Source: Sphingomonas bisphenolicum
Lineage (GTDB): Bacteria; Pseudomonadota; Alphaproteobacteria; Sphingomonadales; Sphingomonadaceae
Assembly (NCBI RefSeq): GCF_024349785.1
Contig: NZ_AP018822.1
Coordinates: 48,112 to 112,111, forward strand
Direction of reading: 5' to 3'
Length of the DNA stretch: 64,000 bases
The notes under the pieces are model-generated. The model saw nothing but the letters and a program-made list of their open reading frames with translations. It did not search any database and was not told the DNA's origin. Below are positions 1 to 64,000 of the stretch, in pieces; position 1 is the first letter of the stretch, and each line of letters opens with the position of its first letter. The translations under genes were made by a program, and so were the position numbers.

Positions 1-14
1 TGAGCGAGGACATC

Positions 15-779
15 ATGGCCTTTGAACGCCTGCGCCAGCTATCCGAGCCGGATTATCTGCCGGCTCTGAAGATGGCATTTGCCCGCCGAAGGCCCGCGCT
101 TGGTCTCGGCCCGAACGATCCGCCGCCACGCATTCTTCTCCTCTATGGCAGCTTGCGGAAGCGATCCTACTCGCGGCTTGTGGTGGAGGAATCTGCGCGG
201 CTTCTCCAGTTTTTCGGATGTGAAACGCGGATATTCGACCCTTCTGATCTGCCGCTTCCCGACCAGGTCGAAGGGGACGACCACCCGGCCGTTGCCGAAC
301 TACGGGCGCATTCCTTGTGGTCGGAAGGGCAGATCTGGTGCAGCCCGGAACGGCACGGGCAGATCACCGGTATCATGAAGGCCCAGATCGACCATCTGCC
401 TCTGGCGTATCAGGGCATGCGCCCGACACAGGGGCGGACCCTGGCTGTGATGCAGGTCAGCGCGGGTTCGCAATCCTTCAACAGCGTCAACACACTGCGC
501 ATCCTTGGCCGATGGATGCGCATGTTCACGATCCCCAACCAGTCGAGCGTGGCCAAGGCGTTCGCCGAATTTGACGATGACGGCCGCATGAAGCCGTCGA
601 GCTATTATGATCGCATCGTCGATGTGGTCGAGGAGCTTGTGCGCTTTACCGTCCTGCTGCGGCCGCATGCGGACCAACTCGTCGATCGCTATTCCGAACG
701 GAGCGAAGCGGGCATTCAAGTAGATTCAACGAACGACCTCTCGTCGATCGCAATCGCGCCCCAAACCGTACAGGGATGA
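15..779 (+). CDS. arsH: ArsH, NADPH-dependent FMN oxidoreductase (arsenic resistance)
   Basis: ArsH is a cytosolic flavoprotein of ars operons that oxidises trivalent organoarsenicals and reduces FMN or quinones with NADPH. The 254-residue product shows the family hallmarks: an FMN phosphate loop [10 protein letters not shown] near residue 45, the [20 protein letters not shown] segment near 110-125, and the block [20 protein letters not shown] near 150-170. The tail after about residue 233 is poorly conserved. The frame is open to the left edge (xTG AGC GAG GAC ATC ATG), so the true start may be one base before the window. The other ars genes would lie to the left. Identification is firm; only the start is uncertain. 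Confidence 0.93.
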
Positions 780-811
780 GCCGTTGGCATACGGCAGACC
801 ATCAGCCTCTG

Positions 812-1240
812 TCAGCGGCAATGGCCTGCCGCATAGCGCTGCCATCGCAGCACTGTACCCGTCGCGATCATGGCGCAACTCAGGTCGCCGATCCTCGGTG
901 CAGAACACCAGGCCCCGGTGCGATCCCCTTTCGCGTTGCCGGTTGACCGGCATTGGAGCCTCGGGCCAGTGACAAGGATATGGCCGGTGCCGCTTCGGCC
1001 TCTAGCGCCGCCAAGCAATCGGACCAGCGCGTCCCGCGCGGCAATGCCGCTGGCGCGCGGGCAGGGTTGTCCCCGCCGGCATGAGCCGTCGATTTCGCGT
1101 GCCGCTATTCCGCCAAGCCGAATCCGTGGTCCCTCCCGGCACCAGACCGGTCCGTCACCGTCCCACACCCTGATGGGCGTGCAGGCGAACATCTGCCCGG
1201 CGGGGACGGTCGCGACAGCCAGAAGCAAGGCTATGAGCAT
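812..1240 (-). CDS. Secreted staphylococcal-nuclease-fold (SNase-like) protein
   Basis: A 142-residue protein with an N-terminal hydrophobic signal segment (residues 1-18). The motif CTPIRVWDGDGPVWC followed by RIRLGGIAAREID matches the first half of the thermonuclease fold, where the usual motif is RLxGIDAPE. The Asp that normally binds calcium in GIDAPE is replaced by Ala (GIAARE), while the Arg and Glu at the neighbouring active-site positions are kept, so catalysis is doubtful. Cysteines are abundant and would fit a disulfide-bonded exported protein. It sits convergent to arsH, 32 bp from its stop, and downstream of a 74-residue gene on the same strand. Small SNase proteins of this type are frequent on sphingomonad plasmids. 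Confidence 0.72.
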   Translation of the reverse strand: MLIALLLAVATVPAGQMFACTPIRVWDGDGPVWCREGPRIRLGGIAAREIDGSCRRGQPCPRASGIAARDALVRLLGGARGRSGTGHILVTGPRLQCRSTGNAKGDRTGAWCSAPRIGDLSCAMIATGTVLRWQRYAAGHCR

Positions 1241-1268
1241 CAGCGATGGGATCGGGACAAGCTGTTCG

Positions 1269-1493
1269 TCATGCGTCGGGGAAGAGCGGCAATGTCCCCG
1301 CTATCGCGGCGGGCTCGTCAGCGAGAATATCATAGCAGCGCAAACGGACCGCCAGATGCCGGGCCAGTTGCGCTACCGCACGCCGCCGTGCGGCCGCGTC
1401 ACCGCAGCGAATATCCGTCACCAGTGCCGGCTCGGCGGTTGCGAGCGACACCTCGAGATGGAGGGCTAGGCTATCTTCATCGACTCGGAGCAT
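1269..1493 (-). CDS. Conserved small hypothetical protein (74 aa)
   Basis: I do not recognise this protein. It is a soluble, Ala/Arg-rich 74-residue protein that begins MLRVDEDSLALHLEV and contains an AARRRAVAQLARHLAVRLR amphipathic helix. The frame is open to 1730, but the upstream part runs antisense to a receiver-domain remnant, so I start at the ATG at 1493. It ends 28 bp before the SNase-like gene on the same strand and may be co-transcribed with it. Confidence 0.45.
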   Translation of the reverse strand: MLRVDEDSLALHLEVSLATAEPALVTDIRCGDAAARRRAVAQLARHLAVRLRCYDILADEPAAIAGTLPLFPDA

Positions 1494-1529
1494 GAGAGAA
1501 ACATAGAACAAAAAAAGAACATACGGCAA

Positions 1530-1709
1530 GAGGCCACCCTCTATCCCGGCCTGCCGATCATCTTGGCAAGCGGCTATAGCCATGTCCTGGCCGACGAAGG
1601 AGCCAGCGGGTTCGCACTGCTCAACAAACCTTATTCGATGGATGAGCTCTCCAGCATCCTGCCCAAGACCGCGCGATCTGCGCAAGAGCCGACCCTGGAG
1701 ACATTCTAG
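1530..1709 (+). pseudogene. Remnant of a response-regulator receiver domain (C-terminal end)
   Basis: The + strand frame from 1530 to the TAG at 1707-1709 encodes a clear receiver-domain tail: PGLPIILASGY, then HVLADEGASGFALLNKPYSMDELSSIL. This includes the conserved KP dipeptide before the last helix, as in hybrid sensor kinases. The phosphate-accepting Asp and the whole N-terminal half are missing. Upstream the frame closes at 1467-1469 and the intervening codons look random. I read this as the 3' stump of a hybrid histidine kinase or response regulator left at a recombination boundary. Confidence 0.6.
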
Positions 1710-1936
1710 AAAGGTCGGTGCGAAGCCCAAATTCTGGCGTCAGGCGGGTCCACCCGCTCTTTGAGGCGCAATCCTTGTTCCGGCCGGCGGCCTTATGCGA
1801 TCAACCCGTAAAGGGTCCGGTCGCTTGCGCTACGGCTTTTTGGCCGTTGGCAAAAAAGTGATCGCGGCCACCGGCCGAACACATCGGGCGCCAGTCGAGC
1901 GGGGATGAACCCGCCGGCTTGGCAAGGAGCCTCGAT

Positions 1937-2101
1937 ATGTTCACCGACATCAAGATCGCCCGCCTCCACGCGCTCGGCCTCTCCAGAACCCTCATGATTG
2001 CAACGATGGTCATCGGGATCGGTACGCAGTTCGCGGTCATCACCGCCGACGAGTTCGATGGCGACGTCGCGGTCATCAATGAATATGATCCGTTCAGCTG
2101 A
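1937..2101 (+). CDS. Small hypothetical protein (54 aa)
   Basis: The ATG at 1937 is preceded by AAGGAG eight bases upstream, which decides this start over the in-frame one at 1919. The product MFTDIKIARLHALGLSRTLM... has a weakly hydrophobic middle (ATMVIGIGTQFAVITA) and an acidic end. It may be a short membrane-associated or regulatory peptide; I know no function. A perfect hairpin with an AT-rich tail follows 9 bp after the stop, giving a compact single-gene transcription unit. The antisense frames at 1793-2212 lack any such signals. Confidence 0.55.
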   Translation: MFTDIKIARLHALGLSRTLMIATMVIGIGTQFAVITADEFDGDVAVINEYDPFS

Positions 2102-2110
2102 AACCTTCAG

Positions 2111-2136
2111 GCGGGGGCCTTCGCCCCCGCCCTTAT
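2111..2136 (+). terminator. Probable rho-independent terminator
   Basis: A perfect 8-bp stem (GCGGGGGC / GCCCCCGC, 2111-2118 and 2123-2130) with a CTTC loop is followed by CCTTATT. It lies just after the 54-residue gene. The T tract is short. Confidence 0.6.
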
Positions 2137-2150
2137 TGTGCGAGCGCTGA

Positions 2151-2684
2151 TTGGACGATCTTACCGAGGAAGCGAGCCCGCATTTCATCCACTCCACCCT
2201 GCGTGAACGCATCGTGGAGCATGTCTTTGTCGGGGACGCGCTGCGCCGCCTGTGGCAACTGGGTGTGACCGACGTCGAGGTGCTGCGCTCCGAATTCGAC
2301 GCGGGCGGCTATGATCTGGTCATGGCCCGCGGCCGCGTGACCCGCCATATCCAGTTCAAGACCAAAATCGTCGGCGGCAAGACCGATGAGGTCAAGATCA
2401 GCCTCAAGCTGATGGAGAAGCCGAGCGGATGCGTCATCTGGATCGTGGTGACGCCGGATCTCCTCTTCGACCATTATCTGTGGTTCGGCGCGGGGCCAGG
2501 CGAGCCTTTGCCGGACATCACTACGTTTGCCGTCGCCAAGCATAGCAAGGGGACATCGGAGGGCGAGAAGAATGAGCGGCCGAACCACCGCAAGGTGCGG
2601 ATATCCAGGTTCGAGAAGGTCGCCAGCCTGGATGAGATATTGCGTCGATTGTTCGGTGATCTGGGCGATGCAAAGGGGGCTTGA
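2151..2684 (+). CDS. Hypothetical protein, possibly PD-(D/E)XK nuclease-like
   Basis: This is a 177-residue soluble protein with no family I can name with confidence. The segment EVLRSEFDAGGYDLVMARG followed by RHIQFKTK resembles the core of PD-(D/E)XK folds: an acidic residue, a DLV strand, then Q-x-K. The strand VIWIVVTPDLLFDHYLWFG follows. The frame is closed by TGA at 2148-2150, so translation starts at the TTG at 2151 or a later codon; no convincing ribosome binding site is visible. The C-terminus is basic (NERPNHRKVRISRFEKV). It stands alone between a terminator and a convergent gene. Confidence 0.55.
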   Translation: MDDLTEEASPHFIHSTLRERIVEHVFVGDALRRLWQLGVTDVEVLRSEFDAGGYDLVMARGRVTRHIQFKTKIVGGKTDEVKISLKLMEKPSGCVIWIVVTPDLLFDHYLWFGAGPGEPLPDITTFAVAKHSKGTSEGEKNERPNHRKVRISRFEKVASLDEILRRLFGDLGDAKGA

Positions 2685-2794
2685 GCGGTCGGGGCGGCTC
2701 CGGCTGCGCCGGACCGGGCTCTAGGCGAAACGCCCCGAGCCCCGTGCCGGGTCTCGGCCCATGCGGGTCACGATCCCTGCCGTGGGGCAGGCCG

Positions 2795-3172
2795 TCAACG
2801 GCGCCCTGGACCGCGCAGGTCTGCGGCAAGCGCGACAGGGGCCGGTCGCCCGTGGGCGAGATGCGCTGGCGGGCATAGGCTCAGGCCGTCGCGCAGCGCC
2901 GCGGCATCGAGCAGGATTCGCCACGGTTCGCCATGCCGCCGGGCGGCAAGGTAGAAGGTCGCGCCATCGCACGCGACCATGCGGCATCGCTCCTGGCGAT
3001 CGATCAGCGACGCACTTGCGCCATGGCGGGCGACCAGATCGTCCAGATCGGCGCGCATCAGGGCGCCGCAGCGGCGGCACTGGGTGCGAACCTGGATCTG
3101 CAGCCGCTGCATCACGCCCACGCTCAATGTCCAGCGTGGCCAGAGGGCAATGATCCGGGCGGTGTCTGTCAT
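2795..3172 (-). CDS. Hypothetical protein with four-cysteine zinc-ribbon-like motif (125 aa)
   Basis: The product begins MTDTARIIALWPRW and has a CxxC (Cys32, Cys35 in TQCRRCGALMRADLDDLVARHG) and a second pair CRMVAC (Cys63, Cys68), spaced as in a zinc ribbon. The remainder is Ala/Leu/Arg-rich and ends in disordered PGRR. The longer frame reaching 3643 overlaps a DUF3768 gene on the other strand, so I use the internal ATG at 3172. No strong ribosome site precedes it. Function unknown; a nucleic-acid-binding role is only a guess. Confidence 0.5.
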   Translation of the reverse strand: MTDTARIIALWPRWTLSVGVMQRLQIQVRTQCRRCGALMRADLDDLVARHGASASLIDRQERCRMVACDGATFYLAARRHGEPWRILLDAAALRDGLSLCPPAHLAHGRPAPVALAADLRGPGRR

Positions 3173-3446
3173 GATCGAGGGAATAGCGAAGCCCTTAGTC
3201 GCGCGTCCAGCAGCACGTCCGAAAAGTCGGCCATGCCGTTCCATTTTCCCTATCACCGCTGCACCGATGGTTCCTTTCTGGCTTGGCGTCCTCGCCGCGG
3301 CACTTGCCAGCGCAAGCCCGATGCCGGGCTTCTCCACATCCGTTGCGACCCTGCGGGTGCGCGGGCGCGCTATGCCCCGGCGGTCCGGTCGCCTGTCGAA
3401 AGGCCCCGATCGGCGGGGTCTGACACAGATGAGGACGTCGAACGTC

Positions 3447-3842
3447 ATGGCCGACCCCCAAAATGACAAAGCCGTATCCGCAGACCAGCGCGTCGCGACC
3501 ATCGCGCGGCTCAATGATGCCCTGCGCCAGTCCATCCATAGCCCGGGCGTCAACCAGGTGGTCATGACCGCCGGGGTCGCCGAGCTGATCGGCGATACCA
3601 GCCTGTTTCGCGGGTTCCAGCGTCGCGCCGAACTGCTGCGCACCGTGCGCGACTATGACGCCTTTGGTCCCGACGTCGATCCCCAGGGCGAGCGTGATTT
3701 CGGGCGCTTCGAATTTGCCGGCGAGACCCTGTACTGGAAGATCGACTATTATGATCGCGCGCTGACCTATGGATCGCCCGATCCGACCGATCCCGACGTC
3801 ACCACCCGCGTGCTGACGCTGCTTCTCACCCACGAATATTGA
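3447..3842 (+). CDS. DUF3768 domain protein
   Basis: This 131-residue protein is a typical DUF3768 member, a family of unknown function found near conjugation and plasmid genes of alphaproteobacteria. The landmarks are IARLNDALRQ near the N-terminus, VVMTAGVAEL, then GERDFGRFEFAGETLYWKIDYYD and the terminal block SPDPTDPDVTTRVLTLLL. The start at 3447 has a GAGGA about 10 bases upstream; the longer open frame from 2979 has no domain content. A hairpin follows the stop by 8 bp. The 274 bp between this gene and the divergent gene ending at 3172 hold no gene I trust and probably carry both promoters. Confidence 0.85.
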   Translation: MADPQNDKAVSADQRVATIARLNDALRQSIHSPGVNQVVMTAGVAELIGDTSLFRGFQRRAELLRTVRDYDAFGPDVDPQGERDFGRFEFAGETLYWKIDYYDRALTYGSPDPTDPDVTTRVLTLLLTHEY

Positions 3843-3850
3843 GCTATCAT

Positions 3851-3871
3851 GGCCCCGACCCTGTCGGGGCC
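3851..3871 (+). terminator. Hairpin between DUF3768 and DUF7673 genes
   Basis: A perfect 9-bp stem GGCCCCGAC / GTCGGGGCC with a 3-nt loop is followed by ACCTTTTA. It could be a terminator or attenuator. The next gene starts 24 bp later, so partial read-through is likely. Confidence 0.5.
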
Positions 3872-3895
3872 ACCTTTTACCGAAAGGATTCGCAG

Positions 3896-4189
3896 ATGAG
3901 CGAGCCCGTCATCCAAGCCCTCGACCGGCTTTTCGATCTGGCCGCCTCGGACACGGGGCAAGCGCGCCGCGCCGCCAACTTCCTGCTCGCCTGGTGGAAT
4001 GCGCAGGACAATGGCGGGTTCGATCTTGCCGACCTGTTTGGCGTCGACCACGAAGTTGCGGCCGACATGGCCATCGTGTTCGTCTATCTGGGCGGTCATC
4101 ACGGCGCGATCTATCCCGACCAGCTTGGCTATGACGACAAGATCGTCGCACTGGTCCACCAGTGGCGGTTGCGTGAGCCTGCCGACTGA
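3896..4189 (+). CDS. DUF7673 family protein (97 aa)
   Basis: A short soluble protein with the recognisable block GQARRAANFLLAWWNA followed by GGFDLADLFGVD and a C-terminal YPDQLGYDDKIVALVHQW. It matches a plasmid-associated family of unknown function (DUF7673 in my memory of Pfam). AAAGGA sits at a suitable distance upstream of the ATG at 3896. It commonly accompanies DUF3768 genes in alphaproteobacterial plasmid backbones, as here. Confidence 0.75.
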   Translation: MSEPVIQALDRLFDLAASDTGQARRAANFLLAWWNAQDNGGFDLADLFGVDHEVAADMAIVFVYLGGHHGAIYPDQLGYDDKIVALVHQWRLREPAD

Positions 4190-4288
4190 CCAAGGCGTCA
4201 GCCGCGAGCGCTGATCGCGTCGCGCCAACCGAGCCCGCTGGCGTTGCCCCCGGCTGCGCAAAATGTCTCACCGAGCGAGTGTGACACC

Positions 4289-4316
4289 GGCCATCCCCCT
4301 GACCGGGGGGATGGCC
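4289..4316. promoter_or_regulatory. 11-bp perfect inverted repeat upstream of par operon
   Basis: GGCCATCCCCC (4289-4299) and GGGGGATGGCC (4306-4316) flank a 6-nt loop. Only 4 bp separate it from the 18-bp palindrome at 4321. It could terminate transcription from the left (the following bases are GAAAA, not T-rich) or form part of a centromere or operator. The 4198-4477 interval holds no convincing gene. Confidence 0.4.
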
Positions 4317-4320
4317 GAAA

Positions 4321-4338
4321 AGTCTGCTTGAGCAGACT
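4321..4338. promoter_or_regulatory. 18-bp palindrome, copy 1 (candidate ParB site or shared operator)
   Basis: The sequence AGTCTGCTTGAGCAGACT is a perfect palindrome with 8-bp arms around a TG centre and is followed by AT. The identical 18 bp recur at 6578-6595. This copy lies 139 bp before the small gene that opens the parA-parB operon. Candidate roles are a parS-like centromere or an operator for a plasmid regulator. Confidence 0.6.
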
Positions 4339-4477
4339 ATCGCCGGTGCCGCCCAGACGTCCCATCGGGTCTTGCTTCCCGGCACGGGAGGGGAGGCTGC
4401 GCGGCGCGAGCGGCCGCGTTTTGCTGCGCGGTGAGGGGACCGACCGGTTTCCCTGGAACATGCCAAGGAGACCCACC

Positions 4478-4657
4478 GTGGCCGACTATTTTTCGCGTCA
4501 TCCAGACCATGCGTTGTTGTTCGCATTCGTCTGCTTCATCATCACCGTTTACCTGTTCCGTTATGTCGGACCTGGCATCGGCGGCGGTGGCGACCGGTCG
4601 TCGCGCGAGCATTATGAGCGCAACCTGCGCGATGGTCCGCACGACTATGAATCCTGA
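4478..4657 (+). CDS. Small single-pass membrane protein (59 aa)
   Basis: The GTG at 4478 has AAGGAG seven bases upstream. The product MADYFSRHPDHALLFAFVCF... carries one transmembrane helix (about residues 12-28, LLFAFVCFIITVYLFRYV), then a glycine hinge and a charged cytoplasmic-type tail. Its stop lies 13 bp before the parA start, and it overlaps the alternative parA ATG at 4647, so translation may be coupled. No family recognised; it is probably the first gene of the par operon. Confidence 0.6.
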   Translation: MADYFSRHPDHALLFAFVCFIITVYLFRYVGPGIGGGGDRSSREHYERNLRDGPHDYES

Positions 4658-4670
4658 CGGCGCGGCGCCG

Positions 4671-5435
4671 ATGCGAACGATCGTCGTCAGCCTGCTCAAG
4701 GGCGGGGTCGGCAAGACCTTTCTCGCAACGCACCTCGCCTGGTATCTTGCCGAGCAAGGCGGCAACCGGGTCGCGTTTCTCGACCTCGATCCGCAGGGCA
4801 GTTCCACCCGTCGGCTCGCCGGCGAGCGGACCGGGTGGTTCGCAGCGGACCTGTTCGATCCCGAGGCGCGGCTCGACCTGAGCGATGCGCCAGGCATCAC
4901 GGTTTTCGCCGCCGATCCGCGCCTGCAGATGGTGAAGGCAGCCGCGGATGTCCGCGATTTCCTCGGCCGGTTTCCCGCGCTTGGTGCCCATTTCGATCAT
5001 ATCGTCATCGACACCGGTCCCAAATGGGATGAGCTGACCTTGAGCGCGATGGCGGTGGCCGACGCGGTGATCGCGCCGGTCCAGGTCGCCGAGGATTCGA
5101 TCGAGTGCGCCAAGATGCTGCTCACAGCGCTCAAAAAAGCGGAAGGGGCGAGAGGCGGGCGCAAGGTCGATTTTCTCGGGCTGTTGCCCTCGATGGTCAA
5201 TCCGTTCGACCGGCGCGAAATGGACAATGCGGTCAAGCTCGCCCGCGCCGTCGGCGAGAAACTGATGTTTCCCGCCTTCATCAAGGCGCGACCGACCTAC
5301 AAGCATTCGGCCGAACAGCATCATCCGGTCTGGCGCGAAACCGGCAGCGGCGCGAAAGCGGCGGCTGACGAAATCCGACCGATCCTGGCAGAAATCGTTC
5401 GCCGAATGGACGACCGTCGCCTGAGTGCGGCGTGA
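4671..5435 (+). CDS. parA: ParA-family partition ATPase
   Basis: This deviant-Walker ATPase drives plasmid segregation together with ParB by forming dynamic gradients on the nucleoid. Walker A LLKGGVGKT lies at residues 8-16, FLDLDPQGSS at 36-45 is the A' motif, and HIVIDTGP is the Walker B region. At 254 residues with no N-terminal HTH it belongs to the short ParA type, which usually leaves operon regulation to ParB or another protein. The ATG at 4671 gives the normal ParA N-terminus MRTIVVSLLKGG; an in-frame ATG at 4647 overlapping the previous gene is possible. The stop overlaps the parB start. Confidence 0.92.
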   Translation: MRTIVVSLLKGGVGKTFLATHLAWYLAEQGGNRVAFLDLDPQGSSTRRLAGERTGWFAADLFDPEARLDLSDAPGITVFAADPRLQMVKAAADVRDFLGRFPALGAHFDHIVIDTGPKWDELTLSAMAVADAVIAPVQVAEDSIECAKMLLTALKKAEGARGGRKVDFLGLLPSMVNPFDRREMDNAVKLARAVGEKLMFPAFIKARPTYKHSAEQHHPVWRETGSGAKAAADEIRPILAEIVRRMDDRRLSAA

Positions 5436-6370
5436 TGGGCAAGTTCGATCAGCGCGCCGAAGAGTTCGGGCTGCTTGTCGGTCTCCACGACAGCGCGCGG
5501 CGCGTCGAGGATCTGCCGCTCGACTGGATCATCGCCGACCCCGAAAACCCACGGCGCGTGTTCGACGAGACGGAGCTCAAGGATCTTGCCGCTTCGATCG
5601 CCGCGCGCGGCGTCCTGCAGCCGATCATCGTCGCCCCGAAAAATGGGGACGGGCTTCATGTCATCCGCGTCGGCGAGCGGCGCTTTCGGGCATCGCGCCT
5701 TGCCGGGCGCGAGACTATTCCGGCGATCGTGATGGCGGTGGTGAACCGGGCCGACACGCTCGCCGATCAGATCGTCGAGAATGACCAGCGCGCGGGCCTG
5801 ACCCCGCATGATCTCGCGACCGGCATCGAACGGATGCTGGCCGCCGGCGTCACCCAGGCGGAGATCGCCCGCGCGCTCGGCCGCTCGAAGCAGTTCGTGT
5901 CGCTCTATGCCGCCTGTGCCGATATGGCGCCCTGGTTGCGAGCAGCGATCGATCAGATGCCAATTCGGCTGCTCTACGACCTCCATCGTGCTGCCCGCAC
6001 TCATGGCGACGCGGTGCGCGCCTATGTCGAGCGGCTCGGCGATGAAAGCGTGACCTTGGCCGAGGGCGGCCGGTTTATCGCAGGGCTCAAGGCAACCGAG
6101 GTTCCGCCTGATACCGGGTTACGTGACGTGCCTGTCCTGTCGAATGGGCAGGACACTGAGCGCGCTGTGCCGAGAAGGTCGGTGCGTGCCGGTGCGGGCC
6201 TGCGGTCGATGTTCGGCGCAGAGGTGTCTTTGCAGCCCAAGCCCCTCGATGCGGTTCGGGTGACCCTGGACGGGCGGACAGGACGTTTGATCCTGCCCGA
6301 GCGAGTCCGTGTGGTGTTCGACGACGGCGAGGAGATCGAAGCGCCCGTTGCCGATATCGTTATGGGGTAA
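5432..6370 (+). CDS. parB: ParB-family partition protein
   Basis: ParB binds centromere sites and stimulates ParA. The N-terminal ParB/Srx CTPase domain is clear: DPENPRRVFDETELKDLAASI near residues 36-56, GVLQPIIV, GERRFRASRLAG near 87-98, then ENDQR. A KorB-type helix-turn-helix follows (GVTQAEIARALGRSKQFVSLY, near 139-159). The last 80 residues include a small C-terminal domain likely used for dimerisation. It may start at the GTG 5432 (GTGA overlap with parA) or the ATG 5435. A strong terminator lies 78 bp after the stop. The two 18-bp palindromes at 4321 and 6578 flank the operon and are natural ParB-site candidates. Confidence 0.92.
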   Translation: MMGKFDQRAEEFGLLVGLHDSARRVEDLPLDWIIADPENPRRVFDETELKDLAASIAARGVLQPIIVAPKNGDGLHVIRVGERRFRASRLAGRETIPAIVMAVVNRADTLADQIVENDQRAGLTPHDLATGIERMLAAGVTQAEIARALGRSKQFVSLYAACADMAPWLRAAIDQMPIRLLYDLHRAARTHGDAVRAYVERLGDESVTLAEGGRFIAGLKATEVPPDTGLRDVPVLSNGQDTERAVPRRSVRAGAGLRSMFGAEVSLQPKPLDAVRVTLDGRTGRLILPERVRVVFDDGEEIEAPVADIVMG

Positions 6371-6447
6371 ACCATCGGCGGGGCGGGCGCTCACTCATTC
6401 ACCCCTCACTCCGCGTAGAAACGATCGAGCTTTTCAGACAGTTTTGG

Positions 6448-6488
6448 CAGCCGCGCCCCTTCTTCAGGGGCGCGGCTGTCTTCATTTT
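6448..6488 (+). terminator. Rho-independent terminator of the par operon
   Basis: A 13-bp perfect stem (CAGCCGCGCCCCT / AGGGGCGCGGCTG) with a TCTTC loop is followed by TCTTCATTTT. It is well placed 78 bp after the parB stop. Confidence 0.75.
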
Positions 6489-6577
6489 CGCGGATCGGGC
6501 GGATTGGATCGCTCGGAAATATTCTGCTTTTTTGTAGATGTCAGATTGGATGAGATACCTGGCTTGAGGACGGGCGG

Positions 6578-6595
6578 AGTCTGCTTGAGCAGACT
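6578..6595. promoter_or_regulatory. 18-bp palindrome, copy 2
   Basis: Identical to the site at 4321-4338 (AGTCTGCTTGAGCAGACT) and again followed by AT. It lies 71 bp before the start of the MobC-like gene and 207 bp after the parB stop. Sharing this site between the par and mob units implies one DNA-binding protein acts at both. Confidence 0.6.
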
Positions 6596-6666
6596 ATAAG
6601 ACGAGTGGTTTTAGGTGAGGGCCGGATAGGCTTGGCGCCGTCATTGTTAAACAATAGCAATGGGGT

Positions 6667-7203
6667 GTGGCGTTCTTTGGTCTCCGTCTGCCCGATGATC
6701 TCGCGGCGCGCTTCGATGCTAGGGCGACTGCCGCCGGCGGTCGCTCAGCGCTCCTGCGCAAGCTGATCGACGATGCGCTTGAGAACGCCGGGGACAGGTC
6801 GAGCGAGACGGCTTCGCCTCGGACCCGCACGACTGACCGGCTGCAGCTTCGGCTCACGCGCGAGGATATTGAGAAGCTGGATGCGGCCGCCGATGCGCGC
6901 GGGCTAAAACGGACCGAATGGCTCGTGATGCTGTTGCGTCGGCGGCTTCATACACATCCGCTTCCGCCGCGCGCCGAAAGGGTACAGATCGCGCAGTCCT
7001 GGCGCGAGCTCAACCGGATCGGCATCAATCTCAACCAGGCGGTCCATGCCCTTCATGCCGCGACCATGGTGGATTCGCGGCTCGACCTGGCGCGTGAGGC
7101 CGCGCGGGTCGCCTCCTTTCGCGACGAGGTGGCCGACCAGCTGCGCGCGATTGGCCGCGCGCTCAAAGGTGACCTGAGCTATTGGGATACGCCCGATGAC
7201 TGA
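6667..7203 (+). CDS. MobC-like relaxosome accessory protein
   Basis: A 178-residue basic protein encoded directly before the relaxase and overlapping it by 8 bp. The N-terminus (MAFFGLRLPDDLAARFDARA) resembles a ribbon-helix-helix domain. A second such segment occurs near residues 58-85 (DRLQLRLTREDIEKLDAAADARGLKRTEWL). The C-terminal part ELNRIGINLNQAVHALHAA is the hallmark of the MobC family, which binds oriT and helps the relaxase nick. Translation appears to start at the GTG at 6667; no strong ribosome site is seen. Confidence 0.78.
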   Translation: MAFFGLRLPDDLAARFDARATAAGGRSALLRKLIDDALENAGDRSSETASPRTRTTDRLQLRLTREDIEKLDAAADARGLKRTEWLVMLLRRRLHTHPLPPRAERVQIAQSWRELNRIGINLNQAVHALHAATMVDSRLDLAREAARVASFRDEVADQLRAIGRALKGDLSYWDTPDD

Positions 7204-8329
7204 GGATGATGATGGCGTCCTGCCGCTCCCCAGTCTGATGGAAGCCTGGCGACCGCCGACCGGGGGCAAGCGCAGCCTGCGCGGGGGGACGCTGCGGATC
7301 CGTTCGGGTGGTGGCAAGGGCAGGGGCGGGAGCGCCGCTGCGCCGATGTTGTCGCCGGCCGAGGCGCGCGCCAAGCTTGAGCGCATCGTGCGCAAGGCGC
7401 CGGAGGTCATGGTCAAGATATCGGGCAAGCAGCGTGGGGCAAGGCATCTCGCTGAACATTTTGGCTATATATCGCGGCATGGGAAGCTCGAGGTTCGCAG
7501 CAGCGAAGGCGAGATCATCACCGACGAAAAGCGCCTGAAGGCGATCGCGGCCGATTGGGACATGCTCGATCAGGCGATGAACCTTCATGGCAAGGAGCGA
7601 CCGACCTCGATGTCGATGGTGTTGTCGATGCCCGGCGGTACGACCGATGCCGCGACCATCCATGATGCCGTCCAGGCGTTCGCGCGCGTCGAGTTCGAAG
7701 GGCAGTTCAGCTATATGGTGGCGCTCCACACCGACACTGCTCACCCCCATGTCCATCTGACCGTCGCGACCCAGGGGGCGGACGGCGCGCGGTTCAATCC
7801 GCGCAAGGCCGACCTTCATCATTGGCGCGAAACCTTCGCCCATGAATTGCGCCAGCGCGGTATCGCCGCCGAAGCGACGCCGCGCCGCGCGCGCGGCCAT
7901 GTTCAAAAGCGGGTGCGCTCGCCCGCGCACCATCTGGAGGCACGGACAGCGGGGCAGGGGAGGGATTTGGATCTCAACCGGCTGATCGAAGAGCGCGCGC
8001 AGGCGTTCGCACGGTCAGAGAACCCGGAGCGGCGAGTGGAGGACGTTCTGGCACTCGGCCGCCAGAAGCAGATCCGGGGGGCTTACGCAGAGGCCGCGGC
8101 CGCGCTGGCGGCAACCGGGAAGGACGAGGATCGCGCGCTGGCCGAAGATATCGCAGGGTTCGTGGCCGATATGCCGGCGGCGGTGTCGCGGCGGTTGGAG
8201 CGGGCGCGGGAGATCATGATCGCCGATCGGAGTTCGGCGGCAGCGGACAGCCGCAGCCGTAAATCAGATGCTTCGCCCTCGGCTGAGCCGGACAAAGATA
8301 AACGCAAGCCCCTTGATCGCGAGCGCTAA
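7196..8329 (+). CDS. Conjugative relaxase (MobP-like mobilization nuclease)
   Basis: Relaxases nick one strand at oriT and stay covalently bound during transfer. The nuclease core is visible: VMVKISGKQRGARHLAEHFGYISRHG (residues 71-96), where Tyr91 is a candidate catalytic residue, and the metal-binding three-histidine motif HTDTAHPHVHLTV (178-190). The region after about 220 is charged and helical, and the last 50 residues look disordered (SRKSDASPSAEPDKDKRK). With 377 residues there is no helicase or primase domain. Start by ATGA overlap with the upstream gene. The mob genes converge on the ABC-3C operon 30 bp later. Confidence 0.85.
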   Translation: MTEDDDGVLPLPSLMEAWRPPTGGKRSLRGGTLRIRSGGGKGRGGSAAAPMLSPAEARAKLERIVRKAPEVMVKISGKQRGARHLAEHFGYISRHGKLEVRSSEGEIITDEKRLKAIAADWDMLDQAMNLHGKERPTSMSMVLSMPGGTTDAATIHDAVQAFARVEFEGQFSYMVALHTDTAHPHVHLTVATQGADGARFNPRKADLHHWRETFAHELRQRGIAAEATPRRARGHVQKRVRSPAHHLEARTAGQGRDLDLNRLIEERAQAFARSENPERRVEDVLALGRQKQIRGAYAEAAAALAATGKDEDRALAEDIAGFVADMPAAVSRRLERAREIMIADRSSAAADSRSRKSDASPSAEPDKDKRKPLDRER

Positions 8330-8359
8330 AGATGTGGATAAGTTGGGGTAGGGCGTACT

Positions 8360-10126
8360 TCAGTTAAATCGCAGTCCGAATAGCCCTCCGGTTTCGGTTG
8401 CGTCGGTCAGCTTGGTGTCGAGCACATAGGCACTAACATCAAAGCCGTCACGAAAGCCGTCTTTCGGCAAAGCATCCGAATTCATCGTGACGATGTATTG
8501 GAATCCGACCGCGGCAGCATGATCGGCGCCGAGCTGCAACGCTTTGGCCACCTGCCGTTCGTCGACCCCGTCAAACAGATGACTGTCGTGAACCAGGAAA
8601 CCCGGCCCCATGCCCCGGCGGGCGGTCAGTTCGGCCAGCATGAGATCGAAGCAGAATATCTGCATGTTGGTGATGCCCTTGCTGCGCTGGGCATCGATAC
8701 GAATATCGACTTGGGGACCGTTGGGCGTGGCGCTGACCGTCAGGCTCCCGGCTTTTTCGTAAAGCGCGTTGGACAGATCCTCGAACACGAGGATCGCTTC
8801 CTCGATGATGCTCTGACGCTCGTGATGATCGTCCTGAAGCGTCTTCAGGAGCCGGGCGCGCTCAATGTCGAGTTCGGCTTTCGTGCTTTCGATCTGTTCC
8901 GCCGTCGTGAGGCGTTGTCTCAGCCCCTCGGCGTCCGCCTCCGCGCGACCGGCTTCCTGCTGGAGCGCTGCGTAATGTTCCAACGCGCCGCCGGATTGGA
9001 GGATGCCCATCAGCTGTCGACGACGGCCATCAAGCGTTTCGCGCGCACGATCGCGCGTGCGGATACGATCTTCCGCGGCCTGGACCTCGGACGTCAGATG
9101 CGATCGCCGATTTTGCACGATCGCCTGGTGAAACTCTTCCACTTCCTCGAAGCGGCGACCGACCGATCCCGGCAGTACGACACCGGCTTCGCGATAGAGG
9201 CGGTCCAGGCTGGTCGTCGCCGGCGGAAGCTCGCTGTCGATCGCCGCGCGCAGCTGTAGGATCAGTTCCCGATCAGCGGTATTGTCGTCGCTGAGTGTCG
9301 AAATCTCTCGCGTGATCTGCGAAGCCTCCTGCTCCATCCCCGAATATTCGGGAACGACATTGAAGGTGTCGAGTTGCTCGCGCATCCGTCTGGCACGGGC
9401 TTCGGCGATCGTCATGCGGGTCCGGAGATCAGCCGCCGTGCCGAAATAACGGCCGAGACTGCCGTCCTTTGCCGCCTTGCGCAACTCCGCCATCGCGCGC
9501 TCTCGCGTGCGGACCTCCTGAAACTGTTGCGGCACGCTCGCGTCGAGGCCCAGGAGATAACTGATCGCTACCTGCTGATCCCAAGCCTGCTGCATCGAGG
9601 ATTGCTGTGTGGGCGACACGAACCCGCCGCTATTCTGCCGCCGCACGAAATAGGAGAATAGAGATCGAAAGCTCGGCCGAAAGCGGCCGTTTGCTTCGTC
9701 GTCCACATCCGGGTTCAGGCGGAAAAGCAGCGCGCCCAATGCGGCGCGCCAATTTTCGTTGCTGATGACCAGATCGCCGGTCTTGGCTTCGAGAGACGGG
9801 GCGATCGGCCAATCGGATGTGTCGCCCTGCAATCGGATGCGGGATGGCTTGGTGCCGGATCGCGCGACATCGACGAGCGTCGGTCCGATATCGACGCGGG
9901 CCTCGAAGCTGAAGCCTGCCAGTTCATCGGAGCGGAAAATACTGTCCTTGTCGGCATTGGCGCCGAACAGGAAGTGGATTAGCTCGACAAGGCTGGTTTT
10001 GCCGGCGCCGTTGCGGGACTGCCGATCGGTCGCCCCATCGCTCTTGTCAGCGAGCAGGATGTTCAGCCCGGGCCGGAAGGCCAAGCTCTTGAAGCTCGGA
10101 AGGTCGCTGGAAAGGCCGTGGATCAT
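8360..10126 (-). CDS. ABC-three-component system ATPase (DUF2326, Rad50/SMC-like)
   Basis: A 588-residue ABC-class ATPase of the ABC-3C anti-invader systems. Walker A SRNGAGKTS is at residues 37-45. The middle third (about 215-445) is coiled-coil, rich in RARRMREQLD and LRQRLTTAEQIESTKAELD heptads, as in Rad50/SMC relatives. The C-terminal domain has LAELTARRGMGPGFLVHDSHLFDGVDERQVAKAL, the DUF2326-type block that contains the second half of the nucleotide site. Its ATG overlaps the stop of the middle-component gene by 4 bp. In such systems the ATPase is thought to sense invading DNA and license an effector; that role is inferred from the family. Confidence 0.85.
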   Translation of the reverse strand: MIHGLSSDLPSFKSLAFRPGLNILLADKSDGATDRQSRNGAGKTSLVELIHFLFGANADKDSIFRSDELAGFSFEARVDIGPTLVDVARSGTKPSRIRLQGDTSDWPIAPSLEAKTGDLVISNENWRAALGALLFRLNPDVDDEANGRFRPSFRSLFSYFVRRQNSGGFVSPTQQSSMQQAWDQQVAISYLLGLDASVPQQFQEVRTRERAMAELRKAAKDGSLGRYFGTAADLRTRMTIAEARARRMREQLDTFNVVPEYSGMEQEASQITREISTLSDDNTADRELILQLRAAIDSELPPATTSLDRLYREAGVVLPGSVGRRFEEVEEFHQAIVQNRRSHLTSEVQAAEDRIRTRDRARETLDGRRRQLMGILQSGGALEHYAALQQEAGRAEADAEGLRQRLTTAEQIESTKAELDIERARLLKTLQDDHHERQSIIEEAILVFEDLSNALYEKAGSLTVSATPNGPQVDIRIDAQRSKGITNMQIFCFDLMLAELTARRGMGPGFLVHDSHLFDGVDERQVAKALQLGADHAAAVGFQYIVTMNSDALPKDGFRDGFDVSAYVLDTKLTDATETGGLFGLRFN

Positions 10127-10368
10127 GAAACGGTCTTCTGGACCAGACCACGATCGAACTGCACGGCCTTCACGATAAACAGCAGGTCGAGCGCCAGGAC
10201 GAACCAGTCATAATTGATCGGTGCCGACACCGCCCGATCGCTGCGAGAAATGCGTATCTCATCCCAGAGACGCGAGACGGTCATCGGCTCGCGCAGGCAG
10301 CCGAGCACGTCGGCACCAACCGCCAGGAGCGCCCGATCGGGCCGGATATGTTTGGTCGGTAGAATCAT
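10123..10368 (-). CDS. ABC-3C middle component (MC6-like)
   Basis: An 81-residue protein beginning MILPTKHIRPDRALLAVGADVL and containing PMTVSRLWDEI and APINYDWFVLALDLLFIVKAVQ. This is the recognisable pattern of the short middle component of ABC-3C systems, a small winged-helix-like protein. It overlaps the genes on both sides by 4 bp, so the three proteins are translationally coupled and probably made in fixed ratio. Confidence 0.82.
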   Translation of the reverse strand: MILPTKHIRPDRALLAVGADVLGCLREPMTVSRLWDEIRISRSDRAVSAPINYDWFVLALDLLFIVKAVQFDRGLVQKTVS

Positions 10369-11273
10369 ATCGCGTCGATTCGAATCGCGTCCTCAAAGAT
10401 GTCACAACGCTCAAAAAAGTAGGAAAGCACAGCGAGCACCGCGCCTTGGCGCGCTGGCTCTCCGGTCATACCCCCCGCGAAGGCTTGAAGCTCGCCGAAG
10501 ATATCGTCCGGTGATAGCCCGACCGCCTTCAGGGCCTGATAGCGCACCCGGAACGCTTGTGCGATCTCTTCGCCGAGGTCGGGATCAGGCCAGCCGGCAA
10601 AAAAGGCTTCGACCAACTGCTCCCGGCGGCGGCCCTGCCGCAGCAGCCCGGCTGCGTCCTGGGAGAGGGCATTGCGTTCGAGCTTTGCCGCCGACGGCGC
10701 CACCAGCGATGGTTCCGCGTCCGGTTCCTGCCGTTGAATTGCAAGCAGCACCGGCCGCAACGCCTCGAAATCGAGCTTCTCCATCACACGGCCCGATGGA
10801 ACGGCGCCAAAGAGATCTTCGAGCTGGTGGAGCGCGAGCGACATGGCGATCAGCCGCAATTCCGCTTCGCCGCAGACGGCCAAGGCGACGTTCGGATTCG
10901 CGGCGTTGAGCGCGGCGAGTTTCTTGACGGCCTCGGCCGGGAGGCCGCGGCTGTCGTTATGGACAAACTCCCACCGCAGCATTTTTGTCGTCCAATGGAC
11001 GAGCGCGCCTGCGAAATCTTCATCGACCTTGGCAAGGAGGGGTTCGAGTTTCATTGCATCGGGCGCATAGCATTGGAACACGGTGCCATCGCTGGCCCGG
11101 AAGCCATCGCATTTCAGGTCGCCTTTCGGACCGTAAGGACGGACGGGTTGGAAATCGCCCGGAAAGGCATGCGCCATGATACGGGCGAACAGGCTCTCGA
11201 ACGCCTTGCCGCGCTCGCGCAGAAAGGCATTCTCGAACTTGAGCCCATAGGCAAAGCGCTGCGTGTCGTCCAA
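10365..11273 (-). CDS. ABC-3C effector/C-terminal-domain protein with nuclease-like N-terminus
   Basis: First gene of the three-gene operon, 302 residues. The N-terminal half resembles a PD-(D/E)XK fold: RGKAFESLFARIM, then YGPKGDLKCDGFRASDGTVFQCYAP with Asp residues and a Q-x-Y in the position of the usual Q-x-K. The following DFAGALVHWTTKMLRWEFVHND is typical of ABC-3C partner proteins. The C-terminal 100 residues (VEAFFAGWPDPDLGEEIAQAFRVRYQAL...) form the ABC-3C C-terminal domain. Start is the TTG at 11273, with GGGGATGAG just upstream and no earlier in-frame start. About 95 bp of AT-rich DNA before it probably carry the operon promoter. Confidence 0.8.
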   Translation of the reverse strand: MDDTQRFAYGLKFENAFLRERGKAFESLFARIMAHAFPGDFQPVRPYGPKGDLKCDGFRASDGTVFQCYAPDAMKLEPLLAKVDEDFAGALVHWTTKMLRWEFVHNDSRGLPAEAVKKLAALNAANPNVALAVCGEAELRLIAMSLALHQLEDLFGAVPSGRVMEKLDFEALRPVLLAIQRQEPDAEPSLVAPSAAKLERNALSQDAAGLLRQGRRREQLVEAFFAGWPDPDLGEEIAQAFRVRYQALKAVGLSPDDIFGELQAFAGGMTGEPARQGAVLAVLSYFFERCDIFEDAIRIDAI

Positions 11274-11367
11274 CTCATCCCCCGAACTTGACCACCATAA
11301 CCTTTGGCAGAATCAGCAAGCAAATCTATTAATTTACGCCCATCGTTGGGGCGATGAACGGCGCGCT

Positions 11368-12201
11368 CTACTCCGGCAGGTCGGCTTCGCGCAGAACGCG
11401 CATAACCTCGCGAAACACCCCTTCGAATGGCGGCAGATCGCTCATCTGTTGCTGCAGCCGCCCCGTCCAAAGCGTGCCTAAACGCTTTTCCTTGGCGGCG
11501 ATCGCGGCGGTCACGCCATTGGGCATGCGTTCCCGAAGGGCGAGCTTCTGGGTGAACTCGGCGAGATATTCCGCTGGTCGAATATCACGCTCCTCGAGCA
11601 AATTCCAAAGGTCGTAGAGATCGCGCGGCTCGGTGCGGGCCTTGTCCGACAGGGCCGCCAGCTTCTCGATGAATATCTCCGCCAGGCTGTAGGCCAGAAT
11701 GGTCGGGCCTTCCGGCAGGTCGGCAAATTCCTCGAAGGTCCGCAGGATCGGGCGCTCAGCCAGTGGAAAGCAGAACACCTCATTGATCGTGATATCGACT
11801 TTCACGTCGCTGCGCGCGGGCAGGGGGCCTTTGTAGCTCAGATAGAAGGTGTGGGTGTTCTGATGGCCATGCCGGTCGGGCCGATCATAGGCCATGTTGA
11901 TCCCCGAAGCCGCCTCGAGGATGGCGAAGATCTCGTTCAGGCCGGAGAGTATCGCGTCCAGGTCGATCGGCTTGATCAACGAAAAATCGAGATCCTCGGA
12001 AAAGCGGTAATTCTCGAACCAGCAGCGGCGCAATGCCGTCCCGCCCTTGAAGGCGAAAAATTCGCGCAATGGATGCTGGGCCAGGCCGGTCAGGAACCAG
12101 GCCAGGCAATAGTCGCGTTCGATCACCGCCTCGGGCACGCGGCGGCCGCGAGGCTTGAGAAGGCCGTTGGCGATACGGGAGAGATCGCGCTGGGGAATCA
12201 T
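11368..12201 (-). CDS. AbiEii-family nucleotidyltransferase toxin
   Basis: This is the toxin of a type IV toxin-antitoxin or abortive-infection pair. The AbiEii/AbiGii signature is plain: FKGGTALRRCWFENYRFSEDLDFSL (residues 51-75), with the nucleotidyltransferase Gly and DxD residues. It is followed by the DVKVDITINEV strand near residue 135 and the helical EKLAALSDKARTEPRDLYDLWNLL segment. Proteins of this family transfer nucleotides to tRNA or other RNA; the substrate here is unknown. The ATG at 12201 shares one base with the antitoxin stop (TGATG), which favours it over the longer frame to 12258. Length 277 aa. Confidence 0.85.
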   Translation of the reverse strand: MIPQRDLSRIANGLLKPRGRRVPEAVIERDYCLAWFLTGLAQHPLREFFAFKGGTALRRCWFENYRFSEDLDFSLIKPIDLDAILSGLNEIFAILEAASGINMAYDRPDRHGHQNTHTFYLSYKGPLPARSDVKVDITINEVFCFPLAERPILRTFEEFADLPEGPTILAYSLAEIFIEKLAALSDKARTEPRDLYDLWNLLEERDIRPAEYLAEFTQKLALRERMPNGVTAAIAAKEKRLGTLWTGRLQQQMSDLPPFEGVFREVMRVLREADLPE

Positions 12202-13031
12202 CAGCTGCTCCGGATTATATCGAGTTCGTCGGGCTCGACGTTGAGTCGGATGCGCCATCGGGCCAGCATCCTGCCCTCATTGGGAAACAGGGGATCGAGG
12301 CGCTGATAGGTCGGCGTCAGCCGCGCGCGCAACGGCTCCAATGCGGCTGTGTCGGCCAGTTCGTATAATTCCAGCAGATAGCCCAGGCGGCGGATCACCG
12401 CGCCAACGCCGAGGCGAAGCGCGTATTCGATCATCAGTTCGACCCGCAGTGTATCGCGCTTCATCCAGAGTCCCTTGGCGACCTCCGTGACGCCACCGAC
12501 ATATTGCGGATGGTCGAGACCATCGATGATGGTCCGCTCGGGATCGCTGACCCTGACCTGCTCCTCGGATGTGATCCAGATCTCGGTCAGACCGAAGAAA
12601 TCCTGCGGTTTGACGTCGACGAAGCGGAACTCATACCCGTGAATGTGCTGCGGGCGCAGCCGTTTGGCGCAGGAGACGATGATGGCCAACTGCGGTTGGG
12701 TGACCATGCGGTGCAGCTCGAGGGCGCTGCCGTGGGAGATGAAATAGTCCGCATCGCCAACCAGTGTCCTTGCAATGAGGTAAGGATCGCTCACATGCTC
12801 GGTGTCACGGCCCCGCTCGAATGGCACCAGATTGTAGAGGCCAGGCTTGAGACGCGTGACGATGCCGCGCGCTTCCGTGTTCGCGACGAGGCTGCGTGCC
12901 GATGACGGGCTCAGACCTGTGATCTCGGTGACGTCCGCAAGCGAAAAAATCGGCTGACGGCGTTCGTTGAGTTCGACGATCAGCTGGGCGGCCCGAGGTC
13001 CAAGCGTCTTGAGATTATATCCTTCGCGCAA
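12201..13031 (-). CDS. AbiEi-family antitoxin / autorepressor
   Basis: A 276-residue protein with an N-terminal winged-helix domain (RRQPIFSLADVTEITGLSPSSARSLVANTEARGIVTRLKPGLYNLVP) and the AbiEi C-terminal domain (ISHGSALELHRM near residue 100, DPERTIIDGLDHPQYVGGVTEVAKGL near 163-188). AbiEi antitoxins neutralise AbiEii and repress their own operon by binding inverted repeats. The TTG at 13031 has AGAGG at 8 bp. A 7-bp dyad lies about 35 bp upstream. Gene order, with antitoxin first and a one-base overlap, is as expected. Confidence 0.85.
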   Translation of the reverse strand: MREGYNLKTLGPRAAQLIVELNERRQPIFSLADVTEITGLSPSSARSLVANTEARGIVTRLKPGLYNLVPFERGRDTEHVSDPYLIARTLVGDADYFISHGSALELHRMVTQPQLAIIVSCAKRLRPQHIHGYEFRFVDVKPQDFFGLTEIWITSEEQVRVSDPERTIIDGLDHPQYVGGVTEVAKGLWMKRDTLRVELMIEYALRLGVGAVIRRLGYLLELYELADTAALEPLRARLTPTYQRLDPLFPNEGRMLARWRIRLNVEPDELDIIRSS

Positions 13032-13065
13032 TTTGAGCCTCTATGAGCGATGTCCGGCGCGTTCG

Positions 13066-13083
13066 ATATAACGGAGGTTATAT
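13066..13083 (-). promoter_or_regulatory. Candidate AbiEi operator
   Basis: ATATAAC (13066-13072) and GTTATAT (13077-13083) form a perfect dyad with a 4-bp spacer in an AT-rich patch 35 bp upstream of the antitoxin start. It is where an AbiEi autorepressor would bind. The 13032-13284 interval holds no gene I can support. Confidence 0.5.
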
Positions 13084-13284
13084 TATATGGCAAGATCGTC
13101 GCCTTTAGTGGGACGGTCCGCGCAGGCAGTATACATCCAACAGGCCTTGGGTCGGGCCGCTCGCGGTTTATCAATCGTGATAAATGTTCGGCGAAGACGA
13201 ACAAAAGTCGCGTTTCTTAAACCAGGAGCCGATCGCCTGAGCCATATGTCGTAGAGGGGTTGCGGCACAAAGACCGATTTTGGA

Positions 13285-14241
13285 TCACCGAGACCGGCTG
13301 CGTTCCTGGGGTTTGGGCTCGCGACCTGGACGAGGGATGGGGGGCGTGGCTGGGTCACGGCCGCGGACGATATCCTGCCTGACGATCGGGGAGGCGTCCT
13401 TGACCATTGCCGGGCGGATGTTCCGTCCCGCCGCAATATGCGCATCGAGCTGCGTGCGGGCAACTGTCATCACCCGCGCGACCGCTTCGGGATTGTCGAA
13501 CAACGTCCGTCGGATCACCGCTTCCATCACGCGCATCTGGCTGTCGGCCGCACGATCGTTCGGCGTGTTGCCACGATCGCCGCGCCGGGCATCGGGCCGT
13601 TCCAAACCATTGCCGTCGCTCCGGCGGCTTATCCCGGTTGACCCACGGGCGACATCGACGTCACGGGCTGCCATGGGCGCGATCGTATTGCGGCTCGTCT
13701 CTCCGCGGAGCCGGTCGAGCTCCTGGAAATCGCGATCATTGGGCTTGTAGCCACGTACCTCCAGCCCCTTTTGACTCGCCTCGATCCAGACCGATCGCCG
13801 AAATTCTTCCGATCCCGTGACGTGAATCCGATCCCAATTGCGGTGTTGTGCGATCGCCACCAGATCCTTGACGACCTCCTGGCTCTCCGTCGCCGTGACC
13901 AAGCGCCGGCCCTGATCGCGAAACGCGGGATCCTTTGCTTGCGCCGTCGTGAAAAAGGCGGGTTCGCCCGACCATTTTGCCTTGTCGGCATAATAGCGCT
14001 TCCGCACGCTCTCCGGCACATCGCCCGCCTCGAGGGAATGCACCTTGGGCGCGCGGCGCGGCACACCGACAGCCCCGGCATGATCAGGCGCTTCAGTGGG
14101 ACCCTTCGATCCCCCAGGCGAGGACCTTTCCGGCGGAACCGACCCAGGCGCCCGCGCCTTGCGCCGTTCGGCGGCGTCGATGCCAACGCTGTTGGTAGTG
14201 GTCCGCGCCGTACCCGATTGCTTGCGATCACTCTCTGCCAT
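13285..14241 (-). CDS. LPD7 domain protein (conjugation-associated)
   Basis: A 318-residue protein whose central region holds the LPD7 domain (large polyvalent protein-associated domain 7): AFRDQGRRLVTATESQEVVKDLV followed by NWDRIHVTGSEEFRRSVWIEASQKGLEVRGYKP. LPD7 usually sits inside big TraI-like relaxases or primases. Here it is a stand-alone protein with a disordered Pro/Arg-rich N-terminus and an Arg-rich tail. The gene starts inside the virD4 end (14-bp overlap) with GAGAGG seven bases before the ATG at 14241. It is the last gene of the transfer operon and may be a transferred or DNA-processing partner of the relaxase. Confidence 0.75.
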   Translation of the reverse strand: MAESDRKQSGTARTTTNSVGIDAAERRKARAPGSVPPERSSPGGSKGPTEAPDHAGAVGVPRRAPKVHSLEAGDVPESVRKRYYADKAKWSGEPAFFTTAQAKDPAFRDQGRRLVTATESQEVVKDLVAIAQHRNWDRIHVTGSEEFRRSVWIEASQKGLEVRGYKPNDRDFQELDRLRGETSRNTIAPMAARDVDVARGSTGISRRSDGNGLERPDARRGDRGNTPNDRAADSQMRVMEAVIRRTLFDNPEAVARVMTVARTQLDAHIAAGRNIRPAMVKDASPIVRQDIVRGRDPATPPIPRPGREPKPQERSRSR

Positions 14242-16240
14242 GGTCATGCCTCTCGGTCACAAATGCTGGAGATTGGGCGCCGGCACCCACGGGCTCGAGA
14301 ACGGCCCGGGCCGTCATCGCCGTGACAAAGGCAATAGCGGCCTGTTCATCGCCGGGGGGTGGCAGATCCACCATGTTGCCGAGCACCAACATGTCATCGG
14401 TGATCTCGGCAAAGCCCGACAGTTCGTCATCGGTCAACGCGCGCGAGTTTGGTTGTGCCTGCTCCGCAGCCGCAGTCGCTGGACCGTCGTTCAACAGAGC
14501 AGCCCGCTTCGCGCTAAGGGCCTGCGCTAACGGATCGCTGCTGCTCGCCCCGCCTGCCAATTTGGCGGCGGACGACACGGCGTTAATCGCGATCGGACGG
14601 GGCGCAACCTTGGGCGGGTCACTGATCCGGCTCGTGAAGCGCTTCGAGCGGAAATACTCGATCTTGCGGCCCCTGACGGGCGGAATCCCGCCGCGCATCA
14701 GCAGAAGGTCGCCCTTGGGCATCTGCATCAGCTCCTGAGGCATCATCAGCGCGCGCCGCTGGTCCGATTCCGACACGCTGCGGTTGGCGAGCAGGCCATG
14801 GATCGTCCGGCTCTTCGATTTGACGTTCATCGTGAAAAAACCGAGCCGCTCGGAAAGTTCGTTGGCGACCTTCAGTTCTTTGGGTGTGAATACGATCTCC
14901 AGACCGCAGTTGGCGATGATCTCGTCGGTGACATCCACGCCATAGATACCGCGGGGCTGGGACCGGCTCTGGATGACTGGCAACAGGCGAAGCCCGTAGC
15001 CTGCAACGTAGGAAAACGCCGACGCGATGACCGGTGCCTTGCCGAGGCGGGCGAACTCATCGAGCAAAATGAGCACCGGCACGCGGCCGCCATTCTCAGG
15101 CAGTTCCCGCGTATTGAGATCGATCAGCTGCTGAAGAAAGAGGTTATAGACGGGCGCGATCCGATCAATATTGTCGGGCGATACGCCAAGATAGATCGAA
15201 ATCCGCTCGCGGCGGATTTGGCGCAGATCGAAATCGGTCTCTGACGTCGCGGCATCGACATAGGGATTGAGCCAGAGATTGAGCTTCGAGGTGATCGTCT
15301 GCTTGATGCCCGAAAATGTGTTGTCGGACGCGGAGGTGAAGTCACTCAGCGCCGACACACAGGCCTGGCTCAGCCGTTGCCCCCGCTTCTGCGCCTCTTC
15401 GACGACCTTCGGCAATTCGACCTTCGGATCGCCCGTCGTCAGTCGCCGATAGATTTCGCCGATCGTGAAGGGGAGGGCGGGATTGGCCGCGACAAGGGCG
15501 CCGACGCCGACAAAGGCGGCGCGCGCCGCTTCCGCCCAGAATGGATCAGCCTTTTCCGGAGCCGGAAACAACATGCCGCCGATCTTCTGGAGTTCATTGA
15601 TCACATCGGTGTCGTCGAGCCGGTCGATGAAGCTCAAGGGATTGTAGCGGGCGCTTCGCCCTTCGGGGTCGAGCGGATCGAACAGATAGACCGACTGGCC
15701 ATGGCGCGCGCGAAAACCTGCGGTGATGTCCCAATTCTCGCGCTTCACATCAAGCACCACCACCGAGTCCGCCCAACTCAGAAGATTGGGGATCACTACG
15801 CCGACGCCCTTGCCGGCGCGCGTCGGTGCCTCAAGCAAGACATGTTCGGTGCCGCCGAAAACGAGATAGCGGCCGCCTTTCTGCCCGACGACGATCCCGC
15901 TGTTGCTGCGCAGATGTTCGCGCCGGATCTCGCTTTCGCGCGCGAACCGTGCCTCGCCATGGAGCGTGCGCCCCTGCTTCAGGATGATGAGCAGGATGAC
16001 GAAGGCGATTGCGCCGCTGACCAGCGCACCGCGCTCCAGCCACAGATGCAGAAGCGGGTCGCGGCGATAGTACCAGAGCCATCCGGGTATCGCCGAGACC
16101 TGCGTGCGCGGGCCGATCTGGTTGAGGCCGACGAGCGCGACCAGCACCGCGCACAAGGCACATGCCAAAACGGTTGCCGCGAGCATCCCCGCGACGATCG
16201 CGACCTTAGTGAGCGGTCGCGCGTCCGACAGGCGGGTCAA
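14228..16240 (-). CDS. virD4: VirD4/TraG coupling protein of the type IV secretion system
   Basis: The hexameric inner-membrane ATPase delivers the relaxase-DNA complex to the secretion channel. Two transmembrane helices lie near residues 13-39 and 72-88, Walker A APTRAGKGVGVVIPNLLSW near 138-156, VVVLDVKRENWDITAGFRA just after, and Walker B VPVLILLDEFARLGK near residue 395. The start is the TTG at 16240: GGAGG lies at the right distance (GAGGAGGTGTATTTTG), whereas the longer frame to 16321 has nothing. It overlaps virB11 by 35 bp. The tail after about residue 550 is variable. 670 aa. Confidence 0.92.
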   Translation of the reverse strand: MTRLSDARPLTKVAIVAGMLAATVLACALCAVLVALVGLNQIGPRTQVSAIPGWLWYYRRDPLLHLWLERGALVSGAIAFVILLIILKQGRTLHGEARFARESEIRREHLRSNSGIVVGQKGGRYLVFGGTEHVLLEAPTRAGKGVGVVIPNLLSWADSVVVLDVKRENWDITAGFRARHGQSVYLFDPLDPEGRSARYNPLSFIDRLDDTDVINELQKIGGMLFPAPEKADPFWAEAARAAFVGVGALVAANPALPFTIGEIYRRLTTGDPKVELPKVVEEAQKRGQRLSQACVSALSDFTSASDNTFSGIKQTITSKLNLWLNPYVDAATSETDFDLRQIRRERISIYLGVSPDNIDRIAPVYNLFLQQLIDLNTRELPENGGRVPVLILLDEFARLGKAPVIASAFSYVAGYGLRLLPVIQSRSQPRGIYGVDVTDEIIANCGLEIVFTPKELKVANELSERLGFFTMNVKSKSRTIHGLLANRSVSESDQRRALMMPQELMQMPKGDLLLMRGGIPPVRGRKIEYFRSKRFTSRISDPPKVAPRPIAINAVSSAAKLAGGASSSDPLAQALSAKRAALLNDGPATAAAEQAQPNSRALTDDELSGFAEITDDMLVLGNMVDLPPPGDEQAAIAFVTAMTARAVLEPVGAGAQSPAFVTERHDHGRE

Positions 16241-17210
16241 AATACACCTCCTCGACTTCGAATTTTCCGGCGCGCTTGCGGGTCTGGACGACGACGTCGA
16301 CCAACATGTGCAACAACCCACGGATATCGTCGCGGGCCAGATCGCGCCCGCCTTCGGACTCCTTCACCAGCAAGGTGAGCTGCTCGAAAGCGCCCATCGC
16401 TGAACCGGCATGGACGGTTGTAATCGAGCCGGGGTGACCCGAGTTCACGTTGCGCAGATAGAAAAAGGCAGTCCCGTCGCGCAGTTCTTGCAACAGAATG
16501 CGATCGGGCCGCATGCGCAGCGCACTTTCAAGCAGCTGCTTCGGGCCGACCTTGGCCAGGCCCTGTCGCTCGCTCGAATAGACCATATGCACGACGTTGC
16601 GGTGTTCGACGACAAGCTCGCGCGTATCCTCGATCGTGAGCAGCCGCTCGTCGGGCGGGATCAACTGGATCAGCGCCTTGGCAAAAGTGGTCTTGCCCGA
16701 GCCGGTCGCGCCGCTCACCAGGATGTTTTTGCGGGCGGCGACGGCGGTCCTGAAGAAGGACGGCCAGTCACCGGCGTCGCGCTGTGCCACCAATTGAGCA
16801 TCGACTTCGCCAAGACCGCACGCCGCAGAGCGAGTTCCCTTGAACAGGCCGGTCTGCTCGAGCTGATCGATCGCCAGATTGACCCGGGAAGGCTTGCGCA
16901 CCGTGAAGGACGGCGCGCCATTCGGGGTCACCGAGGGTATGACGATCTGGCACCGCTCTCCGCCCGGCAAGATCGTCGAGCAGATCGGGGTCTCGGCATT
17001 GACGTCCTGCCGGGTGAAGCTTGCGGCCGCGACGGCCAGCGTCGCCAGCCAATCGCTGTCGAGTTCGGCGACGCTATGCCAATGCCAACCGCGATGATCC
17101 TCGATGCCGACTTCGCCGGGCTTGTTGATCACCAGTTCGGTGACCTCGACCGGCTCCAGCAGCGGCAGGATCGGCGCGAGATAATGGCGCAGGACAGCGG
17201 TATCGCTCAT
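16206..17210 (-). CDS. virB11: VirB11 secretion ATPase
   Basis: A hexameric traffic ATPase at the cytoplasmic base of the VirB channel, switching between pilus building and substrate transfer. The N-terminal domain has VTELVINKPGEVGIE. Walker A GATGSGKTTFAKAL is at 167-180, the Asp box LLTIEDTRELVV follows, then LESALRMRPDRILLQELRD (Walker B/His region) and SGHPGSITTVHAGS. 334 residues, full length. Its start lies 2 bp from the virB10 stop. Confidence 0.95.
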   Translation of the reverse strand: MSDTAVLRHYLAPILPLLEPVEVTELVINKPGEVGIEDHRGWHWHSVAELDSDWLATLAVAAASFTRQDVNAETPICSTILPGGERCQIVIPSVTPNGAPSFTVRKPSRVNLAIDQLEQTGLFKGTRSAACGLGEVDAQLVAQRDAGDWPSFFRTAVAARKNILVSGATGSGKTTFAKALIQLIPPDERLLTIEDTRELVVEHRNVVHMVYSSERQGLAKVGPKQLLESALRMRPDRILLQELRDGTAFFYLRNVNSGHPGSITTVHAGSAMGAFEQLTLLVKESEGGRDLARDDIRGLLHMLVDVVVQTRKRAGKFEVEEVYFDPPVGRATAH

Positions 17211-17212
17211 CC

Positions 17213-18448
17213 TCAGCGCCGCAACTCGAGATTGTAGACGTCGGCGAAGTTGAAGTCCTTGGCGACGAAGATCCCGACCTCCTCGCCCTGGTTTTTCTTC
17301 AGCACCGGTCGGATATTGATGCTGTTCTGGAGTGCAATGCTCGCCCCCTCGCTCGGGGTCCGGGTCGTATTATTGAAGTTGTTGCTGCCACCTGAAACGG
17401 ACTGCCCGGCGATATAAGCGGCGTCGTCGACCAGCGAGAGCAGCAACGCGCTACCGAAGCGCGCCCAGAAGAAGGTGTCCACGGACCCGGCGATGCCGGC
17501 GCGGCCAAGGGCGTCCGACCCCGGCGAAGCCAGGTCGATGCGCACGCCCTGCGGCGTGACGGCCCGCGTCCACAACACGAACAGGCGGTTCTGCCCTTGC
17601 TGGATGCCGCCATGATATTCGCCGAGGACTTTGGTGCCCTTTTCCATGAGCACGACACGGCCATTCTCCGAATAGACGTCGCGCGGAATCAGGCACGAGG
17701 TGTAACCGGGCTGCGCAGAATTCATCGCTGTCTGGAGGATGCACGGGATCAGCGTGCCGGCGGTGACGAGATAATTGCGGTTGGGCAGCATCGAGGCCCG
17801 TGCCTCGCCGACCGCCGAACTCTGTCGAAGCGCGTCGAGCGCATTGGGTGCGCCGCGGGCGGCCGTATCGTTAGCACCATCGCCGCCGTCCGGACTGGCG
17901 GTGCCGCTACCTGCGCCACTTCCACCGCCCGATGGCTGAAGCGCATCGCGCCCTCCATAGGCGATCAATGTCGATCGCCGTGCCTGGTCGGCCAGGTTCT
18001 GCCGCGTATTCTGCGGCGCGCCTGCCGGCGCTGCGCCCGGTTGCATGGCAGGAACGATCTGTCCGTCAGGGCCAACGACCTGCGTGCCAGGTGGAGGATT
18101 GATGACGGGTGCGTTGGGATCTGCGGCGAGAGCGCCAAGCGGCTTGGGTTTCGCCGCGACGGCATCATACGCGACGGTCTCGCGCGCTGCCAGATCGGGG
18201 CGTTTGGCCATCGACTCCGGTTTGCCCATCAGGCTGCCGGCATTGTTGGTGCTTGGCCCCGAGTTGACCCACAAGATGCCGAGAACCATCGCCGTTCCCG
18301 CGAAAATCAGGGCGGTGTTCCGCTTTGCCGGTGTCATCCCACCGATCGGATCGATGCCGCGCTCGCGGATGATTTCGTCGCGTTCAGGTGTTGGATCGCC
18401 TTGCGGGCGACGAGGGGCCTCGGCCGCAGACTCGTCCATCGCGCTCAC
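17213..18448 (-). CDS. virB10: VirB10 energy-sensing channel protein
   Basis: VirB10 spans both membranes and opens the outer-membrane gate. The 411-residue product has a short cytoplasmic N-terminus, one transmembrane helix near 46-61 (TALIFAGTAMVLGILW), a long Pro/Gly-rich periplasmic linker with a glycine-serine run near 175, and the conserved C-terminal beta-barrel domain (YLVTAGTLIPCILQTAMNS, GYTSCLIPRDVYSENGRVVLMEKGTKVLGEY). ATGA overlap with virB9. Confidence 0.95.
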   Translation of the reverse strand: MSAMDESAAEAPRRPQGDPTPERDEIIRERGIDPIGGMTPAKRNTALIFAGTAMVLGILWVNSGPSTNNAGSLMGKPESMAKRPDLAARETVAYDAVAAKPKPLGALAADPNAPVINPPPGTQVVGPDGQIVPAMQPGAAPAGAPQNTRQNLADQARRSTLIAYGGRDALQPSGGGSGAGSGTASPDGGDGANDTAARGAPNALDALRQSSAVGEARASMLPNRNYLVTAGTLIPCILQTAMNSAQPGYTSCLIPRDVYSENGRVVLMEKGTKVLGEYHGGIQQGQNRLFVLWTRAVTPQGVRIDLASPGSDALGRAGIAGSVDTFFWARFGSALLLSLVDDAAYIAGQSVSGGSNNFNNTTRTPSEGASIALQNSINIRPVLKKNQGEEVGIFVAKDFNFADVYNLELRR

Positions 18449-19302
18449 TCCTTCGGGTCTTGTATGGTGCGTTCGACATGCGGCGACGCTGTGTTGGTGC
18501 CGTGATCGACGCCGTAAGGTGTTGGCGCGAGATTATAGATGCACAGCACCTCCCGGTTCCGGCGCAGACGCAGTTGAGCCGCCACAGCGTGAACGACCAC
18601 GAACTCGTCCCGGACATCGAATGGGACCAACGTCTCCGAGCCGTCCGGGCGCACGAGATAAATCGCCGGGATTTCGTGGTTGCCGGGAAAACGCAGGACC
18701 GTGAACTGGCCGTTGTCGGAGATCTCCGACGGCTGAAGATCGCTCGCACCCTGGACCTTGTAGTTCAGATTACGCGGTCCATCGATGACGCCGTGGTCAA
18801 GGGCTCCCCGAACGGCGCTCGCCTGCAATGCCGCGACGCGCTGTGCTTCCTGCGTCGCGCGCATGCGAGCGGCACGATCAGCTTCATCGCGCGGGTAGCG
18901 AAACCGAACCTGGAAGAATGTATCACGGCTCCCGCTGCCGATGGGTCCTCGGCGCGCCGTCAGTTCGAAGGCGTAGTTGCGCAGCTCACCCCCGCGATTG
19001 GTCGTGACGATAAGGTTCGTTGGTCCCGCCCGCTCACGGGGTTTCAGGAACAGAATGTGACCGGCAACCGCCACTTCCCAGGAGACGGTGTCGCCGAGCG
19101 CGACATGTTCAATCGTCTCGTCGGCGCCAAGCACGACCTGGGTCGCTGTCCGGAATGTGCCGACGATCCGGTAGACCTGGGTCTCCTGATATTCGACGAA
19201 CTTCACGCGTGGATCCGCCGGCCCACCGCGCGGCGTGTCCTCCGCGAGCGCGGGTGTCGCCATAATGGCGATAAGGCTCGCTAATGGAAGAAGGCGGTTC
19301 AC
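18445..19302 (-). CDS. virB9: VirB9 outer-membrane channel component
   Basis: A periplasmic/outer-membrane protein of the core complex. From the GTG at 19302 the product has a signal peptide (residues 1-20, ending PALA), the N-terminal domain (VYRIVGTFRTATQVVLGADETIEHVALGDTVSWEVAVAGHILFLKP), and the C-terminal VirB9 domain (NYKVQGASDLQPSEISDNGQFTVLRFPGNHEIPAIYLV). The GTG overlaps the virB8 stop by 4 bp, which I prefer to the extension to 19539. 285 aa. Confidence 0.94.
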   Translation of the reverse strand: MNRLLPLASLIAIMATPALAEDTPRGGPADPRVKFVEYQETQVYRIVGTFRTATQVVLGADETIEHVALGDTVSWEVAVAGHILFLKPRERAGPTNLIVTTNRGGELRNYAFELTARRGPIGSGSRDTFFQVRFRYPRDEADRAARMRATQEAQRVAALQASAVRGALDHGVIDGPRNLNYKVQGASDLQPSEISDNGQFTVLRFPGNHEIPAIYLVRPDGSETLVPFDVRDEFVVVHAVAAQLRLRRNREVLCIYNLAPTPYGVDHGTNTASPHVERTIQDPKE

Positions 19303-19988
19303 CGCACCACCTCGGGGTCCGCGCGGTAATTCTCGACCTGGAACCCCAATGGGTTGCGATAGCGGTCGCCCTCCGCCATCGGCGCGTTCGTGTACCGGAA
19401 GGTGACGGTCGCGATCCAGTCGCTGCTTTGCGTATCGGTGTCGGTCTGCACTGTCCGCGTGAAGCGGACGTTGGCAACACGATCGTTGATGAAGGCGATA
19501 TTGCGCACGCGGGCCTGGACGACCGCGCTCTTGCCCCACACGACCTGTGGGCTTGCGGCGTTGTTCGAGCTGAAAAACCGGCCCCAGCGTTGCTGCTCGC
19601 CTGGTTCGGACAGGATAGTGACGGCCCGGAAATTCTCTTCGGCCGCCGCCGGCAACCAGCTTTCCCGGGTCCGGACATATTGCGCGAGGAAAAATTTCGT
19701 GACCGCCTCATCATAGCGCATCGGCTTCTGGGTGACGGTGGTCTGCACGTCGACGGCGCCCGTCGTCTGATTGACGCGAATGATGTACGGCATGACCGTC
19801 TTCAGCGGCGCAAGGCCCGCGAGTGCGAAACCCTCCGCGGTCGCGGCAAGCAGGCCCAGGCCAGCTACCACCCAGGCGATGCGTTCGGACCGCAACGATT
19901 TACGCTGGCGGTCCTGATCCCAGGATCGGGCATGGCCGAAATAGAGTTCGGCGTCCTTGGCCGGCACGCCTTCGGTCTGATTCCGCAT
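19299..19988 (-). CDS. virB8: VirB8 assembly factor
   Basis: A bitopic inner-membrane scaffold of the channel: short cytoplasmic N-terminus, transmembrane helix near residues 38-60 (IAWVVAGLGLLAATAEGFALAGL), and an NTF2-like periplasmic domain containing TVTQKPMRYDEAVTKFFLAQYVRTRESWLP and FRYTNAPMAEGDRYRNPLGFQV. I use the ATG at 19988, 3 bp after the upstream stop, rather than the TTG at 19997. Length is normal for the family. Confidence 0.93.
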   Translation of the reverse strand: MRNQTEGVPAKDAELYFGHARSWDQDRQRKSLRSERIAWVVAGLGLLAATAEGFALAGLAPLKTVMPYIIRVNQTTGAVDVQTTVTQKPMRYDEAVTKFFLAQYVRTRESWLPAAAEENFRAVTILSEPGEQQRWGRFFSSNNAASPQVVWGKSAVVQARVRNIAFINDRVANVRFTRTVQTDTDTQSSDWIATVTFRYTNAPMAEGDRYRNPLGFQVENYRADPEVVR

Positions 19989-19990
19989 GA

Positions 19991-20302
19991 TCAGCAACTT
20001 CCATAGGTGCTGGGAGCTGCTCGCGCCGATGTCTTCTCGGACAAAGGAACGGGCGGGGGCGGTGTGCCGCGATCAGCTGGTTGCTTGATCTGTGGCACGG
20101 GTGGTGGGGCAGGGGGCACCACCACGGCGGGGATCGGCGAGCCCGGCAGTACGCTCCCATAGATGTTGACGTCGCGCAGGTGCTTGCCATTGCAGACGGG
20201 CAGTTTCTTCGGCCCGGAAGCCCCTTGGGCGAGTGTCGGGAGCAGGGCGATGACGACCGCCGATCGTCGGAGCGCACGGACTATCGTGGACGGCCTCGTC
20301 AT
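19991..20302 (-). CDS. Small secreted proline-rich protein in the VirB7 position
   Basis: A 103-residue protein with a signal peptide (RALRRSAVVIALLPTLAQGA), a short conserved block KLPVCNGKHLRDVNIYGSVLPG, then a proline-rich stretch (VVPPAPPPVPQIKQP) and two cysteines. No lipobox is obvious, so it is not a classical VirB7 lipoprotein, but its place between virB6 and virB8 and its size suggest a substitute. AGGAAGGAA precedes the ATG at 20302 and decides the start. Function unproven. Confidence 0.6.
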   Translation of the reverse strand: MTRPSTIVRALRRSAVVIALLPTLAQGASGPKKLPVCNGKHLRDVNIYGSVLPGSPIPAVVVPPAPPPVPQIKQPADRGTPPPPVPLSEKTSARAAPSTYGSC

Positions 20303-20316
20303 TGGGTGTTCCTTCC

Positions 20317-21261
20317 TCATGCGCGGCTCACCGAACCGCCGCGCTGAGCGGCCCGTTCGAGATTGCGACTGTTGCGAGCGATACGGCGTTGCTGGAACGG
20401 TGCCGCCATGGACCCCCACGCAGAGCCGGCGAAGGCGCCGATGCCGGCGGACGCGCCCCCGGCAATGCCGGTCGCGATTGACGGCGCCTGGAAAAAGAAG
20501 ATCGTTCCCAAGAAAATATAAACGGCGAACAGCACCGCACCCAAGGCGGCGTCTCCAACACCTTCGGATGCGGTAATCGCGGTAGCACCAAGGTCAGTGA
20601 TCAAGGCCGTGATCGCGATGATCACTGCCATCAGCACAATGAAGTTGAAGGCCTGCCCGAGCCAGCCGTGAAATAGCCTTCGCGTGGTCTCGAAGAGCGA
20701 AAGGGCGATGAAGATCGGTCCGAGCGCGATGATGATGGCCAGTGCCACCTTCGCGAAAACGGTGATGGAGAAGCCGATCGCCGCAGATAGTCCGGCAAGC
20801 GCTTTAAGACCGAGGCTCAGGACGTACAAAACGAGCTTGTATGGGTTGATATCGCTGTAGGTTGCCGCCTCGGTCTCGATCCTCGCGATAATAACGTCAC
20901 ACTGGCTGAAATAGTCGTCGAACACGTTGCCAACGCTCGTGACGGTATGCCCCGCCAACGCCTGCGAGATCGCATCAGGCATGCCGTGAAACAGGGGATT
21001 AGTTACCCACTCCGTGTAGGCGACCGTGGTGGCCGCAACGTAGAGCAAACACAGTTTCACCATTCGGTAGACAAGCTCGCCCCACGGCTCGCTGACGATG
21101 CCGCGCATCACCATGTAGCCGAACAGCGCAATATAGATGACCAAACCAAGCGCGAGTGGGCCGCGCACAACCTCGATGACATTGTTCAAGCGCTCGTTAA
21201 GGAACATGTCGAGCTTGCCGTCGATGTTGGTGTAGAGAGTGGTGAAGAGCCCGTCGGCCAT
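20317..21261 (-). CDS. virB6: VirB6/TrbL polytopic membrane protein
   Basis: A 314-residue inner-membrane channel subunit with an N-terminal amphipathic region (LFTTLYTNIDGKLDMFLNERLNNVIEVV) and about six transmembrane segments, e.g. LALGLVIYIALFGYMVMRG, LSAAIGFSITVFAKVALAIIIALGPIFIALSLF, FNFIVLMAVIIAITALITDLG. The GPIFIALSLFETTRRLFHGWL block is characteristic of VirB6. The C-terminus is basic. It overlaps no gene but lies 15 bp from eexN. Confidence 0.92.
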   Translation of the reverse strand: MADGLFTTLYTNIDGKLDMFLNERLNNVIEVVRGPLALGLVIYIALFGYMVMRGIVSEPWGELVYRMVKLCLLYVAATTVAYTEWVTNPLFHGMPDAISQALAGHTVTSVGNVFDDYFSQCDVIIARIETEAATYSDINPYKLVLYVLSLGLKALAGLSAAIGFSITVFAKVALAIIIALGPIFIALSLFETTRRLFHGWLGQAFNFIVLMAVIIAITALITDLGATAITASEGVGDAALGAVLFAVYIFLGTIFFFQAPSIATGIAGGASAGIGAFAGSAWGSMAAPFQQRRIARNSRNLERAAQRGGSVSRA

Positions 21262-21276
21262 CTCATCTTTCCCCGG

Positions 21277-21504
21277 TCAATGGGCCGGCGACAGCGAGCG
21301 CAGCTTTTGATCAAGCGTCTTCACACTCTCTGCGTTCGAGCATTCCTGTGCGTCGCGATGCGTGCCATCGGCGCACGCCTTCAGGACTTCCGCGAGCTCT
21401 TGGGGGTGGGCTTTGAGGTAATCCTTTCCGCGCGCAGGGGGTTGGCACGCGACCAGAAATGCCGGGACCAAAAGCGCGAATGCCTTGAAGATGGTTGCCT
21501 TCAT
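21277..21504 (-). CDS. EexN-like entry-exclusion lipoprotein
   Basis: A 75-residue lipoprotein with a classic lipobox (LVAC, Cys20) after a hydrophobic signal. The mature part KDYLKAHPQELAEVLKACADGTHRDAQECSNAESV matches the EexN family, which blocks incoming transfer of related plasmids when placed in VirB operons. Its ATG overlaps the stop of the broken virB5 by 4 bp. If exclusion is still expressed while the pilus genes are broken, the plasmid would still repel relatives. Confidence 0.82.
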   Translation of the reverse strand: MKATIFKAFALLVPAFLVACQPPARGKDYLKAHPQELAEVLKACADGTHRDAQECSNAESVKTLDQKLRSLSPAH

Positions 21505-21576
21505 TGATGGAGGCTCCCAAGCTTTCTTGCTAAGATTTGCTCGCTCTCCTGCTGCGATCGAATCCGCTGCTCCGCC
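21501..21576 (-). pseudogene. virB5: virB5, C-terminal fragment (cut by IS66 element)
   Basis: On the - strand the bases just outside the IS66 left end encode AEQRIRSQQESEQILARKLGSLHQ and then TGA at 21501-21503. Joined to the N-terminal fragment at 24080-24722 after removing one target duplication, the frame reads MRQQAEQRIRSQQESE without a break. This shows the gene was whole before the insertion. The bases 21569-21576 are the target duplication. Confidence 0.9.
21569..21576. repeat. IS66 target-site duplication, left copy
   Basis: GCTCCGCC, identical to 24080-24087. An 8-bp duplication is typical of the IS66 family. Confidence 0.92.
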
Positions 21577-21652
21577 GTAAGCGGGGTCTGACGGCCGCCT
21601 TGCATGCCGGGCATTCGCCGGGATGATTGCCGCTCTTTGAGCGGGGTGGCGG

Positions 21653-22096
21653 GTGTCGGACGAGATCGGGGATTCAGCGAGCTGTGCAGCGACTACTCAT
21701 ACGAGCGGTCGTATGAGTAGTCGGATAGAAGTCGTTAGCCGGGTGTCGGGCCGGCGGCGCTGGACGGTGGATCAGAAGCTGGCCGTGCTGCGGGATGCAT
21801 TTGGCCCGGAGGGCTGCGTGCGCGCGGCCTGTGAACGCCATGATGTCGGCAGCGGATCGATCTACACGTGGCGGCGACAGGCGATGTCCGGTGAACTGGC
21901 CGGGGTACGCAAGCCGATCGAGCCCGTTTTTGCGGAGGTGCAGATCAGCGAGCAGCCAGCCTTGCCCGCCCCAACGCTCGCGGCGCGCAGCGGCAGCGTG
22001 ATTGGCATCGAGCTGCCGTCAGGTATCAGGGTGAGCGTGGATGCCACGGTCGATGCCGATGCCCTGTCGCGGGTGATCGGTGTCCTGACACGATGA
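21653..22096 (+). CDS. tnpA: IS66 TnpA (orf1) accessory protein
   Basis: This is the small DNA-binding protein needed for IS66 transposition. The helix-turn-helix is RRRWTVDQKLAVLRDAFGPEGCVRAACERHDVGSGSIYTWRRQAMSG. Two starts compete: a GTG at 21653 with GGCGGG upstream (147 aa), and an ATG at 21713 that lies inside a perfect 12-bp dyad (21693-21720). The latter would make expression depend on opening the hairpin. The 3' end overlaps tnpB by 4 bp. Confidence 0.85.
   Translation: MSDEIGDSASCAATTHTSGRMSSRIEVVSRVSGRRRWTVDQKLAVLRDAFGPEGCVRAACERHDVGSGSIYTWRRQAMSGELAGVRKPIEPVFAEVQISEQPALPAPTLAARSGSVIGIELPSGIRVSVDATVDADALSRVIGVLTR
21693..21720 (+). promoter_or_regulatory. Perfect 12-bp dyad over the tnpA start
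   Basis: CTACTCATACGA and TCGTATGAGTAG flank a GCGG loop. The alternative tnpA ATG (21713) lies in the right arm. As RNA it could sequester the start codon; as DNA it could be a TnpA operator. Confidence 0.5.
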
Positions 22097-22440
22097 TCCC
22101 GCTGCCACCATCGACGCGGATATTCCTGGCCTGCGGCGCGACAGATATGCGCAAGGGTTTTGACGGCCTTGCCGTGATGACGCAGCAGGTCCTGGAGCAA
22201 AGCCCGCATTCCGGCGCGCTATTCGTCTTTCGCGGCAAGCGCGGCGATCTGGTGAAGCTGCTCTGGTATGACGGCCAGGGCATGTGCCTGTTCTCCAAGC
22301 GGATGGACCGAGGGCGCTTTGTGTGGCCGTCGACGAAGATGGGGTCGGTGGTGATGACCGCAGCCCAGCTTTCGATGCTATTGGAAGGCATCGACTGGCG
22401 GCGACCGGAACGCACTTTCACCCCTTCATTGGCGGGGTAA
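22093..22440 (+). CDS. tnpB: IS66 TnpB (orf2)
   Basis: A 115-residue IS66 Orf2-family protein: TRIFLACGATDMRKGFDGLAVMTQQVL, GALFVFRGKRGDLVKLLWYDGQGMCLFSKRM, GRFVWP. It is essential for IS66 movement, though its biochemical role is unknown. Full length, ATGA overlap with tnpA. Confidence 0.93.
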   Translation: MIPLPPSTRIFLACGATDMRKGFDGLAVMTQQVLEQSPHSGALFVFRGKRGDLVKLLWYDGQGMCLFSKRMDRGRFVWPSTKMGSVVMTAAQLSMLLEGIDWRRPERTFTPSLAG

Positions 22441-22500
22441 AGCGCCCATTTTCTGGCACTTTTATTAGCATTTTTGCTGCTGATCTGCTATGTAAATGCA

Positions 22501-24054
22501 GTGTCGGACCCAGGCCTTTCCACCCCTGATAAAGACGCTCGGATCGCCGAGCTTGAAGCCGCATTGGCCGCCGCCCATGCCGATATTTCCGCCCGCGACA
22601 TCCTGATCGACACGCTGCGCGTGCAGATCGCGCGCCTCAAGCGGATGCAGTTCGGCAAGTCGTCTGAGAAGCTCGATACCCAGATTGCTCAGCTTGAGCT
22701 GGCCCTTGAAGAGCTCGAAGGCGAGGCCATCGTCGCCGCCGCGCGTCGAGGCGATCCGGTAGCCGTCGATCGGCCATCACCGGTTCGGACGCTGCCAGCT
22801 CATTTGCCGCGCGAGGAGCAGCGGATCGAGCCCGATCAGGGTAACTGCACCTGTCCCGACTGCGGCGGCGCGTTGCGGCCGCTGGGGCAGGATAGCGACG
22901 AGATGCTCGATGCCGTGCCGGTGCAGTGGCGCGTCGTTCGGACCATCCGCCCCAAGTATAGCTGCCGGTCCTGCGAGAAGATCGTGCAGGCGCCCGCGCC
23001 GGTAAAGGCGATAGCGCGGGGCAAGGCGACCTTCGGCACGCTGGCCCATGTCGTCGTCTCCAAGTTCGACCATCATCTGCCGCTTTACCGTCAGGCCGAG
23101 ATAATGGCCGCCCAAGGCATCGAGATCGACCGCTCGACGCTGGCAGGGTGGGTCGGGCAAGCATCCGTGCTGCTCGACCCGATCGTCAGTCGCATCCGCG
23201 AGGTCGGACTGACGGCTTCAAAGATTCACACCGACGATACGCCGGTCCCTATGCTCGATCCGGGACGTGGCAAGACGGCAACCGGCAGGCTCTGGGCCTA
23301 TGCCGTCGACGATCGCGGTTCTGGTGCGACCTCACCGCCGTTGGTCTGGTATGAGTTCACCACCGACCGGACAGGCGCACATCCCCAACGGCAGCTGGCC
23401 AGTTTCACCGGCTATCTTCAGGCGGACGGCTATGCCGGATACGACAAGCTCTACGACACCAACCGCGTCACCGAGGTCGCCTGCTGGGCGCATTTCCGCC
23501 GCAAGATATTCGACATCCACGCGACCAAGCCGACACCGCTCACCACTGATCTGCTGGAACGCATCGGCCAACTCTATGAGATCGAAGCAGAGGTTCGCGG
23601 CCATCAGCCTGATATCCGACGACGAAGCCGACAGGACCGCACCAAGCCATTGATCGACGAACTGCACGAGGCGCTCGACGATGCGCTGCGCCGTCTTTCG
23701 CCCAAGTCGGAGATGGCCAAGGCGATCGCTTATGGCCGCAAGCGCTGGGTCGCGCTCACGCGCTTCCTCGACGATGGCCGACTGGAGATTGATAACAACA
23801 TTGCGGAGCGCGCCATGCGCTGCGTGGCCCTGGGCCGCAAAAACTGGCTGTTTGCAGGATCAAAGGCGGGCGGTGATCAGGCCGCTGCCATCTACTCCAT
23901 CATCGAGACTGCCAAGCTCAATGGCCTCGAACCGCAGGCCTACATCGCCGATGTCATCGCCAAGATCGCTGGCGACTGGCCTGCCGCGCGCTGGGATGAA
24001 CTCATGCCTTGGAACTGGCAGCCAGATCAGCAACCGATCGCCGAAGCCGCCTGA
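22501..24054 (+). CDS. tnpC: IS66 transposase TnpC
   Basis: The DDE transposase of the element. After a coiled-coil LZ-like N-terminus (IAELEAALAAAHADISARDILIDTLRVQI) come the zinc finger (CTCPDCGGAL, CRSCEK), and the catalytic core with HTDDTPVPML (first Asp), FTGYLQADGYAGYDKLY (second Asp) and NNIAERAMRCVALGRKNWLFAGS (Glu region). The GTG at 22501 is the likely start; the frame extends to a TTG at 22474. About 517 residues, apparently functional. Confidence 0.93.
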   Translation: MSDPGLSTPDKDARIAELEAALAAAHADISARDILIDTLRVQIARLKRMQFGKSSEKLDTQIAQLELALEELEGEAIVAAARRGDPVAVDRPSPVRTLPAHLPREEQRIEPDQGNCTCPDCGGALRPLGQDSDEMLDAVPVQWRVVRTIRPKYSCRSCEKIVQAPAPVKAIARGKATFGTLAHVVVSKFDHHLPLYRQAEIMAAQGIEIDRSTLAGWVGQASVLLDPIVSRIREVGLTASKIHTDDTPVPMLDPGRGKTATGRLWAYAVDDRGSGATSPPLVWYEFTTDRTGAHPQRQLASFTGYLQADGYAGYDKLYDTNRVTEVACWAHFRRKIFDIHATKPTPLTTDLLERIGQLYEIEAEVRGHQPDIRRRSRQDRTKPLIDELHEALDDALRRLSPKSEMAKAIAYGRKRWVALTRFLDDGRLEIDNNIAERAMRCVALGRKNWLFAGSKAGGDQAAAIYSIIETAKLNGLEPQAYIADVIAKIAGDWPAARWDELMPWNWQPDQQPIAEAA

Positions 24055-24079
24055 TCTGCGGCCTCCAGCCCACGCTTAC

Positions 24080-24087
24080 GCTCCGCC
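24080..24087. repeat. IS66 target-site duplication, right copy
   Basis: GCTCCGCC, identical to 21569-21576. Confidence 0.92.
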
Positions 24088-24722
24088 TGCTGCCTCATTG
24101 TGAGCGCCTGAAGTTGCACTGCGTCGTTCTGGATATGAGCATTTTCCACGCCGACACGGGCTTGGATATCCATCACGTCCTTCGCGTCTGACGCGGTGTC
24201 GAGCGACGAGCGCAGTTCCTCGAGACCTGTCGTCCGCTGGGCGGTGACGCCATACGCTGCCTCGGCAATGGCCGCGTCGCGCGCCGCCATGTCACCATTT
24301 CGAGAGATGGAATCGCGGTTCGACCGCTCGAAAGCCGTCGCATCCGGGCGCAGTTCGGGAAGCTCGACGCGGTTGCTGATACGGATCCGATCTGCGGCGG
24401 TCCCAAGGCTACCGAGGCCCGTGGTGTCAGATGACATGAGGCGCTGAATATCCCGTGCTTCGCTCGGCAAGAGGTGGCGAACGGCATCGGTGTTCAGGGA
24501 CGACGCGATCTGGTTGACGTTCGTCAGCTTGTTGACGCTGTTGTAGAGCTCGGTCGCCTGCGAAATCTGCTGTTTGCCCTGCTCGATCATCGACAGGGTG
24601 TTCTTCACGGTCGAGAGCGTCTGCAGGAAGGTGCTGGAATCATAGACCGGGATGCCTTGCGCGAACGCCGGCATGGACATCGTCAGTCCGCTGACAATCG
24701 CGAGCGCTCGTAATGCTTTCAT
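24080..24722 (-). pseudogene. virB5: virB5, N-terminal fragment (cut by IS66 element)
   Basis: VirB5 is the minor pilus-tip subunit. The fragment from the ATG at 24722 (AAAGGATGAGG upstream) has a signal peptide (MKALRALAIVSGLTMSMPAFA), then a helical domain with SMIEQGKQQISQATELYNSVNKLTNVNQIASSLN and VQLQALTMRQQAE, where the IS66 end begins. As it stands the frame runs 14 codons into the IS and stops at 24027. The rebuilt protein would be 236 residues, a normal length. The start follows the virB4 stop by 4 bp. Confidence 0.9.
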
Positions 24723-24726
24723 GACC

Positions 24727-24926
24727 TCATCCTTTCCTTCTGGTGGTGGCTCGGCGGCGCTCGTGAAAGACGGGCAGCCAGTCGCTGGGATCGTCGCCAT
24801 GTTCGCGGCGAACCTGATCGAGGATTCCCACGGTCTCAGTTGTGCCCGAGAGGACGGCCAGCTCGTCGGACAGCCCGCCGAGATCGAGTTCCACGACGAT
24901 GGAATCGTGACCCTGCTTGACCAGAA
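24727..24926 (-). pseudogene. virB4: virB4, C-terminal fragment (cut by IS21 element)
   Basis: The - strand reads KQGHDSIVVELDLGGLSDELAV, then LSGTTETVGILDQV and a basic end RRRATTRRKG before TGA at 24727-24729. It is the normal C-terminus of the CagE/VirB4 family and continues in frame from the fragment ending at 27532 once the IS21 element and one copy of the duplication (24919-24926) are removed. Confidence 0.92.
24919..24926. repeat. IS21 target-site duplication, left copy
   Basis: GACCAGAA, identical to 27532-27539. Confidence 0.92.
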
Positions 24927-25017
24927 TGCGCATTTCGCGGAAGTTGGGCAGTGATTTCGCGCGATCTCGGGCACGCGTTTCACGGCATCGCGGGCAGCCA
25001 TTTCGCGCCCTCGGGCA
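24927..25017. repeat. IS21 left-end terminal repeats (four units)
   Basis: Four repeats with the core TTTCGCG...CGGGCA end at 24950, 24973, 24996 and 25017 (periods 23, 23, 21). They are inverted relative to the right-end set and probably bind IstA. Confidence 0.75.
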
Positions 25018-25041
25018 GGCTGGCCAACGGGTGTTATTGAG

Positions 25042-25806
25042 TCAGGGCTGAAGGCTTTGGTCAAGCAATTTCATGGTGCTCATCTTTTTTCGCATGCTGT
25101 CGCCGCTCAGGGTTAGGCGGTGAGCGTTGTGGACCAGGCGGTCGAGGATCGCATCTGCCAGGGTGGGATCGCCGATAACCTCGAACCATTGATCCACCGG
25201 AAGCTGACTGGTGACGATGGTGGAGCCCCGACCTTGTCGATCGTCGAGGATTTCCAGCAGATCGCGTCGCTCTGTTGCCGTCAGGACTGAGAGCCCCCAA
25301 TCATCAAGGATGAGCAGTTCCGTACGTTCGATGGCTTTGAGAACGCGGGCATGTCGTCCGTCGCCTTTGGCTATGGCCAACATCTGGAACAGGCGGGGCA
25401 CGCGATGATAGACAACCCGGCGACCATCACGGCAAGCTTTGTTGCCCAGTGCGCAGGCGATCCAGCTTTTGCCCAACCCTGTTGGCCCTGTGATCAGCAA
25501 ATTTTCGTGCCGGTTGATCCAGCTGCCATCGATCAGATGCGCCATCACCGCGACATCAATGCCGCGAGGGCTGCGCATGTCGATATCTTCAACACAGGCC
25601 GCGTGGCGCAGGGCGGCAAAACGTAACCGCGTAGCCAGCTTCTTGGCGTCACGCTCTGCAGCTTCGCGATCGACGAGCAATCCCAGCCTTTCTTCAAAGC
25701 TGAGGCTTTCAAACGTCGCGCCAACGCGCCGCTGTTCATGAAGTGCCTTTGCCATACCGGAAAGCCCGATAGCCTCCAGACGGTCGCAAGTGGGATGGGA
25801 CAGCAA
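25042..25806 (-). CDS. istB: IstB, IS21 helper ATPase
   Basis: A DnaC-like AAA+ protein that selects target DNA and activates IstA. Walker A ITGPTGLGKSWIACAL spans about 105-120, Walker B TELLILDDWGLSVL follows, then a sensor segment STIVTSQLPVDQWFEVIGD and ADAILDRLVHNAHRLTLSG. 254 residues, complete. It starts 15 bp after the istA stop. Confidence 0.94.
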   Translation of the reverse strand: MLSHPTCDRLEAIGLSGMAKALHEQRRVGATFESLSFEERLGLLVDREAAERDAKKLATRLRFAALRHAACVEDIDMRSPRGIDVAVMAHLIDGSWINRHENLLITGPTGLGKSWIACALGNKACRDGRRVVYHRVPRLFQMLAIAKGDGRHARVLKAIERTELLILDDWGLSVLTATERRDLLEILDDRQGRGSTIVTSQLPVDQWFEVIGDPTLADAILDRLVHNAHRLTLSGDSMRKKMSTMKLLDQSLQP

Positions 25807-25821
25807 CAGTAATCTCCTCTG

Positions 25822-27411
25822 TCAGTGGTAATAGTTCTGGCCGCGGATGTTGCGGTGTTGCAGCGGCAGCTCTTCGGGGTCTGGTTCCAGGAAAGCCTGA
25901 TCAAGACCGGTCTTCAGGATCGAGCGGATGGATGCGACCGATCGGGCCTTGATGGCGACGGCCCGGCGGCATGCGGCATCGATCCGCCGGGGCTCGAAGC
26001 TTTTGGCCAACGACAGCACGCCCAGGCAGGTTCGGAAGCCTTGTTCGGGGTGCGGCCTGTCCTGCATTACGATATCGCAAAACGCAGCCACGGAGGGCCC
26101 CAGCTTTGCGGCGCTGTTCAGAATGCGCGTCGCGGACCATTCGGCATAGCGGCGGTGCGCCGACGGCATATGCTCGGCCGCCGTGACATGACTACGCCGT
26201 CCGGGATCGCGCAGATGGCTAGCGACGCGTTTGCCACGATGGAAGATTTCTACCGTGGCATGAGTAACCCGCGCGTCCACGTCCTGCCGGATCAAGTTGA
26301 ACGGCACAGAATACCAGCAGCGATCTACCTCGATGTGATAATCGGGGGCGACACGGGCCCGTTTCCAGCGCGCAAAGACATAGGGATCGGCGGGCAGCGG
26401 CTGCAAGTTCGGACGATCCAATGTGGCGAACAAATCAGCGCGACTGGCGCCATAGTCACGCATGACGCGCATGTTCAATTCGTCGAGCAATGGCCGGATG
26501 GCAGTGTTCAGCTCGGCTAGTGAGAAGAACCTGCGATTGCGCAACCTTGCCAGGATCCAGCGCTGGGCGACTTGCACGGCTACCTCGACTTTGGCCTTGT
26601 CTTTTGGCTTTCGCACGCGCGCCGGCAGGATTGCTGTGCCGTAGTACCCGGCCATTTCAGCATAGGTCCGGTTCAAGCCGGGATCATAGCGGTCCGGCTT
26701 AATCACAGCCGATTTCAGGTTGTCGGGTACGACCACCTTCGGCACACCGCCCAGATAGGCAAACATCCCCACATGGGCCGCAATCCAATCCTCCAGCCCT
26801 TCGCTGGCAACAGCCAAGGCGTAGGTATAGCTTGAGGCCCCCATCGCTGCGACGAACAGCTTGGCCGCTTTCACCTCACCGGTTGCCGGGTCAACGATCT
26901 CGATCGTGTCGCCGGAGAAGTCGACAAACACCTTTTCGCCGCCCACATGCGTTTGCCGCATGCTCGGCCGTACACGGCCTTTCCACGCGTCAAAGTGGGT
27001 GCAAAACCATGTGTAGCCAAATCCGTGGGGGTGCTGTGCCCGGTATTCCTGCCACAGCAACATGCGCGTGACCCCGCGCTTGCGCAGTTCCTGATCAATT
27101 ACGGCCCAATCCGGAACTGGCCGGTCTGGATCGGCCACGTCTGAAGCGTTCGGGAATAGCAGCAGCTCAAGGCTGTCATCATCCAGCCCCTCCGGCAGGG
27201 GCCAGCCCAGTCCAGCATCCCGGGCGCGCCGCAGGTACGTGCCCACACTCCCTTTCCCAAGCCCAAGCGAGGACGCAATCGCCCGCTCACTCAGCCCTTG
27301 GGCAAACTTCAATCGCAAAACGTCGCGAATACGGCGCATGGTCAAACGTCCTGTCGGCATTCCAATCCTCCTGTGTTTCAGGAGGCGGAGTAACTGCAGT
27401 TCGTTGGTCAT
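25822..27411 (-). CDS. istA: IstA, IS21 transposase
   Basis: A 529-residue DDE integrase-type transposase. It has an N-terminal helix-turn-helix (FAQGLSERAIASSLGLGKGSVGTYLRRAR) and a catalytic core with VFVDFSGDTIEI (first Asp), KVVVPDNLKSAV (second Asp) and RKPKDKAKVEVAVQVAQRW (Glu). A C-terminal beta-barrel region (DYHIEVDRCWYSVPFNLI) follows. The ATG at 27411 lies 3 bp from the innermost right-end repeat, so IstA may control its own promoter by binding the repeats. Confidence 0.94.
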   Translation of the reverse strand: MTNELQLLRLLKHRRIGMPTGRLTMRRIRDVLRLKFAQGLSERAIASSLGLGKGSVGTYLRRARDAGLGWPLPEGLDDDSLELLLFPNASDVADPDRPVPDWAVIDQELRKRGVTRMLLWQEYRAQHPHGFGYTWFCTHFDAWKGRVRPSMRQTHVGGEKVFVDFSGDTIEIVDPATGEVKAAKLFVAAMGASSYTYALAVASEGLEDWIAAHVGMFAYLGGVPKVVVPDNLKSAVIKPDRYDPGLNRTYAEMAGYYGTAILPARVRKPKDKAKVEVAVQVAQRWILARLRNRRFFSLAELNTAIRPLLDELNMRVMRDYGASRADLFATLDRPNLQPLPADPYVFARWKRARVAPDYHIEVDRCWYSVPFNLIRQDVDARVTHATVEIFHRGKRVASHLRDPGRRSHVTAAEHMPSAHRRYAEWSATRILNSAAKLGPSVAAFCDIVMQDRPHPEQGFRTCLGVLSLAKSFEPRRIDAACRRAVAIKARSVASIRSILKTGLDQAFLEPDPEELPLQHRNIRGQNYYH

Positions 27412-27414
27412 GCC

Positions 27415-27531
27415 TGCCCGCGATCGCGCGAAATCAGTGCCCGCGATCGTGTGAAATAGGTGCCCGGCTTCCCGTGAAATCGCTGCCCGCGATCAGATGA
27501 AATCAGTGCCCGCGATCACGCGAAACGCGCA
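27415..27531. repeat. IS21 right-end terminal repeats (five units)
   Basis: Five consecutive 23-bp units begin at 27415, 27438, 27461, 27484 and 27507, each starting TGCCCG and containing GAAA near the end. The last unit runs into the IS end. Confidence 0.82.
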
Positions 27532-27539
27532 GACCAGAA
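27532..27539. repeat. IS21 target-site duplication, right copy
   Basis: GACCAGAA, identical to 24919-24926. Confidence 0.92.
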
Positions 27540-29757
27540 AGCGCCGGCTTTCGGGGATCAGATCGTTTCTGATGAGTTTGAACTCGGCGCGGGTGAGGCC
27601 AAGCCCATCGATATAATCGACCTCCCGGCCATGCGGGTTGGGCAAGAGGATCTTGGTGGCGACCTGCTCCATGATGCTATGCGAGATGTCCGAGCGCAGC
27701 GCGTCGGCCGGGCTTTGCGTCCCGAAGACCAGAAACGCATTCTGCTTCCGGTATGTCTTGAGGCCATCCTGCGCGAAGGCGCGGAAGGCATCATCGCCCA
27801 GCGCCTTCCAGAACTCGTCGATATCGATTACGAGCCGGCGGCCATCGAGCAGGGCATCGATCCGGTGGAACATGTACATCATCAGCGGCGTGCGGATCTC
27901 GGGATTGTCGAGGAAATCCGTCATGTCGAAACCGATGAACCTGGCCTCGAGCGTCAACTCGTCGCGGTCATTGTCGAACACCCAGCCAAGCGCTCCGCCC
28001 CGTGACCATTTCTCAAGCCGTGCCCCGATACCTTCCGGATCACGTTGTCCGAGCAATTGGCGTAGCGCGAGGATGGACCGTTCTTCCGGGGGAAGGCGCC
28101 CGATCGAGAGGATGCCCTCGTCGATCATCCGCTCCTGCGTGACGCCGAGCTGGATGCCCGAGGGGGTCACCAGATGCCGGATCAGCCTGCCGAGGAAGAC
28201 GATATTGCCCGGGGTCTGCTCGAGCGCGCGGAGCGGAGCGAAGCCTGTCGGCACGCCGTTACGCAGCGCCAGATACGTGCCACCGGATGACCGTACATAG
28301 ATTTCGGCGCCTCGGTCCTTGTCGATGAAGATCTGCTGCGCGCCGGTTTTCTCGAGCTGCGCCATCAGGAAATTCTGGACGACAGTCTTGCCGCCTCCCG
28401 ACGGACCGATGATCAGCGTATGGCCGAGATCGTTCACATGAAAATTGAAGTAGAAGGGGGACTGAGCCGCGGTCTTCATCAAAGCGATGGCAGCGCCCCA
28501 ATGATTGCCCTCCGCCTTGCCGGCAGGAAAGGTGTGGAAGGGGGAGAGAGCGGCGAAATTGCGCGACGTGATCGCCGCCGGCCGCGCACGCCACGCAAAG
28601 TTGCCCGGAAGCTGCGACCAGAAAGCGGCTTCCAGCGCCGGGCCTTCCCGCGCCGAGACCAGACCGGCATCGGCGAGCGCAGCCCGTGCCGTCGAAAGAT
28701 TTTCGGCTAGGCGTTTCTGATTTTCACCGAAGACCGCGAGCGAGAAATGATGCTCGCCCAGGACAAAGCGATTGCTCTGCAGATCGTCGGCCGCGTCCGC
28801 CAACTCAAGCGCCTGACTTGCAGCGGCATCCTCGGTCGATGCCATCTGGTTCTGGCGCCGCCGCAGGCGCTCGGAGGCCCGCGCCTTGCCCATGAACGCA
28901 AAGGACTGCGTGACAACGAACGCGAAGTCCTGGCTAAGGAGCGCGTTCATCTGGCCGGGTCGCGTCATGGCCGGATATTCGCGGATACCGAACAGACCGA
29001 CAAAGCGGCTCGTATCATGCGCGCGCACCTCGACCGTCTCGCGGCCGAAGATCACGCGTTCCCCATAGATGGCGGAACCGAGATGGCCGCGGACCAGCGG
29101 CACTCTGCCGGCGCGGCCCATCATTACCAGCTCGAGCACCTCGAGCGGTTGGGAGAACATCAGGCCGTTATGCTCGTAGAGGTGCAGACGCCGAGGCCGG
29201 CAGCGTGCGAGGAGCTTCTCGATATCGCGCGCCTTGTCCTCGAAGCGTGCGAGCTCATCCTCGTCCACCTCGGTCCCTTCCTTGCGTGCCGACGCCAGAC
29301 GGCGAAGCAGCACGCCGGTGCGGTCGGCCGATCCCACGGACGGGCGCATGATCAGGGTGAGGTACAGTTCGTTGACAAACATCCGCTTGGCGGTGACGCG
29401 CGCACGATATTTTGCATCGAGGTCGGCCGCAAAAGCCGAGCGGAACTCGCCTTCGGGATAGTCCGTGATCGGCCGGCGAACGATGTGGGTCCAGATCGCG
29501 AGGCGGTCGTCGGCAATATTGCGCAGCGTACCGTTGAGCTTCTCGTGCCAGTCGTTGAGATGGACAGGGTCGGCGGTTTCAAACGCCATGCCTTCGAGCT
29601 TGAACATCATCATGAGGTCGCGCCCGTCGAGCGCGATGACGTTCTCGTCGATATGGCGCGCATAGGGCAGGTAACGCGCCGGGTCGGCCTCTTGTTTGAG
29701 GATCCGCCATGGCGTGCGGGCTGTCGCTCCGCTCAATGCGCTGGCCCGGCTAGCCAC
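27532..29757 (-). pseudogene. virB4: virB4 secretion ATPase, N-terminal 92% (cut by IS21 element)
   Basis: VirB4 is the essential ATPase for pilus assembly and transfer. This part carries the N-terminal CagE/TrbE domain (IDENVIALDGRDLMMMFKLEGM, LNGTLRNIADDRLAIWTHIVRR), Walker A LIIGPSGGGKTVVQNFL near residue 450, and Walker B RRLVIDIDEFWKAL, ending at IPESRRFLV. The frame then reads into the IS (CAFRVIAGTDFI) and stops at 27493, so the last 64 residues are lost. Removing the IS gives an 805-residue protein of normal length. I start at the GTG at 29757, which overlaps virB3 by 8 bp; the frame is open to 29898. Confidence 0.9.
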
Positions 29758-30085
29758 GTGCGAAGCCCGGGCGCTTCGCCCCGTCGATCGGCAGGGGAGA
29801 GTAGGAGCTGCCGCCCCACCAGCCGCGGTTGCGGCAGCGCGCCTTGGTCGTCGTCCACAGCCACAGCAGTCGAAACGCGTTGGCGTCGTGCCGGACAATC
29901 AGTCGGGCAATCGTCAGAAACGCACCGGCCAATGCGAAAGCGTAGAGCGGGTTGCCGGTGATGATGAGGGTCAGGCACGCTGCCAGCGCGATCGGCAGCG
30001 ATGCCTCGATCGGTACGCCCAACCACATCGTTGGTCGGGTCACGGCCAGGAAGAGTGTCTCTTCCCTAAGCTTTTCGTCGTCCAT
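29750..30085 (-). CDS. virB3: VirB3 inner-membrane protein
   Basis: A 111-residue protein with MDDEKLREETLFLAVTRPTMWLGVPIEASLPI, the VirB3 start pattern, and two transmembrane helices (about 25-60). It works with VirB4 and VirB8 at the inner-membrane complex. Start at the ATG 30085, 10 bp after the virB2 stop. The longer frame to 30160 overlaps virB2. Confidence 0.9.
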   Translation of the reverse strand: MDDEKLREETLFLAVTRPTMWLGVPIEASLPIALAACLTLIITGNPLYAFALAGAFLTIARLIVRHDANAFRLLWLWTTTKARCRNRGWWGGSSYSPLPIDGAKRPGFARG

Positions 30086-30095
30086 CGCGGCGCAC

Positions 30096-30437
30096 TCACG
30101 CGCCGCCGGTGATGGTATCGACGATCCACTGCGCGCTGAACACGATGAAGATACCGACAATGACCGTCACGAGGAGACCGAGGCTGGCACGGCCCGTGAA
30201 GAACATGAAGCCGACGATGACGACCGCGATCACCGCGATCGTCTTGGCAAATGTGCCGGTCAGCCAGGTCTTGATATTCTCGGCCATCGACGTGACGCCA
30301 TCGGCCGCCTGGGCATGCGCGGGGTCGCTCAGCAGCATCGAAACCAGGATGGCGGTGGCGATGAGCGCCAGCGTCTGGACGAAAGCGCGGCGACGTGGCG
30401 GGAGCCAGATCGATATGGTCGAAGCGGGAATTGTCAT
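30096..30437 (-). CDS. virB2: VirB2 major pilin
   Basis: A 113-residue pilin precursor with a long signal (residues 1-43, ending AHAQA) and two hydrophobic helices in the mature part (AKTIAVIAVVIVGFMFFTG and LGLLVTVIVGIFIVFSAQWIVDTI) separated by a short polar loop. This is the normal T-pilin layout. ATGA overlap with virB1. Confidence 0.92.
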   Translation of the reverse strand: MTIPASTISIWLPPRRRAFVQTLALIATAILVSMLLSDPAHAQAADGVTSMAENIKTWLTGTFAKTIAVIAVVIVGFMFFTGRASLGLLVTVIVGIFIVFSAQWIVDTITGGA

Positions 30438-31117
30438 TCGGTCGGTCCTTCTCTCGATGCCGGCGTCCCGTCACCAAACACCATCATCGAGGCGGTTTGG
30501 GCGCCTGCGGAAATGTCCCAGGACCGCGGTGCTTTCACCGCCGTCTGCACAATGCGAGGCTCCTGGATTGGCGTTTCGGATGCGGGTATTGGAGGGGTGG
30601 ACCTGGCCGAGCCTGCGCCGGTTGGCGCCAATCCCCTGATCGCGGGAATAATGACCGCAGAGCTCGCATAGACTCTCGCCACATAGCCGTTGCCAAAGCC
30701 ACGGGCCTGACTTCCGGTATTGTACATCGAGAGAGCAACGGAGATCGCGCGATCGGACGAACCCTGGGTGCGCGCCGCGTCAAGAAAGTTGCTCGACAGG
30801 ACCCGCGCTGCTGCGGCGAGATTGCGACAGGGATCGAATGTGTCCTCGACCGAGAGACCCAGCCATCGAAGATTGGCGCTGTTGATCTGCCCGAGGCCGA
30901 GGTCGATATTATATCCCTTGGCGATCAACGATCGGGCGATCCGGGCGGCCGCCGCAGGCGTCGCGGGTCTTTCGGGTCGGATGCCGCGGGCGTTTACGCC
31001 GATGGCCAATGTGTCGAACTTGCTTTCGGTATGCACGACGGAAACCAGTGTTTCCGGCGCGACCGATGGCGCGCATTGCTGCGCGAGGGCAACGACGCTG
31101 GCCAGTTGCAGGATCAT
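30434..31117 (-). CDS. virB1: VirB1-like lytic transglycosylase
   Basis: This periplasmic muramidase opens peptidoglycan for channel assembly. The SLT fold is seen in VSVVHTESKFDTLAIGVN (catalytic Glu31), YNIDLGLGQINSANLRWLGLS and the later AISVALSMYNTGSQARGFGNGYVARVY. A proline-rich C-terminal tail of about 60 residues follows, as in many VirB1 proteins. The N-terminal hydrophobic stretch LQLASVVALAQQ is short for a signal peptide. 227 aa. Confidence 0.9.
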   Translation of the reverse strand: MILQLASVVALAQQCAPSVAPETLVSVVHTESKFDTLAIGVNARGIRPERPATPAAAARIARSLIAKGYNIDLGLGQINSANLRWLGLSVEDTFDPCRNLAAAARVLSSNFLDAARTQGSSDRAISVALSMYNTGSQARGFGNGYVARVYASSAVIIPAIRGLAPTGAGSARSTPPIPASETPIQEPRIVQTAVKAPRSWDISAGAQTASMMVFGDGTPASREGPTE

Positions 31118-31476
31118 TGTGAACCCATTCTGGCTGGATACGGGGCCGGCGTAACGCGCTCGATATTGGCAAGCGAATAGGTTTGTTGCCGACCATCGGC
31201 AAACGTCATCACGACACGGCGGCGGGTGGCGGAGTCACGGTCGTAAACCTTGGTCTTCGCGACACCGCCGCCGCTACAGCCGGGAAAGGAGCCGCCGGTC
31301 GCCAGCTTTTGCCAAAGCTTGGTCATCGGGGGGATGCACGCGCCGTATTGCATCGCACCGCCCGGATTTGCGAGGCAAAGCAGAACCTGGCAGCCAAGAT
31401 CGTTGGCTCGCGCCGGAACCGTCTGGGCGGACATCGCCACGAACGGCACGGCAAGGGCGATGTGCAGGCGCTGCAT
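31114..31476 (-). CDS. Secreted cysteine-containing protein, first gene of the transfer operon
   Basis: A 120-residue protein with a signal peptide (MQRLHIALAVPFVAMSAQTVPARA) followed by NDLGCQVLLCLANPGGAMQYGACIPPMTKLWQKLATGGSFPGC, a conserved Cys-rich motif seen beside VirB1 genes in related operons. The end ADGRQQTYSLANIERV looks beta-stranded. Function unknown; a periplasmic partner of VirB1 or the pilus is likely. ATGA overlap with virB1. Confidence 0.65.
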   Translation of the reverse strand: MQRLHIALAVPFVAMSAQTVPARANDLGCQVLLCLANPGGAMQYGACIPPMTKLWQKLATGGSFPGCSGGGVAKTKVYDRDSATRRRVVMTFADGRQQTYSLANIERVTPAPYPARMGSQ

Positions 31477-31577
31477 CCGATTTCTCCGCTTTTCAGCGCC
31501 GCTGCATTAAAAATGCTCCGACCACTTTCCGTTGAAAATCACCTCTCTTTTGAACCCGGCGCGGCAAATTCGGGCAA

Positions 31578-31595
31578 TCCCCCCACAAGGGGGGA
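31578..31595. terminator. G/C hairpin in the luxR-virB intergenic region
   Basis: TCCCCCC and GGGGGGA flank an ACAA loop, 7 bp perfect. It lies in the 240-bp gap (31477-31716) between the LuxR gene and the transfer operon, both on the - strand. It could end the luxR transcript. The rest of the gap shows no gene and presumably holds the operon promoter. Confidence 0.4.
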
Positions 31596-31716
31596 GCGGA
31601 CGAACAAAGGATGGCAAGGGCGTAGAAATGGAAGTCGGCGTTGATGGCCAACGACCCTAGGAGCCTCAAGTCAAAACGACCTGAAGTGCTGCTCGCTATT
31701 GTGAGAGGCGGCGCTA

Positions 31717-32475
31717 CTAGACGAGCGCGTCGATGTTCAGATGTCCGTCTCGCACGGCGCGAAGCACGAGCTGGGTCCGACGACGCACGCCGTATCGCCG
31801 GCGTGCACCTTCGACATATTCATGAACAGTATCGCGGCTCAACCCCAGTATCTGTCCGATCTCCCAGTCGCTCTTGCCCTGTGCCACCAGATCAATGCAG
31901 TCGATCTGGCGCGGGCTGAGCGCTATCGGCACGTTTGCCAGTTCATCTGGACCGAGAAGGGTTCGAGCCTGGTCGAACGCAACGGTGCCAATCAATCGGG
32001 CGGAGAGAAGGTCCGGGCTTGAAATATTGTCATCGCCCTGACGCGCTATGGTGAACATCGCGTCGGGCTCGTCGTGCATCCTGATCGGCATGGTGAACCC
32101 AGATGCCAGTCCATGTGCGCGACCCCGTTCAAGGATCGACCGCTGGCGAGCATTGGGCGCGATATAATCGCCGATCTGATCCCAGGTGAGCCCGGAGACG
32201 GTTTTGACGCAAGCGGCGTGAACCGGATCCTCAAGATAGAGACGTGACTCCAGGATTTCCTCGATCCAACGCACCGGATAGGTGGTTATCAGCAGGGCTT
32301 TGCGGGTGGTCCGCTTCAAGTCGACATTGTGCACCAATGCGAACCAACGGAATCCGAACTGGCGCACAATCGCATCAAGCAAGGATTTGAGCTGATCGAG
32401 CGTTGTCGCCTGCCGGCATTCTGCTTCGAATGCGGTGATATCGCCCAAGCGGCCGGCATCTTCGAGACTGCTCAT
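31717..32475 (-). CDS. LuxR-family regulator with autoinducer-binding domain
   Basis: A TraR/LuxR-type transcription factor of 252 residues. The ligand domain shows TTYPVRWIEEILESRLYLEDPVHAAC and GLTWDQI. The Trp, Asp-Pro and second Trp of acyl-homoserine-lactone receptors are kept, but the Tyr four residues after the first Trp is Ile, so ligand choice may differ. The GerE helix-turn-helix is SPRQIDCIDLVAQGKSDWEIGQILGLSRDTVHEYVEGARRRYGV. No luxI-like synthase is in the window. It lies directly upstream of the virB genes and likely regulates them. I use the ATG at 32475; 32493 is possible. Confidence 0.85.
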   Translation of the reverse strand: MSSLEDAGRLGDITAFEAECRQATTLDQLKSLLDAIVRQFGFRWFALVHNVDLKRTTRKALLITTYPVRWIEEILESRLYLEDPVHAACVKTVSGLTWDQIGDYIAPNARQRSILERGRAHGLASGFTMPIRMHDEPDAMFTIARQGDDNISSPDLLSARLIGTVAFDQARTLLGPDELANVPIALSPRQIDCIDLVAQGKSDWEIGQILGLSRDTVHEYVEGARRRYGVRRRTQLVLRAVRDGHLNIDALV

Positions 32476-32477
32476 AG

Positions 32478-32492
32478 TGCGAACGATTCGCA
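32478..32492 (-). promoter_or_regulatory. Short dyad at the luxR start
   Basis: TGCGAA-CGA-TTCGCA sits directly upstream of the ATG at 32475. It may be an autoregulatory site but is only 6 bp per arm. Confidence 0.25.
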
Positions 32493-32634
32493 TTTTGTTT
32501 GCGGCTTCGTCCAGTCACCGTTCGGCGAAGCCATTGAAAAACAAGACCGGCTGCCTCCAGCACCCAACTCCCCGCAAGAAAAGCACAGGTCGTCTTTAAC
32601 ACGAGCCGACCGATGCGATGATGAAAGGGCGCGC

Positions 32635-32664
32635 GTGACACTTTACCTTCGGGCAAAGTGTCAC
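32635..32664. promoter_or_regulatory. 10-bp perfect inverted repeat in the divergent luxR / winged-helix promoter region
   Basis: GTGACACTTT (32635-32644) and AAAGTGTCAC (32655-32664) are separated by 10 bp, so the arms are one helical turn plus apart, as for a dimeric repressor operator. The 32476-32739 interval has no gene. The site is 160 bp from luxR and 76 bp from the + strand gene. Confidence 0.55.
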
Positions 32665-32739
32665 AGCCGACAAAATGATGAAAATCTGCGGCAAAGGGGA
32701 TTCACTTCACCCCCTATATGTGCTTGATTCAATCCTGTT

Positions 32740-33306
32740 ATGTTGCACGCTCCGATCATTGGCGACGGCCGCCCGCAACTGGATATGCCCTGCTTGCTGG
32801 AGATGCTTGCGCGGTCCTCGTCTCGACCGCGCTACGCTTTCATGGTGCTCAACCTCATTGCACAGGTTTCCCGATCCGATGGCAGCGCGGGGCCGTTAGT
32901 GGCCAAGGGCGGCGGCCTCATTCCTTTGCGTGACTGGCTTTGTGATGCGCTCACCCCGATGGGGCAGCGTGACCCCCGGCGCGTTGCCCTGGAAGAGCGG
33001 ATACGCAGCGATCTGGCAATGTCAGGCGCATTGCCCGCCAACGTCGATCAGGCGACGGCAATCGTCGACGACGCCATCCGTGAGCAAGTGCGGGCGTCGG
33101 GAAAAACGAATGTGAGCCGGGCAGTATCCGAACTCGTGCGCGCTGGCTTGCTCAAGCGGCACTATCAGGGCTATTGTGTCGATCATCATAATCGCGGTGC
33201 GCAGCGCCAAGCCGTATATGTTCTGGCAGGGTGCGCGCGGGGTCTCATCGGCGGCCGACAAGACCAGCCGAGAGCGGTTCCAAGGCAGGCAGAACTGGCG
33301 TTCTAA
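32740..33306 (+). CDS. Probable winged-helix DNA-binding protein (188 aa)
   Basis: Not matched to a named family. The middle part TAIVDDAIREQVRASGKTNVSRAVSELVRAGLLKRHYQGYCVDHHNRGAQRQAVYVL looks like a winged helix: helix, turn, recognition helix, then a beta wing. The first 60 residues are helical (PCLLEMLARSSSRPRYAFMVLNLIAQVSRS), and the last 25 are disordered. It is divergent from luxR with a strong dyad between, so a regulator or a plasmid-backbone protein acting at that dyad is plausible. No ribosome site is evident at the ATG. Confidence 0.5.
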   Translation: MLHAPIIGDGRPQLDMPCLLEMLARSSSRPRYAFMVLNLIAQVSRSDGSAGPLVAKGGGLIPLRDWLCDALTPMGQRDPRRVALEERIRSDLAMSGALPANVDQATAIVDDAIREQVRASGKTNVSRAVSELVRAGLLKRHYQGYCVDHHNRGAQRQAVYVLAGCARGLIGGRQDQPRAVPRQAELAF

Positions 33307-33381
33307 TCGCCTGGGAACTGGCCAAATTTAACATAACTACTATTATCAATCTTTGATTTCCGGCCCTTGTTATTTCGGCTC

Positions 33382-34131
33382 TCAGCGCTTCAGGCAAGCA
33401 ATGATCGCCGACACGACGGCGGCGGTTTCGGCGACGTCGCGGACCTTCACCGTATCCACGCCGATTTCCGCCGCCGGATAGTCGTTGCCGCCGGGGTAGA
33501 TCGCATCGCCGAGGAAGAGCATCCCGGCCAGCGGCACGCCGCTTTCCTTGCTCAGCCGCTTCAGTCCATAACCCTTGTCGACGCCGGCGCGGGTGACATC
33601 GATCGACGTGGTGCCGCCCAGGTTGATCGAAAGGCCGGGCAGCGCCGCCCGCAGCGTCTTCTGGATCGCGGTCCGCTTGGCGCGATCGCGATCCCAGCCC
33701 TCCTTCGCTTCCAGCGGCGCATCCTGGCCGAGGCCGGAAAAGGTAATCTGGCTTCCCCGATCCTCGATCCGTTCGCCCCAAAAGCGTTCGTCGGCAAGCC
33801 CCGCTTCCGACAGCGCACGGTCGAAGGCTGCGCGGATGCTCGCCTTCTCCGCGTCATCGAACAACTCAGCATAGATCGCGCGCCACGCACCGTCGACAAA
33901 GCGGTAGAGCTTCGTGCCGGTGGTCGGCATCAGCCATAGTCGCTCGCGCGCGGCGTCGATCGGCAAGCGCGAGGCGACTTGCCGGTCGAATTGCGGCCAG
34001 TCGCCGCCCGAGATCACCGCGACATCGACCACGGCCAGCAGACGCGCGAGCGTCGCCGCCATCTCGGCCGACAAGGGGCGCTTGCTCTCCGCAAGCGTCC
34101 CGTCGAGGTCGAATACGATCAGCCATTTCAC
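33382..34131 (-). CDS. HAD-superfamily (IIB) phosphatase, phosphomannomutase-like
   Basis: A 249-residue haloacid-dehalogenase phosphatase. Motif [12 protein letters not shown] has Asp8 and Asp10, motif II is AVISGGDW, motif III is a Lys in [11 protein letters not shown], and motif IV is [15 protein letters not shown]. The layout with the cap between motifs II and III fits the IIB subgroup, which acts on sugar phosphates. It is the last gene of the czc-type operon, overlapping the flavoprotein gene by 4 bp; its link to metal resistance is unknown. Confidence 0.85.
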
Positions 34132-35051
34132 GACGCGGTGCCCTCCCCGTCGCGGTTGCGCAGATCGTTGTGGAGGGCGGTCGCGGCGATTGCCGCATGG
34201 CCCATCGCGACGCTGATCTGATCGAGCGACATGACGATATCGCCCGCCGCATAGACGCCGGCGACGCTCGCGCGCTGCTTGGTATCGACGACGATGCAGC
34301 GATCGTCGCTCAGCTCGACACCGAGCTGGCGCGCAAGCGCATTGTTGCTGTCCGACCCGAGCGCCGGATACACCGTGTCGACGTGAAGCTCGCTGCCGTC
34401 GGTCAGGTGGAGCGCGACCCGATCGCCCGAAAAGTCCATTCGGGCCAGCGGTCTCGCCGCGATCTTGATTCCGGCCGCCGCGAGCGCGGAGCGATCGTCA
34501 ACACTCAGGTCAATTGTTTCATGCGCGACCAGCGTGATCCGGTCCGAGAAGGTGCGCAGGAACAGCGCCTCCGCGACGCCGTGCGTATCCGCGCCGATCA
34601 CCCCGATCGCCAGCCCGGTCGCTTCGTAACCGTCGCAGACCGGGCAATAGCGCAGGGCTCCCCGCTGGAGGGCGTCGCGGTGCGTATCTGCATCGAGCGC
34701 AGGTCGGCGATTTTCGACCCCGGTTGCGATCAAGACGGCACGCGCGGAGATCGTCACGGTGGACCCTCGCGCTTCGAAACCATCCACCTTACCGTCGATG
34801 TTCTCGATGCGATCCGTCAGGATCGTCGCGCCGTAGCGTTTGGCCTGTTCGCGCATCCGCCGCAGCAGCTCTTCGCCCGCGATCCCATCCGGAAAGCCGG
34901 CATGATTATGGGAGAGCGGTATCCATTTCGCTCGGCTATGCCCTTCGTCGACCACGACCACGCGGCGGTGATATCGCGCAAGGTAGATCGCCGCCGTGAG
35001 GCCCCCGGGGCCGCCGCCGACGATCAGGGCATCGTAGCGGTCCGCCGTCAT
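34128..35051 (-). CDS. Thioredoxin-reductase-like NAD(P)/FAD oxidoreductase
   Basis: A 307-residue flavoprotein. The FAD-binding [20 protein letters not shown] is at 8-27, and the NAD(P) site is in [20 protein letters not shown]. The redox motif CPVCDGYE (Cys136, Cys139) is a variant of the CxxC of thioredoxin reductase. The end has [33 protein letters not shown]. Such enzymes of metal operons may restore thiols after metal stress (inference). ATGA overlaps at both ends with neighbours. Confidence 0.85.
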
Positions 35052-37576
35052 GCCGCTTGCGTCGCCGGATCGCGGTAGGCGAGCAGCCGCAGCGCATTGA
35101 ACACGACCAGCAGCGTCGAGCCTTCATGCATCGCGACCGCCGGGCCGATGCCCAGGCCCAAGATCGTCGCGGGCACGAGGAACGCCACGACGCCGAGGCT
35201 GACGAACACATTCTGCCGGATAATACCGCGGGTGTGTCGGCTCAGACCCACCGCGAATGGCAGGTGCGCGAGATCGTCGGCCATCAGCGCGACGTCGGCC
35301 GTTTCCAGCGCCACGTCCGAGCCCGCAGCGCCCATCGCGATGCCGACGGTCGCCGACGCCATCGCCGGCGCATCGTTGACGCCATCGCCGACCATCGCAA
35401 CCTTGTCTTCGCCGGCGAGCTTCTTGATCGAGGCAACCTTATCCTCCGGCATCAGGTCGCCCCATGCCTCGTCGAGCCCGACATCCTTGGCGATGGCGTC
35501 GGCCACCTTCTGGTGGTCGCCGGAGATCATAATCATCCGGGTGATGCCCATCTCGCGCAGCCGCTTGAGCGCAACTTTGGCCGCCTCGCGCGGCGTGTCC
35601 ATCAGCCCGATCGCGCCGATGTCCTTATCGCCCTTGCGGACGACCATCGTGGTGCGCCCGCCCTCGCGCAGGGTTGCAATCGCGTCGGTCGCGGCCGCGT
35701 TCAGCGTGGGGATACCCTCCACGCCGAACATCTCGGCCTTGCCGATCCACACCGTCTCGCCATCGACGGTCGCGGTGACACCGCGACCTGTCAGGCTCTT
35801 GAGATCGGTCGCGGTCGGCAGCTCGCGCCCGCCCAAGCGCTCGCGTCCATCTTTCACGATCGCCTGTGCCAGCGGGTGATCGCTCAAGCCCTCGACTGCG
35901 ACCGCGAGCGCCAACAGATCCTCTTCGCTCGCGCCGTCGACGGGGACGACATCGGTGATGCGGGGGCGCCCTTCCGTCAGCGTCCCCGTCTTGTCGAAAG
36001 CGATCGCCTTTAGCGAGCCGAGGTTTTCGAGCGGCGCGCCGCCCTTTACCAGCACGCCGCCGCGTGCGGCCCGCGCGACGCCGGACAGCACCGCGCTCGG
36101 GGTGGCGATCGCCAGGGCACAGGGGCTGGCGGCGACCAGCACCGCCATCGCGCGATAGAAGCTGTCGCGGAACGGCTCGTCGATCACAACCCACGCGAAC
36201 AGCAGGATGAACGAGAGTGCCAGCACCGCCGGCACGAAGACGCGCTCGAACCGATCGGTGAACCGCTGCGTGGGCGACTTCTGCGTCTCCGCTTCGCTCA
36301 CCATTTTCACGACCTTCGCGAGCGCGCTTTCGTTGGAACGCCGCGTCACCTCGATCTCGATCGCAGCGCCGCCGTTGATCGTGCCGGCGAACACCCGCGA
36401 CGTCGCCTCGACCGCATCGGGCTTCGCGCGCGCCGCCTCGACATCGGCGACCGGCTCCTTGTCGACTGGGATGCTCTCGCCGGTGACGGGGGCCTGGTTG
36501 ATCGCGCTCGACCCCTTGATGACGAAGCCATCGGCGGGCAGGCGTTCGTTCGGGCGCACGACCACCACGTCGCCGACCACCAGCTCCTCGACCGGAATCT
36601 CCGTCGTCTGCCCGTCACGGCGCACCGTCGCCTTGTCGGGCGCAAGTTCGGCCAGCGCCTCGATTGCGCGCTTGGCGCGACCCATCGCGTAATGCTCGAG
36701 CGCATGGCCGAGGCTGAACAGGAACAGCAGCAGCGCGCCTTCCGCCCAGGCACCGAGCGCCGCGGCGCCGGCGGCCGCGACGAGCATCAGCGTATCGATC
36801 TCGAATTTCTTCAGCTTCAGATTGTCGATCGCCTCGCGCAGCGTGAAGAAGCCGCCGAACACATAGGCGCCGACATAGAAGGCGGTCGGCAGCCAGTCGG
36901 GCGTACCCGCCACCAGCTTCTCGATCGCGAAGCCGATCGCCAGCAGCGTGCCGCAGGCAAGCGCAAAGATCAGCTCGGTATTGGGGCCGAGGAAATTGGC
37001 GTGGGCGTGATCGTGACCATCATCCGGTCCGTGCTTTTCCGCGCCCTCCGCATGGCCACCAGACCCGTGATCGTGCCCGGCATGGCCGTCGGCGCCGTGA
37101 TCGTGTCCAGCATGATCGGAGCCCGTCCGCTTGCCCGGCTTGACCTTGAGCTTGCCCAGCGCCGCGACGATCGCGGCCTCATCGACGCGCTCCTTGTCAT
37201 ATTCGACCCGGACGCTGCCCGAGGCGCTGGCGTCGGCCTGCAGCACGCCGGGCACTTGGCACAGGGTTTCGCCGACGGTGCGGGCGCGGCGTTCGTGCCC
37301 GATCCCCTCGACCTGCCATGTCGCATGGCCGTATCGCCCGCTGATCTCGGCGCCCGCCGCCCGCACCATCTCGCGCACACGCGGCAGCGGCAGGGCCGCC
37401 CCGTCGAAATGGATGCACAGCTTTGCCGGTGTGTCGCCATCGGCGGGCAGGACGTGCGCGCGCTCGACGCCGGGTTTGGCGCTCAACGTCGAGACGAGGC
37501 GCCCTACACAGGCATCGGCCACGTCGGGAACCTCGGGCAGAAGGACGGGAATATCGAGTTCGAGTTTTTCGGTCAT
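35048..37576 (-). CDS. P1B-type metal ATPase, P1B-4 motifs with histidine-rich N-terminus
   Basis: An inner-membrane pump exporting a divalent metal at ATP cost. At 842 residues it has two HMA-like N-terminal folds without CxxC, then a His/Asp/Gly-rich stretch (residues about 150-195, HAGHDHG repeats), and eight transmembrane helices. The phosphorylation motif is DKTGT near 527, with GDGVNDAPA in the hinge. The metal site in helix 6 is SPC (VAASPCALA, near 484) and helix 8 has HEGST; these are the P1B-4 signatures linked to Co and also Zn/Cd/Ni, rather than the CPC of CadA or CopA. The ATG at 37576 shares one base with the CDF-like stop, so the longer frame to 37702 is rejected. Confidence 0.9.
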
Positions 37577-38181
37577 CACGCCGTCTCCGCGTTGGTCTTG
37601 GTTTCTGCCCGCGCATCGCGCAGGATTTCGATGCCGCCCTTGATCGCGATCAGAGCGGTAGCCAAGCCGACCAATAGATCGGGCCAATTCGTTCCCAGCC
37701 ACAGCACCAACGCCCCCGCGATCAGTATGCCGCCGTTGGAGATGAAATCGTTGAAGCTGAAAGTGGTCGCCGCGCGCAGATTAACATCGGGCTGCTTGAG
37801 CCGTTGCAGCAGACGCAAACAGATATAGTTCACGACACCGGCAATCGCCGACATCACCATCATTGTCGGCCCGATCGGTTCACTGCCCTGGATATAGCGA
37901 CGGCCGACGTCGAGCAGGATGCCGCCCGCAAAGATGAGTAGCACCACGCCCGACACGGTTGCAGCCCGTGTCTTCCATGTGCGCCCGTGGCTCAGCGCGA
38001 CGAGGCTCAGCCCATAGACGGCCGTGTCGGAGAGGTTATCGACGCCATTGGCGATGAGCGCGCTGGAATCGCCAGTCAGGCCGGTCACGAAGAAGCCGGC
38101 GGCGATCGCCGCGTTGAGCAACAGCACGATCCAAAGCGTGCGCCTCTCGGCCGAGACCTTTGCGTCCGGTGTAGCCGTCAT
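37576..38181 (-). CDS. Cation diffusion facilitator-like transporter
   Basis: A 201-residue membrane protein of the CDF superfamily without the usual cytoplasmic domain. The helices carry paired motifs DSSALIANGVDNLSDTAVYG and TTFSFNDFISNGG at the positions of the metal-binding (H/D)xxxD residues. About five to six hydrophobic segments are visible. It would export Zn, Co or Cd by proton exchange. Start at the ATG 38181, overlapping zip by 4 bp. Confidence 0.8.
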   Translation of the reverse strand: MTATPDAKVSAERRTLWIVLLLNAAIAAGFFVTGLTGDSSALIANGVDNLSDTAVYGLSLVALSHGRTWKTRAATVSGVVLLIFAGGILLDVGRRYIQGSEPIGPTMMVMSAIAGVVNYICLRLLQRLKQPDVNLRAATTFSFNDFISNGGILIAGALVLWLGTNWPDLLVGLATALIAIKGGIEILRDARAETKTNAETA

Positions 38182-38861
38182 GCCATGATTTCCTCGATCA
38201 GCAGGAGGACGAGGAAGCCGACGAAGAACATCGCGCTGATAAGCGGCGAGTCCGGCTTCTCGTGCGCTTCGACCAGCAACTCTTCGGTGACGAGATAGAG
38301 CAGCGCCATAAGGCCGAAGCTCAGGAAGCCGGTGATCCATATCGGCGTCAGCAACGCCACCGGCTGCGCGATCAGCGCACCGATAGGCACAAGCACCGCC
38401 AGCGCGCAAGTCAGGCCGATCGCCTTTGCCTTGCGATACCGCCCCACCAGATCGTTGGTGAGGGTCAGGGCCAGGAACAGCACTTCGAGGGTCAGTGCGA
38501 CGGCCAACAGCGTGCCCGCCTTCTCGCCGGCGATGAAGGCGAGACCGAGAACAAGGCCATCTATCGCCAGATCGAGCCCGATCGCGGCGAGCAGCGCGAC
38601 AGGCCCCTCAAACCGGCTTTCGGCCGCCTTCAGGCCGAGCATCACGGCGACGCCCAGCGCTCCGCCGATCAACGTCGCGGTCGGAGAACCGCCGTGCATC
38701 ACCAGCGGCAGGATCTCCGTCGCAGCAGCGGCGAACACCACGCCGGCCGCGAGATGCTGCATGGCCGCCACCAGCTTCTCGCCGGGAGTGCGCCATCCGG
38801 CGATCAGCGCGCCGATCATGATCGCGATCATCGGGATCAGGGAGAATTTGAGCGCCGCCAT
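38178..38861 (-). CDS. ZIP-family metal permease
   Basis: A 227-residue, seven- to eight-helix membrane protein. The transport helices 4 and 5 are seen as HLAAGVVFAAAATEILPLV (first) and GLDLAIDGLVLGLAFIAGEKAG (second), with the conserved His, Glu and Asp residues of the binuclear metal site. ZIP proteins move Zn/Fe into the cytosol, but bacterial ZIPs in resistance operons may balance uptake. It starts 31 bp after the MliC-like stop. Confidence 0.85.
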   Translation of the reverse strand: MAALKFSLIPMIAIMIGALIAGWRTPGEKLVAAMQHLAAGVVFAAAATEILPLVMHGGSPTATLIGGALGVAVMLGLKAAESRFEGPVALLAAIGLDLAIDGLVLGLAFIAGEKAGTLLAVALTLEVLFLALTLTNDLVGRYRKAKAIGLTCALAVLVPIGALIAQPVALLTPIWITGFLSFGLMALLYLVTEELLVEAHEKPDSPLISAMFFVGFLVLLLIEEIMA

Positions 38862-38892
38862 CGTCAGCGCCCCTCTGTGCCGGGTGGGTTGG

Positions 38893-39267
38893 TCACAAGC
38901 TCGTATCCTTCCTGCACAAGACGGGGGGCTTGTCCCCTTCCTCGATCTTGAGTTCGTTGCCCGAGAACATCGCGCTCATCGTGTCGCCGACATATTGAAG
39001 CCCGGCCGCAGGCGCGGTCAGGACAACCGGCGCAGCGTCCCCGTCGCGGCGCAGCTCGAGCGTCAGGCCCTCATTCTTGAAGTCGACGAGGAGCGGGCGA
39101 TCGTCGTCGCACCGATAGGGGTGGCGACCGGGGATGCCGCTGGCATCCCCGCTGTCCCCGGCGTGGATTTCCTGTTCGGTCGGCGGCGCCTTGCGAGGTT
39201 GTTCGGAACAGCCCGATAGCGCCAGCGCAACGCTCATGCTGGCGATCCCAATCCGCATTGGCGTCAT
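38893..39267 (-). CDS. MliC-like lipoprotein A (C-type lysozyme-inhibitor fold)
   Basis: A 124-residue lipoprotein with lipobox ALSGC near residue 19. The domain pattern YRCDDDRPLLVDFKNEGLTLELR, LTAPAAGLQYVG, MSAMFSGNELKIEEGDKPPVLCRK matches the MliC/PliC family, a beta barrel with Cys residues at its ends. GGAGG six bases upstream fixes the ATG at 39267. It is a paralogue of the gene at 40231-40782. Whether it inhibits lysozyme or binds metal is unknown. Confidence 0.7.
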   Translation of the reverse strand: MTPMRIGIASMSVALALSGCSEQPRKAPPTEQEIHAGDSGDASGIPGRHPYRCDDDRPLLVDFKNEGLTLELRRDGDAAPVVLTAPAAGLQYVGDTMSAMFSGNELKIEEGDKPPVLCRKDTSL

Positions 39268-39293
39268 CAATGCCTCCGGGAAAATCCTGATGC

Positions 39294-39779
39294 TCATCCA
39301 AGCCATTGCGCAGCTCCGACGACGACGGCGATCATGACCATGATGCCCAAGAGCAGCAGCTTTTCCTGTCGCGGATCGCCGACGTTGCGGATGCGCACGG
39401 CGATCTGCCAGGCAGGGCGCATCCGGACGCGCCAAGACCCGGCAGCGATCCGGTCCAATTCGGTATCCGAAAGCTGGAAAAACGACTTCACGTCGCCCCG
39501 AGAGCGTCCCGTGAGACCCGTCACCCGAAAAACCGGGTCGGCAAACGCCAAGTCAATGGCACTTGGTTTCCCTGCCATCGGTGCGTCGTCGTCGCCCGAT
39601 GCCCATGACGGACTTAGAAGAGTGATAAGCTGATTTGGGTCTCGTTCGAGCAGAGAAGCCCAGCGTACCAAGCGCGAACGACGGTCGTCGTTCGAAAGCG
39701 CAGTCATGGGCCTTGAATGTCCACCGCTTTTTGGCCGGCGCCATTTCACCAGCGAACTTGAGAGACGATTGCGCTTCAT
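39294..39779 (-). CDS. Tail-anchored hypothetical protein (161 aa)
   Basis: No family recognised. The middle part (AFADPVFRVTGLTGRSRGDVKSFFQLSDTELDRIAAGSWRVRMRPAWQIAVRIRNVGD) looks globular and cytoplasmic. The protein ends in one transmembrane helix, LLLLGIMVMIAVVVGAAQWLG, so it is tail-anchored. The ATG at 39779 overlaps the MgtC stop by 4 bp; an internal ATG at 39707 is possible. Co-location with MgtC suggests a membrane partner. Confidence 0.55.
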   Translation of the reverse strand: MKRNRLSSSLVKWRRPKSGGHSRPMTALSNDDRRSRLVRWASLLERDPNQLITLLSPSWASGDDDAPMAGKPSAIDLAFADPVFRVTGLTGRSRGDVKSFFQLSDTELDRIAAGSWRVRMRPAWQIAVRIRNVGDPRQEKLLLLGIMVMIAVVVGAAQWLG

Positions 39780-40234
39780 TGCCGGTCAGCCGGCTCGAGG
39801 TGATTTTGGGAGGCGCGCTTCAGCGGATGGGAAAAGCGCAATGTCAGAAAGGTCGTCAGACTGAGAACCACCGCGATGTCATAGAGACCGTAGCCGACAG
39901 CGGCGCCCAGTGCGCCGGTCGACCACAGGCTTGCAGCGGTCGCGGTCCCCGACGCTTTCCCGCGATACTTCAATATGGCGCCGCCGCCGATGAAGCCGAC
40001 GCCGGTGATCAATCCTTCGAGCAGGATTGCTTGGGCAGGAGACGTGCGTCCGAGAATGGCGATGCCGACGAGCACGAACCCGCAACTGGCAATGGCGACC
40101 AGCGGGAAAGTGCGAATGCCAGCGCTGCGTTCGTCTTTCTCCCGGTCCCAGCCAACCGGAAGCGCAAGCGCATAGGCCAGCGCAAGACTGACGACATGGG
40201 AAAGAGTCTCTCCCCAATATGGCAGCGTCATCAT
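39776..40234 (-). CDS. MgtC/SapB-family membrane protein
   Basis: A 152-residue membrane protein with the MgtC core: ALALPVGWDREKDERSAGIRTFPLVAIASCGFVLVG followed by GLITGVGFIGGGAILKYRGKASGTATAASLWSTGALGAAVGYGLY. MgtC proteins bind the F1Fo-ATPase or KdpFABC in some pathogens and are induced by low Mg2+. Here the gene is embedded in a metal operon. It ends short of the C-terminal ACT-like domain found in longer relatives. ATGA overlaps with both neighbours. Confidence 0.88.
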   Translation of the reverse strand: MMTLPYWGETLSHVVSLALAYALALPVGWDREKDERSAGIRTFPLVAIASCGFVLVGIAILGRTSPAQAILLEGLITGVGFIGGGAILKYRGKASGTATAASLWSTGALGAAVGYGLYDIAVVLSLTTFLTLRFSHPLKRASQNHLEPADRQ

Positions 40235-40782
40235 GCGGCCGAGCCTTTGCCTTGGCCGCCTGCCACACTGTCCGCTGCATCTTGATAAGCGAGCACCCTT
40301 TTGCAGGCCAGCGCGCGCGCACCGGGGCGCTTGAGTGTGATCTGGTCGCCGCCTGAGATCGACACGTTGAGGTTCCGACCGACATAGGTCCGCCCGCTTG
40401 CCGGCGATGTTACGCGTTCCGGAGCGGCGTTCGGTCGGGTCTTTATGTCGAGGGTCAGGCCATCGCCGAGGAAGTCGACATCGAGGCGTGAACCATCAGG
40501 ACAGGCATAGAAATGCTCGCCGATGAAGTTGGGCAGCTCGCGATCACGCGACGCTTCAGCCTCGCTCTTGTTAGTGGCTGGCGAGCAGCCGAGCAGGCCC
40601 GGCGCCAGAGCAAGCCCGGTTGCGAGTATGATCCCCCGAACCGGGCCGTTCCCAAGGCGCCGAGCCGCTATTTCCCCGACTTTCCATAATCTGTCGCCAT
40701 GGGCGCTACAGGGGGCACGCCCATGGCGCGGGCCGTTCTCACACGGACACCCGAAGGACTCGTTGTGTGGCGGCCGATCCAT
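40231..40782 (-). CDS. MliC-like lipoprotein B
   Basis: The lipid-attachment signal GIILATGLALAPGLLGC begins about residue 51, which is an unusually long N-terminus for a lipoprotein; no alternative start codon is found in between, so the true start is uncertain. The domain FYACPDGSRLDVDFLGDGLTLDIKTRPN, TSPASGRTYVGRNLNVSIS, ALACKRVL has the same plan as the protein at 38893-39267 and fits MliC. It overlaps mgtC by 4 bp. Confidence 0.6.
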   Translation of the reverse strand: MDRPPHNESFGCPCENGPRHGRAPCSAHGDRLWKVGEIAARRLGNGPVRGIILATGLALAPGLLGCSPATNKSEAEASRDRELPNFIGEHFYACPDGSRLDVDFLGDGLTLDIKTRPNAAPERVTSPASGRTYVGRNLNVSISGGDQITLKRPGARALACKRVLAYQDAADSVAGGQGKGSAA

Positions 40783-40787
40783 AGCAG

Positions 40788-41090
40788 TCAGTCGAACAAT
40801 TCGCTCAGGAAGCCCTTGCGGCGACCCTTATGCCCCCGCTCGTAGCCGTGCTTTCCGCCATGATCGCCATGGCCGCGATCATCGGATGTTCCGAGGCGAA
40901 CGCCGCTCAACGGCCGCGCGCTGTCATCGCCGGCGCTGCGCTCGATAATCTTGTCGAGTTCGCCGCGATCGAGCCAGACGCCACGACACTGCGGGCAATA
41001 GTCGATCTCAATGCCCTGCCGCTCGCTCATGACGAGATCGACGCGGCAAGTCGGGCATAGCAGCCCTGCGGAGGGACGGTTGTCTACCAT
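40788..41090 (-). CDS. Zinc-ribbon (zf-TFIIB) protein
   Basis: A 100-residue protein with a TFIIB-type zinc finger, LLCPTCRVDLVM then IDYCPQCRGVWLDRGELDKIIE, the classic zf-TFIIB pattern. The tail is His/Gly/Lys-rich (DDRGHGDHGGKHGYERGHKGRRKGFLSELFD) and may bind metal. Proteins of this family are widespread and poorly characterised. Stop 5 bp before the next gene of the operon. Confidence 0.8.
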   Translation of the reverse strand: MVDNRPSAGLLCPTCRVDLVMSERQGIEIDYCPQCRGVWLDRGELDKIIERSAGDDSARPLSGVRLGTSDDRGHGDHGGKHGYERGHKGRRKGFLSELFD

Positions 41091-41121
41091 GATGGATTCC
41101 CTTCTTTAGAATGCTGGCCCG

Positions 41122-41622
41122 TTAGTCGTTCGCGGCACCGCGAGGCGGCGGTGGTTTGATGGGGCGCCGATGATGCCGCATGGACCGCCCTGGCAGTCGC
41201 GATTGCCGGCGCAGGAGGGCGAGAAACGCCGCATCCTGCAGCCGCATTGTTCGCCGCAGACCCTTGCGCATTATGCGGCCGGCCAGGCCGCCGATGATGC
41301 CACGACATTCGACCGAATGGTGAATGCAGACACCGTTCGCGATCGGCTCGATCTCGTAGCGTTCGTCGAAGGTGAGGAAGCCCTTCACGCCCATCTGCCA
41401 ACCGATGAGCTGGGGCTTGGTCAGGCGGTTGATGATCATTTGCGTCGTCATCTTGCGGTCGCCTTTGAAGAGCAGCCAGGTGACGTCCATTTCGGCACCG
41501 CGTTCGGCATCGCCCGCAATACGATAGATCGGATGCCATCGTGCGTAGCCTCTCAGATCGGAGATCAGCGACCAAACCCGCAGCGCGGACATATTGAACT
41601 CGAAACTTGTCTCTTCCTTCAT
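41122..41622 (-). CDS. SRPBCC-family protein
   Basis: A 166-residue START/polyketide-cyclase-like fold protein: FEFNMSALRVWSLISDLRGYARWHPIYRIAGD at the start, MDVTWLLFKGDRKMTTQMIINRL, LIGWQMGVKGFLTFDERYEIEPIANGVCIHHSVECRGIIGGLAG. These proteins bind hydrophobic ligands. The tail after residue 140 is Arg/Pro-rich. No known role in metal efflux. Confidence 0.8.
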   Translation of the reverse strand: MKEETSFEFNMSALRVWSLISDLRGYARWHPIYRIAGDAERGAEMDVTWLLFKGDRKMTTQMIINRLTKPQLIGWQMGVKGFLTFDERYEIEPIANGVCIHHSVECRGIIGGLAGRIMRKGLRRTMRLQDAAFLALLRRQSRLPGRSMRHHRRPIKPPPPRGAAND

Positions 41623-41725
41623 GGCTGCCTGTCCTGTCCGGCCAAGGCGCGGCGAAACCGGAGGCCGCGCAGAGGCGGCCGCCTCCCCGATTGGGCGGGG
41701 GATTGATGGGAGCTGGTGGGGCGTC

Positions 41726-41750
41726 GAGGGCTTGCATGGCGCAAGCCCTC
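41726..41750. terminator. 10-bp perfect hairpin in the czc operon
   Basis: GAGGGCTTGC and GCAAGCCCTC flank an ATGGC loop within the 155-bp gap (41623-41777) between the DUF190 and SRPBCC genes. No T tract follows on the - strand, so it may be an mRNA processing or stability element that lowers expression of distal genes. Confidence 0.45.
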
Positions 41751-41777
41751 TCGCTTGCCGGACCGCGGTTCATAGTC

Positions 41778-42119
41778 TTAGGCTTCCAGCGTCTTGCTGG
41801 CCTTGCCACCAATGACCTCGACCGCCTCAAGGGTCATCAGCCCGATGTCGGGTACATCGCTCAAGGCAGACACGAACGCGCGCAAAGCGTCCTCGAAATC
41901 GACGATTTCGATCACCACTGCCCGATCACTCTCAAGCACATGGCGTCGGTGGACGTGCGCCGATGCCCCGAAGCCTATCAGCGCCTCCAGCACCGTCAGG
42001 CCAGCCATCTTTCGATCGCGCGCCAGCGAGGCCACATATTCGAAGACCTTGCGATCGCCGATATAGGCCGCCTCGTCCGTATAGATGCGCAGCAGTTTCC
42101 GGACAGGTTCTACCATCAT
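41778..42119 (-). CDS. DUF190 (PII-like) protein
   Basis: A 113-residue PII-fold protein: LLRIYTDEAAYIGDRKVFEYVASLARDRKMAGLTVLEALIGFGASAHVH, RRHVLESDRAVVIEIVDFEDALRAFVSAL, GLMTLEAVEVI. PII-like proteins of this kind often follow efflux genes and may sense a nucleotide or metal. ATG overlaps the czcA stop by 4 bp. Confidence 0.85.
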   Translation of the reverse strand: MMVEPVRKLLRIYTDEAAYIGDRKVFEYVASLARDRKMAGLTVLEALIGFGASAHVHRRHVLESDRAVVIEIVDFEDALRAFVSALSDVPDIGLMTLEAVEVIGGKASKTLEA

Positions 42120-45100
42120 GCTTCTCCTTTCAGGTGGGCGGGTTCCTCGCCATGCGGCGTGCTCGCCTCTTGCTCATTTTGACGATCGGTCCGCCCGAGG
42201 ATCACTTTCGCGATCGCCGGCAGCACCAGCAGTGTCAGGATGGTGGCCGCGACGAGACCACCGATCACGGTGACGGCCAGCGGCTTCTGCACCTCAGCAC
42301 CAGTGCCGTGGGCGAGCGCCATCGGCACGAAGCCGATCGCGGGCACGAACCCGGTCATGATGACCGCCCGCATCTTCTCGGCCATGCCGTGGCGGATCGC
42401 CTCCGCCACCGGCAATCCAGCTTCGATGCGCTCCCGGATCGCGGACATCACAACAAGGCCGTTCAGCACCGCCACGCCGGCAAGACAGATGAACCCGACC
42501 GCCGCCGACACCGAAAAGTTGATGCCGGTCAGCAGCAGGGTAAACACGCCGCCCGCCAGACCAAGTGGCACCGCCAAAAACACCGATGCTGCCCTGCCGA
42601 AGCCGCCGAGTGCCATGTAGAGCAACCCGAAGATTACCAGGAAGCACAGCGGCACCACGATCGATAGCCGCTTCGATGCCGCTGCCAAATTCTCGAACTG
42701 ACCGCCCCATTCGAGGTAGTAACCGGCAGGCAACTTGACCTGTGCGATCTTTGCCTGCGCTTCCTGGACGAATGAACCCGCATCGCGGCCGCCCAGATTG
42801 ACCTGGACGACCACACGACGCTTGCCGTTCTCCCGGCTGATCTGGTTCAGACCTTCCGTCAGCCGGATTTGCGCCACTTGCGCAAGCGGCACCTGGGCAC
42901 GCGGCCGTCCCTCGACTTCCGGCAGCAGCACCGGCAGCGTCCGGATTTCGTCAAGGTTCGCGCGCGTGGCCTCAGGCACGCGCACGGTGACATCGAACCG
43001 CCGATCGCCCTCATAGACGAGCCCCGATTCACGGCCGCCGAGCCCTGCCGCAACCGTGTCCGCGACGTCGCGCACCGTAAGACCCAACCGCGCTATCGCC
43101 GCGCGGTCGAGCCTTACATCAAGCGCCGGCGCACCACCGACCTGCTCGGCCTTGACGCTCGCCGCACCGGGTACGGTCTGAAGCACCCGCACCATCTCGT
43201 TGGCGGTCAGCGCCATCTTGTCGAGATCGTCGCCGTAGAGCTTGATCGCGACATCGCCGCGGACACCGGCGATTAGTTCGTTGAAGCGGAGCTGGATCGG
43301 CTGACTGACCTCGTAGAGATTTCCGAGGAGCCCTTTGGTAGCTTTCTCAATCTTCGCGACCACGTCGGCTTTAGTCGTACCCTCGGCCCACTCTTCCTTC
43401 TCCTTCAGAATGACGAAGCCGTCGGATACGTTCGGCGGCATCGGGTCGCTGGCTACTTCCGCCGTGCCGGTCTTGGAAAACATCAAGGCGACTTCCGGAA
43501 TCTTTATCACCGCCTCTTCGACCTTGCGTTCCATTGCCAGCGACTGATCGAGGCTGACCGAGGGCACGCGAGTCGATGCGAAGGCGAGATTCTTCTCGTC
43601 GAGCTGCGGAATGAACTCCGATCCCAGCAAGCCAAATGCGGGAATTGCCGCCAAAAAGAAGGCTAACCCCCCCAGGATGAACGGCCACGGGCGTGCGATC
43701 GCCTTGTCCAGCAAAGGCAGGTAGCGGTCCTTGGACTTCCGGATCAACCACACGTCCTTTTCCGCGACTTTTCCGCGAATCATGATCGCCACCAGCGCCG
43801 GCACCAGCGTGATCGCCAGAACGAAAGCCGCCACCAGCGCGAGCATGATGGTGATCGCCATCGGCGAGAACGTCTTGCCCTCGGTGCCCGTGAACGTCAG
43901 GAGCGGGGCGAAGGCGAGGAGGATGATCGCCTGACCATATACGGTCGGCTTGATCATCTCCTGCGCGGCCCGCATCGTCTCCTCGAGCCGTTCTCGCAGA
44001 GAAAGCAGCCGGCCTTCATGTTCCTGTCGATGCGCCAATCTGGCGAGGCAGTTTTCGATGATGATGACCGCGCCGTCGACGATCAAACCGAAGTCGAGCG
44101 CGCCCAGGCTCATCAGGTTTCCGGGGACTTTGAAGGCGTTCATCCCCATCGCCATCATCAGAAACGAGAACGGAATCACCAGTGTCGCGATAATCGCCGC
44201 GCGCCAATTGCCGAGCAGCAGAAACAACGACGCCGCAACGAGGATTGCGCCTTCGGTGAGGTTGCGCTGCACCGTAGCCACCGTGGCCCCAACCAACGCC
44301 GCGCGGTTCAGCACAACCTTCACCTCGATACCCGGCGGCAGCGTCTTTGCTACCTGATCGAGCTTGGCAGTTGCCGACTCAGCTACGACGCGGCTGTTCT
44401 GGCCGATCAACATCAGCACAGTGCCAATGACCGCCTCCCGGCCGTTCATGCTGCCGGCACCCGTCCGCAAATCGCCACCAACGCGAACATTCGCGATCTG
44501 GCCGATGGTAATTGGCGTTCCGCCTCGTGTCGCCGCGACCGCGTTGCGGATTTCATCAACGGTTCGCACGCGTGAGTCGACGCGCACGAGATAGGCTTCG
44601 CCGCCGCGGTTATAGTAATTCGCACCGACCGCAAGATTGGCGTTTTCGAGAGCCTGGCCGAGCTCGCTGTACGAGACACCGAAACTGGCGAGCTTGGTCG
44701 GATCCGGCTCGACCACGAAGGTCTTGGCATAGCCGCCAATCGAATCGACCCCCGCAATGCCTTTAACCGACCGCAGTTGAGGGCCGATAATCCAATCCTG
44801 AACGGTGCGCAGGTAGCTCGCTTTGGCCACCCCATCGGTCAGCCGCTCGCCTTCGGGTGTCAGATAGCTGCCGTCAGGCTGCCAGCCGGGTTGGCCAGCA
44901 ACTTTTTTGGCGCCCTTCCCGTCCGGGTTGGCATAATCAACGGTGTACATGACGATTTCGCCTAGGCCGGTCGACACCGGTCCAACCTGCGGCTGCACGC
45001 CGTCGGGCAGGTTTTCTGTCGCTTGGCGCAGCCGTTCACCTACCTGCTGACGCGCAAAATAGAGATCGGTATCGTCAGTGAAGATCGCGCTGACCTGGCT

Positions 45101-45370
45101 GAAGCCGTTACGCGAGATAGAGCGCGTCGTTTCCAGGCCGGGGATGCCGGCGAGCGCGATTTCGACCGGATAGGTTACGAGTTTCTCGATCTCGACCGGC
45201 GAGAGCCGCGGGTCGACCGTATTGATCTGAACCTGTTTGGTGGTGATGTCGGGCACCGCGTCGATCGGCAGCTTGGAGAGCTGCCACACGCCAAGACCGG
45301 CGATGACGAGGAACAAGGCTAGGACCGTCCAGCGAGCGCGGACGGAAAGCGCCATAAGGTTGGCTATCAT
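42116..45370 (-). CDS. czcA: CzcA-type RND heavy-metal efflux pump
   Basis: The inner-membrane proton/cation antiporter of the tripartite efflux complex. The 1084-residue protein has the RND repeat: N-terminal helix, large periplasmic loop, helices 2-6, second loop, helices 8-12. The proton-relay segment DFGLIVDGAVIIIEN (near 422-436) has two Asp and one Glu, as in CzcA (HME-1, Co/Zn/Cd). The N-terminal DAVPDITTKQVQINTVDPRLSPVEIEKLVTYPVE is also typical. 3 bp from the czcB stop. Confidence 0.93.
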   Translation of the reverse strand: MIANLMALSVRARWTVLALFLVIAGLGVWQLSKLPIDAVPDITTKQVQINTVDPRLSPVEIEKLVTYPVEIALAGIPGLETTRSISRNGFSQVSAIFTDDTDLYFARQQVGERLRQATENLPDGVQPQVGPVSTGLGEIVMYTVDYANPDGKGAKKVAGQPGWQPDGSYLTPEGERLTDGVAKASYLRTVQDWIIGPQLRSVKGIAGVDSIGGYAKTFVVEPDPTKLASFGVSYSELGQALENANLAVGANYYNRGGEAYLVRVDSRVRTVDEIRNAVAATRGGTPITIGQIANVRVGGDLRTGAGSMNGREAVIGTVLMLIGQNSRVVAESATAKLDQVAKTLPPGIEVKVVLNRAALVGATVATVQRNLTEGAILVAASLFLLLGNWRAAIIATLVIPFSFLMMAMGMNAFKVPGNLMSLGALDFGLIVDGAVIIIENCLARLAHRQEHEGRLLSLRERLEETMRAAQEMIKPTVYGQAIILLAFAPLLTFTGTEGKTFSPMAITIMLALVAAFVLAITLVPALVAIMIRGKVAEKDVWLIRKSKDRYLPLLDKAIARPWPFILGGLAFFLAAIPAFGLLGSEFIPQLDEKNLAFASTRVPSVSLDQSLAMERKVEEAVIKIPEVALMFSKTGTAEVASDPMPPNVSDGFVILKEKEEWAEGTTKADVVAKIEKATKGLLGNLYEVSQPIQLRFNELIAGVRGDVAIKLYGDDLDKMALTANEMVRVLQTVPGAASVKAEQVGGAPALDVRLDRAAIARLGLTVRDVADTVAAGLGGRESGLVYEGDRRFDVTVRVPEATRANLDEIRTLPVLLPEVEGRPRAQVPLAQVAQIRLTEGLNQISRENGKRRVVVQVNLGGRDAGSFVQEAQAKIAQVKLPAGYYLEWGGQFENLAAASKRLSIVVPLCFLVIFGLLYMALGGFGRAASVFLAVPLGLAGGVFTLLLTGINFSVSAAVGFICLAGVAVLNGLVVMSAIRERIEAGLPVAEAIRHGMAEKMRAVIMTGFVPAIGFVPMALAHGTGAEVQKPLAVTVIGGLVAATILTLLVLPAIAKVILGRTDRQNEQEASTPHGEEPAHLKGEA

Positions 45371-45373
45371 GGC

Positions 45374-46540
45374 TTATTCTTCCTCGCCCGCGCCCTTGCC
45401 GAGTTCGGCCTTGAGCAGGAATGCGTTCTTGGTTGCGACCTGGCTGCCGCCAACGAGACCCTTCAGGATCTCGACGCGACCGCTGCTACGCTGCCCGATC
45501 GTGACATTCTGAGCGCGGAAGCCCTGCGCGGTCCGCACGAACACGATGTCGCGCCCCTCGAGCGTCTGGACCGCATTCTCCGGCACCACGATCGCATTGG
45601 ACGTGCCACCACGGCTCGGCAGCAATCGCACCCGCACCGCGAGACCCGGCTGAAGCGTGCCGGGCACATCGAGGACGGCGGTCGCTGAGCGCGTGTCGTT
45701 GGCAAGTCCTGGCGTGACGGCACGCACCTTTGCCTCGACTGTCCGCCCGTCAGGCAGCTCGATGATCGCTCGGTCACCTGGCGAGAGCCGTTGCGCGTCA
45801 GTGGGTCCGACGGAAGCCTCTATCTGAATCTTCGACGCATCCGCGACGCGCATCAGCTCGGTCTCGGGCTGGACGAACGCGCCTAGGCTGACATTCTCCG
45901 AGGTGACACGGCCTGAAATCGGGCTCGACACCAGCACACCGCGACCGTCCGATGTCACCCGTGCGGCCCCTGCAGCCACACTGGCGCGGCGCGCTTCTGC
46001 GGCGGCCGATGCGGCTTCCGCCTCGGCCTGTTCCAGCTCGACCCGCGCCGAGACCTTTTGGCGGAACAGATATTGCTCACGGGCGAGTGCCTTTTGCGCG
46101 AGCGTCAACTTGGCAGCCGCAGCGGTGCGATCGGCGGCAAACTGCGCCGCGTCCCGGCTTTCGACGACAGCAAGCGTTTCGCCGGCGCGCACGGGATCAC
46201 CGAGCCGCTTCAACAGCCGTGTGACCGCGCCGGCGGCGCGGGCGGTCACGATCGCTTCGCCCTGTGGTGACGCGCTGACCGTAGCCTGCGCGACGATCTC
46301 CGCGCCGAGTCCACCCGGGTTGATCGTCTCGGTGGCAATACCGGCTTGCTGGACCACCTGCGCGGTCATCGCCACCGTATCAGGGGCCTTTTCCACCTCC
46401 GCAGGCGCAGCGGCATTGCCGCTTGCCGCTTCCGTCGCGGCGGGTTCATTCCCAGTCCAGCGTGCGATCCCGTAACCACCAAGTGCGGCGACAATCGCGA
46501 CGGCGGCGCCGCCGCCTAGCAGGCGCTTATCCATCATCAT
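45374..46540 (-). CDS. czcB: CzcB-type membrane-fusion protein
   Basis: The periplasmic adaptor linking CzcA and CzcC. Layout: an N-terminal signal anchor (VAIVAALGGYGIARWTG), a beta-barrel/lipoyl domain (ASPQGEAIVTARAAGAVTRLLKRLGDPVRAGETLAVVESRDA), an alpha hairpin (LTLAQKALAREQYLFRQKVSARVELEQAEAEAASA), then VTSENVSLGAFVQPETELMRVADAS. 388 aa, no C-terminal His-rich domain. ATGA overlap with czcC. Confidence 0.9.
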   Translation of the reverse strand: MMMDKRLLGGGAAVAIVAALGGYGIARWTGNEPAATEAASGNAAAPAEVEKAPDTVAMTAQVVQQAGIATETINPGGLGAEIVAQATVSASPQGEAIVTARAAGAVTRLLKRLGDPVRAGETLAVVESRDAAQFAADRTAAAAKLTLAQKALAREQYLFRQKVSARVELEQAEAEAASAAAEARRASVAAGAARVTSDGRGVLVSSPISGRVTSENVSLGAFVQPETELMRVADASKIQIEASVGPTDAQRLSPGDRAIIELPDGRTVEAKVRAVTPGLANDTRSATAVLDVPGTLQPGLAVRVRLLPSRGGTSNAIVVPENAVQTLEGRDIVFVRTAQGFRAQNVTIGQRSSGRVEILKGLVGGSQVATKNAFLLKAELGKGAGEEE

Positions 46541-47895
46541 CGATCATCTCCGGAAATCGTGGGGGCCGGCGTCGTGAGCCGGTCGAGCCGAGCCTGCGCG
46601 TCGTGATACGCAGCGAGTGCATCGACGTAGGTCTGGCGGGTTTGCGAAAGGGTGCGCTCGGCATCGAGAAGCGCGATCTGGTCAAACTTGCCCTGACTCC
46701 AACCGATCCGGGCGATGCGGGCGGCTTCCTGGGCCGCAGCGAGGCCAGGACCACCTGCCGCCCGCGCCGTCGCGGCAGCATTCGCCACCTCGGTCTGCGC
46801 ACTGGCAATCTGTTGACGCGTATCGACCACCGCGAGGTTGCGCAGCGCGATGGCCTGCGTCTGTTCGGACCGCGATTGCGCCACAAAGGCGCTCCCGTTG
46901 TTGAAAAACGGGATCGGAATCGAGATACCGACCACAGCCGCTGTATCGTTAGTCGCCTCCAACCGGCGAGCGAAGGTGCTGACGGTCAGATCGGGCACCC
47001 GCAGCGATCTCGCAACCCGGACCTGCGCATCTGCGGTACGAACGTCGGCTTCCGCAGCAGCCAGCGCCAACGTGCCTTCGACGTCGATGGGTCGGGGCGG
47101 TCCGTAGCCATCGATTCGCTCGAACCATGCGCGATCAAGCGGTCCCGTCACCTGCACAGCAAGCAATGTCTCAAGATTGGCACGCGCCGCCTGTGCCTGA
47201 CGGGCGGCACTGTCGGCCGCGACTTGCGCATTGATGCGCAGCACGTCTGCCCGTTGTTGCTCGATCGGGCCGACGTCGCCGGCCTTGACGCGCTCGCTAG
47301 AGACGCGGAACGCGTTGTTGGCGATCCCAGCCTGCTCGCTCAGCACCTCTGCCCGACGCTCGGCAGCAGCGGCTTCGATATAAAGCTGCGTAATCCGCAG
47401 GCGGAGATCCGCTCTCGCGATTTCAGCCTGGACCTGCGCGCGAGTTAGGCGAGCGGTTGCAAGCGCGACACGCGCCGGCCGCTTGCCACCCAGCTCTAGC
47501 GGGAGCGCAACACCGACCGTCGTTTCGGAACTCCGCAGCCCCTTGTAGACGCCGGTGCCAGCGACGTTCTCGACCTGAGCCTGAAGCTCGGGGTTGGGGC
47601 GCAGGCCGGCAACTCGCCGTGCCGCTGTCGCGGCGCCGACGCCGGCAGTCGCCGCCGCGACCGATGGAAGCGGGGCTGGATTATTACCCTCAGGTCCCGA
47701 TGCCGCGCCATTACGGGCGGCGGCCGACGGGGCTGATGGCATCCCGCCCGCAGCAAGCGCATTCTCAAGCGAGAACGCGTCTGCCGCTTGTGACGAAGGG
47801 TTCGCCGCCGGAATGCCGGGCGGCAATGCTGTCTGCGCCCCGGCCGTACTGGCCAAGGTCGCCGCGACCATAACGGCCGCGATTGTACGATACAT
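46537..47895 (-). CDS. czcC: CzcC-type outer-membrane factor (TolC family)
   Basis: The outer-membrane channel of the pump. From the ATG at 47895 (AGGAG eight bases upstream) there is a signal peptide (MYRTIAAVMVAATLASTAGA) and then two repeats of a helical TolC-type coiled coil, with LRPNPELQAQVENVAGTG, RVAGLRP and a second copy in ARSLRVPDLTVSTFARRLEATND and GISIPIPFFNNGS. 452 residues. The frame extends to 47937. Confidence 0.9.
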   Translation of the reverse strand: MYRTIAAVMVAATLASTAGAQTALPPGIPAANPSSQAADAFSLENALAAGGMPSAPSAAARNGAASGPEGNNPAPLPSVAAATAGVGAATAARRVAGLRPNPELQAQVENVAGTGVYKGLRSSETTVGVALPLELGGKRPARVALATARLTRAQVQAEIARADLRLRITQLYIEAAAAERRAEVLSEQAGIANNAFRVSSERVKAGDVGPIEQQRADVLRINAQVAADSAARQAQAARANLETLLAVQVTGPLDRAWFERIDGYGPPRPIDVEGTLALAAAEADVRTADAQVRVARSLRVPDLTVSTFARRLEATNDTAAVVGISIPIPFFNNGSAFVAQSRSEQTQAIALRNLAVVDTRQQIASAQTEVANAAATARAAGGPGLAAAQEAARIARIGWSQGKFDQIALLDAERTLSQTRQTYVDALAAYHDAQARLDRLTTPAPTISGDDR

Positions 47896-47960
47896 AGATG
47901 ATGACTCCTGACGAACCGGATTCGCCCCGCGCGGCAATGGCCGGCGAGGTCAGCGGATCG

Positions 47961-48380
47961 TCAGGCTTGTGGGGGCCTCAGCGCCGGATCGGCAGTTGAG
48001 AGCGGCCGCATGGAATGGCTCGCGAAAATGGGGGCAAGCCGAAGGTCGTGCGTGAGCGCGGCATTGGAGATCTTGACCGGCGCTGCGACATGATCACCGT
48101 GGCAGCCGCCGTGATGGTGAGGATACCCTTTGTCACCATCGGAGGGCACTTGATCGGCGTCGCCGGGCGCATGGCCTAGAGCAACTTCGTCCACGCCTAT
48201 TTCCTGGGATGTAACGCTTACATCCGGCCGTTCCAGCACATGCGCCGTCGCCGTCGTCCCAAGGGAAAGGACGATCGCCAAATAAGCAAGGATGTTGAGC
48301 AAGCGTCGCACGGACAACCGACTAACAGGAAAGCCGACAACGGGATAGCCCCGACATCGCATAAAGGAATGAGATGTCAT
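47961..48380 (-). CDS. CzcI-like small periplasmic histidine-rich protein
   Basis: A 139-residue protein with a long hydrophobic N-terminal segment (RRLLNILAYLAIVLSLGTTATAHV), and a metal-ligand-rich patch YPHHHGGCHGDHVAAP in the mature part. Its place directly upstream of czcC and its size recall CzcI, which modulates czc expression in Cupriavidus; I infer the role from context only. The start codon is uncertain: no ribosome site is visible before 48380. Confidence 0.6.
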   Translation of the reverse strand: MTSHSFMRCRGYPVVGFPVSRLSVRRLLNILAYLAIVLSLGTTATAHVLERPDVSVTSQEIGVDEVALGHAPGDADQVPSDGDKGYPHHHGGCHGDHVAAPVKISNAALTHDLRLAPIFASHSMRPLSTADPALRPPQA

Positions 48381-48439
48381 CGCATAATCTCGGGCGATCG
48401 GGCGGGTCTTGCGCGAAGGCGGATTGCGATGGAAAGCAT

Positions 48440-49117
48440 CTATTTGCGCTCCAGCAGCTGCAAGCTGCCAGAAGTCAGCGGAAGTTGTGCCGACGCATCC
48501 TCAGATGGTTTGGGATATAGCTCCGTCCGCGCCTGGATAATGATTTGAAGGCCACCCCAAATGCCGAGCCCTGCCATGATCAGGGCTACCGCCAGATCCG
48601 GCCAAGCCGTGCCCGTGCCGAGCACACCTGCGGCGGCAAGCAATACTGCCAAATTACCGATGGCGTCGTTACGCGAGCAGATCCACACCGATCGCATATT
48701 CGCGTCGCCGCTCCGATAGCGGTAGAGCATGAGCGCAACGCTGCCATTTGCGACCAGTGCGATCACGCCGACGATACCCATCGTCCCAGCTTGCGGTATG
48801 CCCCCGCCCAGCGCGGCAAGCAGCGTCGTGATCAAGACGTAGAGGCCGAAGGCAAGGATGGTGCCGCCTTTCAGCAATGCGGCGCGCGACCGCCAGCCCA
48901 GCGCCATGCTCGCGACCCCGAGGCTGATCGCATAATTGGCGGAGTCGCCTAGAAAATCGAGCGCGTCCGCCTGGAGCGAACGCGACCCCGAGGCGATACC
49001 CGCGACGATCTCGCCGGCGAACATCGTCAGATTGATCGCAAGAGCGATCCACAGCACGCGGCGCCAGCGCGGATCGGGCGCCGCCGGCGCATCCGACTGG
49101 CAGCTGCTACAGACCAT
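48440..49117 (-). CDS. CDF cation efflux protein (MerR-regulated)
   Basis: A 225-residue membrane protein with a CxxC at the N-terminus (MVCSSCQSD) and five to six helices. The paired transport motifs are SLQADALDFLGDSANY and SRNDAIGNLAVLLAAA, giving (D)xxxD-type metal sites. The ATG at 49117 is favoured over a TTG at 49135: the MerR-type promoter at 49150-49180 would start RNA near 49143, leaving a 26-base leader. Probable Pb/Cd/Zn export. Confidence 0.85.
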   Translation of the reverse strand: MVCSSCQSDAPAAPDPRWRRVLWIALAINLTMFAGEIVAGIASGSRSLQADALDFLGDSANYAISLGVASMALGWRSRAALLKGGTILAFGLYVLITTLLAALGGGIPQAGTMGIVGVIALVANGSVALMLYRYRSGDANMRSVWICSRNDAIGNLAVLLAAAGVLGTGTAWPDLAVALIMAGLGIWGGLQIIIQARTELYPKPSEDASAQLPLTSGSLQLLERK

Positions 49118-49156
49118 GATTTTCCACGCGTGCAAGCATCATGAGAAGCCTTATGC

Positions 49157-49177
49157 ACCCTCTAGCTACTAGAGGGT
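49157..49177 (-). promoter_or_regulatory. MerR-type operator/promoter of the CDF gene
   Basis: A perfect dyad ACCCTCTAG-N3-CTAGAGGGT lies between a -35 TTGACC (49175-49180) and a -10 CATAAG (49150-49155) on the - strand, with a 19-bp spacer. Over-long spacers with an internal dyad are the mark of MerR-activated promoters, and the sequence resembles PbrR/CadR sites. Confidence 0.85.
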
Positions 49178-49210
49178 CAAGACGAATATCGCTTCCTGCT
49201 CTGCTCTTCA

Positions 49211-51142
49211 TCAGGTGGATGCCACGACGGCACGGCGCCGGTTGAGAATGAACCCGCCGGCCACCGCGACGAGCATCAGCAACTGGGCGCCCATCGACTG
49301 CACGGTCGGGAAGATGCCGAGCACCGAGACGCGAATTCCGCCCGAGAGCGGGGCGATGTCGATGATGCCGGCTTCCTGCAGCGCGGACACACCCTTGCCG
49401 GCGAGCACGATCGTGAGGAGCGCCATCAGCCAGGCGCTATAGGCGAAGAACTTCGCAATCGGCAGGTCGCGACTGTAGCGCAGCATCGCCCAGGCAATGA
49501 GGCCGAGCAGCAGGACCGCCGAGCCGGCGCCGGCCAGCATGATACCGCCATTACCCTGGGTCCAGAGCGCGGCATAAAACAGGATGGTCTCGAACACCTC
49601 GCGATAGACGACGATGAAGGCCAGGCCGAACAGGAACCAGGCCGATTGCCGTGACAGCGCGCGCGACAACTTTTCGCGGATGTAGCGCTGCCATTGGTCC
49701 GCCTGCGCCTTGCCGTGCATCCATATCCCCACGGAGAGCAGGACGACGGCCGCGAACAGCGATCCAAACCCTTCGGTGAGCTCTCGGCTCGCGCCGCTGA
49801 TCCCGATCGCATAGGTTGCAACCGCCCAGGTCAGGCCGCCCGCCGCCAGCGCGCCGATCCAGCCGCCATGGACATAGGGCAGCACCTCGGGTCGCTCGGC
49901 CTTGCGCAGGAAGGCGATCATCGCAACGACGATCAGCAGGGCTTCGAGCCCCTCGCGAAGCAGGATGGTGAACGCGCCCAGAAAGGTCGATGCGCTGCTC
50001 GCCGCGTCCGGGGACAAGGCTGCATCGGCGTCATCGAACAAGCCATCGAGCACCTGGATACGGGTGGCTATCTCGTCAGCGGGCCGACCTTGCTGAAGCG
50101 AGGCGCGGAATTCGCCCATGGCGCTTTCGATATGCCCCATGAGCGTTGCGTCACGCGCGGTCAGCATCGGCTCGAGCGGTTCGAACCCGTCGAGATACGC
50201 GGACAGCGCGAGTTCCTGCGCGGCGTGGCGATCGCCGCTGCGATAGGCGGCAAGGCTGCGCTGCAGCTTGTCGCGCGCGACGCTCAGCGAGCCTGCGGGC
50301 TTCGGGATCACCACCTCCGGATGGCGGCGCAGATAGGCGATCGCCACGTCGGCCTTGTCAGGACCAACGGCCTTTGCGAGTGTTTCCGGCGTCAATCCGG
50401 CCAGCGCCGTCAGATCGGGAATGGCGCGCCGGAGACTGGCGTCGGATTTCCATAACCGCTCACCCTCAGCCGCCTGGGCATCGGAAAAAGCGAAGCGACC
50501 GGCATAGAAGGCCAGCGCCCAGCGATCGGCGCTCGGGAGGATCGCGAAACTTTGCATCGCTGTGCCGTCGATACCCTGCTCGATGACCTGATAGAGCGCG
50601 AAGGGGCTGCGCTGCCGTGCGCGCTTCACGTCGCTGAAGGCGATCGGCGGGGTGGTGAGCTTCGAGGCGTCGGGGCCATGCCCATCCCCGGTCATGCCAT
50701 GGCAGCTCGCGCAATTCTGCGCGAACAGGGTCGCGCCGCGGGCCAGGTCGGGCGCCTTGGCTGGCGCGAGGGGCACCGGATAGGCCTTGAGCAGATCGGC
50801 AGCGAGGCCATGGGCAATGCGGGCGACCTCTTCGGGCGTGCCCTTGGCGGCGATCACGCCCTGGAGCCGGCTCGCGCCCGCGGTCAGAGTAGCGCGCGCC
50901 GGCGTGGGTGGCAGAGCGGCGAGACGGGTCGATACCGAAGCCGCGAATTCGGTCATCTCGGCAAATTCCGAGGCGCTCTTGACCCGACCGCCGCTGACGG
51001 CGCCACCATAATCGACCGCCACATAGTCGAGCAGCCGCCACGCCGTCTGCACGTCGGCGGTATCGGCGCGGGCTATGCCGCTGATGCCGACCATGCATAG
51101 GAGTGCCGCCAGTACGGCCATGGCCCGCCGGATCGATGGCAT
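49211..51142 (-). CDS. Cytochrome c-FTR1 fusion permease (PbrT-like)
   Basis: A two-part protein: an N-terminal exported region with a signal peptide and a haem-binding CASCH near residue 143, then an FTR1-type permease with about seven helices and two REGLE-like motifs (LREGLEALLIV, YREVFETILFY). This architecture is that of PbrT, the lead-uptake protein, and of related iron permeases. I use the ATG at 51142 (MPSIRRAMAVLAALL). The ATG at 51202 would lie at the predicted transcription start of the MerR promoter, making the mRNA leaderless. Confidence 0.85.
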   Translation of the reverse strand: MPSIRRAMAVLAALLCMVGISGIARADTADVQTAWRLLDYVAVDYGGAVSGGRVKSASEFAEMTEFAASVSTRLAALPPTPARATLTAGASRLQGVIAAKGTPEEVARIAHGLAADLLKAYPVPLAPAKAPDLARGATLFAQNCASCHGMTGDGHGPDASKLTTPPIAFSDVKRARQRSPFALYQVIEQGIDGTAMQSFAILPSADRWALAFYAGRFAFSDAQAAEGERLWKSDASLRRAIPDLTALAGLTPETLAKAVGPDKADVAIAYLRRHPEVVIPKPAGSLSVARDKLQRSLAAYRSGDRHAAQELALSAYLDGFEPLEPMLTARDATLMGHIESAMGEFRASLQQGRPADEIATRIQVLDGLFDDADAALSPDAASSASTFLGAFTILLREGLEALLIVVAMIAFLRKAERPEVLPYVHGGWIGALAAGGLTWAVATYAIGISGASRELTEGFGSLFAAVVLLSVGIWMHGKAQADQWQRYIREKLSRALSRQSAWFLFGLAFIVVYREVFETILFYAALWTQGNGGIMLAGAGSAVLLLGLIAWAMLRYSRDLPIAKFFAYSAWLMALLTIVLAGKGVSALQEAGIIDIAPLSGGIRVSVLGIFPTVQSMGAQLLMLVAVAGGFILNRRRAVVAST

Positions 51143-51215
51143 TGGCAAGCGCGTAAAGGCAGGGCTGGAATCGAAAGATTCGCGAAGGTCTGGGCGGGAC
51201 ATCCCAGCCTCATAA

Positions 51216-51236
51216 ACCCTCTAGCCGCTAGAGGGT
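51216..51236 (-). promoter_or_regulatory. MerR-type operator/promoter of the FTR1-like gene
   Basis: The dyad ACCCTCTAG-N3-CTAGAGGGT is the same as the site at 49157 apart from the three central bases. The -35 TTGACC is at 51234-51239 and the -10 TATAGAG-like TATGAG at 51209-51214, spacer 19 bp. Confidence 0.85.
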
Positions 51237-51282
51237 CAAGCAGTTTTGCGACTTAGTTGCAATAGCCGACGAAGGTGTTTGC

Positions 51283-51702
51283 TTATCCCGCGCGAGCCGC
51301 CTCCGGTGCCAACGTCTCGATGATACGGCATTCCGAAATCGTGCCATGGCCGCATTGGACGATGAGGCTGCTGAGCTCCGAACGCAGCGTTGCCAGATCC
51401 TTCAGTTTGCGATCGATCTCGGCGAGATGTTCTCGAGCGATCAGATCCACCGCCGAGCAGGATATCTCCTTCTGATCGGCGAGACCGAGCAGCGCCTGGA
51501 CCTGATCGAGCGAAAACCCCAACGCCCGGGCGCGCCGGATGAAGCTGAGACGCGCGAGATGTTGCGGCGAATAGGCGCGATAATTGTTCTTGGTGCGGTC
51601 AGGCGCCGCCAGCAGACCGGCACTCTCGTAATAGCGGATCGTCTCGACCTTCGTCCCTGTTGCGGCAGCAAGCTTGCCGATGCTGAGCGACCCTGATGAC
51701 AT
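51283..51702 (-). CDS. MerR-family metal sensor (PbrR/CadR-like)
   Basis: A 139-residue activator/repressor. The N-terminal winged HTH is SIGKLAAATGTKVETIRYYESAGLL (residues 7-31) and the long dimerisation helix follows. The metal-ligand cysteines are Cys82 (ISCSAVDLI), Cys117 and Cys125 (QCGHGTISEC). A Cys at 82 is typical of divalent-metal sensors (MerR, ZntR, PbrR, CadR) and absent in CueR. It is adjacent to two perfect operators. I start at the ATG 51702; the open frame to 51783 adds unrelated residues. Confidence 0.88.
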   Translation of the reverse strand: MSSGSLSIGKLAAATGTKVETIRYYESAGLLAAPDRTKNNYRAYSPQHLARLSFIRRARALGFSLDQVQALLGLADQKEISCSAVDLIAREHLAEIDRKLKDLATLRSELSSLIVQCGHGTISECRIIETLAPEAARAG

Positions 51703-51710
51703 TGAGCATA

Positions 51711-51736
51711 ACCCTATAGTGACTTTAGGCTTTATA
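51711..51736 (-). promoter_or_regulatory. Possible merR autoregulatory site
   Basis: CCTATA and TATAGG arms (51713-51718 and 51733-51738) bracket the region directly upstream of the merR start, including ACCCTATAGTGACTTTAGG. It is imperfect and weaker than the two 21-bp operators. Confidence 0.3.
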
Positions 51737-51785
51737 GGCAGGACGATGGCGAAATGTCGAGGTCGCATCCGTTCGGTGCCCAAGG

Positions 51786-52844
51786 TTATGCGTCATGCCG
51801 ATGCCGGTGGTGCAGGTCGGGGAAATGGGCATGCCGATGTGTCATTGGCGTATGCCTATGCCAGTGACTGTGGGGTTCGTCTGAAACGACGCCCGGCGAA
51901 TGTTGGTGCTGATGATGGCTATCATGAACATGGCGATGATCATGTTCGAGAGGTTCGTGCGCATGTTCGTGGCCATGCGATTCGGTCAGGTGCAGCCAGA
52001 GCCCGATCGCCATCAGGATCCCGGCGATGACGAAAGGCACGGAGACCGTTTCGCCGAACATCGCGACCGCGAGCAACGCACCGATGAACGGTGCCGTCGA
52101 GAAATAGGCTCCCGACCGAGCCGTGCCGAGGTGCCGAAGCGCGAGCACGAACATCACGAGGCTGACGCCGTACCCAAGAAAGCCGATCAGCGCGGCACCC
52201 GCAACCACCGGAATCGCTGGCAAGGATGCGCCAAGCGTCAGCGCCAGGAGGAGATTGACGGTCCCTGCGGCCAGCCCTTTCAGCATCGCGATCTGGACGG
52301 GATCGGCGCTGCTGAGCTTTCGGGTGAGATTATTGTCGATACCCCAGGCGAGGCAAGCGCCGGCGATCGCCAACATGCCCAAGCCACCGCCCGCGGGAGC
52401 GCCACGCCACGATAGCAACACCGCGCCGCCGAGGATCGCCGCAGCGCCGACCAACAGACGGTGATCGACATTTTCGCGGAACACCAGCCAAGCGATGGCG
52501 AGGGTCGCAAGACCTTCCAGATTGAGCAGAAGCGACGCGGTGGACGCAGGCGTCGTTGCCAGTCCCGCCATCAGCAAGACCGGTGCGATCCCGCCTCCGC
52601 ACAGGATGACGAGCGCCAGCCAGGGCATGTCGGATCGGGCGAGCGATGCTTCCCCCTCGCCACGTCCGATCGCTCTGCGCAACGCATATACGAGAGCAAG
52701 CCCGCAACCCGATCCGAGATAAAGCAGGCCGGCGAGCAGCCAAGCGTCTACACCGTTACCAAGGACGAGCTTCGCGAACGGTGTACTGGCGCCAAACAAT
52801 AGTGCTGACAGGATCGCCAGTACGGCACCCGAGCTTGGCTTCAC
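51786..52844 (-). CDS. DMT/EamA-family exporter with histidine-rich tail
   Basis: A 352-residue membrane protein of ten hydrophobic helices in two EamA repeats (LAILSALLFGASTPFAKLVLGNGV and MLAIAGACLAWGIDNNLTRKL). After residue about 288 there is a long cytoplasmic tail of HEHAHEPLEHDHRHVHDSHH type, with 27 histidines by eye count among the last 65 residues. Such a tail suggests metal binding or delivery to the transporter. The gene is 83 bp upstream of merR on the same strand, and probably belongs to the module. Confidence 0.8.
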   Translation of the reverse strand: MKPSSGAVLAILSALLFGASTPFAKLVLGNGVDAWLLAGLLYLGSGCGLALVYALRRAIGRGEGEASLARSDMPWLALVILCGGGIAPVLLMAGLATTPASTASLLLNLEGLATLAIAWLVFRENVDHRLLVGAAAILGGAVLLSWRGAPAGGGLGMLAIAGACLAWGIDNNLTRKLSSADPVQIAMLKGLAAGTVNLLLALTLGASLPAIPVVAGAALIGFLGYGVSLVMFVLALRHLGTARSGAYFSTAPFIGALLAVAMFGETVSVPFVIAGILMAIGLWLHLTESHGHEHAHEPLEHDHRHVHDSHHQHQHSPGVVSDEPHSHWHRHTPMTHRHAHFPDLHHRHRHDA

Positions 52845-52890
52845 TGGCGAGCGATCATCATACGAATGCTACCTGACTCGTGGATGTTCC

Positions 52891-53532
52891 CTATACGGTA
52901 TTTTTCACAAGCAGGTCACGGTCGATCCACCGGTGCTTGAGGCGGATGATCTTCGACTGTCCAGATCGGACAAGAAGCGCAGCTTGTGTGGTGACCAATG
53001 TGACGGACGCCGAAGCGCCCACCGAGGCGCGCCGCTGCTTTAGCAGGAATTTCGAAAGATTCGCGATGTTGGATACGAGCGAGACGAGATCCGTACCCAG
53101 CGCAAAGAGCGCACCGACTATCAGATTATGCGCAAGCCAGAATGGCGCACCGACAAGAAAGAAACCTTTCATCCGCGTGGTTGAAGTCTGCAGCCGTGCG
53201 AGGGTGCCCAAGGAGCTTCCGGTCAAGGCCAAGGCAGACGGGATGCCATGCCACGTCACAATTGAGAGAAAGGCCAAAAGAATGAGGCTCGCACCATAAA
53301 GCCTGATGACAACGTAACGGTCTCGCACAGCCGCAGAAATAATGAGTTGCGAGCACGAAATGAGACACGCCATCGCTGCCGTGGGCGATCCCAGCGCAAG
53401 AAAATAGAGCGCGAATGCGGCCGCACCGGTGCTCTGGATTTTGATCACCGTCCCGTAATCGTTGAAAAATGGCCAACTCACGACGCACAAGAGAGCGAGG
53501 CAGCCAAAGGCGGTGGCAATCATGACTGCCAC
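52891..53532 (-). CDS. YgjV-like inner membrane protein
   Basis: A 213-residue membrane protein with about six helices. The pattern NDYGTVIKIQSTGAAAFALYFLALGSPTAAMACLISCSQLIISAAVRDR then ... GFFLVGAPFWLAHNLIVGALFALGTDLVSLVSNI matches the YgjV family of unknown function. It is less GC-rich than its neighbours and not coupled to them, so it may be a separate arrival. A basic tail ends the protein. Confidence 0.7.
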   Translation of the reverse strand: MAVMIATAFGCLALLCVVSWPFFNDYGTVIKIQSTGAAAFALYFLALGSPTAAMACLISCSQLIISAAVRDRYVVIRLYGASLILLAFLSIVTWHGIPSALALTGSSLGTLARLQTSTTRMKGFFLVGAPFWLAHNLIVGALFALGTDLVSLVSNIANLSKFLLKQRRASVGASASVTLVTTQAALLVRSGQSKIIRLKHRWIDRDLLVKNTV

Positions 53533-53653
53533 CGCGCGATGTATAGGACGTCGAGTTGTGCTTGCGTTTTGGCGCGGGATCTCAATTGTTCCATTGCCGA
53601 AGCGTGACGGAACAAGGTTAATTACACGCTAATGCGCCAAGGCGATCGCCGGC

Positions 53654-54046
53654 TCAGGGCTGCTTTTGGATCGCCGTCACCTCGCCGGCGCTGCCGGTTA
53701 GTGTGACGTCGAAATCGACCTTTTCGCCTACCTTTGCCGCGCCAGTGACCGCAGGTGCCGCCTTAAACGTCATGGTCATCGCCGGCCATTTGGCTTCAGG
53801 TATCGGGCCATGGTCGAGCGTGACTGTGCCTGCGGTCTTGTCGATCGCGGTGACCTTGCCATGGCCCTTGGCCTTGATCGGCGCAGTCGCCGCCGGCGCC
53901 ATCGCCATATTGCCCATGTCGCCGCTCATGGCTGCAGCGGGTGCCGCCTGGTTGGTCTCGGCCGCAACGGGCGTCTCCGCTTTCTTGCCACAGGCAGCCG
54001 TCAGGGCGGTGAGGCCGAGAGCGATGGTCAGTCGTATCATGGTCAT
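53654..54046 (-). CDS. cusF: CusF-like periplasmic copper-binding protein
   Basis: A 130-residue lipoprotein-like protein (lipobox ALTAAC, Cys19). It has a Met-rich stretch MSGDMGNMAM near 40-49, then the CusF fold [34 protein letters not shown] with the His, Trp, Met, Met ligands of Cu(I)/Ag(I) binding. AAGGAG six bases upstream decides the ATG at 54046. It is the last gene of the cusCBAF order and passes metal to CusB/CusA. Confidence 0.87.
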   Translation of the reverse strand: MTMIRLTIALGLTALTAACGKKAETPVAAETNQAAPAAAMSGDMGNMAMAPAATAPIKAKGHGKVTAIDKTAGTVTLDHGPIPEAKWPAMTMTFKAAPAVTGAAKVGEKVDFDVTLTGSAGEVTAIQKQP

Positions 54047-54063
54047 GGTCTTCTCCTTGCAGG

Positions 54064-57000
54064 TCAAACAGGTTGGTGGAGGGATTTGGCCCGTCGCAGC
54101 CGAAGCAACAGATAGGCAGCGGGCAGGACGAACATCGAGAGCAGTGGCGCGGTGAGCATGCCGCCGATCATGGGGGCGGCAATCCGACTCATCACCTCCG
54201 AACCGGCTCCCGATCCCAGCAGGATCGGCAACAGGCCGGCGAGGATCACCGCGACCGTCATCGCCTTGGGACGGACGCGGAGCAGCGCGCCTTCGCGCAC
54301 CGCCGCCTCGAGCTGATCGGCATCCGGATCGTCGCCACGCTCTTCCAGCGCGTTCTTGAGGTAGATCAACATGACCACGCCGAACTCGGCCGACACGCCG
54401 GCCAGCGCGATAAACCCGACGCCCGTCGCCACCGACTGGTTGAAGCCGAGGAGGTAGAGCGTCCAGATACCGCCGGTGAGTGCGAACGGGAGCGTGCCCA
54501 TGATCAGCGCGGCTTCATCGAACCGGCCAAAAATCATGAAGAGCAGCACGAAGATGATCAGTAGCGTCGCTGGCACGACCAGCTTGAGCTTTTCGACAGC
54601 CCGCTGGAGATATTCGAACTGACCGGAGTAGGCGATACTCACGCCCGGCGAGAGCTTCACCTCCTTCGCCACCGCGCGTTGCAGGTCACCGACCACCGAA
54701 GCGAGATCGCGGCCGCGTACATCGACATAGACCCAGGTCGATGGCCGGGCATTCTCGGTCTTGAGCATCGGCGGCCCTTCGGCGATCGCAACCTTCGCCA
54801 CGGTGCCCAGCGTGATCTGCTGACCGGAAGGCGTCAGGACCGGAAGCGTGCGCAGCCCTTCGAGGCTGTCGCGCAGCTCACGTGGATAGCGCACGCTGAT
54901 TGGATAGCGCGCCAGCCCTTCGACGGTTTCGCCAATGGTCTCGCCGCCGATCGCGCCCGATACGATCTGCTGCACATCGGCGATGTTGAGCCCGAAACGG
55001 GCGGCGGCGGAACGATCGATATCGACATCGACATAGCGCCCGCCGGTCAGGCGCTCGGCCAATGCCGAGCTGACGCCGGGCACCGTCTTGGCCACCGTCT
55101 CGACATCATGGGCGATGCGATCGAGCTGGGCGAGATCGGCGCCCGAGACCTTGACCCCGATCGGACTCTTGATGCCGGTCGCGAGCATGTCGATGCGGTT
55201 ACGGATCGGCGGCACCCACACATTGGCGAGGCCGGGTAGCTTCACCGTGCGGTCCAGCTCTTCAACGAGCTTGTCCGTGGTCATACCGGGCCGCCATTGG
55301 TCACGCGGCTTGAACTGGATGGTGGTCTCGAACATTTCGAGCGGCGCGGGATCGGTGGCAGTCTCGGCGCGTCCCGCCTTGCCGAACACGCTCTCAACCT
55401 CGGGCACCGTCTTGATCAGCCGGTCGGTCTGCTGGAGCAGTTGCGAGGCCTTTGCCGCCGACAGTCCCGGCAAGGCCGAGGGCATATAGAGCAGGTCGCC
55501 TTCGTCCATATTCGGCATGAACTCGCCGCCGAGCCGGGAGAGCGGCCAAGCCGTCGTTGCGAAGACCAGAACCGCAATCAGCAGCACCGCCTTGGGCTTT
55601 TTCATCGTCCAGTCGAGGGCGGGCCGGTAGATATGGGTCAGCCATCGATTGATCGGGTTGGACTGCTCGGCGGGTATGCGGCCCCGGATGAGATACCCCA
55701 TCAGGATGGGGACCAGCGTCACCGAGAGGATCGCGGCCGATGCCATCGCATAGGTCTTTGTGAAGGCGAGTGGCGCGAAAAGCCGGCCCTCCTGTCCTTC
55801 CAGTGTGAACACGGGGATGAACGAGAGTGTGATGATCAGAAGGCTGAAGAACAGCGCTGGGCCGACCTCGGCGGCGGCATCTGTGACCACCGTCCAGCGT
55901 GTCGGATTATCGAGATGCTGCTGCGGGTGGTCATGTTCCCAGCGCTCAATCTTCTTGTGTGCGTTCTCGATCATGACGACCGCCGCATCGACCATCGCGC
56001 CGATCGCGATGGCGATGCCGCCCAGCGACATGATGTTGGCGTTGACCCCTTGGAACCGCATGACGACGAATGCCGCCAGCACGCCTATCGGCAGGGTCAG
56101 GATCGCAACCAGTGCCGAACGGACATGCCAGAGGAACAGGCCGCAGACGATCGCGACGACGATGAACTCCTCGATCAGCTTGTGGGTAAGGTTATCGACC
56201 GCACGGTCGATGAGCTGCGAGCGGTCATAGGTGGTGACGATCTCCACGCCCGGCGGCAGGCTCGCCTTCAGGGTGGCGAGCTTGTCCTTGACCGCGGCGA
56301 TGGTTTCGCGCGCATTCTTGCCCGACCGCAGGATCACGACGCCGCCGGCGACCTCGCCTTCGCCGTTCAACTCGGCGATTCCGCGCCGCATCTCGGGGCC
56401 AATCTGGACCGTGGCGACATCGCCTAGCCGCACGGGCACACCGCCCATTGCGGTCCGCAGGGGAATGGCCCGGAAATCATCGAGCGTCTTCAGATAGCCC
56501 GAGGCACGGACCATATATTCGGCCTCGGCCATCTCCAGCACGGAGCCGCCCGCTTCCTGATTGGCCTGTTGGATCGCCTGCACGGCCTGCTGGTGCGTGA
56601 TCCCGTAAGCGGCGAGCTTCACCGGATCGAGCAGCACCTGGTACTGCTTGACCATGCCGCCGATGCTGGCGACCTCGGCAACACCGGGAACGGTTTTCAG
56701 CTCGTAGCGCAGGAACCAGTCCTGAAACCCGCGAAGCTGGGCCAGATCGTGCCGGCCGGTCCTGTCGACGAGGGCATATTCATAGACCCAACCGACCCCG
56801 GTCGCGTCCGGCCCCAACGCACTGCGCGCGCTGGCCGGCAGCCGACCCTGCACCTGATTGAGATATTCGAGCACGCGGCTGCGCGCCCAATAGAGGTCGG
56901 TGCCGTCCTCGAAGATCACATAGACGAAGCTGTCGCCGAAGAAGGAATAGCCCCGCACCGTCTTGGCACCCGGCACCGACAGCATGGTGGTCGTCAGCGG

Positions 57001-57201
57001 ATAGGTGACCTGATTCTCGACGATCTGCGGCGCCTGTCCCGGATAGCTGGTGCGGATGATGACCTGCGTGTCGGAGAGGTCCGGTAGCGCGTCGATCGCG
57101 GTTGATCGCACCGCCCAGACACCCACGCCGATAAGGGCCAATACACCGATCAGGACGAAGAAGCGGTTCCTGACCGACCAGCGGATGAGATGGGCGATCA
57201 C
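54064..57201 (-). CDS. cusA: CusA-type RND copper/silver efflux pump
   Basis: A 1045-residue inner-membrane pump. The N-terminus [45 protein letters not shown] is typical of HME-4 (Cu/Ag). The proton-relay helix is [25 protein letters not shown] (near 391-415), with a single Asp as in CusA. The periplasmic methionine ligands of CusA are plausible but not mapped here. ATGA overlap with cusB. Confidence 0.94.
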
Positions 57202-58688
57202 TGCCCCGCCACCTTCGCCATGCGCCGCACGGTCGGTCCGGCCGGCGGTTGATCGAACCCGAAACGGACACGATCGCCCGTCTTCAGGCCCCGCGCGACG
57301 TTCGGATTGGGAAGCTGGAAGGTCATCGTCATCGCCGGCCAGCCAATCGCCGGCACCGGCTCGTGGCTCAGCGTCACCGAATTGGCGGTAAGCTGCTCGA
57401 TTTTGCCTACGGTCTCGTAGAGCGCGGCCGTAGCTGCGCGTTTGCCAACTGCCATCGGCACACCGCCACCGATCGGCCGTGCCTGCACGCCGGAAAGACT
57501 AGCCTCGGAGTCGATCAGGAATTGGCCCGAAGCGATGACCTTCTCGCCTTCGGAGAGCCCAGCGAGGATCTCGGTGTCGTCCCCGGATTCCCTGCCGGTT
57601 TGCACCTCGGCCGGCCGGTAGCGGCCCTTATCTAGCGCAAGCATCACCAAGGTCCGCTTGCCGGTGCGGATCAGCGCCTCGGAGGGTACGAGCAATGCTG
57701 GCTGTGCGCTGCCGCCGAACGACACGGTTGCGAACATGCCCGGGCGCAGACGACCACCACGATTGGGTAGTTCGATCCGCACGGTGAGCGTCCGGCTGTC
57801 GGCCTGCGTCGTAGGCAGGATCGCCGAGACACGGCCCGACAATGTCTCGCCGGGGAATGCGGCAAGCGTGGCCTGCACGGTTTGTCCGGGCTTGAGCGGT
57901 CCCGCGATGGCTTCGGGCACGGCAGCATTGAGCCAGACCGTGCCAAGGCCGTTGACCTCGGCAAGCGTCTGTCCTGCCGTCATCGTCATGCCGGCCCGCA
58001 CATCTAACGTCTTGATAACGCCGCCGGTTGGCGTGGAAATCGTGATGACATTGTGCGGCCGACCCGTTCGCTCGACCGACGCGACCGTACCAGACGGCAT
58101 GCCAAGCAGTATGAGCCGCTGGCGCGCTGCCTGTATCAAAGCCGCGCTCCCGGTGCGGCGGACCGCCAGGAACTCGGCCTGTGCGCCACCCCATTCGGGA
58201 ACGAGCAGGTCGGCGAGTGGGGCACCGGCGCCAATGATGTCGCCGGGCGCCCGGGCATAGACCCTTTGAACGAACCCGCCAGCGCGCGCCTGGACGATCG
58301 CGACATCGCGCTGGTTGAAGTCGATCGTGCCGGTGGCGGTTAGGCTGCTGGTCAGTTGTCCCCGTCGTACGGCGACCGCGCGCAGCCCCAGCGTTTGGGA
58401 CGCAGCGGGATCGATGCGGATGCCCGGCGCGTTGCCGCCGCCTTCATCGGCATATTTGGGGATGGTCTTCATCCCCATCGACGAAAGCGTATCCGGATTG
58501 TTGTAGTGCTCTTGCGGCACCATGGGATCGTACCAGTAAAGCACCTTACGACCGGAATCGGCTGTTTGCGTAGGAGCGGTTTCGCTCCCACCGAGGTGGG
58601 CGATGCCATAGCCTGCGCCACCAGCGACGAGGGCGAGCGCTGCGGCGGCAAGACCCAGCCGGGCGCGCGGTGATATCTCGAGGCTCAT
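57198..58688 (-). CDS. cusB: CusB-type membrane-fusion protein with N-terminal metal domain and fused CusF domain
   Basis: A 496-residue adaptor. After the signal anchor it has the heavy-metal-binding domain [34 protein letters not shown] (residues about 49-82), then lipoyl, hairpin and barrel parts ([33 protein letters not shown]). The last 75 residues are a CusF-like domain, [31 protein letters not shown], with the same His/Trp/Met/Met ligands. The fused domain may let this CusB receive metal by itself, yet a separate CusF is also encoded. Confidence 0.92.
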
Positions 58689-59914
58689 CGATTTTCGCTC
58701 CGGTATGTGAGTGTCAATCGGGCGCCGTCAGCGGCGACCAGCGCTTCGCGATCGAGGACAGTGAGGGTGGCGTCGGCAAGCGCGGCATAAGCGTCTGCGA
58801 CATCGACAAGACTGGCGCGTCCTGCACCATAGCTTGCGGTTTCCAGCCTCACGCGTTGCTCGGCGAGCGGCTGCAGCGTGCCCTGCGCGCGCATCCATTG
58901 TTCGTGGTGCATGACATGGTCGGCGATATCGGCATCGAGGTCGGCAGCAAGAGCGCGGCGCGCCGCTTCGCGTTCGGCCAGAACGCGCCCGGCATTGGCC
59001 TGGGCAGCGGCGATTCCGGCGTTCTGACGATTGCGGGTGAAGAAAGGCAGGCTGACCGTCACGCCAGCAGAGACATAATCGCCGAAACGGGGATCGCGGC
59101 GCTGATAGGCGACATTCACGCCGAAGTCAGAACGCCGACCGGCATCCGCCACCCTTACATCGGCATCGGCTTGCCCAGCCTGGGCATCGATCATCTGGAT
59201 GGTGGGATGGCGATCGAGGCCAGCACGAAGCTCGGTCCCATCGACCGGGAATTCGGGGATTGGCCCGGCAATCTCAGGCGCCGGATCGCCGGTCCACCGG
59301 GTCAGTGTAGCGCGGGCCCGCGCCACGCTCGAGACCAGTTCGCTGCGGCGATCCTGCATCGCCGCGACTGCCTGTTGACCGGCAAGAGTCTGCGCCGGCC
59401 GCGCATTGCCCGAAGCGACCGCGCTTGTCGTGGTCCCTACCACGCGCTCAAGCCGGGACAGCACCTCGTCGAGCGCGGCAAGCCTGCGTTCGGCATAGGC
59501 CAGATTGATCCAAGCCAAGGCCGTTCCGACCTCAACGGTGCGCGCCTCAACCGCGGTATCGGCCTCAGCCGCCTTGATGTCGCTATCGGCGCGCGCCTGT
59601 AGCGCATGGCGCTTAGCGAGGTTGGGAATGTCCTGACTGACCCCGACCCGCGCCATGGTAAAATTGTCCCGCTGCGGCTCGAACGCGAGCGGTCCTGATA
59701 TCGGGAAGCTGTCTACGCCCACTGCGAGGGTGGGATCGGGCAGCGTTCCCGCGGCCCCACGCGCCGAACGCGCGGCATCAGTGCCAAGTGTCTTCGCTCG
59801 AATGGAGGGAGCATCGTGCTTAGCCTGGCGAAGCGCCGCATCGAAGGTCAGCGGACCGGCGAACGCAATCCCGGGGATCGCCGCGAGCAGCGGCGCACAA
59901 ACAAACAATCGCAT
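58685..59914 (-). CDS. cusC: CusC-type outer-membrane factor (TolC family)
   Basis: A 409-residue TolC-like channel with signal peptide (LFVCAPLLAAIPGIAFA). TolC repeats show as AAGTLPDPTLAVGVDSFPISGPLAFEPQRDNFTMARVGVSQDIPNLAKR and DFGVNVAYQRRDPRFGDYVSAGVTVSLPFFTRNRQN. First gene of the cus operon. A 15-bp hairpin follows the upstream gene 55 bp before this start. Confidence 0.9.
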   Translation of the reverse strand: MRLFVCAPLLAAIPGIAFAGPLTFDAALRQAKHDAPSIRAKTLGTDAARSARGAAGTLPDPTLAVGVDSFPISGPLAFEPQRDNFTMARVGVSQDIPNLAKRHALQARADSDIKAAEADTAVEARTVEVGTALAWINLAYAERRLAALDEVLSRLERVVGTTTSAVASGNARPAQTLAGQQAVAAMQDRRSELVSSVARARATLTRWTGDPAPEIAGPIPEFPVDGTELRAGLDRHPTIQMIDAQAGQADADVRVADAGRRSDFGVNVAYQRRDPRFGDYVSAGVTVSLPFFTRNRQNAGIAAAQANAGRVLAEREAARRALAADLDADIADHVMHHEQWMRAQGTLQPLAEQRVRLETASYGAGRASLVDVADAYAALADATLTVLDREALVAADGARLTLTYRSENR

Positions 59915-59968
59915 GGAAAACTCCTGATCGGAGGACCGGATCGGCCGCGCACACTATGACAGGCATAT

Positions 59969-60005
59969 CAGTGGCGGCGGAATGGGGGGCATTCCGCCGC
60001 CACTG
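59969..60005 (-). terminator. Strong hairpin between the upstream gene and cusC
   Basis: A perfect 15-bp stem (CAGTGGCGGCGGAAT / ATTCCGCCGCCACTG) with a 7-nt G-rich loop lies after the gene at 60050-60343 and before cusC. No T tract follows; it may block read-through or stabilise the cus mRNA. Confidence 0.55.
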
Positions 60006-60049
60006 CTGGCCTAGCCGTCTATGCGACCTGAAGCGGCCAGAACTTTTGC

Positions 60050-60343
60050 CTAACCGACCGACGGGGCCGACGAAGGCGATGCCATGCTGTGCATCTGCTT
60101 CATGCAATCAGCAGCGTCGGCGCTGCTCATCTTCATCATGTCGCAGTCGCACGCCGCCACTTGCGTGGTATCAGGCACCCAGACGCGCCGCTGTCCCTGG
60201 AGCGGCGCACGCGGTCCATATTGCGGGACTGACTTCCACTCATAATGGCCGGACTGTTGGCTGTGGTCCGGTTGGCCGGCGAATGCGGCGACGGGTGCGG
60301 CAAGGGCTACGCCCAGCAGCGCATAGAAAACACGGTTCTTCAT
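60050..60343 (-). CDS. Secreted Met/Cys-rich protein (97 aa)
   Basis: A signal peptide (MKNRVFYALLGVALAAPVAAFA) is followed by a polar region (GQPDHSQQSGHYEWKSVPQYGPRAPLQGQRRVWVPDTTQVAACDCDMMKMSSADAADCMKQMHSM). The CDCDMM and CMKQM clusters are good Cu(I) ligands. AAGGAT precedes the ATG at 60343. It is a plausible periplasmic copper binder; the family is not named by me. Confidence 0.6.
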   Translation of the reverse strand: MKNRVFYALLGVALAAPVAAFAGQPDHSQQSGHYEWKSVPQYGPRAPLQGQRRVWVPDTTQVAACDCDMMKMSSADAADCMKQMHSMASPSSAPSVG

Positions 60344-60444
60344 GACTATCATCCTTTGGCAAATCATCGGGGTAGCCGCAGGTTGGACAGGAGGTCGATC
60401 CGCGACAGGCGCAACGACCCTTCCAGCCTTACGGCCGAGTTCGA

Positions 60445-60831
60445 TCAGCCAAGGAGAGTCGGCGGTTCCGGTTCGGGAGCAACGTCACCGCCGCGCAGGA
60501 CGGTGGTGGTCGACCAGAAGGCCAGGGTCGGATCGGCCGCGCGCACCGCAAGCGTCGGTGCGTCATTGCGAACCGCCATGGGAATGACACAGCCCATCGC
60601 GGCGATGCAGGCGAGCGTCATGCCCTTGCAGGGTTTCTGCGCGGGCTGCTGTTGCTGCGTCATCATCTTCATGCAGTCTTCGGACATGCCGGAATCGGCC
60701 GTCCCGGTCATCGCCATCGATACGGACACTACAGGCGGTGCTGACGCAAAGGCGGCTTCCTGGCCGAGCAGACCGAGCAGGGCTCCGAGCAGGAGAAAGA
60801 GGGGAAGCGCACGTTTCACAGCTGTAATCAA
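60445..60831 (-). CDS. Secreted Met/Cys-rich protein (128 aa)
   Basis: A signal peptide (ALPLFLLLGALLGLLGQEAAFA) precedes a region with Met and Cys clusters (MAMTG, EDCMKMMTQ, PCKGMTLACIAAMGC). The tail is plain. Like its neighbour, it may chaperone copper in the periplasm. The start at 60831 is followed by a Lys/Arg-bearing n-region typical of secreted proteins. Confidence 0.55.
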   Translation of the reverse strand: MITAVKRALPLFLLLGALLGLLGQEAAFASAPPVVSVSMAMTGTADSGMSEDCMKMMTQQQQPAQKPCKGMTLACIAAMGCVIPMAVRNDAPTLAVRAADPTLAFWSTTTVLRGGDVAPEPEPPTLLG

Positions 60832-60865
60832 CTACGCCAATCTTGATCCAAGAGCAACGCCATGC

Positions 60866-61309
60866 TCATCCGCCGTGCCGCGCGTAGATAGTTTCGCTTC
60901 CTGCACCAAAGGCGAAGACATTGAACGCCTGAACCGGCTGCCCGGGGGCTTCCATGCCTGGTGATCCGAGAGGCATGCCCGTTACGGCAAGACCACGCAC
61001 ACCACGAGGACGCTGCGCGAGAACGCGCTTCATGTCCGCGATAGGGACGTGTCCCTCGAAAACCATGCCGTCGACGATCGCTGTATGACACGATGACAGC
61101 CGAGCGGGCACGCCGTGCGTGCGCTGAAAGGCAGATCGCTGCTGATCATCGATTATGGCCACGCGCCGGCCGAATTGCTGGCGGACCTGGGCGGCCCATT
61201 TCTCGCAGCAACCACATCCTGGATCGCGATGGACTGTGATAGGTACAGCCGCGGCACTGGCGACCGAGACAGACGCGGCGAACGCAGCAAGAACGAGTTT
61301 CAGTGGCAT
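60866..61309 (-). CDS. DUF411 metal-binding protein
   Basis: A 147-residue periplasmic protein. After a signal peptide the DUF411 fold shows VPITVHRDPGCGCCEKWAAQVRQQ (Cys ligands CGCC), GVPARLSSCHTAIVDGMVFEGHVPIADMKRVL and GLAVTGMPLGSPGME. DUF411 proteins bind Cu. GGAAGG upstream of the ATG at 61309 makes that start more likely than the GTG at 61315. Confidence 0.85.
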   Translation of the reverse strand: MPLKLVLAAFAASVSVASAAAVPITVHRDPGCGCCEKWAAQVRQQFGRRVAIIDDQQRSAFQRTHGVPARLSSCHTAIVDGMVFEGHVPIADMKRVLAQRPRGVRGLAVTGMPLGSPGMEAPGQPVQAFNVFAFGAGSETIYARHGG

Positions 61310-61352
61310 ATACACCTTCCGTTATCCTCCGCCCTTGGGCGGGGGAAAGTCT

Positions 61353-61724
61353 CTACTGCGCACGCTTGTGGTGAGCTCTTAGCCAGCCCTGCAGCTCGCC
61401 CACTTCCCGAGTCTGCTCGGTAATCGCCTTGGTCGCCATCGTTCGAACCTGCGCGTCCTTTGTGTCGCGCAAGACGATGCGTGACATCGCGATCGCGCCG
61501 CGATGATGTTCGATCATCTTGCGAACCCAGGTTTCCGTCGCGTCGCCGCCCATGGCGGACATCATCTTCTGATGCATCTCCATCTCGGCCGGCGGATACG
61601 GGTTGGCCGGCGTAGGGTTCGTCATCTGGCCCATGTCCATCTTCGAATGGTCCATGCCCTGCATTTGCGCGATCGCGGGTGTGGTCAACAATCCGAAGAT
61701 CATGACGGCGATTATTTTCTTCAC
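61353..61724 (-). CDS. DUF305 family periplasmic protein A
   Basis: A 123-residue protein from a GTG at 61724 with AGGAG seven bases upstream. A signal peptide (KKIIAVMIFGLLTTPAIAQ) precedes a Met/His-rich linker (MQGMDHSKMDMGQM). The DUF305 core is MEMHQKMMSAM, TETWVRKMIEHHRGAIAMSRIVLRDT, ITEQTREVGELQGWL. DUF305 proteins are linked to copper and other stress; the MIEHHRGAI motif is the signature. Confidence 0.88.
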   Translation of the reverse strand: MKKIIAVMIFGLLTTPAIAQMQGMDHSKMDMGQMTNPTPANPYPPAEMEMHQKMMSAMGGDATETWVRKMIEHHRGAIAMSRIVLRDTKDAQVRTMATKAITEQTREVGELQGWLRAHHKRAQ

Positions 61725-61818
61725 AATTCTCTCCTCATCGCCCCGCATTGTTAATACGCGCGAGCGCGCCATTACCCTCGCAAGCCTGCGCTAATTTTCG
61801 AGAATGGGATGGCGAAAC

Positions 61819-62265
61819 CTACTTGCGGGCGAGAATAGCCTTCATCTCATCAATCTCGCGCCGTTGGGATTGCTCGATACCACCGCACAGACGGACGATC
61901 TCCGGGTCCTTCAAGGTCGCCTCGCGACACATGAGGATCGCCCCCGAATGGTGCGGGATCATCGAACGGAGGAATGCCGTATCGCCGATCGTCGTTTGCG
62001 TGCGGATCAGCGCAAACGATCCAGCAAATATCACGACCGAGCCGACCAGAAGGGCCGCATTGGCCGCCTTTGATGGGAACATATGGCCCATTGCGAGGAT
62101 CATCAGCACCACCATCGGCGCGACCATCATCAGTGTCATGTAGACCATATTGAGATTATTGTAGAAGCTCCCCAGGCTATCGATCATGACGAACATCACC
62201 AAATACATGATAATGCCGCCGACCAGGGTCTGCAGCGCGAGGCTCGCATAAGCATTCTTCATCAT
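61819..62265 (-). CDS. DUF305 family membrane protein B
   Basis: A 148-residue protein, preceded by AAGGAG, with three N-terminal transmembrane helices (LQTLVGGIIMYLVMFVMIDSL, MVYMTLMMVAPMVVLMILAMGHMF, AALLVGSVVIFAGSFALI) and a DUF305 tail, AFLRSMIPHHSGAILMCREATL. It differs from the soluble protein A by the membrane part. ATGA overlap with the PepSY gene. Confidence 0.87.
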   Translation of the reverse strand: MMKNAYASLALQTLVGGIIMYLVMFVMIDSLGSFYNNLNMVYMTLMMVAPMVVLMILAMGHMFPSKAANAALLVGSVVIFAGSFALIRTQTTIGDTAFLRSMIPHHSGAILMCREATLKDPEIVRLCGGIEQSQRREIDEMKAILARK

Positions 62266-62948
62266 TGGTCGTCTCCTTTGGCCCCCGCCCCAGAATTCCC
62301 CATGCTCGTTCGGTTCTTGCGGCGACGTTTTCGCGGCCAGCGGAAATACAAAAGGACCGAACCAGCGATCGCCAGCGCCAGCCCCCCAGCGGCGAATCCA
62401 ATCAGCCAAGGTGTGTTGAAATCCTCATGGTTCTTCCAGTCCATGATGTGGAGGCCCCAGAAGAAGTCGTAGAGACGCCATGTGCCATTCCTGACGGCAA
62501 CGATTCGACCGCTGTTTTGCGCAACATAAATACGGGTCGCGTCGTGGTCCGGGAAATCGACCCGCCATGCCGGCAGCGTCGCCTTATATTCGGTGCTGGC
62601 GGTCAAAATGGCGCGTACGCTCGGCGTCGGCGCCACGCCGCGATAGGCTTGGACCGCGACTGCTCGCGCCATTGCAGCATTTAGAGGAGGGATGCGCTTT
62701 CCAGTCTCGGCATCCTGTAGCACCACCGCACCATCGGACAGCTCGACCTCGGCGACTTCGCGTCCCAGCAGCAGACGATATCGGACCTCTCGCGCGGGTT
62801 TGTTCGCCTCGCGCAACACGAGATCCAGCGGTGCACGGGGACGAGCTTGATCAAGCGTCGCTGGCGATACCCGCTCCACGAGACGTTCACCGCGAACCCG
62901 GTCGATCGGCAGCAAGCTCATGATCAGGCCGCTGGCAAACCATAGCAA
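62262..62948 (-). CDS. PepSY-domain membrane protein (start unclear)
   Basis: The C-terminal part has PepSY features (WRVDFPDHDATRIYVAQNSGRIVAVRNGTWRLYDFFWGLHIMDW) and one final transmembrane helix (LIGFAAGGLALAIAGSVLLYF), followed by a basic tail. The first in-frame start in the window is a TTG at 62948. Yet the frame stays open with good homology-like sequence up to 63029 (HRWLALIIGVQLLLW, the expected first helix), where no ATG, GTG or TTG exists. GAGGAG lies at 63022-63027 next to the copB stop. A rare start codon, or a frameshift, is likely. Confidence 0.7.
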   Translation of the reverse strand: MLWFASGLIMSLLPIDRVRGERLVERVSPATLDQARPRAPLDLVLREANKPAREVRYRLLLGREVAEVELSDGAVVLQDAETGKRIPPLNAAMARAVAVQAYRGVAPTPSVRAILTASTEYKATLPAWRVDFPDHDATRIYVAQNSGRIVAVRNGTWRLYDFFWGLHIMDWKNHEDFNTPWLIGFAAGGLALAIAGSVLLYFRWPRKRRRKNRTSMGNSGAGAKGDDQ

Positions 62949-63025
62949 GAGCTGGACACCGATGATCAGAGCCAGCCAGCGGTGGACGCGGCTAGCCCCG
63001 ACGTGGAGCCGAAGCCGGTTGCTCC

Positions 63026-64000
63026 TCAGAACCAGGTCCGCACGCCAATGACGAAACTCGTCGCCTTGACGCCTTTTCCATCGGCGCGGGCATAGTCTGC
63101 GGTCTGCCCGAATTTTCGATCGTAGGACACGCCGATATAGGGCGCAAACTCACGTCGAATCTCATAGCGCAGGCGCAGGCCCAGCTCCGCGTTGGAGAGG
63201 CCCGACCCGATCCGGGTTTCGGGCACATCCTGGGCCGATAGGTTCAGTTCGACGCGGGGCTGAAGGATCAGGCGCTGCGTGAGGCGCTGATCGTAATAGC
63301 CCTCGATCCGTCCCAGCACCTCGCCCTTGTTCGACAGAAACACGGCTGCTTCCGTTTCGAACCAGTAAGGCGCGACGCCCTCAATGCCGATCGTTGCGTA
63401 GGTGCGGGAGGGATTGGGCTTAAAATCGTAGCGGACGCCCGCCTGCACATTCCAGTAGGGATCTAGCGCGCGACTGTAGAGTGCCTGAACTTCGGCGCTA
63501 TCGACGCCTTCTCGAAAAGCCCCTTCGCCCTCGGTCTTTACGACGAGCCGATCGAGATCCTTGCCGAACCACGCTTCGCCATCCCACCGATAGCCATCGC
63601 GACCATTTCGGACCTGATATTCGGCCAGATTGAACAGGATCATCGAGGATGTGCTGCCGCCATGTTCGTTGTGCAACATAGCGCGGGAATCGGCCATCGC
63701 GCCGTTCTGGTAAATCCGATCCGCATAATGATCGCTCGGCGGCAATGGTGCCGGCGCGTTGCCCGGTGCAAGGCTCGTGCCCCCTGCCCCATGCCCCGCC
63801 ATCTGCCCGTCCATCGCCATCCCGGGCATCGACGACATGTCATGCTCCATCGGCTGACCACTTCCAGCCGCAGGCATATTCATGCCGGGCATATCGTGTT
63901 TCATAGCGCCACCCGCCATGTCCGGCATTGTCATGCCAGGCATGCTCGACATGTCATGTCCGGCATGGGGATCGGCCTTCGGAGATGCCTTGCTTCCGTC
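63026..64000 (-). CDS. copB: CopB-type outer-membrane copper resistance protein (5' end outside window)
   Basis: A beta-barrel protein that sequesters or moves copper at the outer membrane. The N-terminal half carries Met/His-rich repeats (SSMPGMTMPDM, KHDMPGMNMP, SSMPGMAMDGQM). The C-terminal half is the CopB barrel: ILFNLAEYQVRNGRDGYRWDGEAWFGKDLDRLVVKTEGEG, DPYWNVQAGVRYDFKPNPSRTYATIGIEGVAPYWFETEAAVFLS, ending FVIGVRTWF with a terminal Phe as in outer-membrane proteins. The frame is open to the right edge, so the start lies beyond; copA is expected there. Confidence 0.92.
   Translation of the reverse strand, partial: DGSKASPKADPHAGHDMSSMPGMTMPDMAGGAMKHDMPGMNMPAAGSGQPMEHDMSSMPGMAMDGQMAGHGAGGTSLAPGNAPAPLPPSDHYADRIYQNGAMADSRAMLHNEHGGSTSSMILFNLAEYQVRNGRDGYRWDGEAWFGKDLDRLVVKTEGEGAFREGVDSAEVQALYSRALDPYWNVQAGVRYDFKPNPSRTYATIGIEGVAPYWFETEAAVFLSNKGEVLGRIEGYYDQRLTQRLILQPRVELNLSAQDVPETRIGSGLSNAELGLRLRYEIRREFAPYIGVSYDRKFGQTADYARADGKGVKATSFVIGVRTWF

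Follow-up and report, generated by a model that had tools for sequence, protein, structure and literature searches.

In the environmental sphingomonad Sphingomonas bisphenolicum, a metal-resistance plasmid of 112 kb that is probably circular has a VirB/VirD4 conjugation operon with two insertion sequences (IS), one in virB4 and one in virB5. This raises the questions of how recently they arrived and whether the plasmid can still transfer itself. Positions refer to the window, i.e. the whole 64-kb stretch of DNA that was analysed. Based on Pfam and NCBIfam profiles, VirB1, 2, 3, 4, 5, 6, 8, 9, 10 and 11 were named together with VirD4, their genes lying in order, and no virB7 was identified in the operon with these profiles; the system is accordingly of the MPF_T (VirB/VirD4) kind, a label borrowed from the PLSDB typing of related plasmids. 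Two related plasmids, pTSSC1 from Sphingomonas sp. CL5.1 and pEP2 from Sphingobium sp. EP60837, share the order AbiEi, LPD7, virD4-virB1, EexN and LuxR, and are typed in PLSDB as conjugative, MOBP (pEP2 also MOBQ) and MPF_T, but in their annotation both virB4 (805 aa) and virB5 (236 aa) are uninterrupted. The annotation of pEP2 also includes an AHL synthase, for which no counterpart was found in the S. bisphenolicum genome. The reading we favour, with a probability of roughly 0.8, is that two resident IS recently and independently hit a complete and recently mobile VirB/VirD4 operon, leaving the plasmid non-self-transmissible.

Table 1 Features of the transfer region and of the two IS, with positions in the window
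Feature	Position	Strand	Remarks
MobC/NikA-like relaxosome protein	6667-7203	+	PF21983, 29.1 bits (cut-off 27)
Relaxase (MobA/VirD2-like)	7196-8329	+	PF03432
virD4 coupling protein	14228-16321	-	PF02534
virB11 ATPase	16206-17210	-	PF00437; 100% identical to S. immobilis L004
virB10	17213-18448	-	PF03743
virB9	18445-19539	-	PF03524; longest ORF, true start may be internal
virB8	19299-19997	-	PF04335
virB6	20317-21261	-	PF04610
EexN-type entry-exclusion lipoprotein	21277-21504	-	NF033894 above cut-off; identical to L004
virB5, detached 3' end with stop	21501-21576	-	Overlaps eexN start; fragment is query 212-236
IS66 target duplication, perfect 8 bp	21569-21576 (left), 24080-24087 (right)		GCTCCGCC
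IS66-family element	21577-24079	+	In virB5 near 3' end; genes opposite to operon
IS66 transposase genes	21653-22096, 22093-22440, 22474-24054		Pfam HTH_Tnp_1, TnpB_IS66, DDE_Tnp_IS66
virB5, 5' part	24080-24722	-	214 of 236 codons; Pfam T4SS PF07996, TIGR02791
virB4, detached 3' part	24727-24918	-	63 codons plus stop codon; lies between IS21 and virB5; collinear with L004
IS21 target duplication, perfect 8 bp	24919-24926 (left), 27532-27539 (right)		GACCAGAA
IS21-family element	24927-27531	-	In virB4, co-directional with operon
IS21 istB	25042-25806		IstB_IS21
IS21 istA-like gene	25822-27411		Pfam rve and Mu-transpos_C_2
virB4, 5' part	27532-29757	-	742 of 805 codons; TIGR00929 match ends at 736 of 792
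virB3	29750-30085	-	PF05101
virB2 pilin	30096-30437	-	PF04956
virB1-like lytic transglycosylase	30434-31117	-	Pfam SLT
LuxR-type regulator	31717-32493	-	Upstream of operon; PF03472 and PF00196

IS66 elements are recognised by tnpA-tnpB-tnpC and 8-bp target duplications, and IS21 elements by istA and istB, repeated terminal sequences and short duplications. The insertion in virB5 has the IS66 transposase gene set and the 8-bp duplications, and that in virB4 has an istA-like gene, istB, terminal repeats and short duplications; the coordinates and duplications that an earlier note on this DNA had given for both are exact. Each element is present elsewhere in the genome. At least four identical full copies of IS66 (the insertion in virB5 and at least three more) plus one partial copy were found among the best 40 of 149 candidates, and at least seven of IS21 (the insertion in virB4 and at least six more) plus one partial copy among the best 40 of 67, both counts being lower bounds. 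An 8-bp duplication flanks all four full IS66 copies and four of the seven full IS21 copies, the remaining three having 6-bp duplications as read from their flanks. A single composite event is ruled out by the different IS families, the different duplications and the virB4/virB5 sequence in between. A promoter scan across both IS found no sigma-70-like promoter versus 1.5 expected, a result with no bearing on downstream expression.

The uninterrupted virB4 and virB5 junctions, for which the earlier note had suggested a search, are both present in S. immobilis, where the same region on contig L004 has empty IS66 and IS21 sites with single copies of GCTCCGCC (5635-5642) and GACCAGAA (4796-4803), and shows 4 mismatches over 15,932 aligned bases. 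What remains of VirB4 and VirB5 is 100% identical to L004. In contrast, a chromosomal stretch is 72-78% identical between the two species, a comparison made with an unnamed stretch of C1, chosen because profile searches of eight C1 open reading frames at a strict cut-off named just one family. A near-identical plasmid region between chromosomes this divergent indicates that the plasmid moved recently and that the insertions are young. Neither IS was matched in S. immobilis among the best 40 of 103 and best 40 of 242 candidates, an absence weakened by the draft state of that assembly, as drafts may lack short repeat contigs. The separate IS families and duplications and the near-identical relative with empty sites thus bear out the earlier proposal of two independent insertions and recent decay. 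Such young insertions, together with identical copies of both IS at other genomic sites, could also reflect an effect of culture or assembly, the insertions being polymorphic in the sequenced culture and unfixed in nature; we consider this unlikely, given that the contig is continuous, the duplications are clean and no uninterrupted copy appears among the assembled sequences.

Intact second copies of the two genes on the replicon, which the earlier note had named as evidence against its reading, were sought in the whole assembly. All 26 VirB5 candidates and all four VirB4 candidates were scored; they include no other complete VirB5 and no further close VirB4. The VirB4-like proteins of a VirB set on C1 (38-39% identical) and of a Trb set on C3 (24%) are distant, and the idea of another complete VirB4/VirB5 of this type in the genome was rejected; our reading assumes no complementation by either set.

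Both IS lie towards the 3' ends of their genes, which are therefore truncated and not split in the middle, a correction to the earlier account; the restored lengths proposed there (805 and 236 codons) match the uninterrupted L004 genes and those annotated on pTSSC1 and pEP2. The virB4 frame runs 12 codons into IS21 before a stop at 27493-27495. The lost tail of 63 residues is covered to at least 80% in 69 of 69 relatives (80 loci minus 11 lacking a qualifying open reading frame because it ran past the contig edge, was split or was not reached). In an alignment of 21 sequences hand-picked from the surveyed loci, 18 of the 63 tail columns show no variation. According to the C-terminal ATPase domain of a structure model, the remainder being set aside owing to low confidence in the N-terminal half (mean pLDDT 63.1, pTM 0.54) and a whole-chain TM-score to R388 TrwK of only ~0.5, VirB4 is cut inside a predicted strand (739-744), with the removal of one further strand and three helices; the Walker A and Walker B regions are kept. 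R388 TrwK/VirB4 (PDB 7o41, 7o43, 8rtd) is a full-length relative that aligns with residues 65-847 of the 852-residue L004 open reading frame, tail included, whereas the last 63 residues are missing from the plasmid's VirB4. Among the ten VirB4 matches listed at ≥80% identity from 298 family genomes, eight reach the last residue, one is a contig-edge fragment and only the VirB4 of this plasmid stops at 742, the survey covering up to three candidates per genome, with the weakest matches unlisted, such that short close fragments may be missed. With the conserved end of its ATPase domain gone, the truncated VirB4 has very probably lost its function wholly or in large part.

The virB5 frame enters IS66 for ~17 codons, and conservation of the lost tail is low, ≥90% being reached at 3 of its 22 positions in 72 relatives (80 loci minus eight excluded on the same grounds). 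The predicted damage is unequal, VirB4 losing a conserved end and VirB5 a poorly conserved one, and the earlier statement that the insertions inactivate both genes very probably holds for virB4 and is unsupported for virB5. Both truncations might be tolerated if lethal insertions were purged and the proteins with IS-encoded tails worked, in which case the plasmid would still transfer. More than 90% of each protein is left (742/805 and 214/236), with the Walker motifs of VirB4 retained and little conservation in the VirB5 tail, and passages of a study of RP4 report that ~50% of clones with trbE mutations retained some conjugation (PMC13222520). This outcome nevertheless seems distinctly unlikely in view of a VirB4 tail present in all 69 relatives and containing predicted elements of the ATPase domain, and of the >5 kb of DNA inserted within the operon. 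Passages of four publications (PMC4643968, PMC3297438, PMC13222520, PMC9259494) contain no test of the removal of just these VirB4 and VirB5 tails.

The rest of the transfer region is preserved where compared. The MobC-like protein, relaxase, LPD7, VirD4, VirB11, VirB10, VirB9, VirB8, VirB6, EexN, VirB2 and VirB1 align end to end with L004, in agreement with the earlier description of the other virB and virD4 genes as full-length, VirB3 being recognised by profile and outside the comparison; the relaxase, MobC-like protein and exclusion lipoprotein, said to be retained, are all present by profile. Measured against a self-transmissible plasmid with all mating-pair genes complete, VirB4 lacks 63 of 805 residues and VirB5 22 of 236, and the relaxase gene and accessory protein that a mobilisable plasmid requires are intact. 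We propose that resident IS66 and IS21 elements jumped independently and recently into an intact operon. A VirB4 without the end of its ATPase domain would supply no power for pilus assembly and transfer, so that the plasmid, judged by its genes, is most likely no longer self-transmissible; downstream genes may in addition be expressed less because of the inserted 2.6 kb and 2.5 kb. The plasmid may be mobilisable, as a suitable helper could still act on it because the relaxase, MobC-like protein and VirD4 are intact.

Inactivation of transfer genes by IS, including virB4/trbE and also under selection by pilus phages, is an already known process. Passages of the RP4 study describe, among mutations impairing conjugation, a jump of IS421 from the chromosome into trbE under phage PRD1 (PMC13222520), which resembles the present case in that a chromosomal IS entered a gene of the VirB4 ATPase family and truncated the ATPase. 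The RP4 experiment applied phage selection and assayed transfer, whereas the sphingomonad plasmid belongs to another family, has two insertions and is described here from its sequence. Selection of a virB4 (or virB5) knock-out by a pilus-dependent phage or by pilus cost, comparable to RP4 and PRD1, is conceivable here, if doubtful. The gene and type of event are those seen when RP4 evolved with PRD1, 24 of 182 public IncP TrbE proteins are truncated, and no RP4 Tra2 mutation exceeded 20% frequency without phage, pointing to phage more than cost in that system (same passages, PMC13222520); on the other hand, no sign of phage was noticed within the 64-kb window, a second insertion adds little benefit once one gene is dead, and active IS elements account for both insertions without selection. 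That the pilus was lost to a yet-unknown pilus-dependent phage of this host group, with IS truncation of virB4 marking the action of such phages outside IncP plasmids as well, is very improbable.

Under recent, independent insertion of resident IS, the S. bisphenolicum plasmid would be a case in which a conjugative plasmid is observed shortly after its transfer ATPase was damaged. The nearly identical uninterrupted region in another species provides a natural comparison, through which conjugation cost, mobilisation by helpers and exposure to pilus phages become testable with natural plasmids.

The virB5 and virB4 genes of the transfer operon are interrupted by an IS66 and an IS21 element, respectively, as the earlier note had proposed. 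In the nearest relative, the locus of Sphingomonas immobilis CA1-15 (L004), each octamer that is duplicated here occurs singly and the sequence is collinear across both sites. The IS21 site is empty in all 32 of the closest 34 loci (L004-L037) that reach it, L011 and L027 being left out since both stop short of the site, and at least 80% of the virB5 end severed by IS66 is covered in 72 of 72 VirB5 relatives.

Features of the plasmid and of compared stretches (window coordinates unless a stretch is named; L101 and L103 are other stretches of the same genome, L062 and L072 loci of relatives)
Feature	Position	Observation
IS66	21577-24079	own family's genes present; flanked by perfect 8-bp repeats
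IS21	24927-27531	own family's genes present; flanked by perfect 8-bp repeats
Two parA/parB-type partition loci	4431-6370; L101 6230-8495	separate loci, both on C6
DUF2326 and ABC-3C CTD10 protein	8360-10126	adjoins relaxase
AbiEi/AbiEii pair	11368-13031	adjoins transfer operon
LuxR-type regulator	31717-32493	upstream of virB operon
Comparison locus for LuxR-type regulator	L109 15087-15716	
virB4/B9/B10/B11 set	L103 2213-15783 (G000, C1)	close to Rhs-type protein gene; on 3.73-Mb contig
VirB4 gene of a relative	L062 2853-5940	looks damaged, two frames
VirB4 gene of a relative	L072 5350-7644	looks damaged, internal gap

With both elements removed, positions 11300-32334 align with the S. immobilis locus over 15,932 bases and show 4 differences, and one of these may sit within 5 bases belonging to an IS, whereas 5.9 kb of contig C1 (3.73 Mb), treated as the chromosome in this host comparison, match S. 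immobilis at only 72-78% identity, in three pieces. This disparity indicates that the operon moved between distant hosts very recently and that the insertions are younger than the split of the plasmids, in keeping with the recent decay previously suggested. Beyond this region, in the part that holds the relaxase (6207-8400), the match to the same locus falls to 96.0% identity, which indicates that the plasmids are mosaics.

Window copies included, the genome carries at least four full and one partial copy of IS66 (best 40 of 149 candidates) and at least seven full and one partial copy of IS21 (best 40 of 67 candidates), the full copies of each element being identical. Duplications of 8 bp flank all four full IS66 copies and four of the seven full IS21 copies found, and the printed flanks of the remaining three show 6-bp duplications. 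Neither IS66 (best 40 of 103 candidates) nor IS21 (best 40 of 242) was found in the S. immobilis assembly, in which a different query did give matches, although such a draft may lack short contigs made of repeats. Most simply, the plasmid would have come in uninterrupted, and resident IS66 and IS21 elements would then have jumped into it.

The claim that both genes are inactivated holds better for virB4 than for virB5. VirB4 retains 742 of 805 residues, followed by 12 IS21-encoded residues, and the end lost here is covered in 69 of 69 relatives. Within this end, 26 of 63 positions match L004 in at least 90% of relatives, versus 356 of 742 elsewhere, and 18 columns are invariant in an alignment of 21 sequences. 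When the natural L004 protein is modelled with AlphaFold, the cut falls within strand 739-744; strand 747-752 and the three helices 759-766, 769-782 and 786-804 lie beyond it and are lost (block pLDDT 76-82; 52 for the final five residues). The best PDB matches of this model are R388 TrwK/VirB4 chains, with a whole-chain TM of about 0.5 because the N-terminal half of the model is poor, and the TrwK sequence alignment extends through the part missing in the window protein. Given the removal of a conserved tail with its predicted strand and helices, loss of VirB4 function is very likely. VirB5 keeps 214 of 236 residues, plus about 17 encoded by IS66, and its tail loss may matter less because only 3 of the 22 lost positions are conserved at the 90% level.

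The remaining transfer genes appear full-length, as had been noted: the relaxase, MobC/NikA-like protein, LPD7, VirD4, VirB11, B10, B9, B8, B6, the exclusion lipoprotein EexN, B2 and B1 can each be aligned with L004 over the full length, and VirB3 is recognised; no virB7 was identified in the operon. Intact second copies, which the earlier note had regarded as contrary evidence, did not emerge. No second complete virB5 was found in the genome (26 of 26 candidates scored), and the VirB4 family profile (4 of 4 scored) recovered two further proteins, one on C1 (38-39% identical) and, on the 80-kb contig C3, TrbE (24% identical). C3 has its own relaxase and Trb genes and might act as a helper.

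The genome comprises 5.21 Mb in six contigs, and C6 (112,111 bp), of which the window covers 48112-112111, is most simply read as a circular plasmid because copA lies at its start and copB at its end on one strand. Proteins tested on C6 include partition proteins, the AbiE pair, a Tn3-family transposase and transfer proteins, together with resistance to copper and other metals (CopA, CopB, CopD, CusA/CzcA-type RND pumps and metal P-type ATPases); none of the 30 C6 proteins scanned reached a curated NCBIfam cut-off for drug resistance. Its two partition loci suggest an old plasmid fusion, and the DUF2326 protein is possibly a defence component. An AbiEi antitoxin gene is annotated at the equivalent place beside the operon in pTSSC1 (Sphingomonas sp. 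CL5.1) and pEP2 (Sphingobium sp. EP60837); on pEP2, luxI and a phytanoyl-CoA dioxygenase gene also adjoin the operon. Although the plasmid has the LuxR-type regulator, searches of the S. bisphenolicum genome found no AHL synthase, either with the pEP2 protein or with a profile that does recover the annotated pEP2 synthase.

Of 298 family genomes, 155 hold a VirB4-like match with an E-value of 1e-100 or lower. Among the 10 listed matches with at least 80% identity, eight extend to the final residue, another is a fragment lying at the edge of a contig, and that of the S. bisphenolicum plasmid alone stops at residue 742. A 12.2-kb query matched 103 records of a plasmid collection, none covering 80% of it in one place; uninterrupted virB4 and virB5, for which the earlier note had proposed a search of plasmid databases, are present in the two records examined, pTSSC1 and pEP2, which are typed conjugative.

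According to PMC13222520, RP4 evolved with phage PRD1 gained mutations in trbE, which encodes its VirB4-family ATPase, including IS421 insertions from the chromosome, and about 50% of trbE mutant clones retained some conjugation; the same study counts 24 truncated proteins among 182 public IncP TrbE proteins and found no Tra2 mutation above 20% frequency when phage was absent. IS inactivation of a VirB4 ATPase is thus an already documented process, of which the S. bisphenolicum plasmid is a new example in a plasmid family other than that of RP4. Phage, cost or chance may have been at work here. Once one insertion had struck, another would have gained the plasmid little, which favours relaxed selection for one or both of them.
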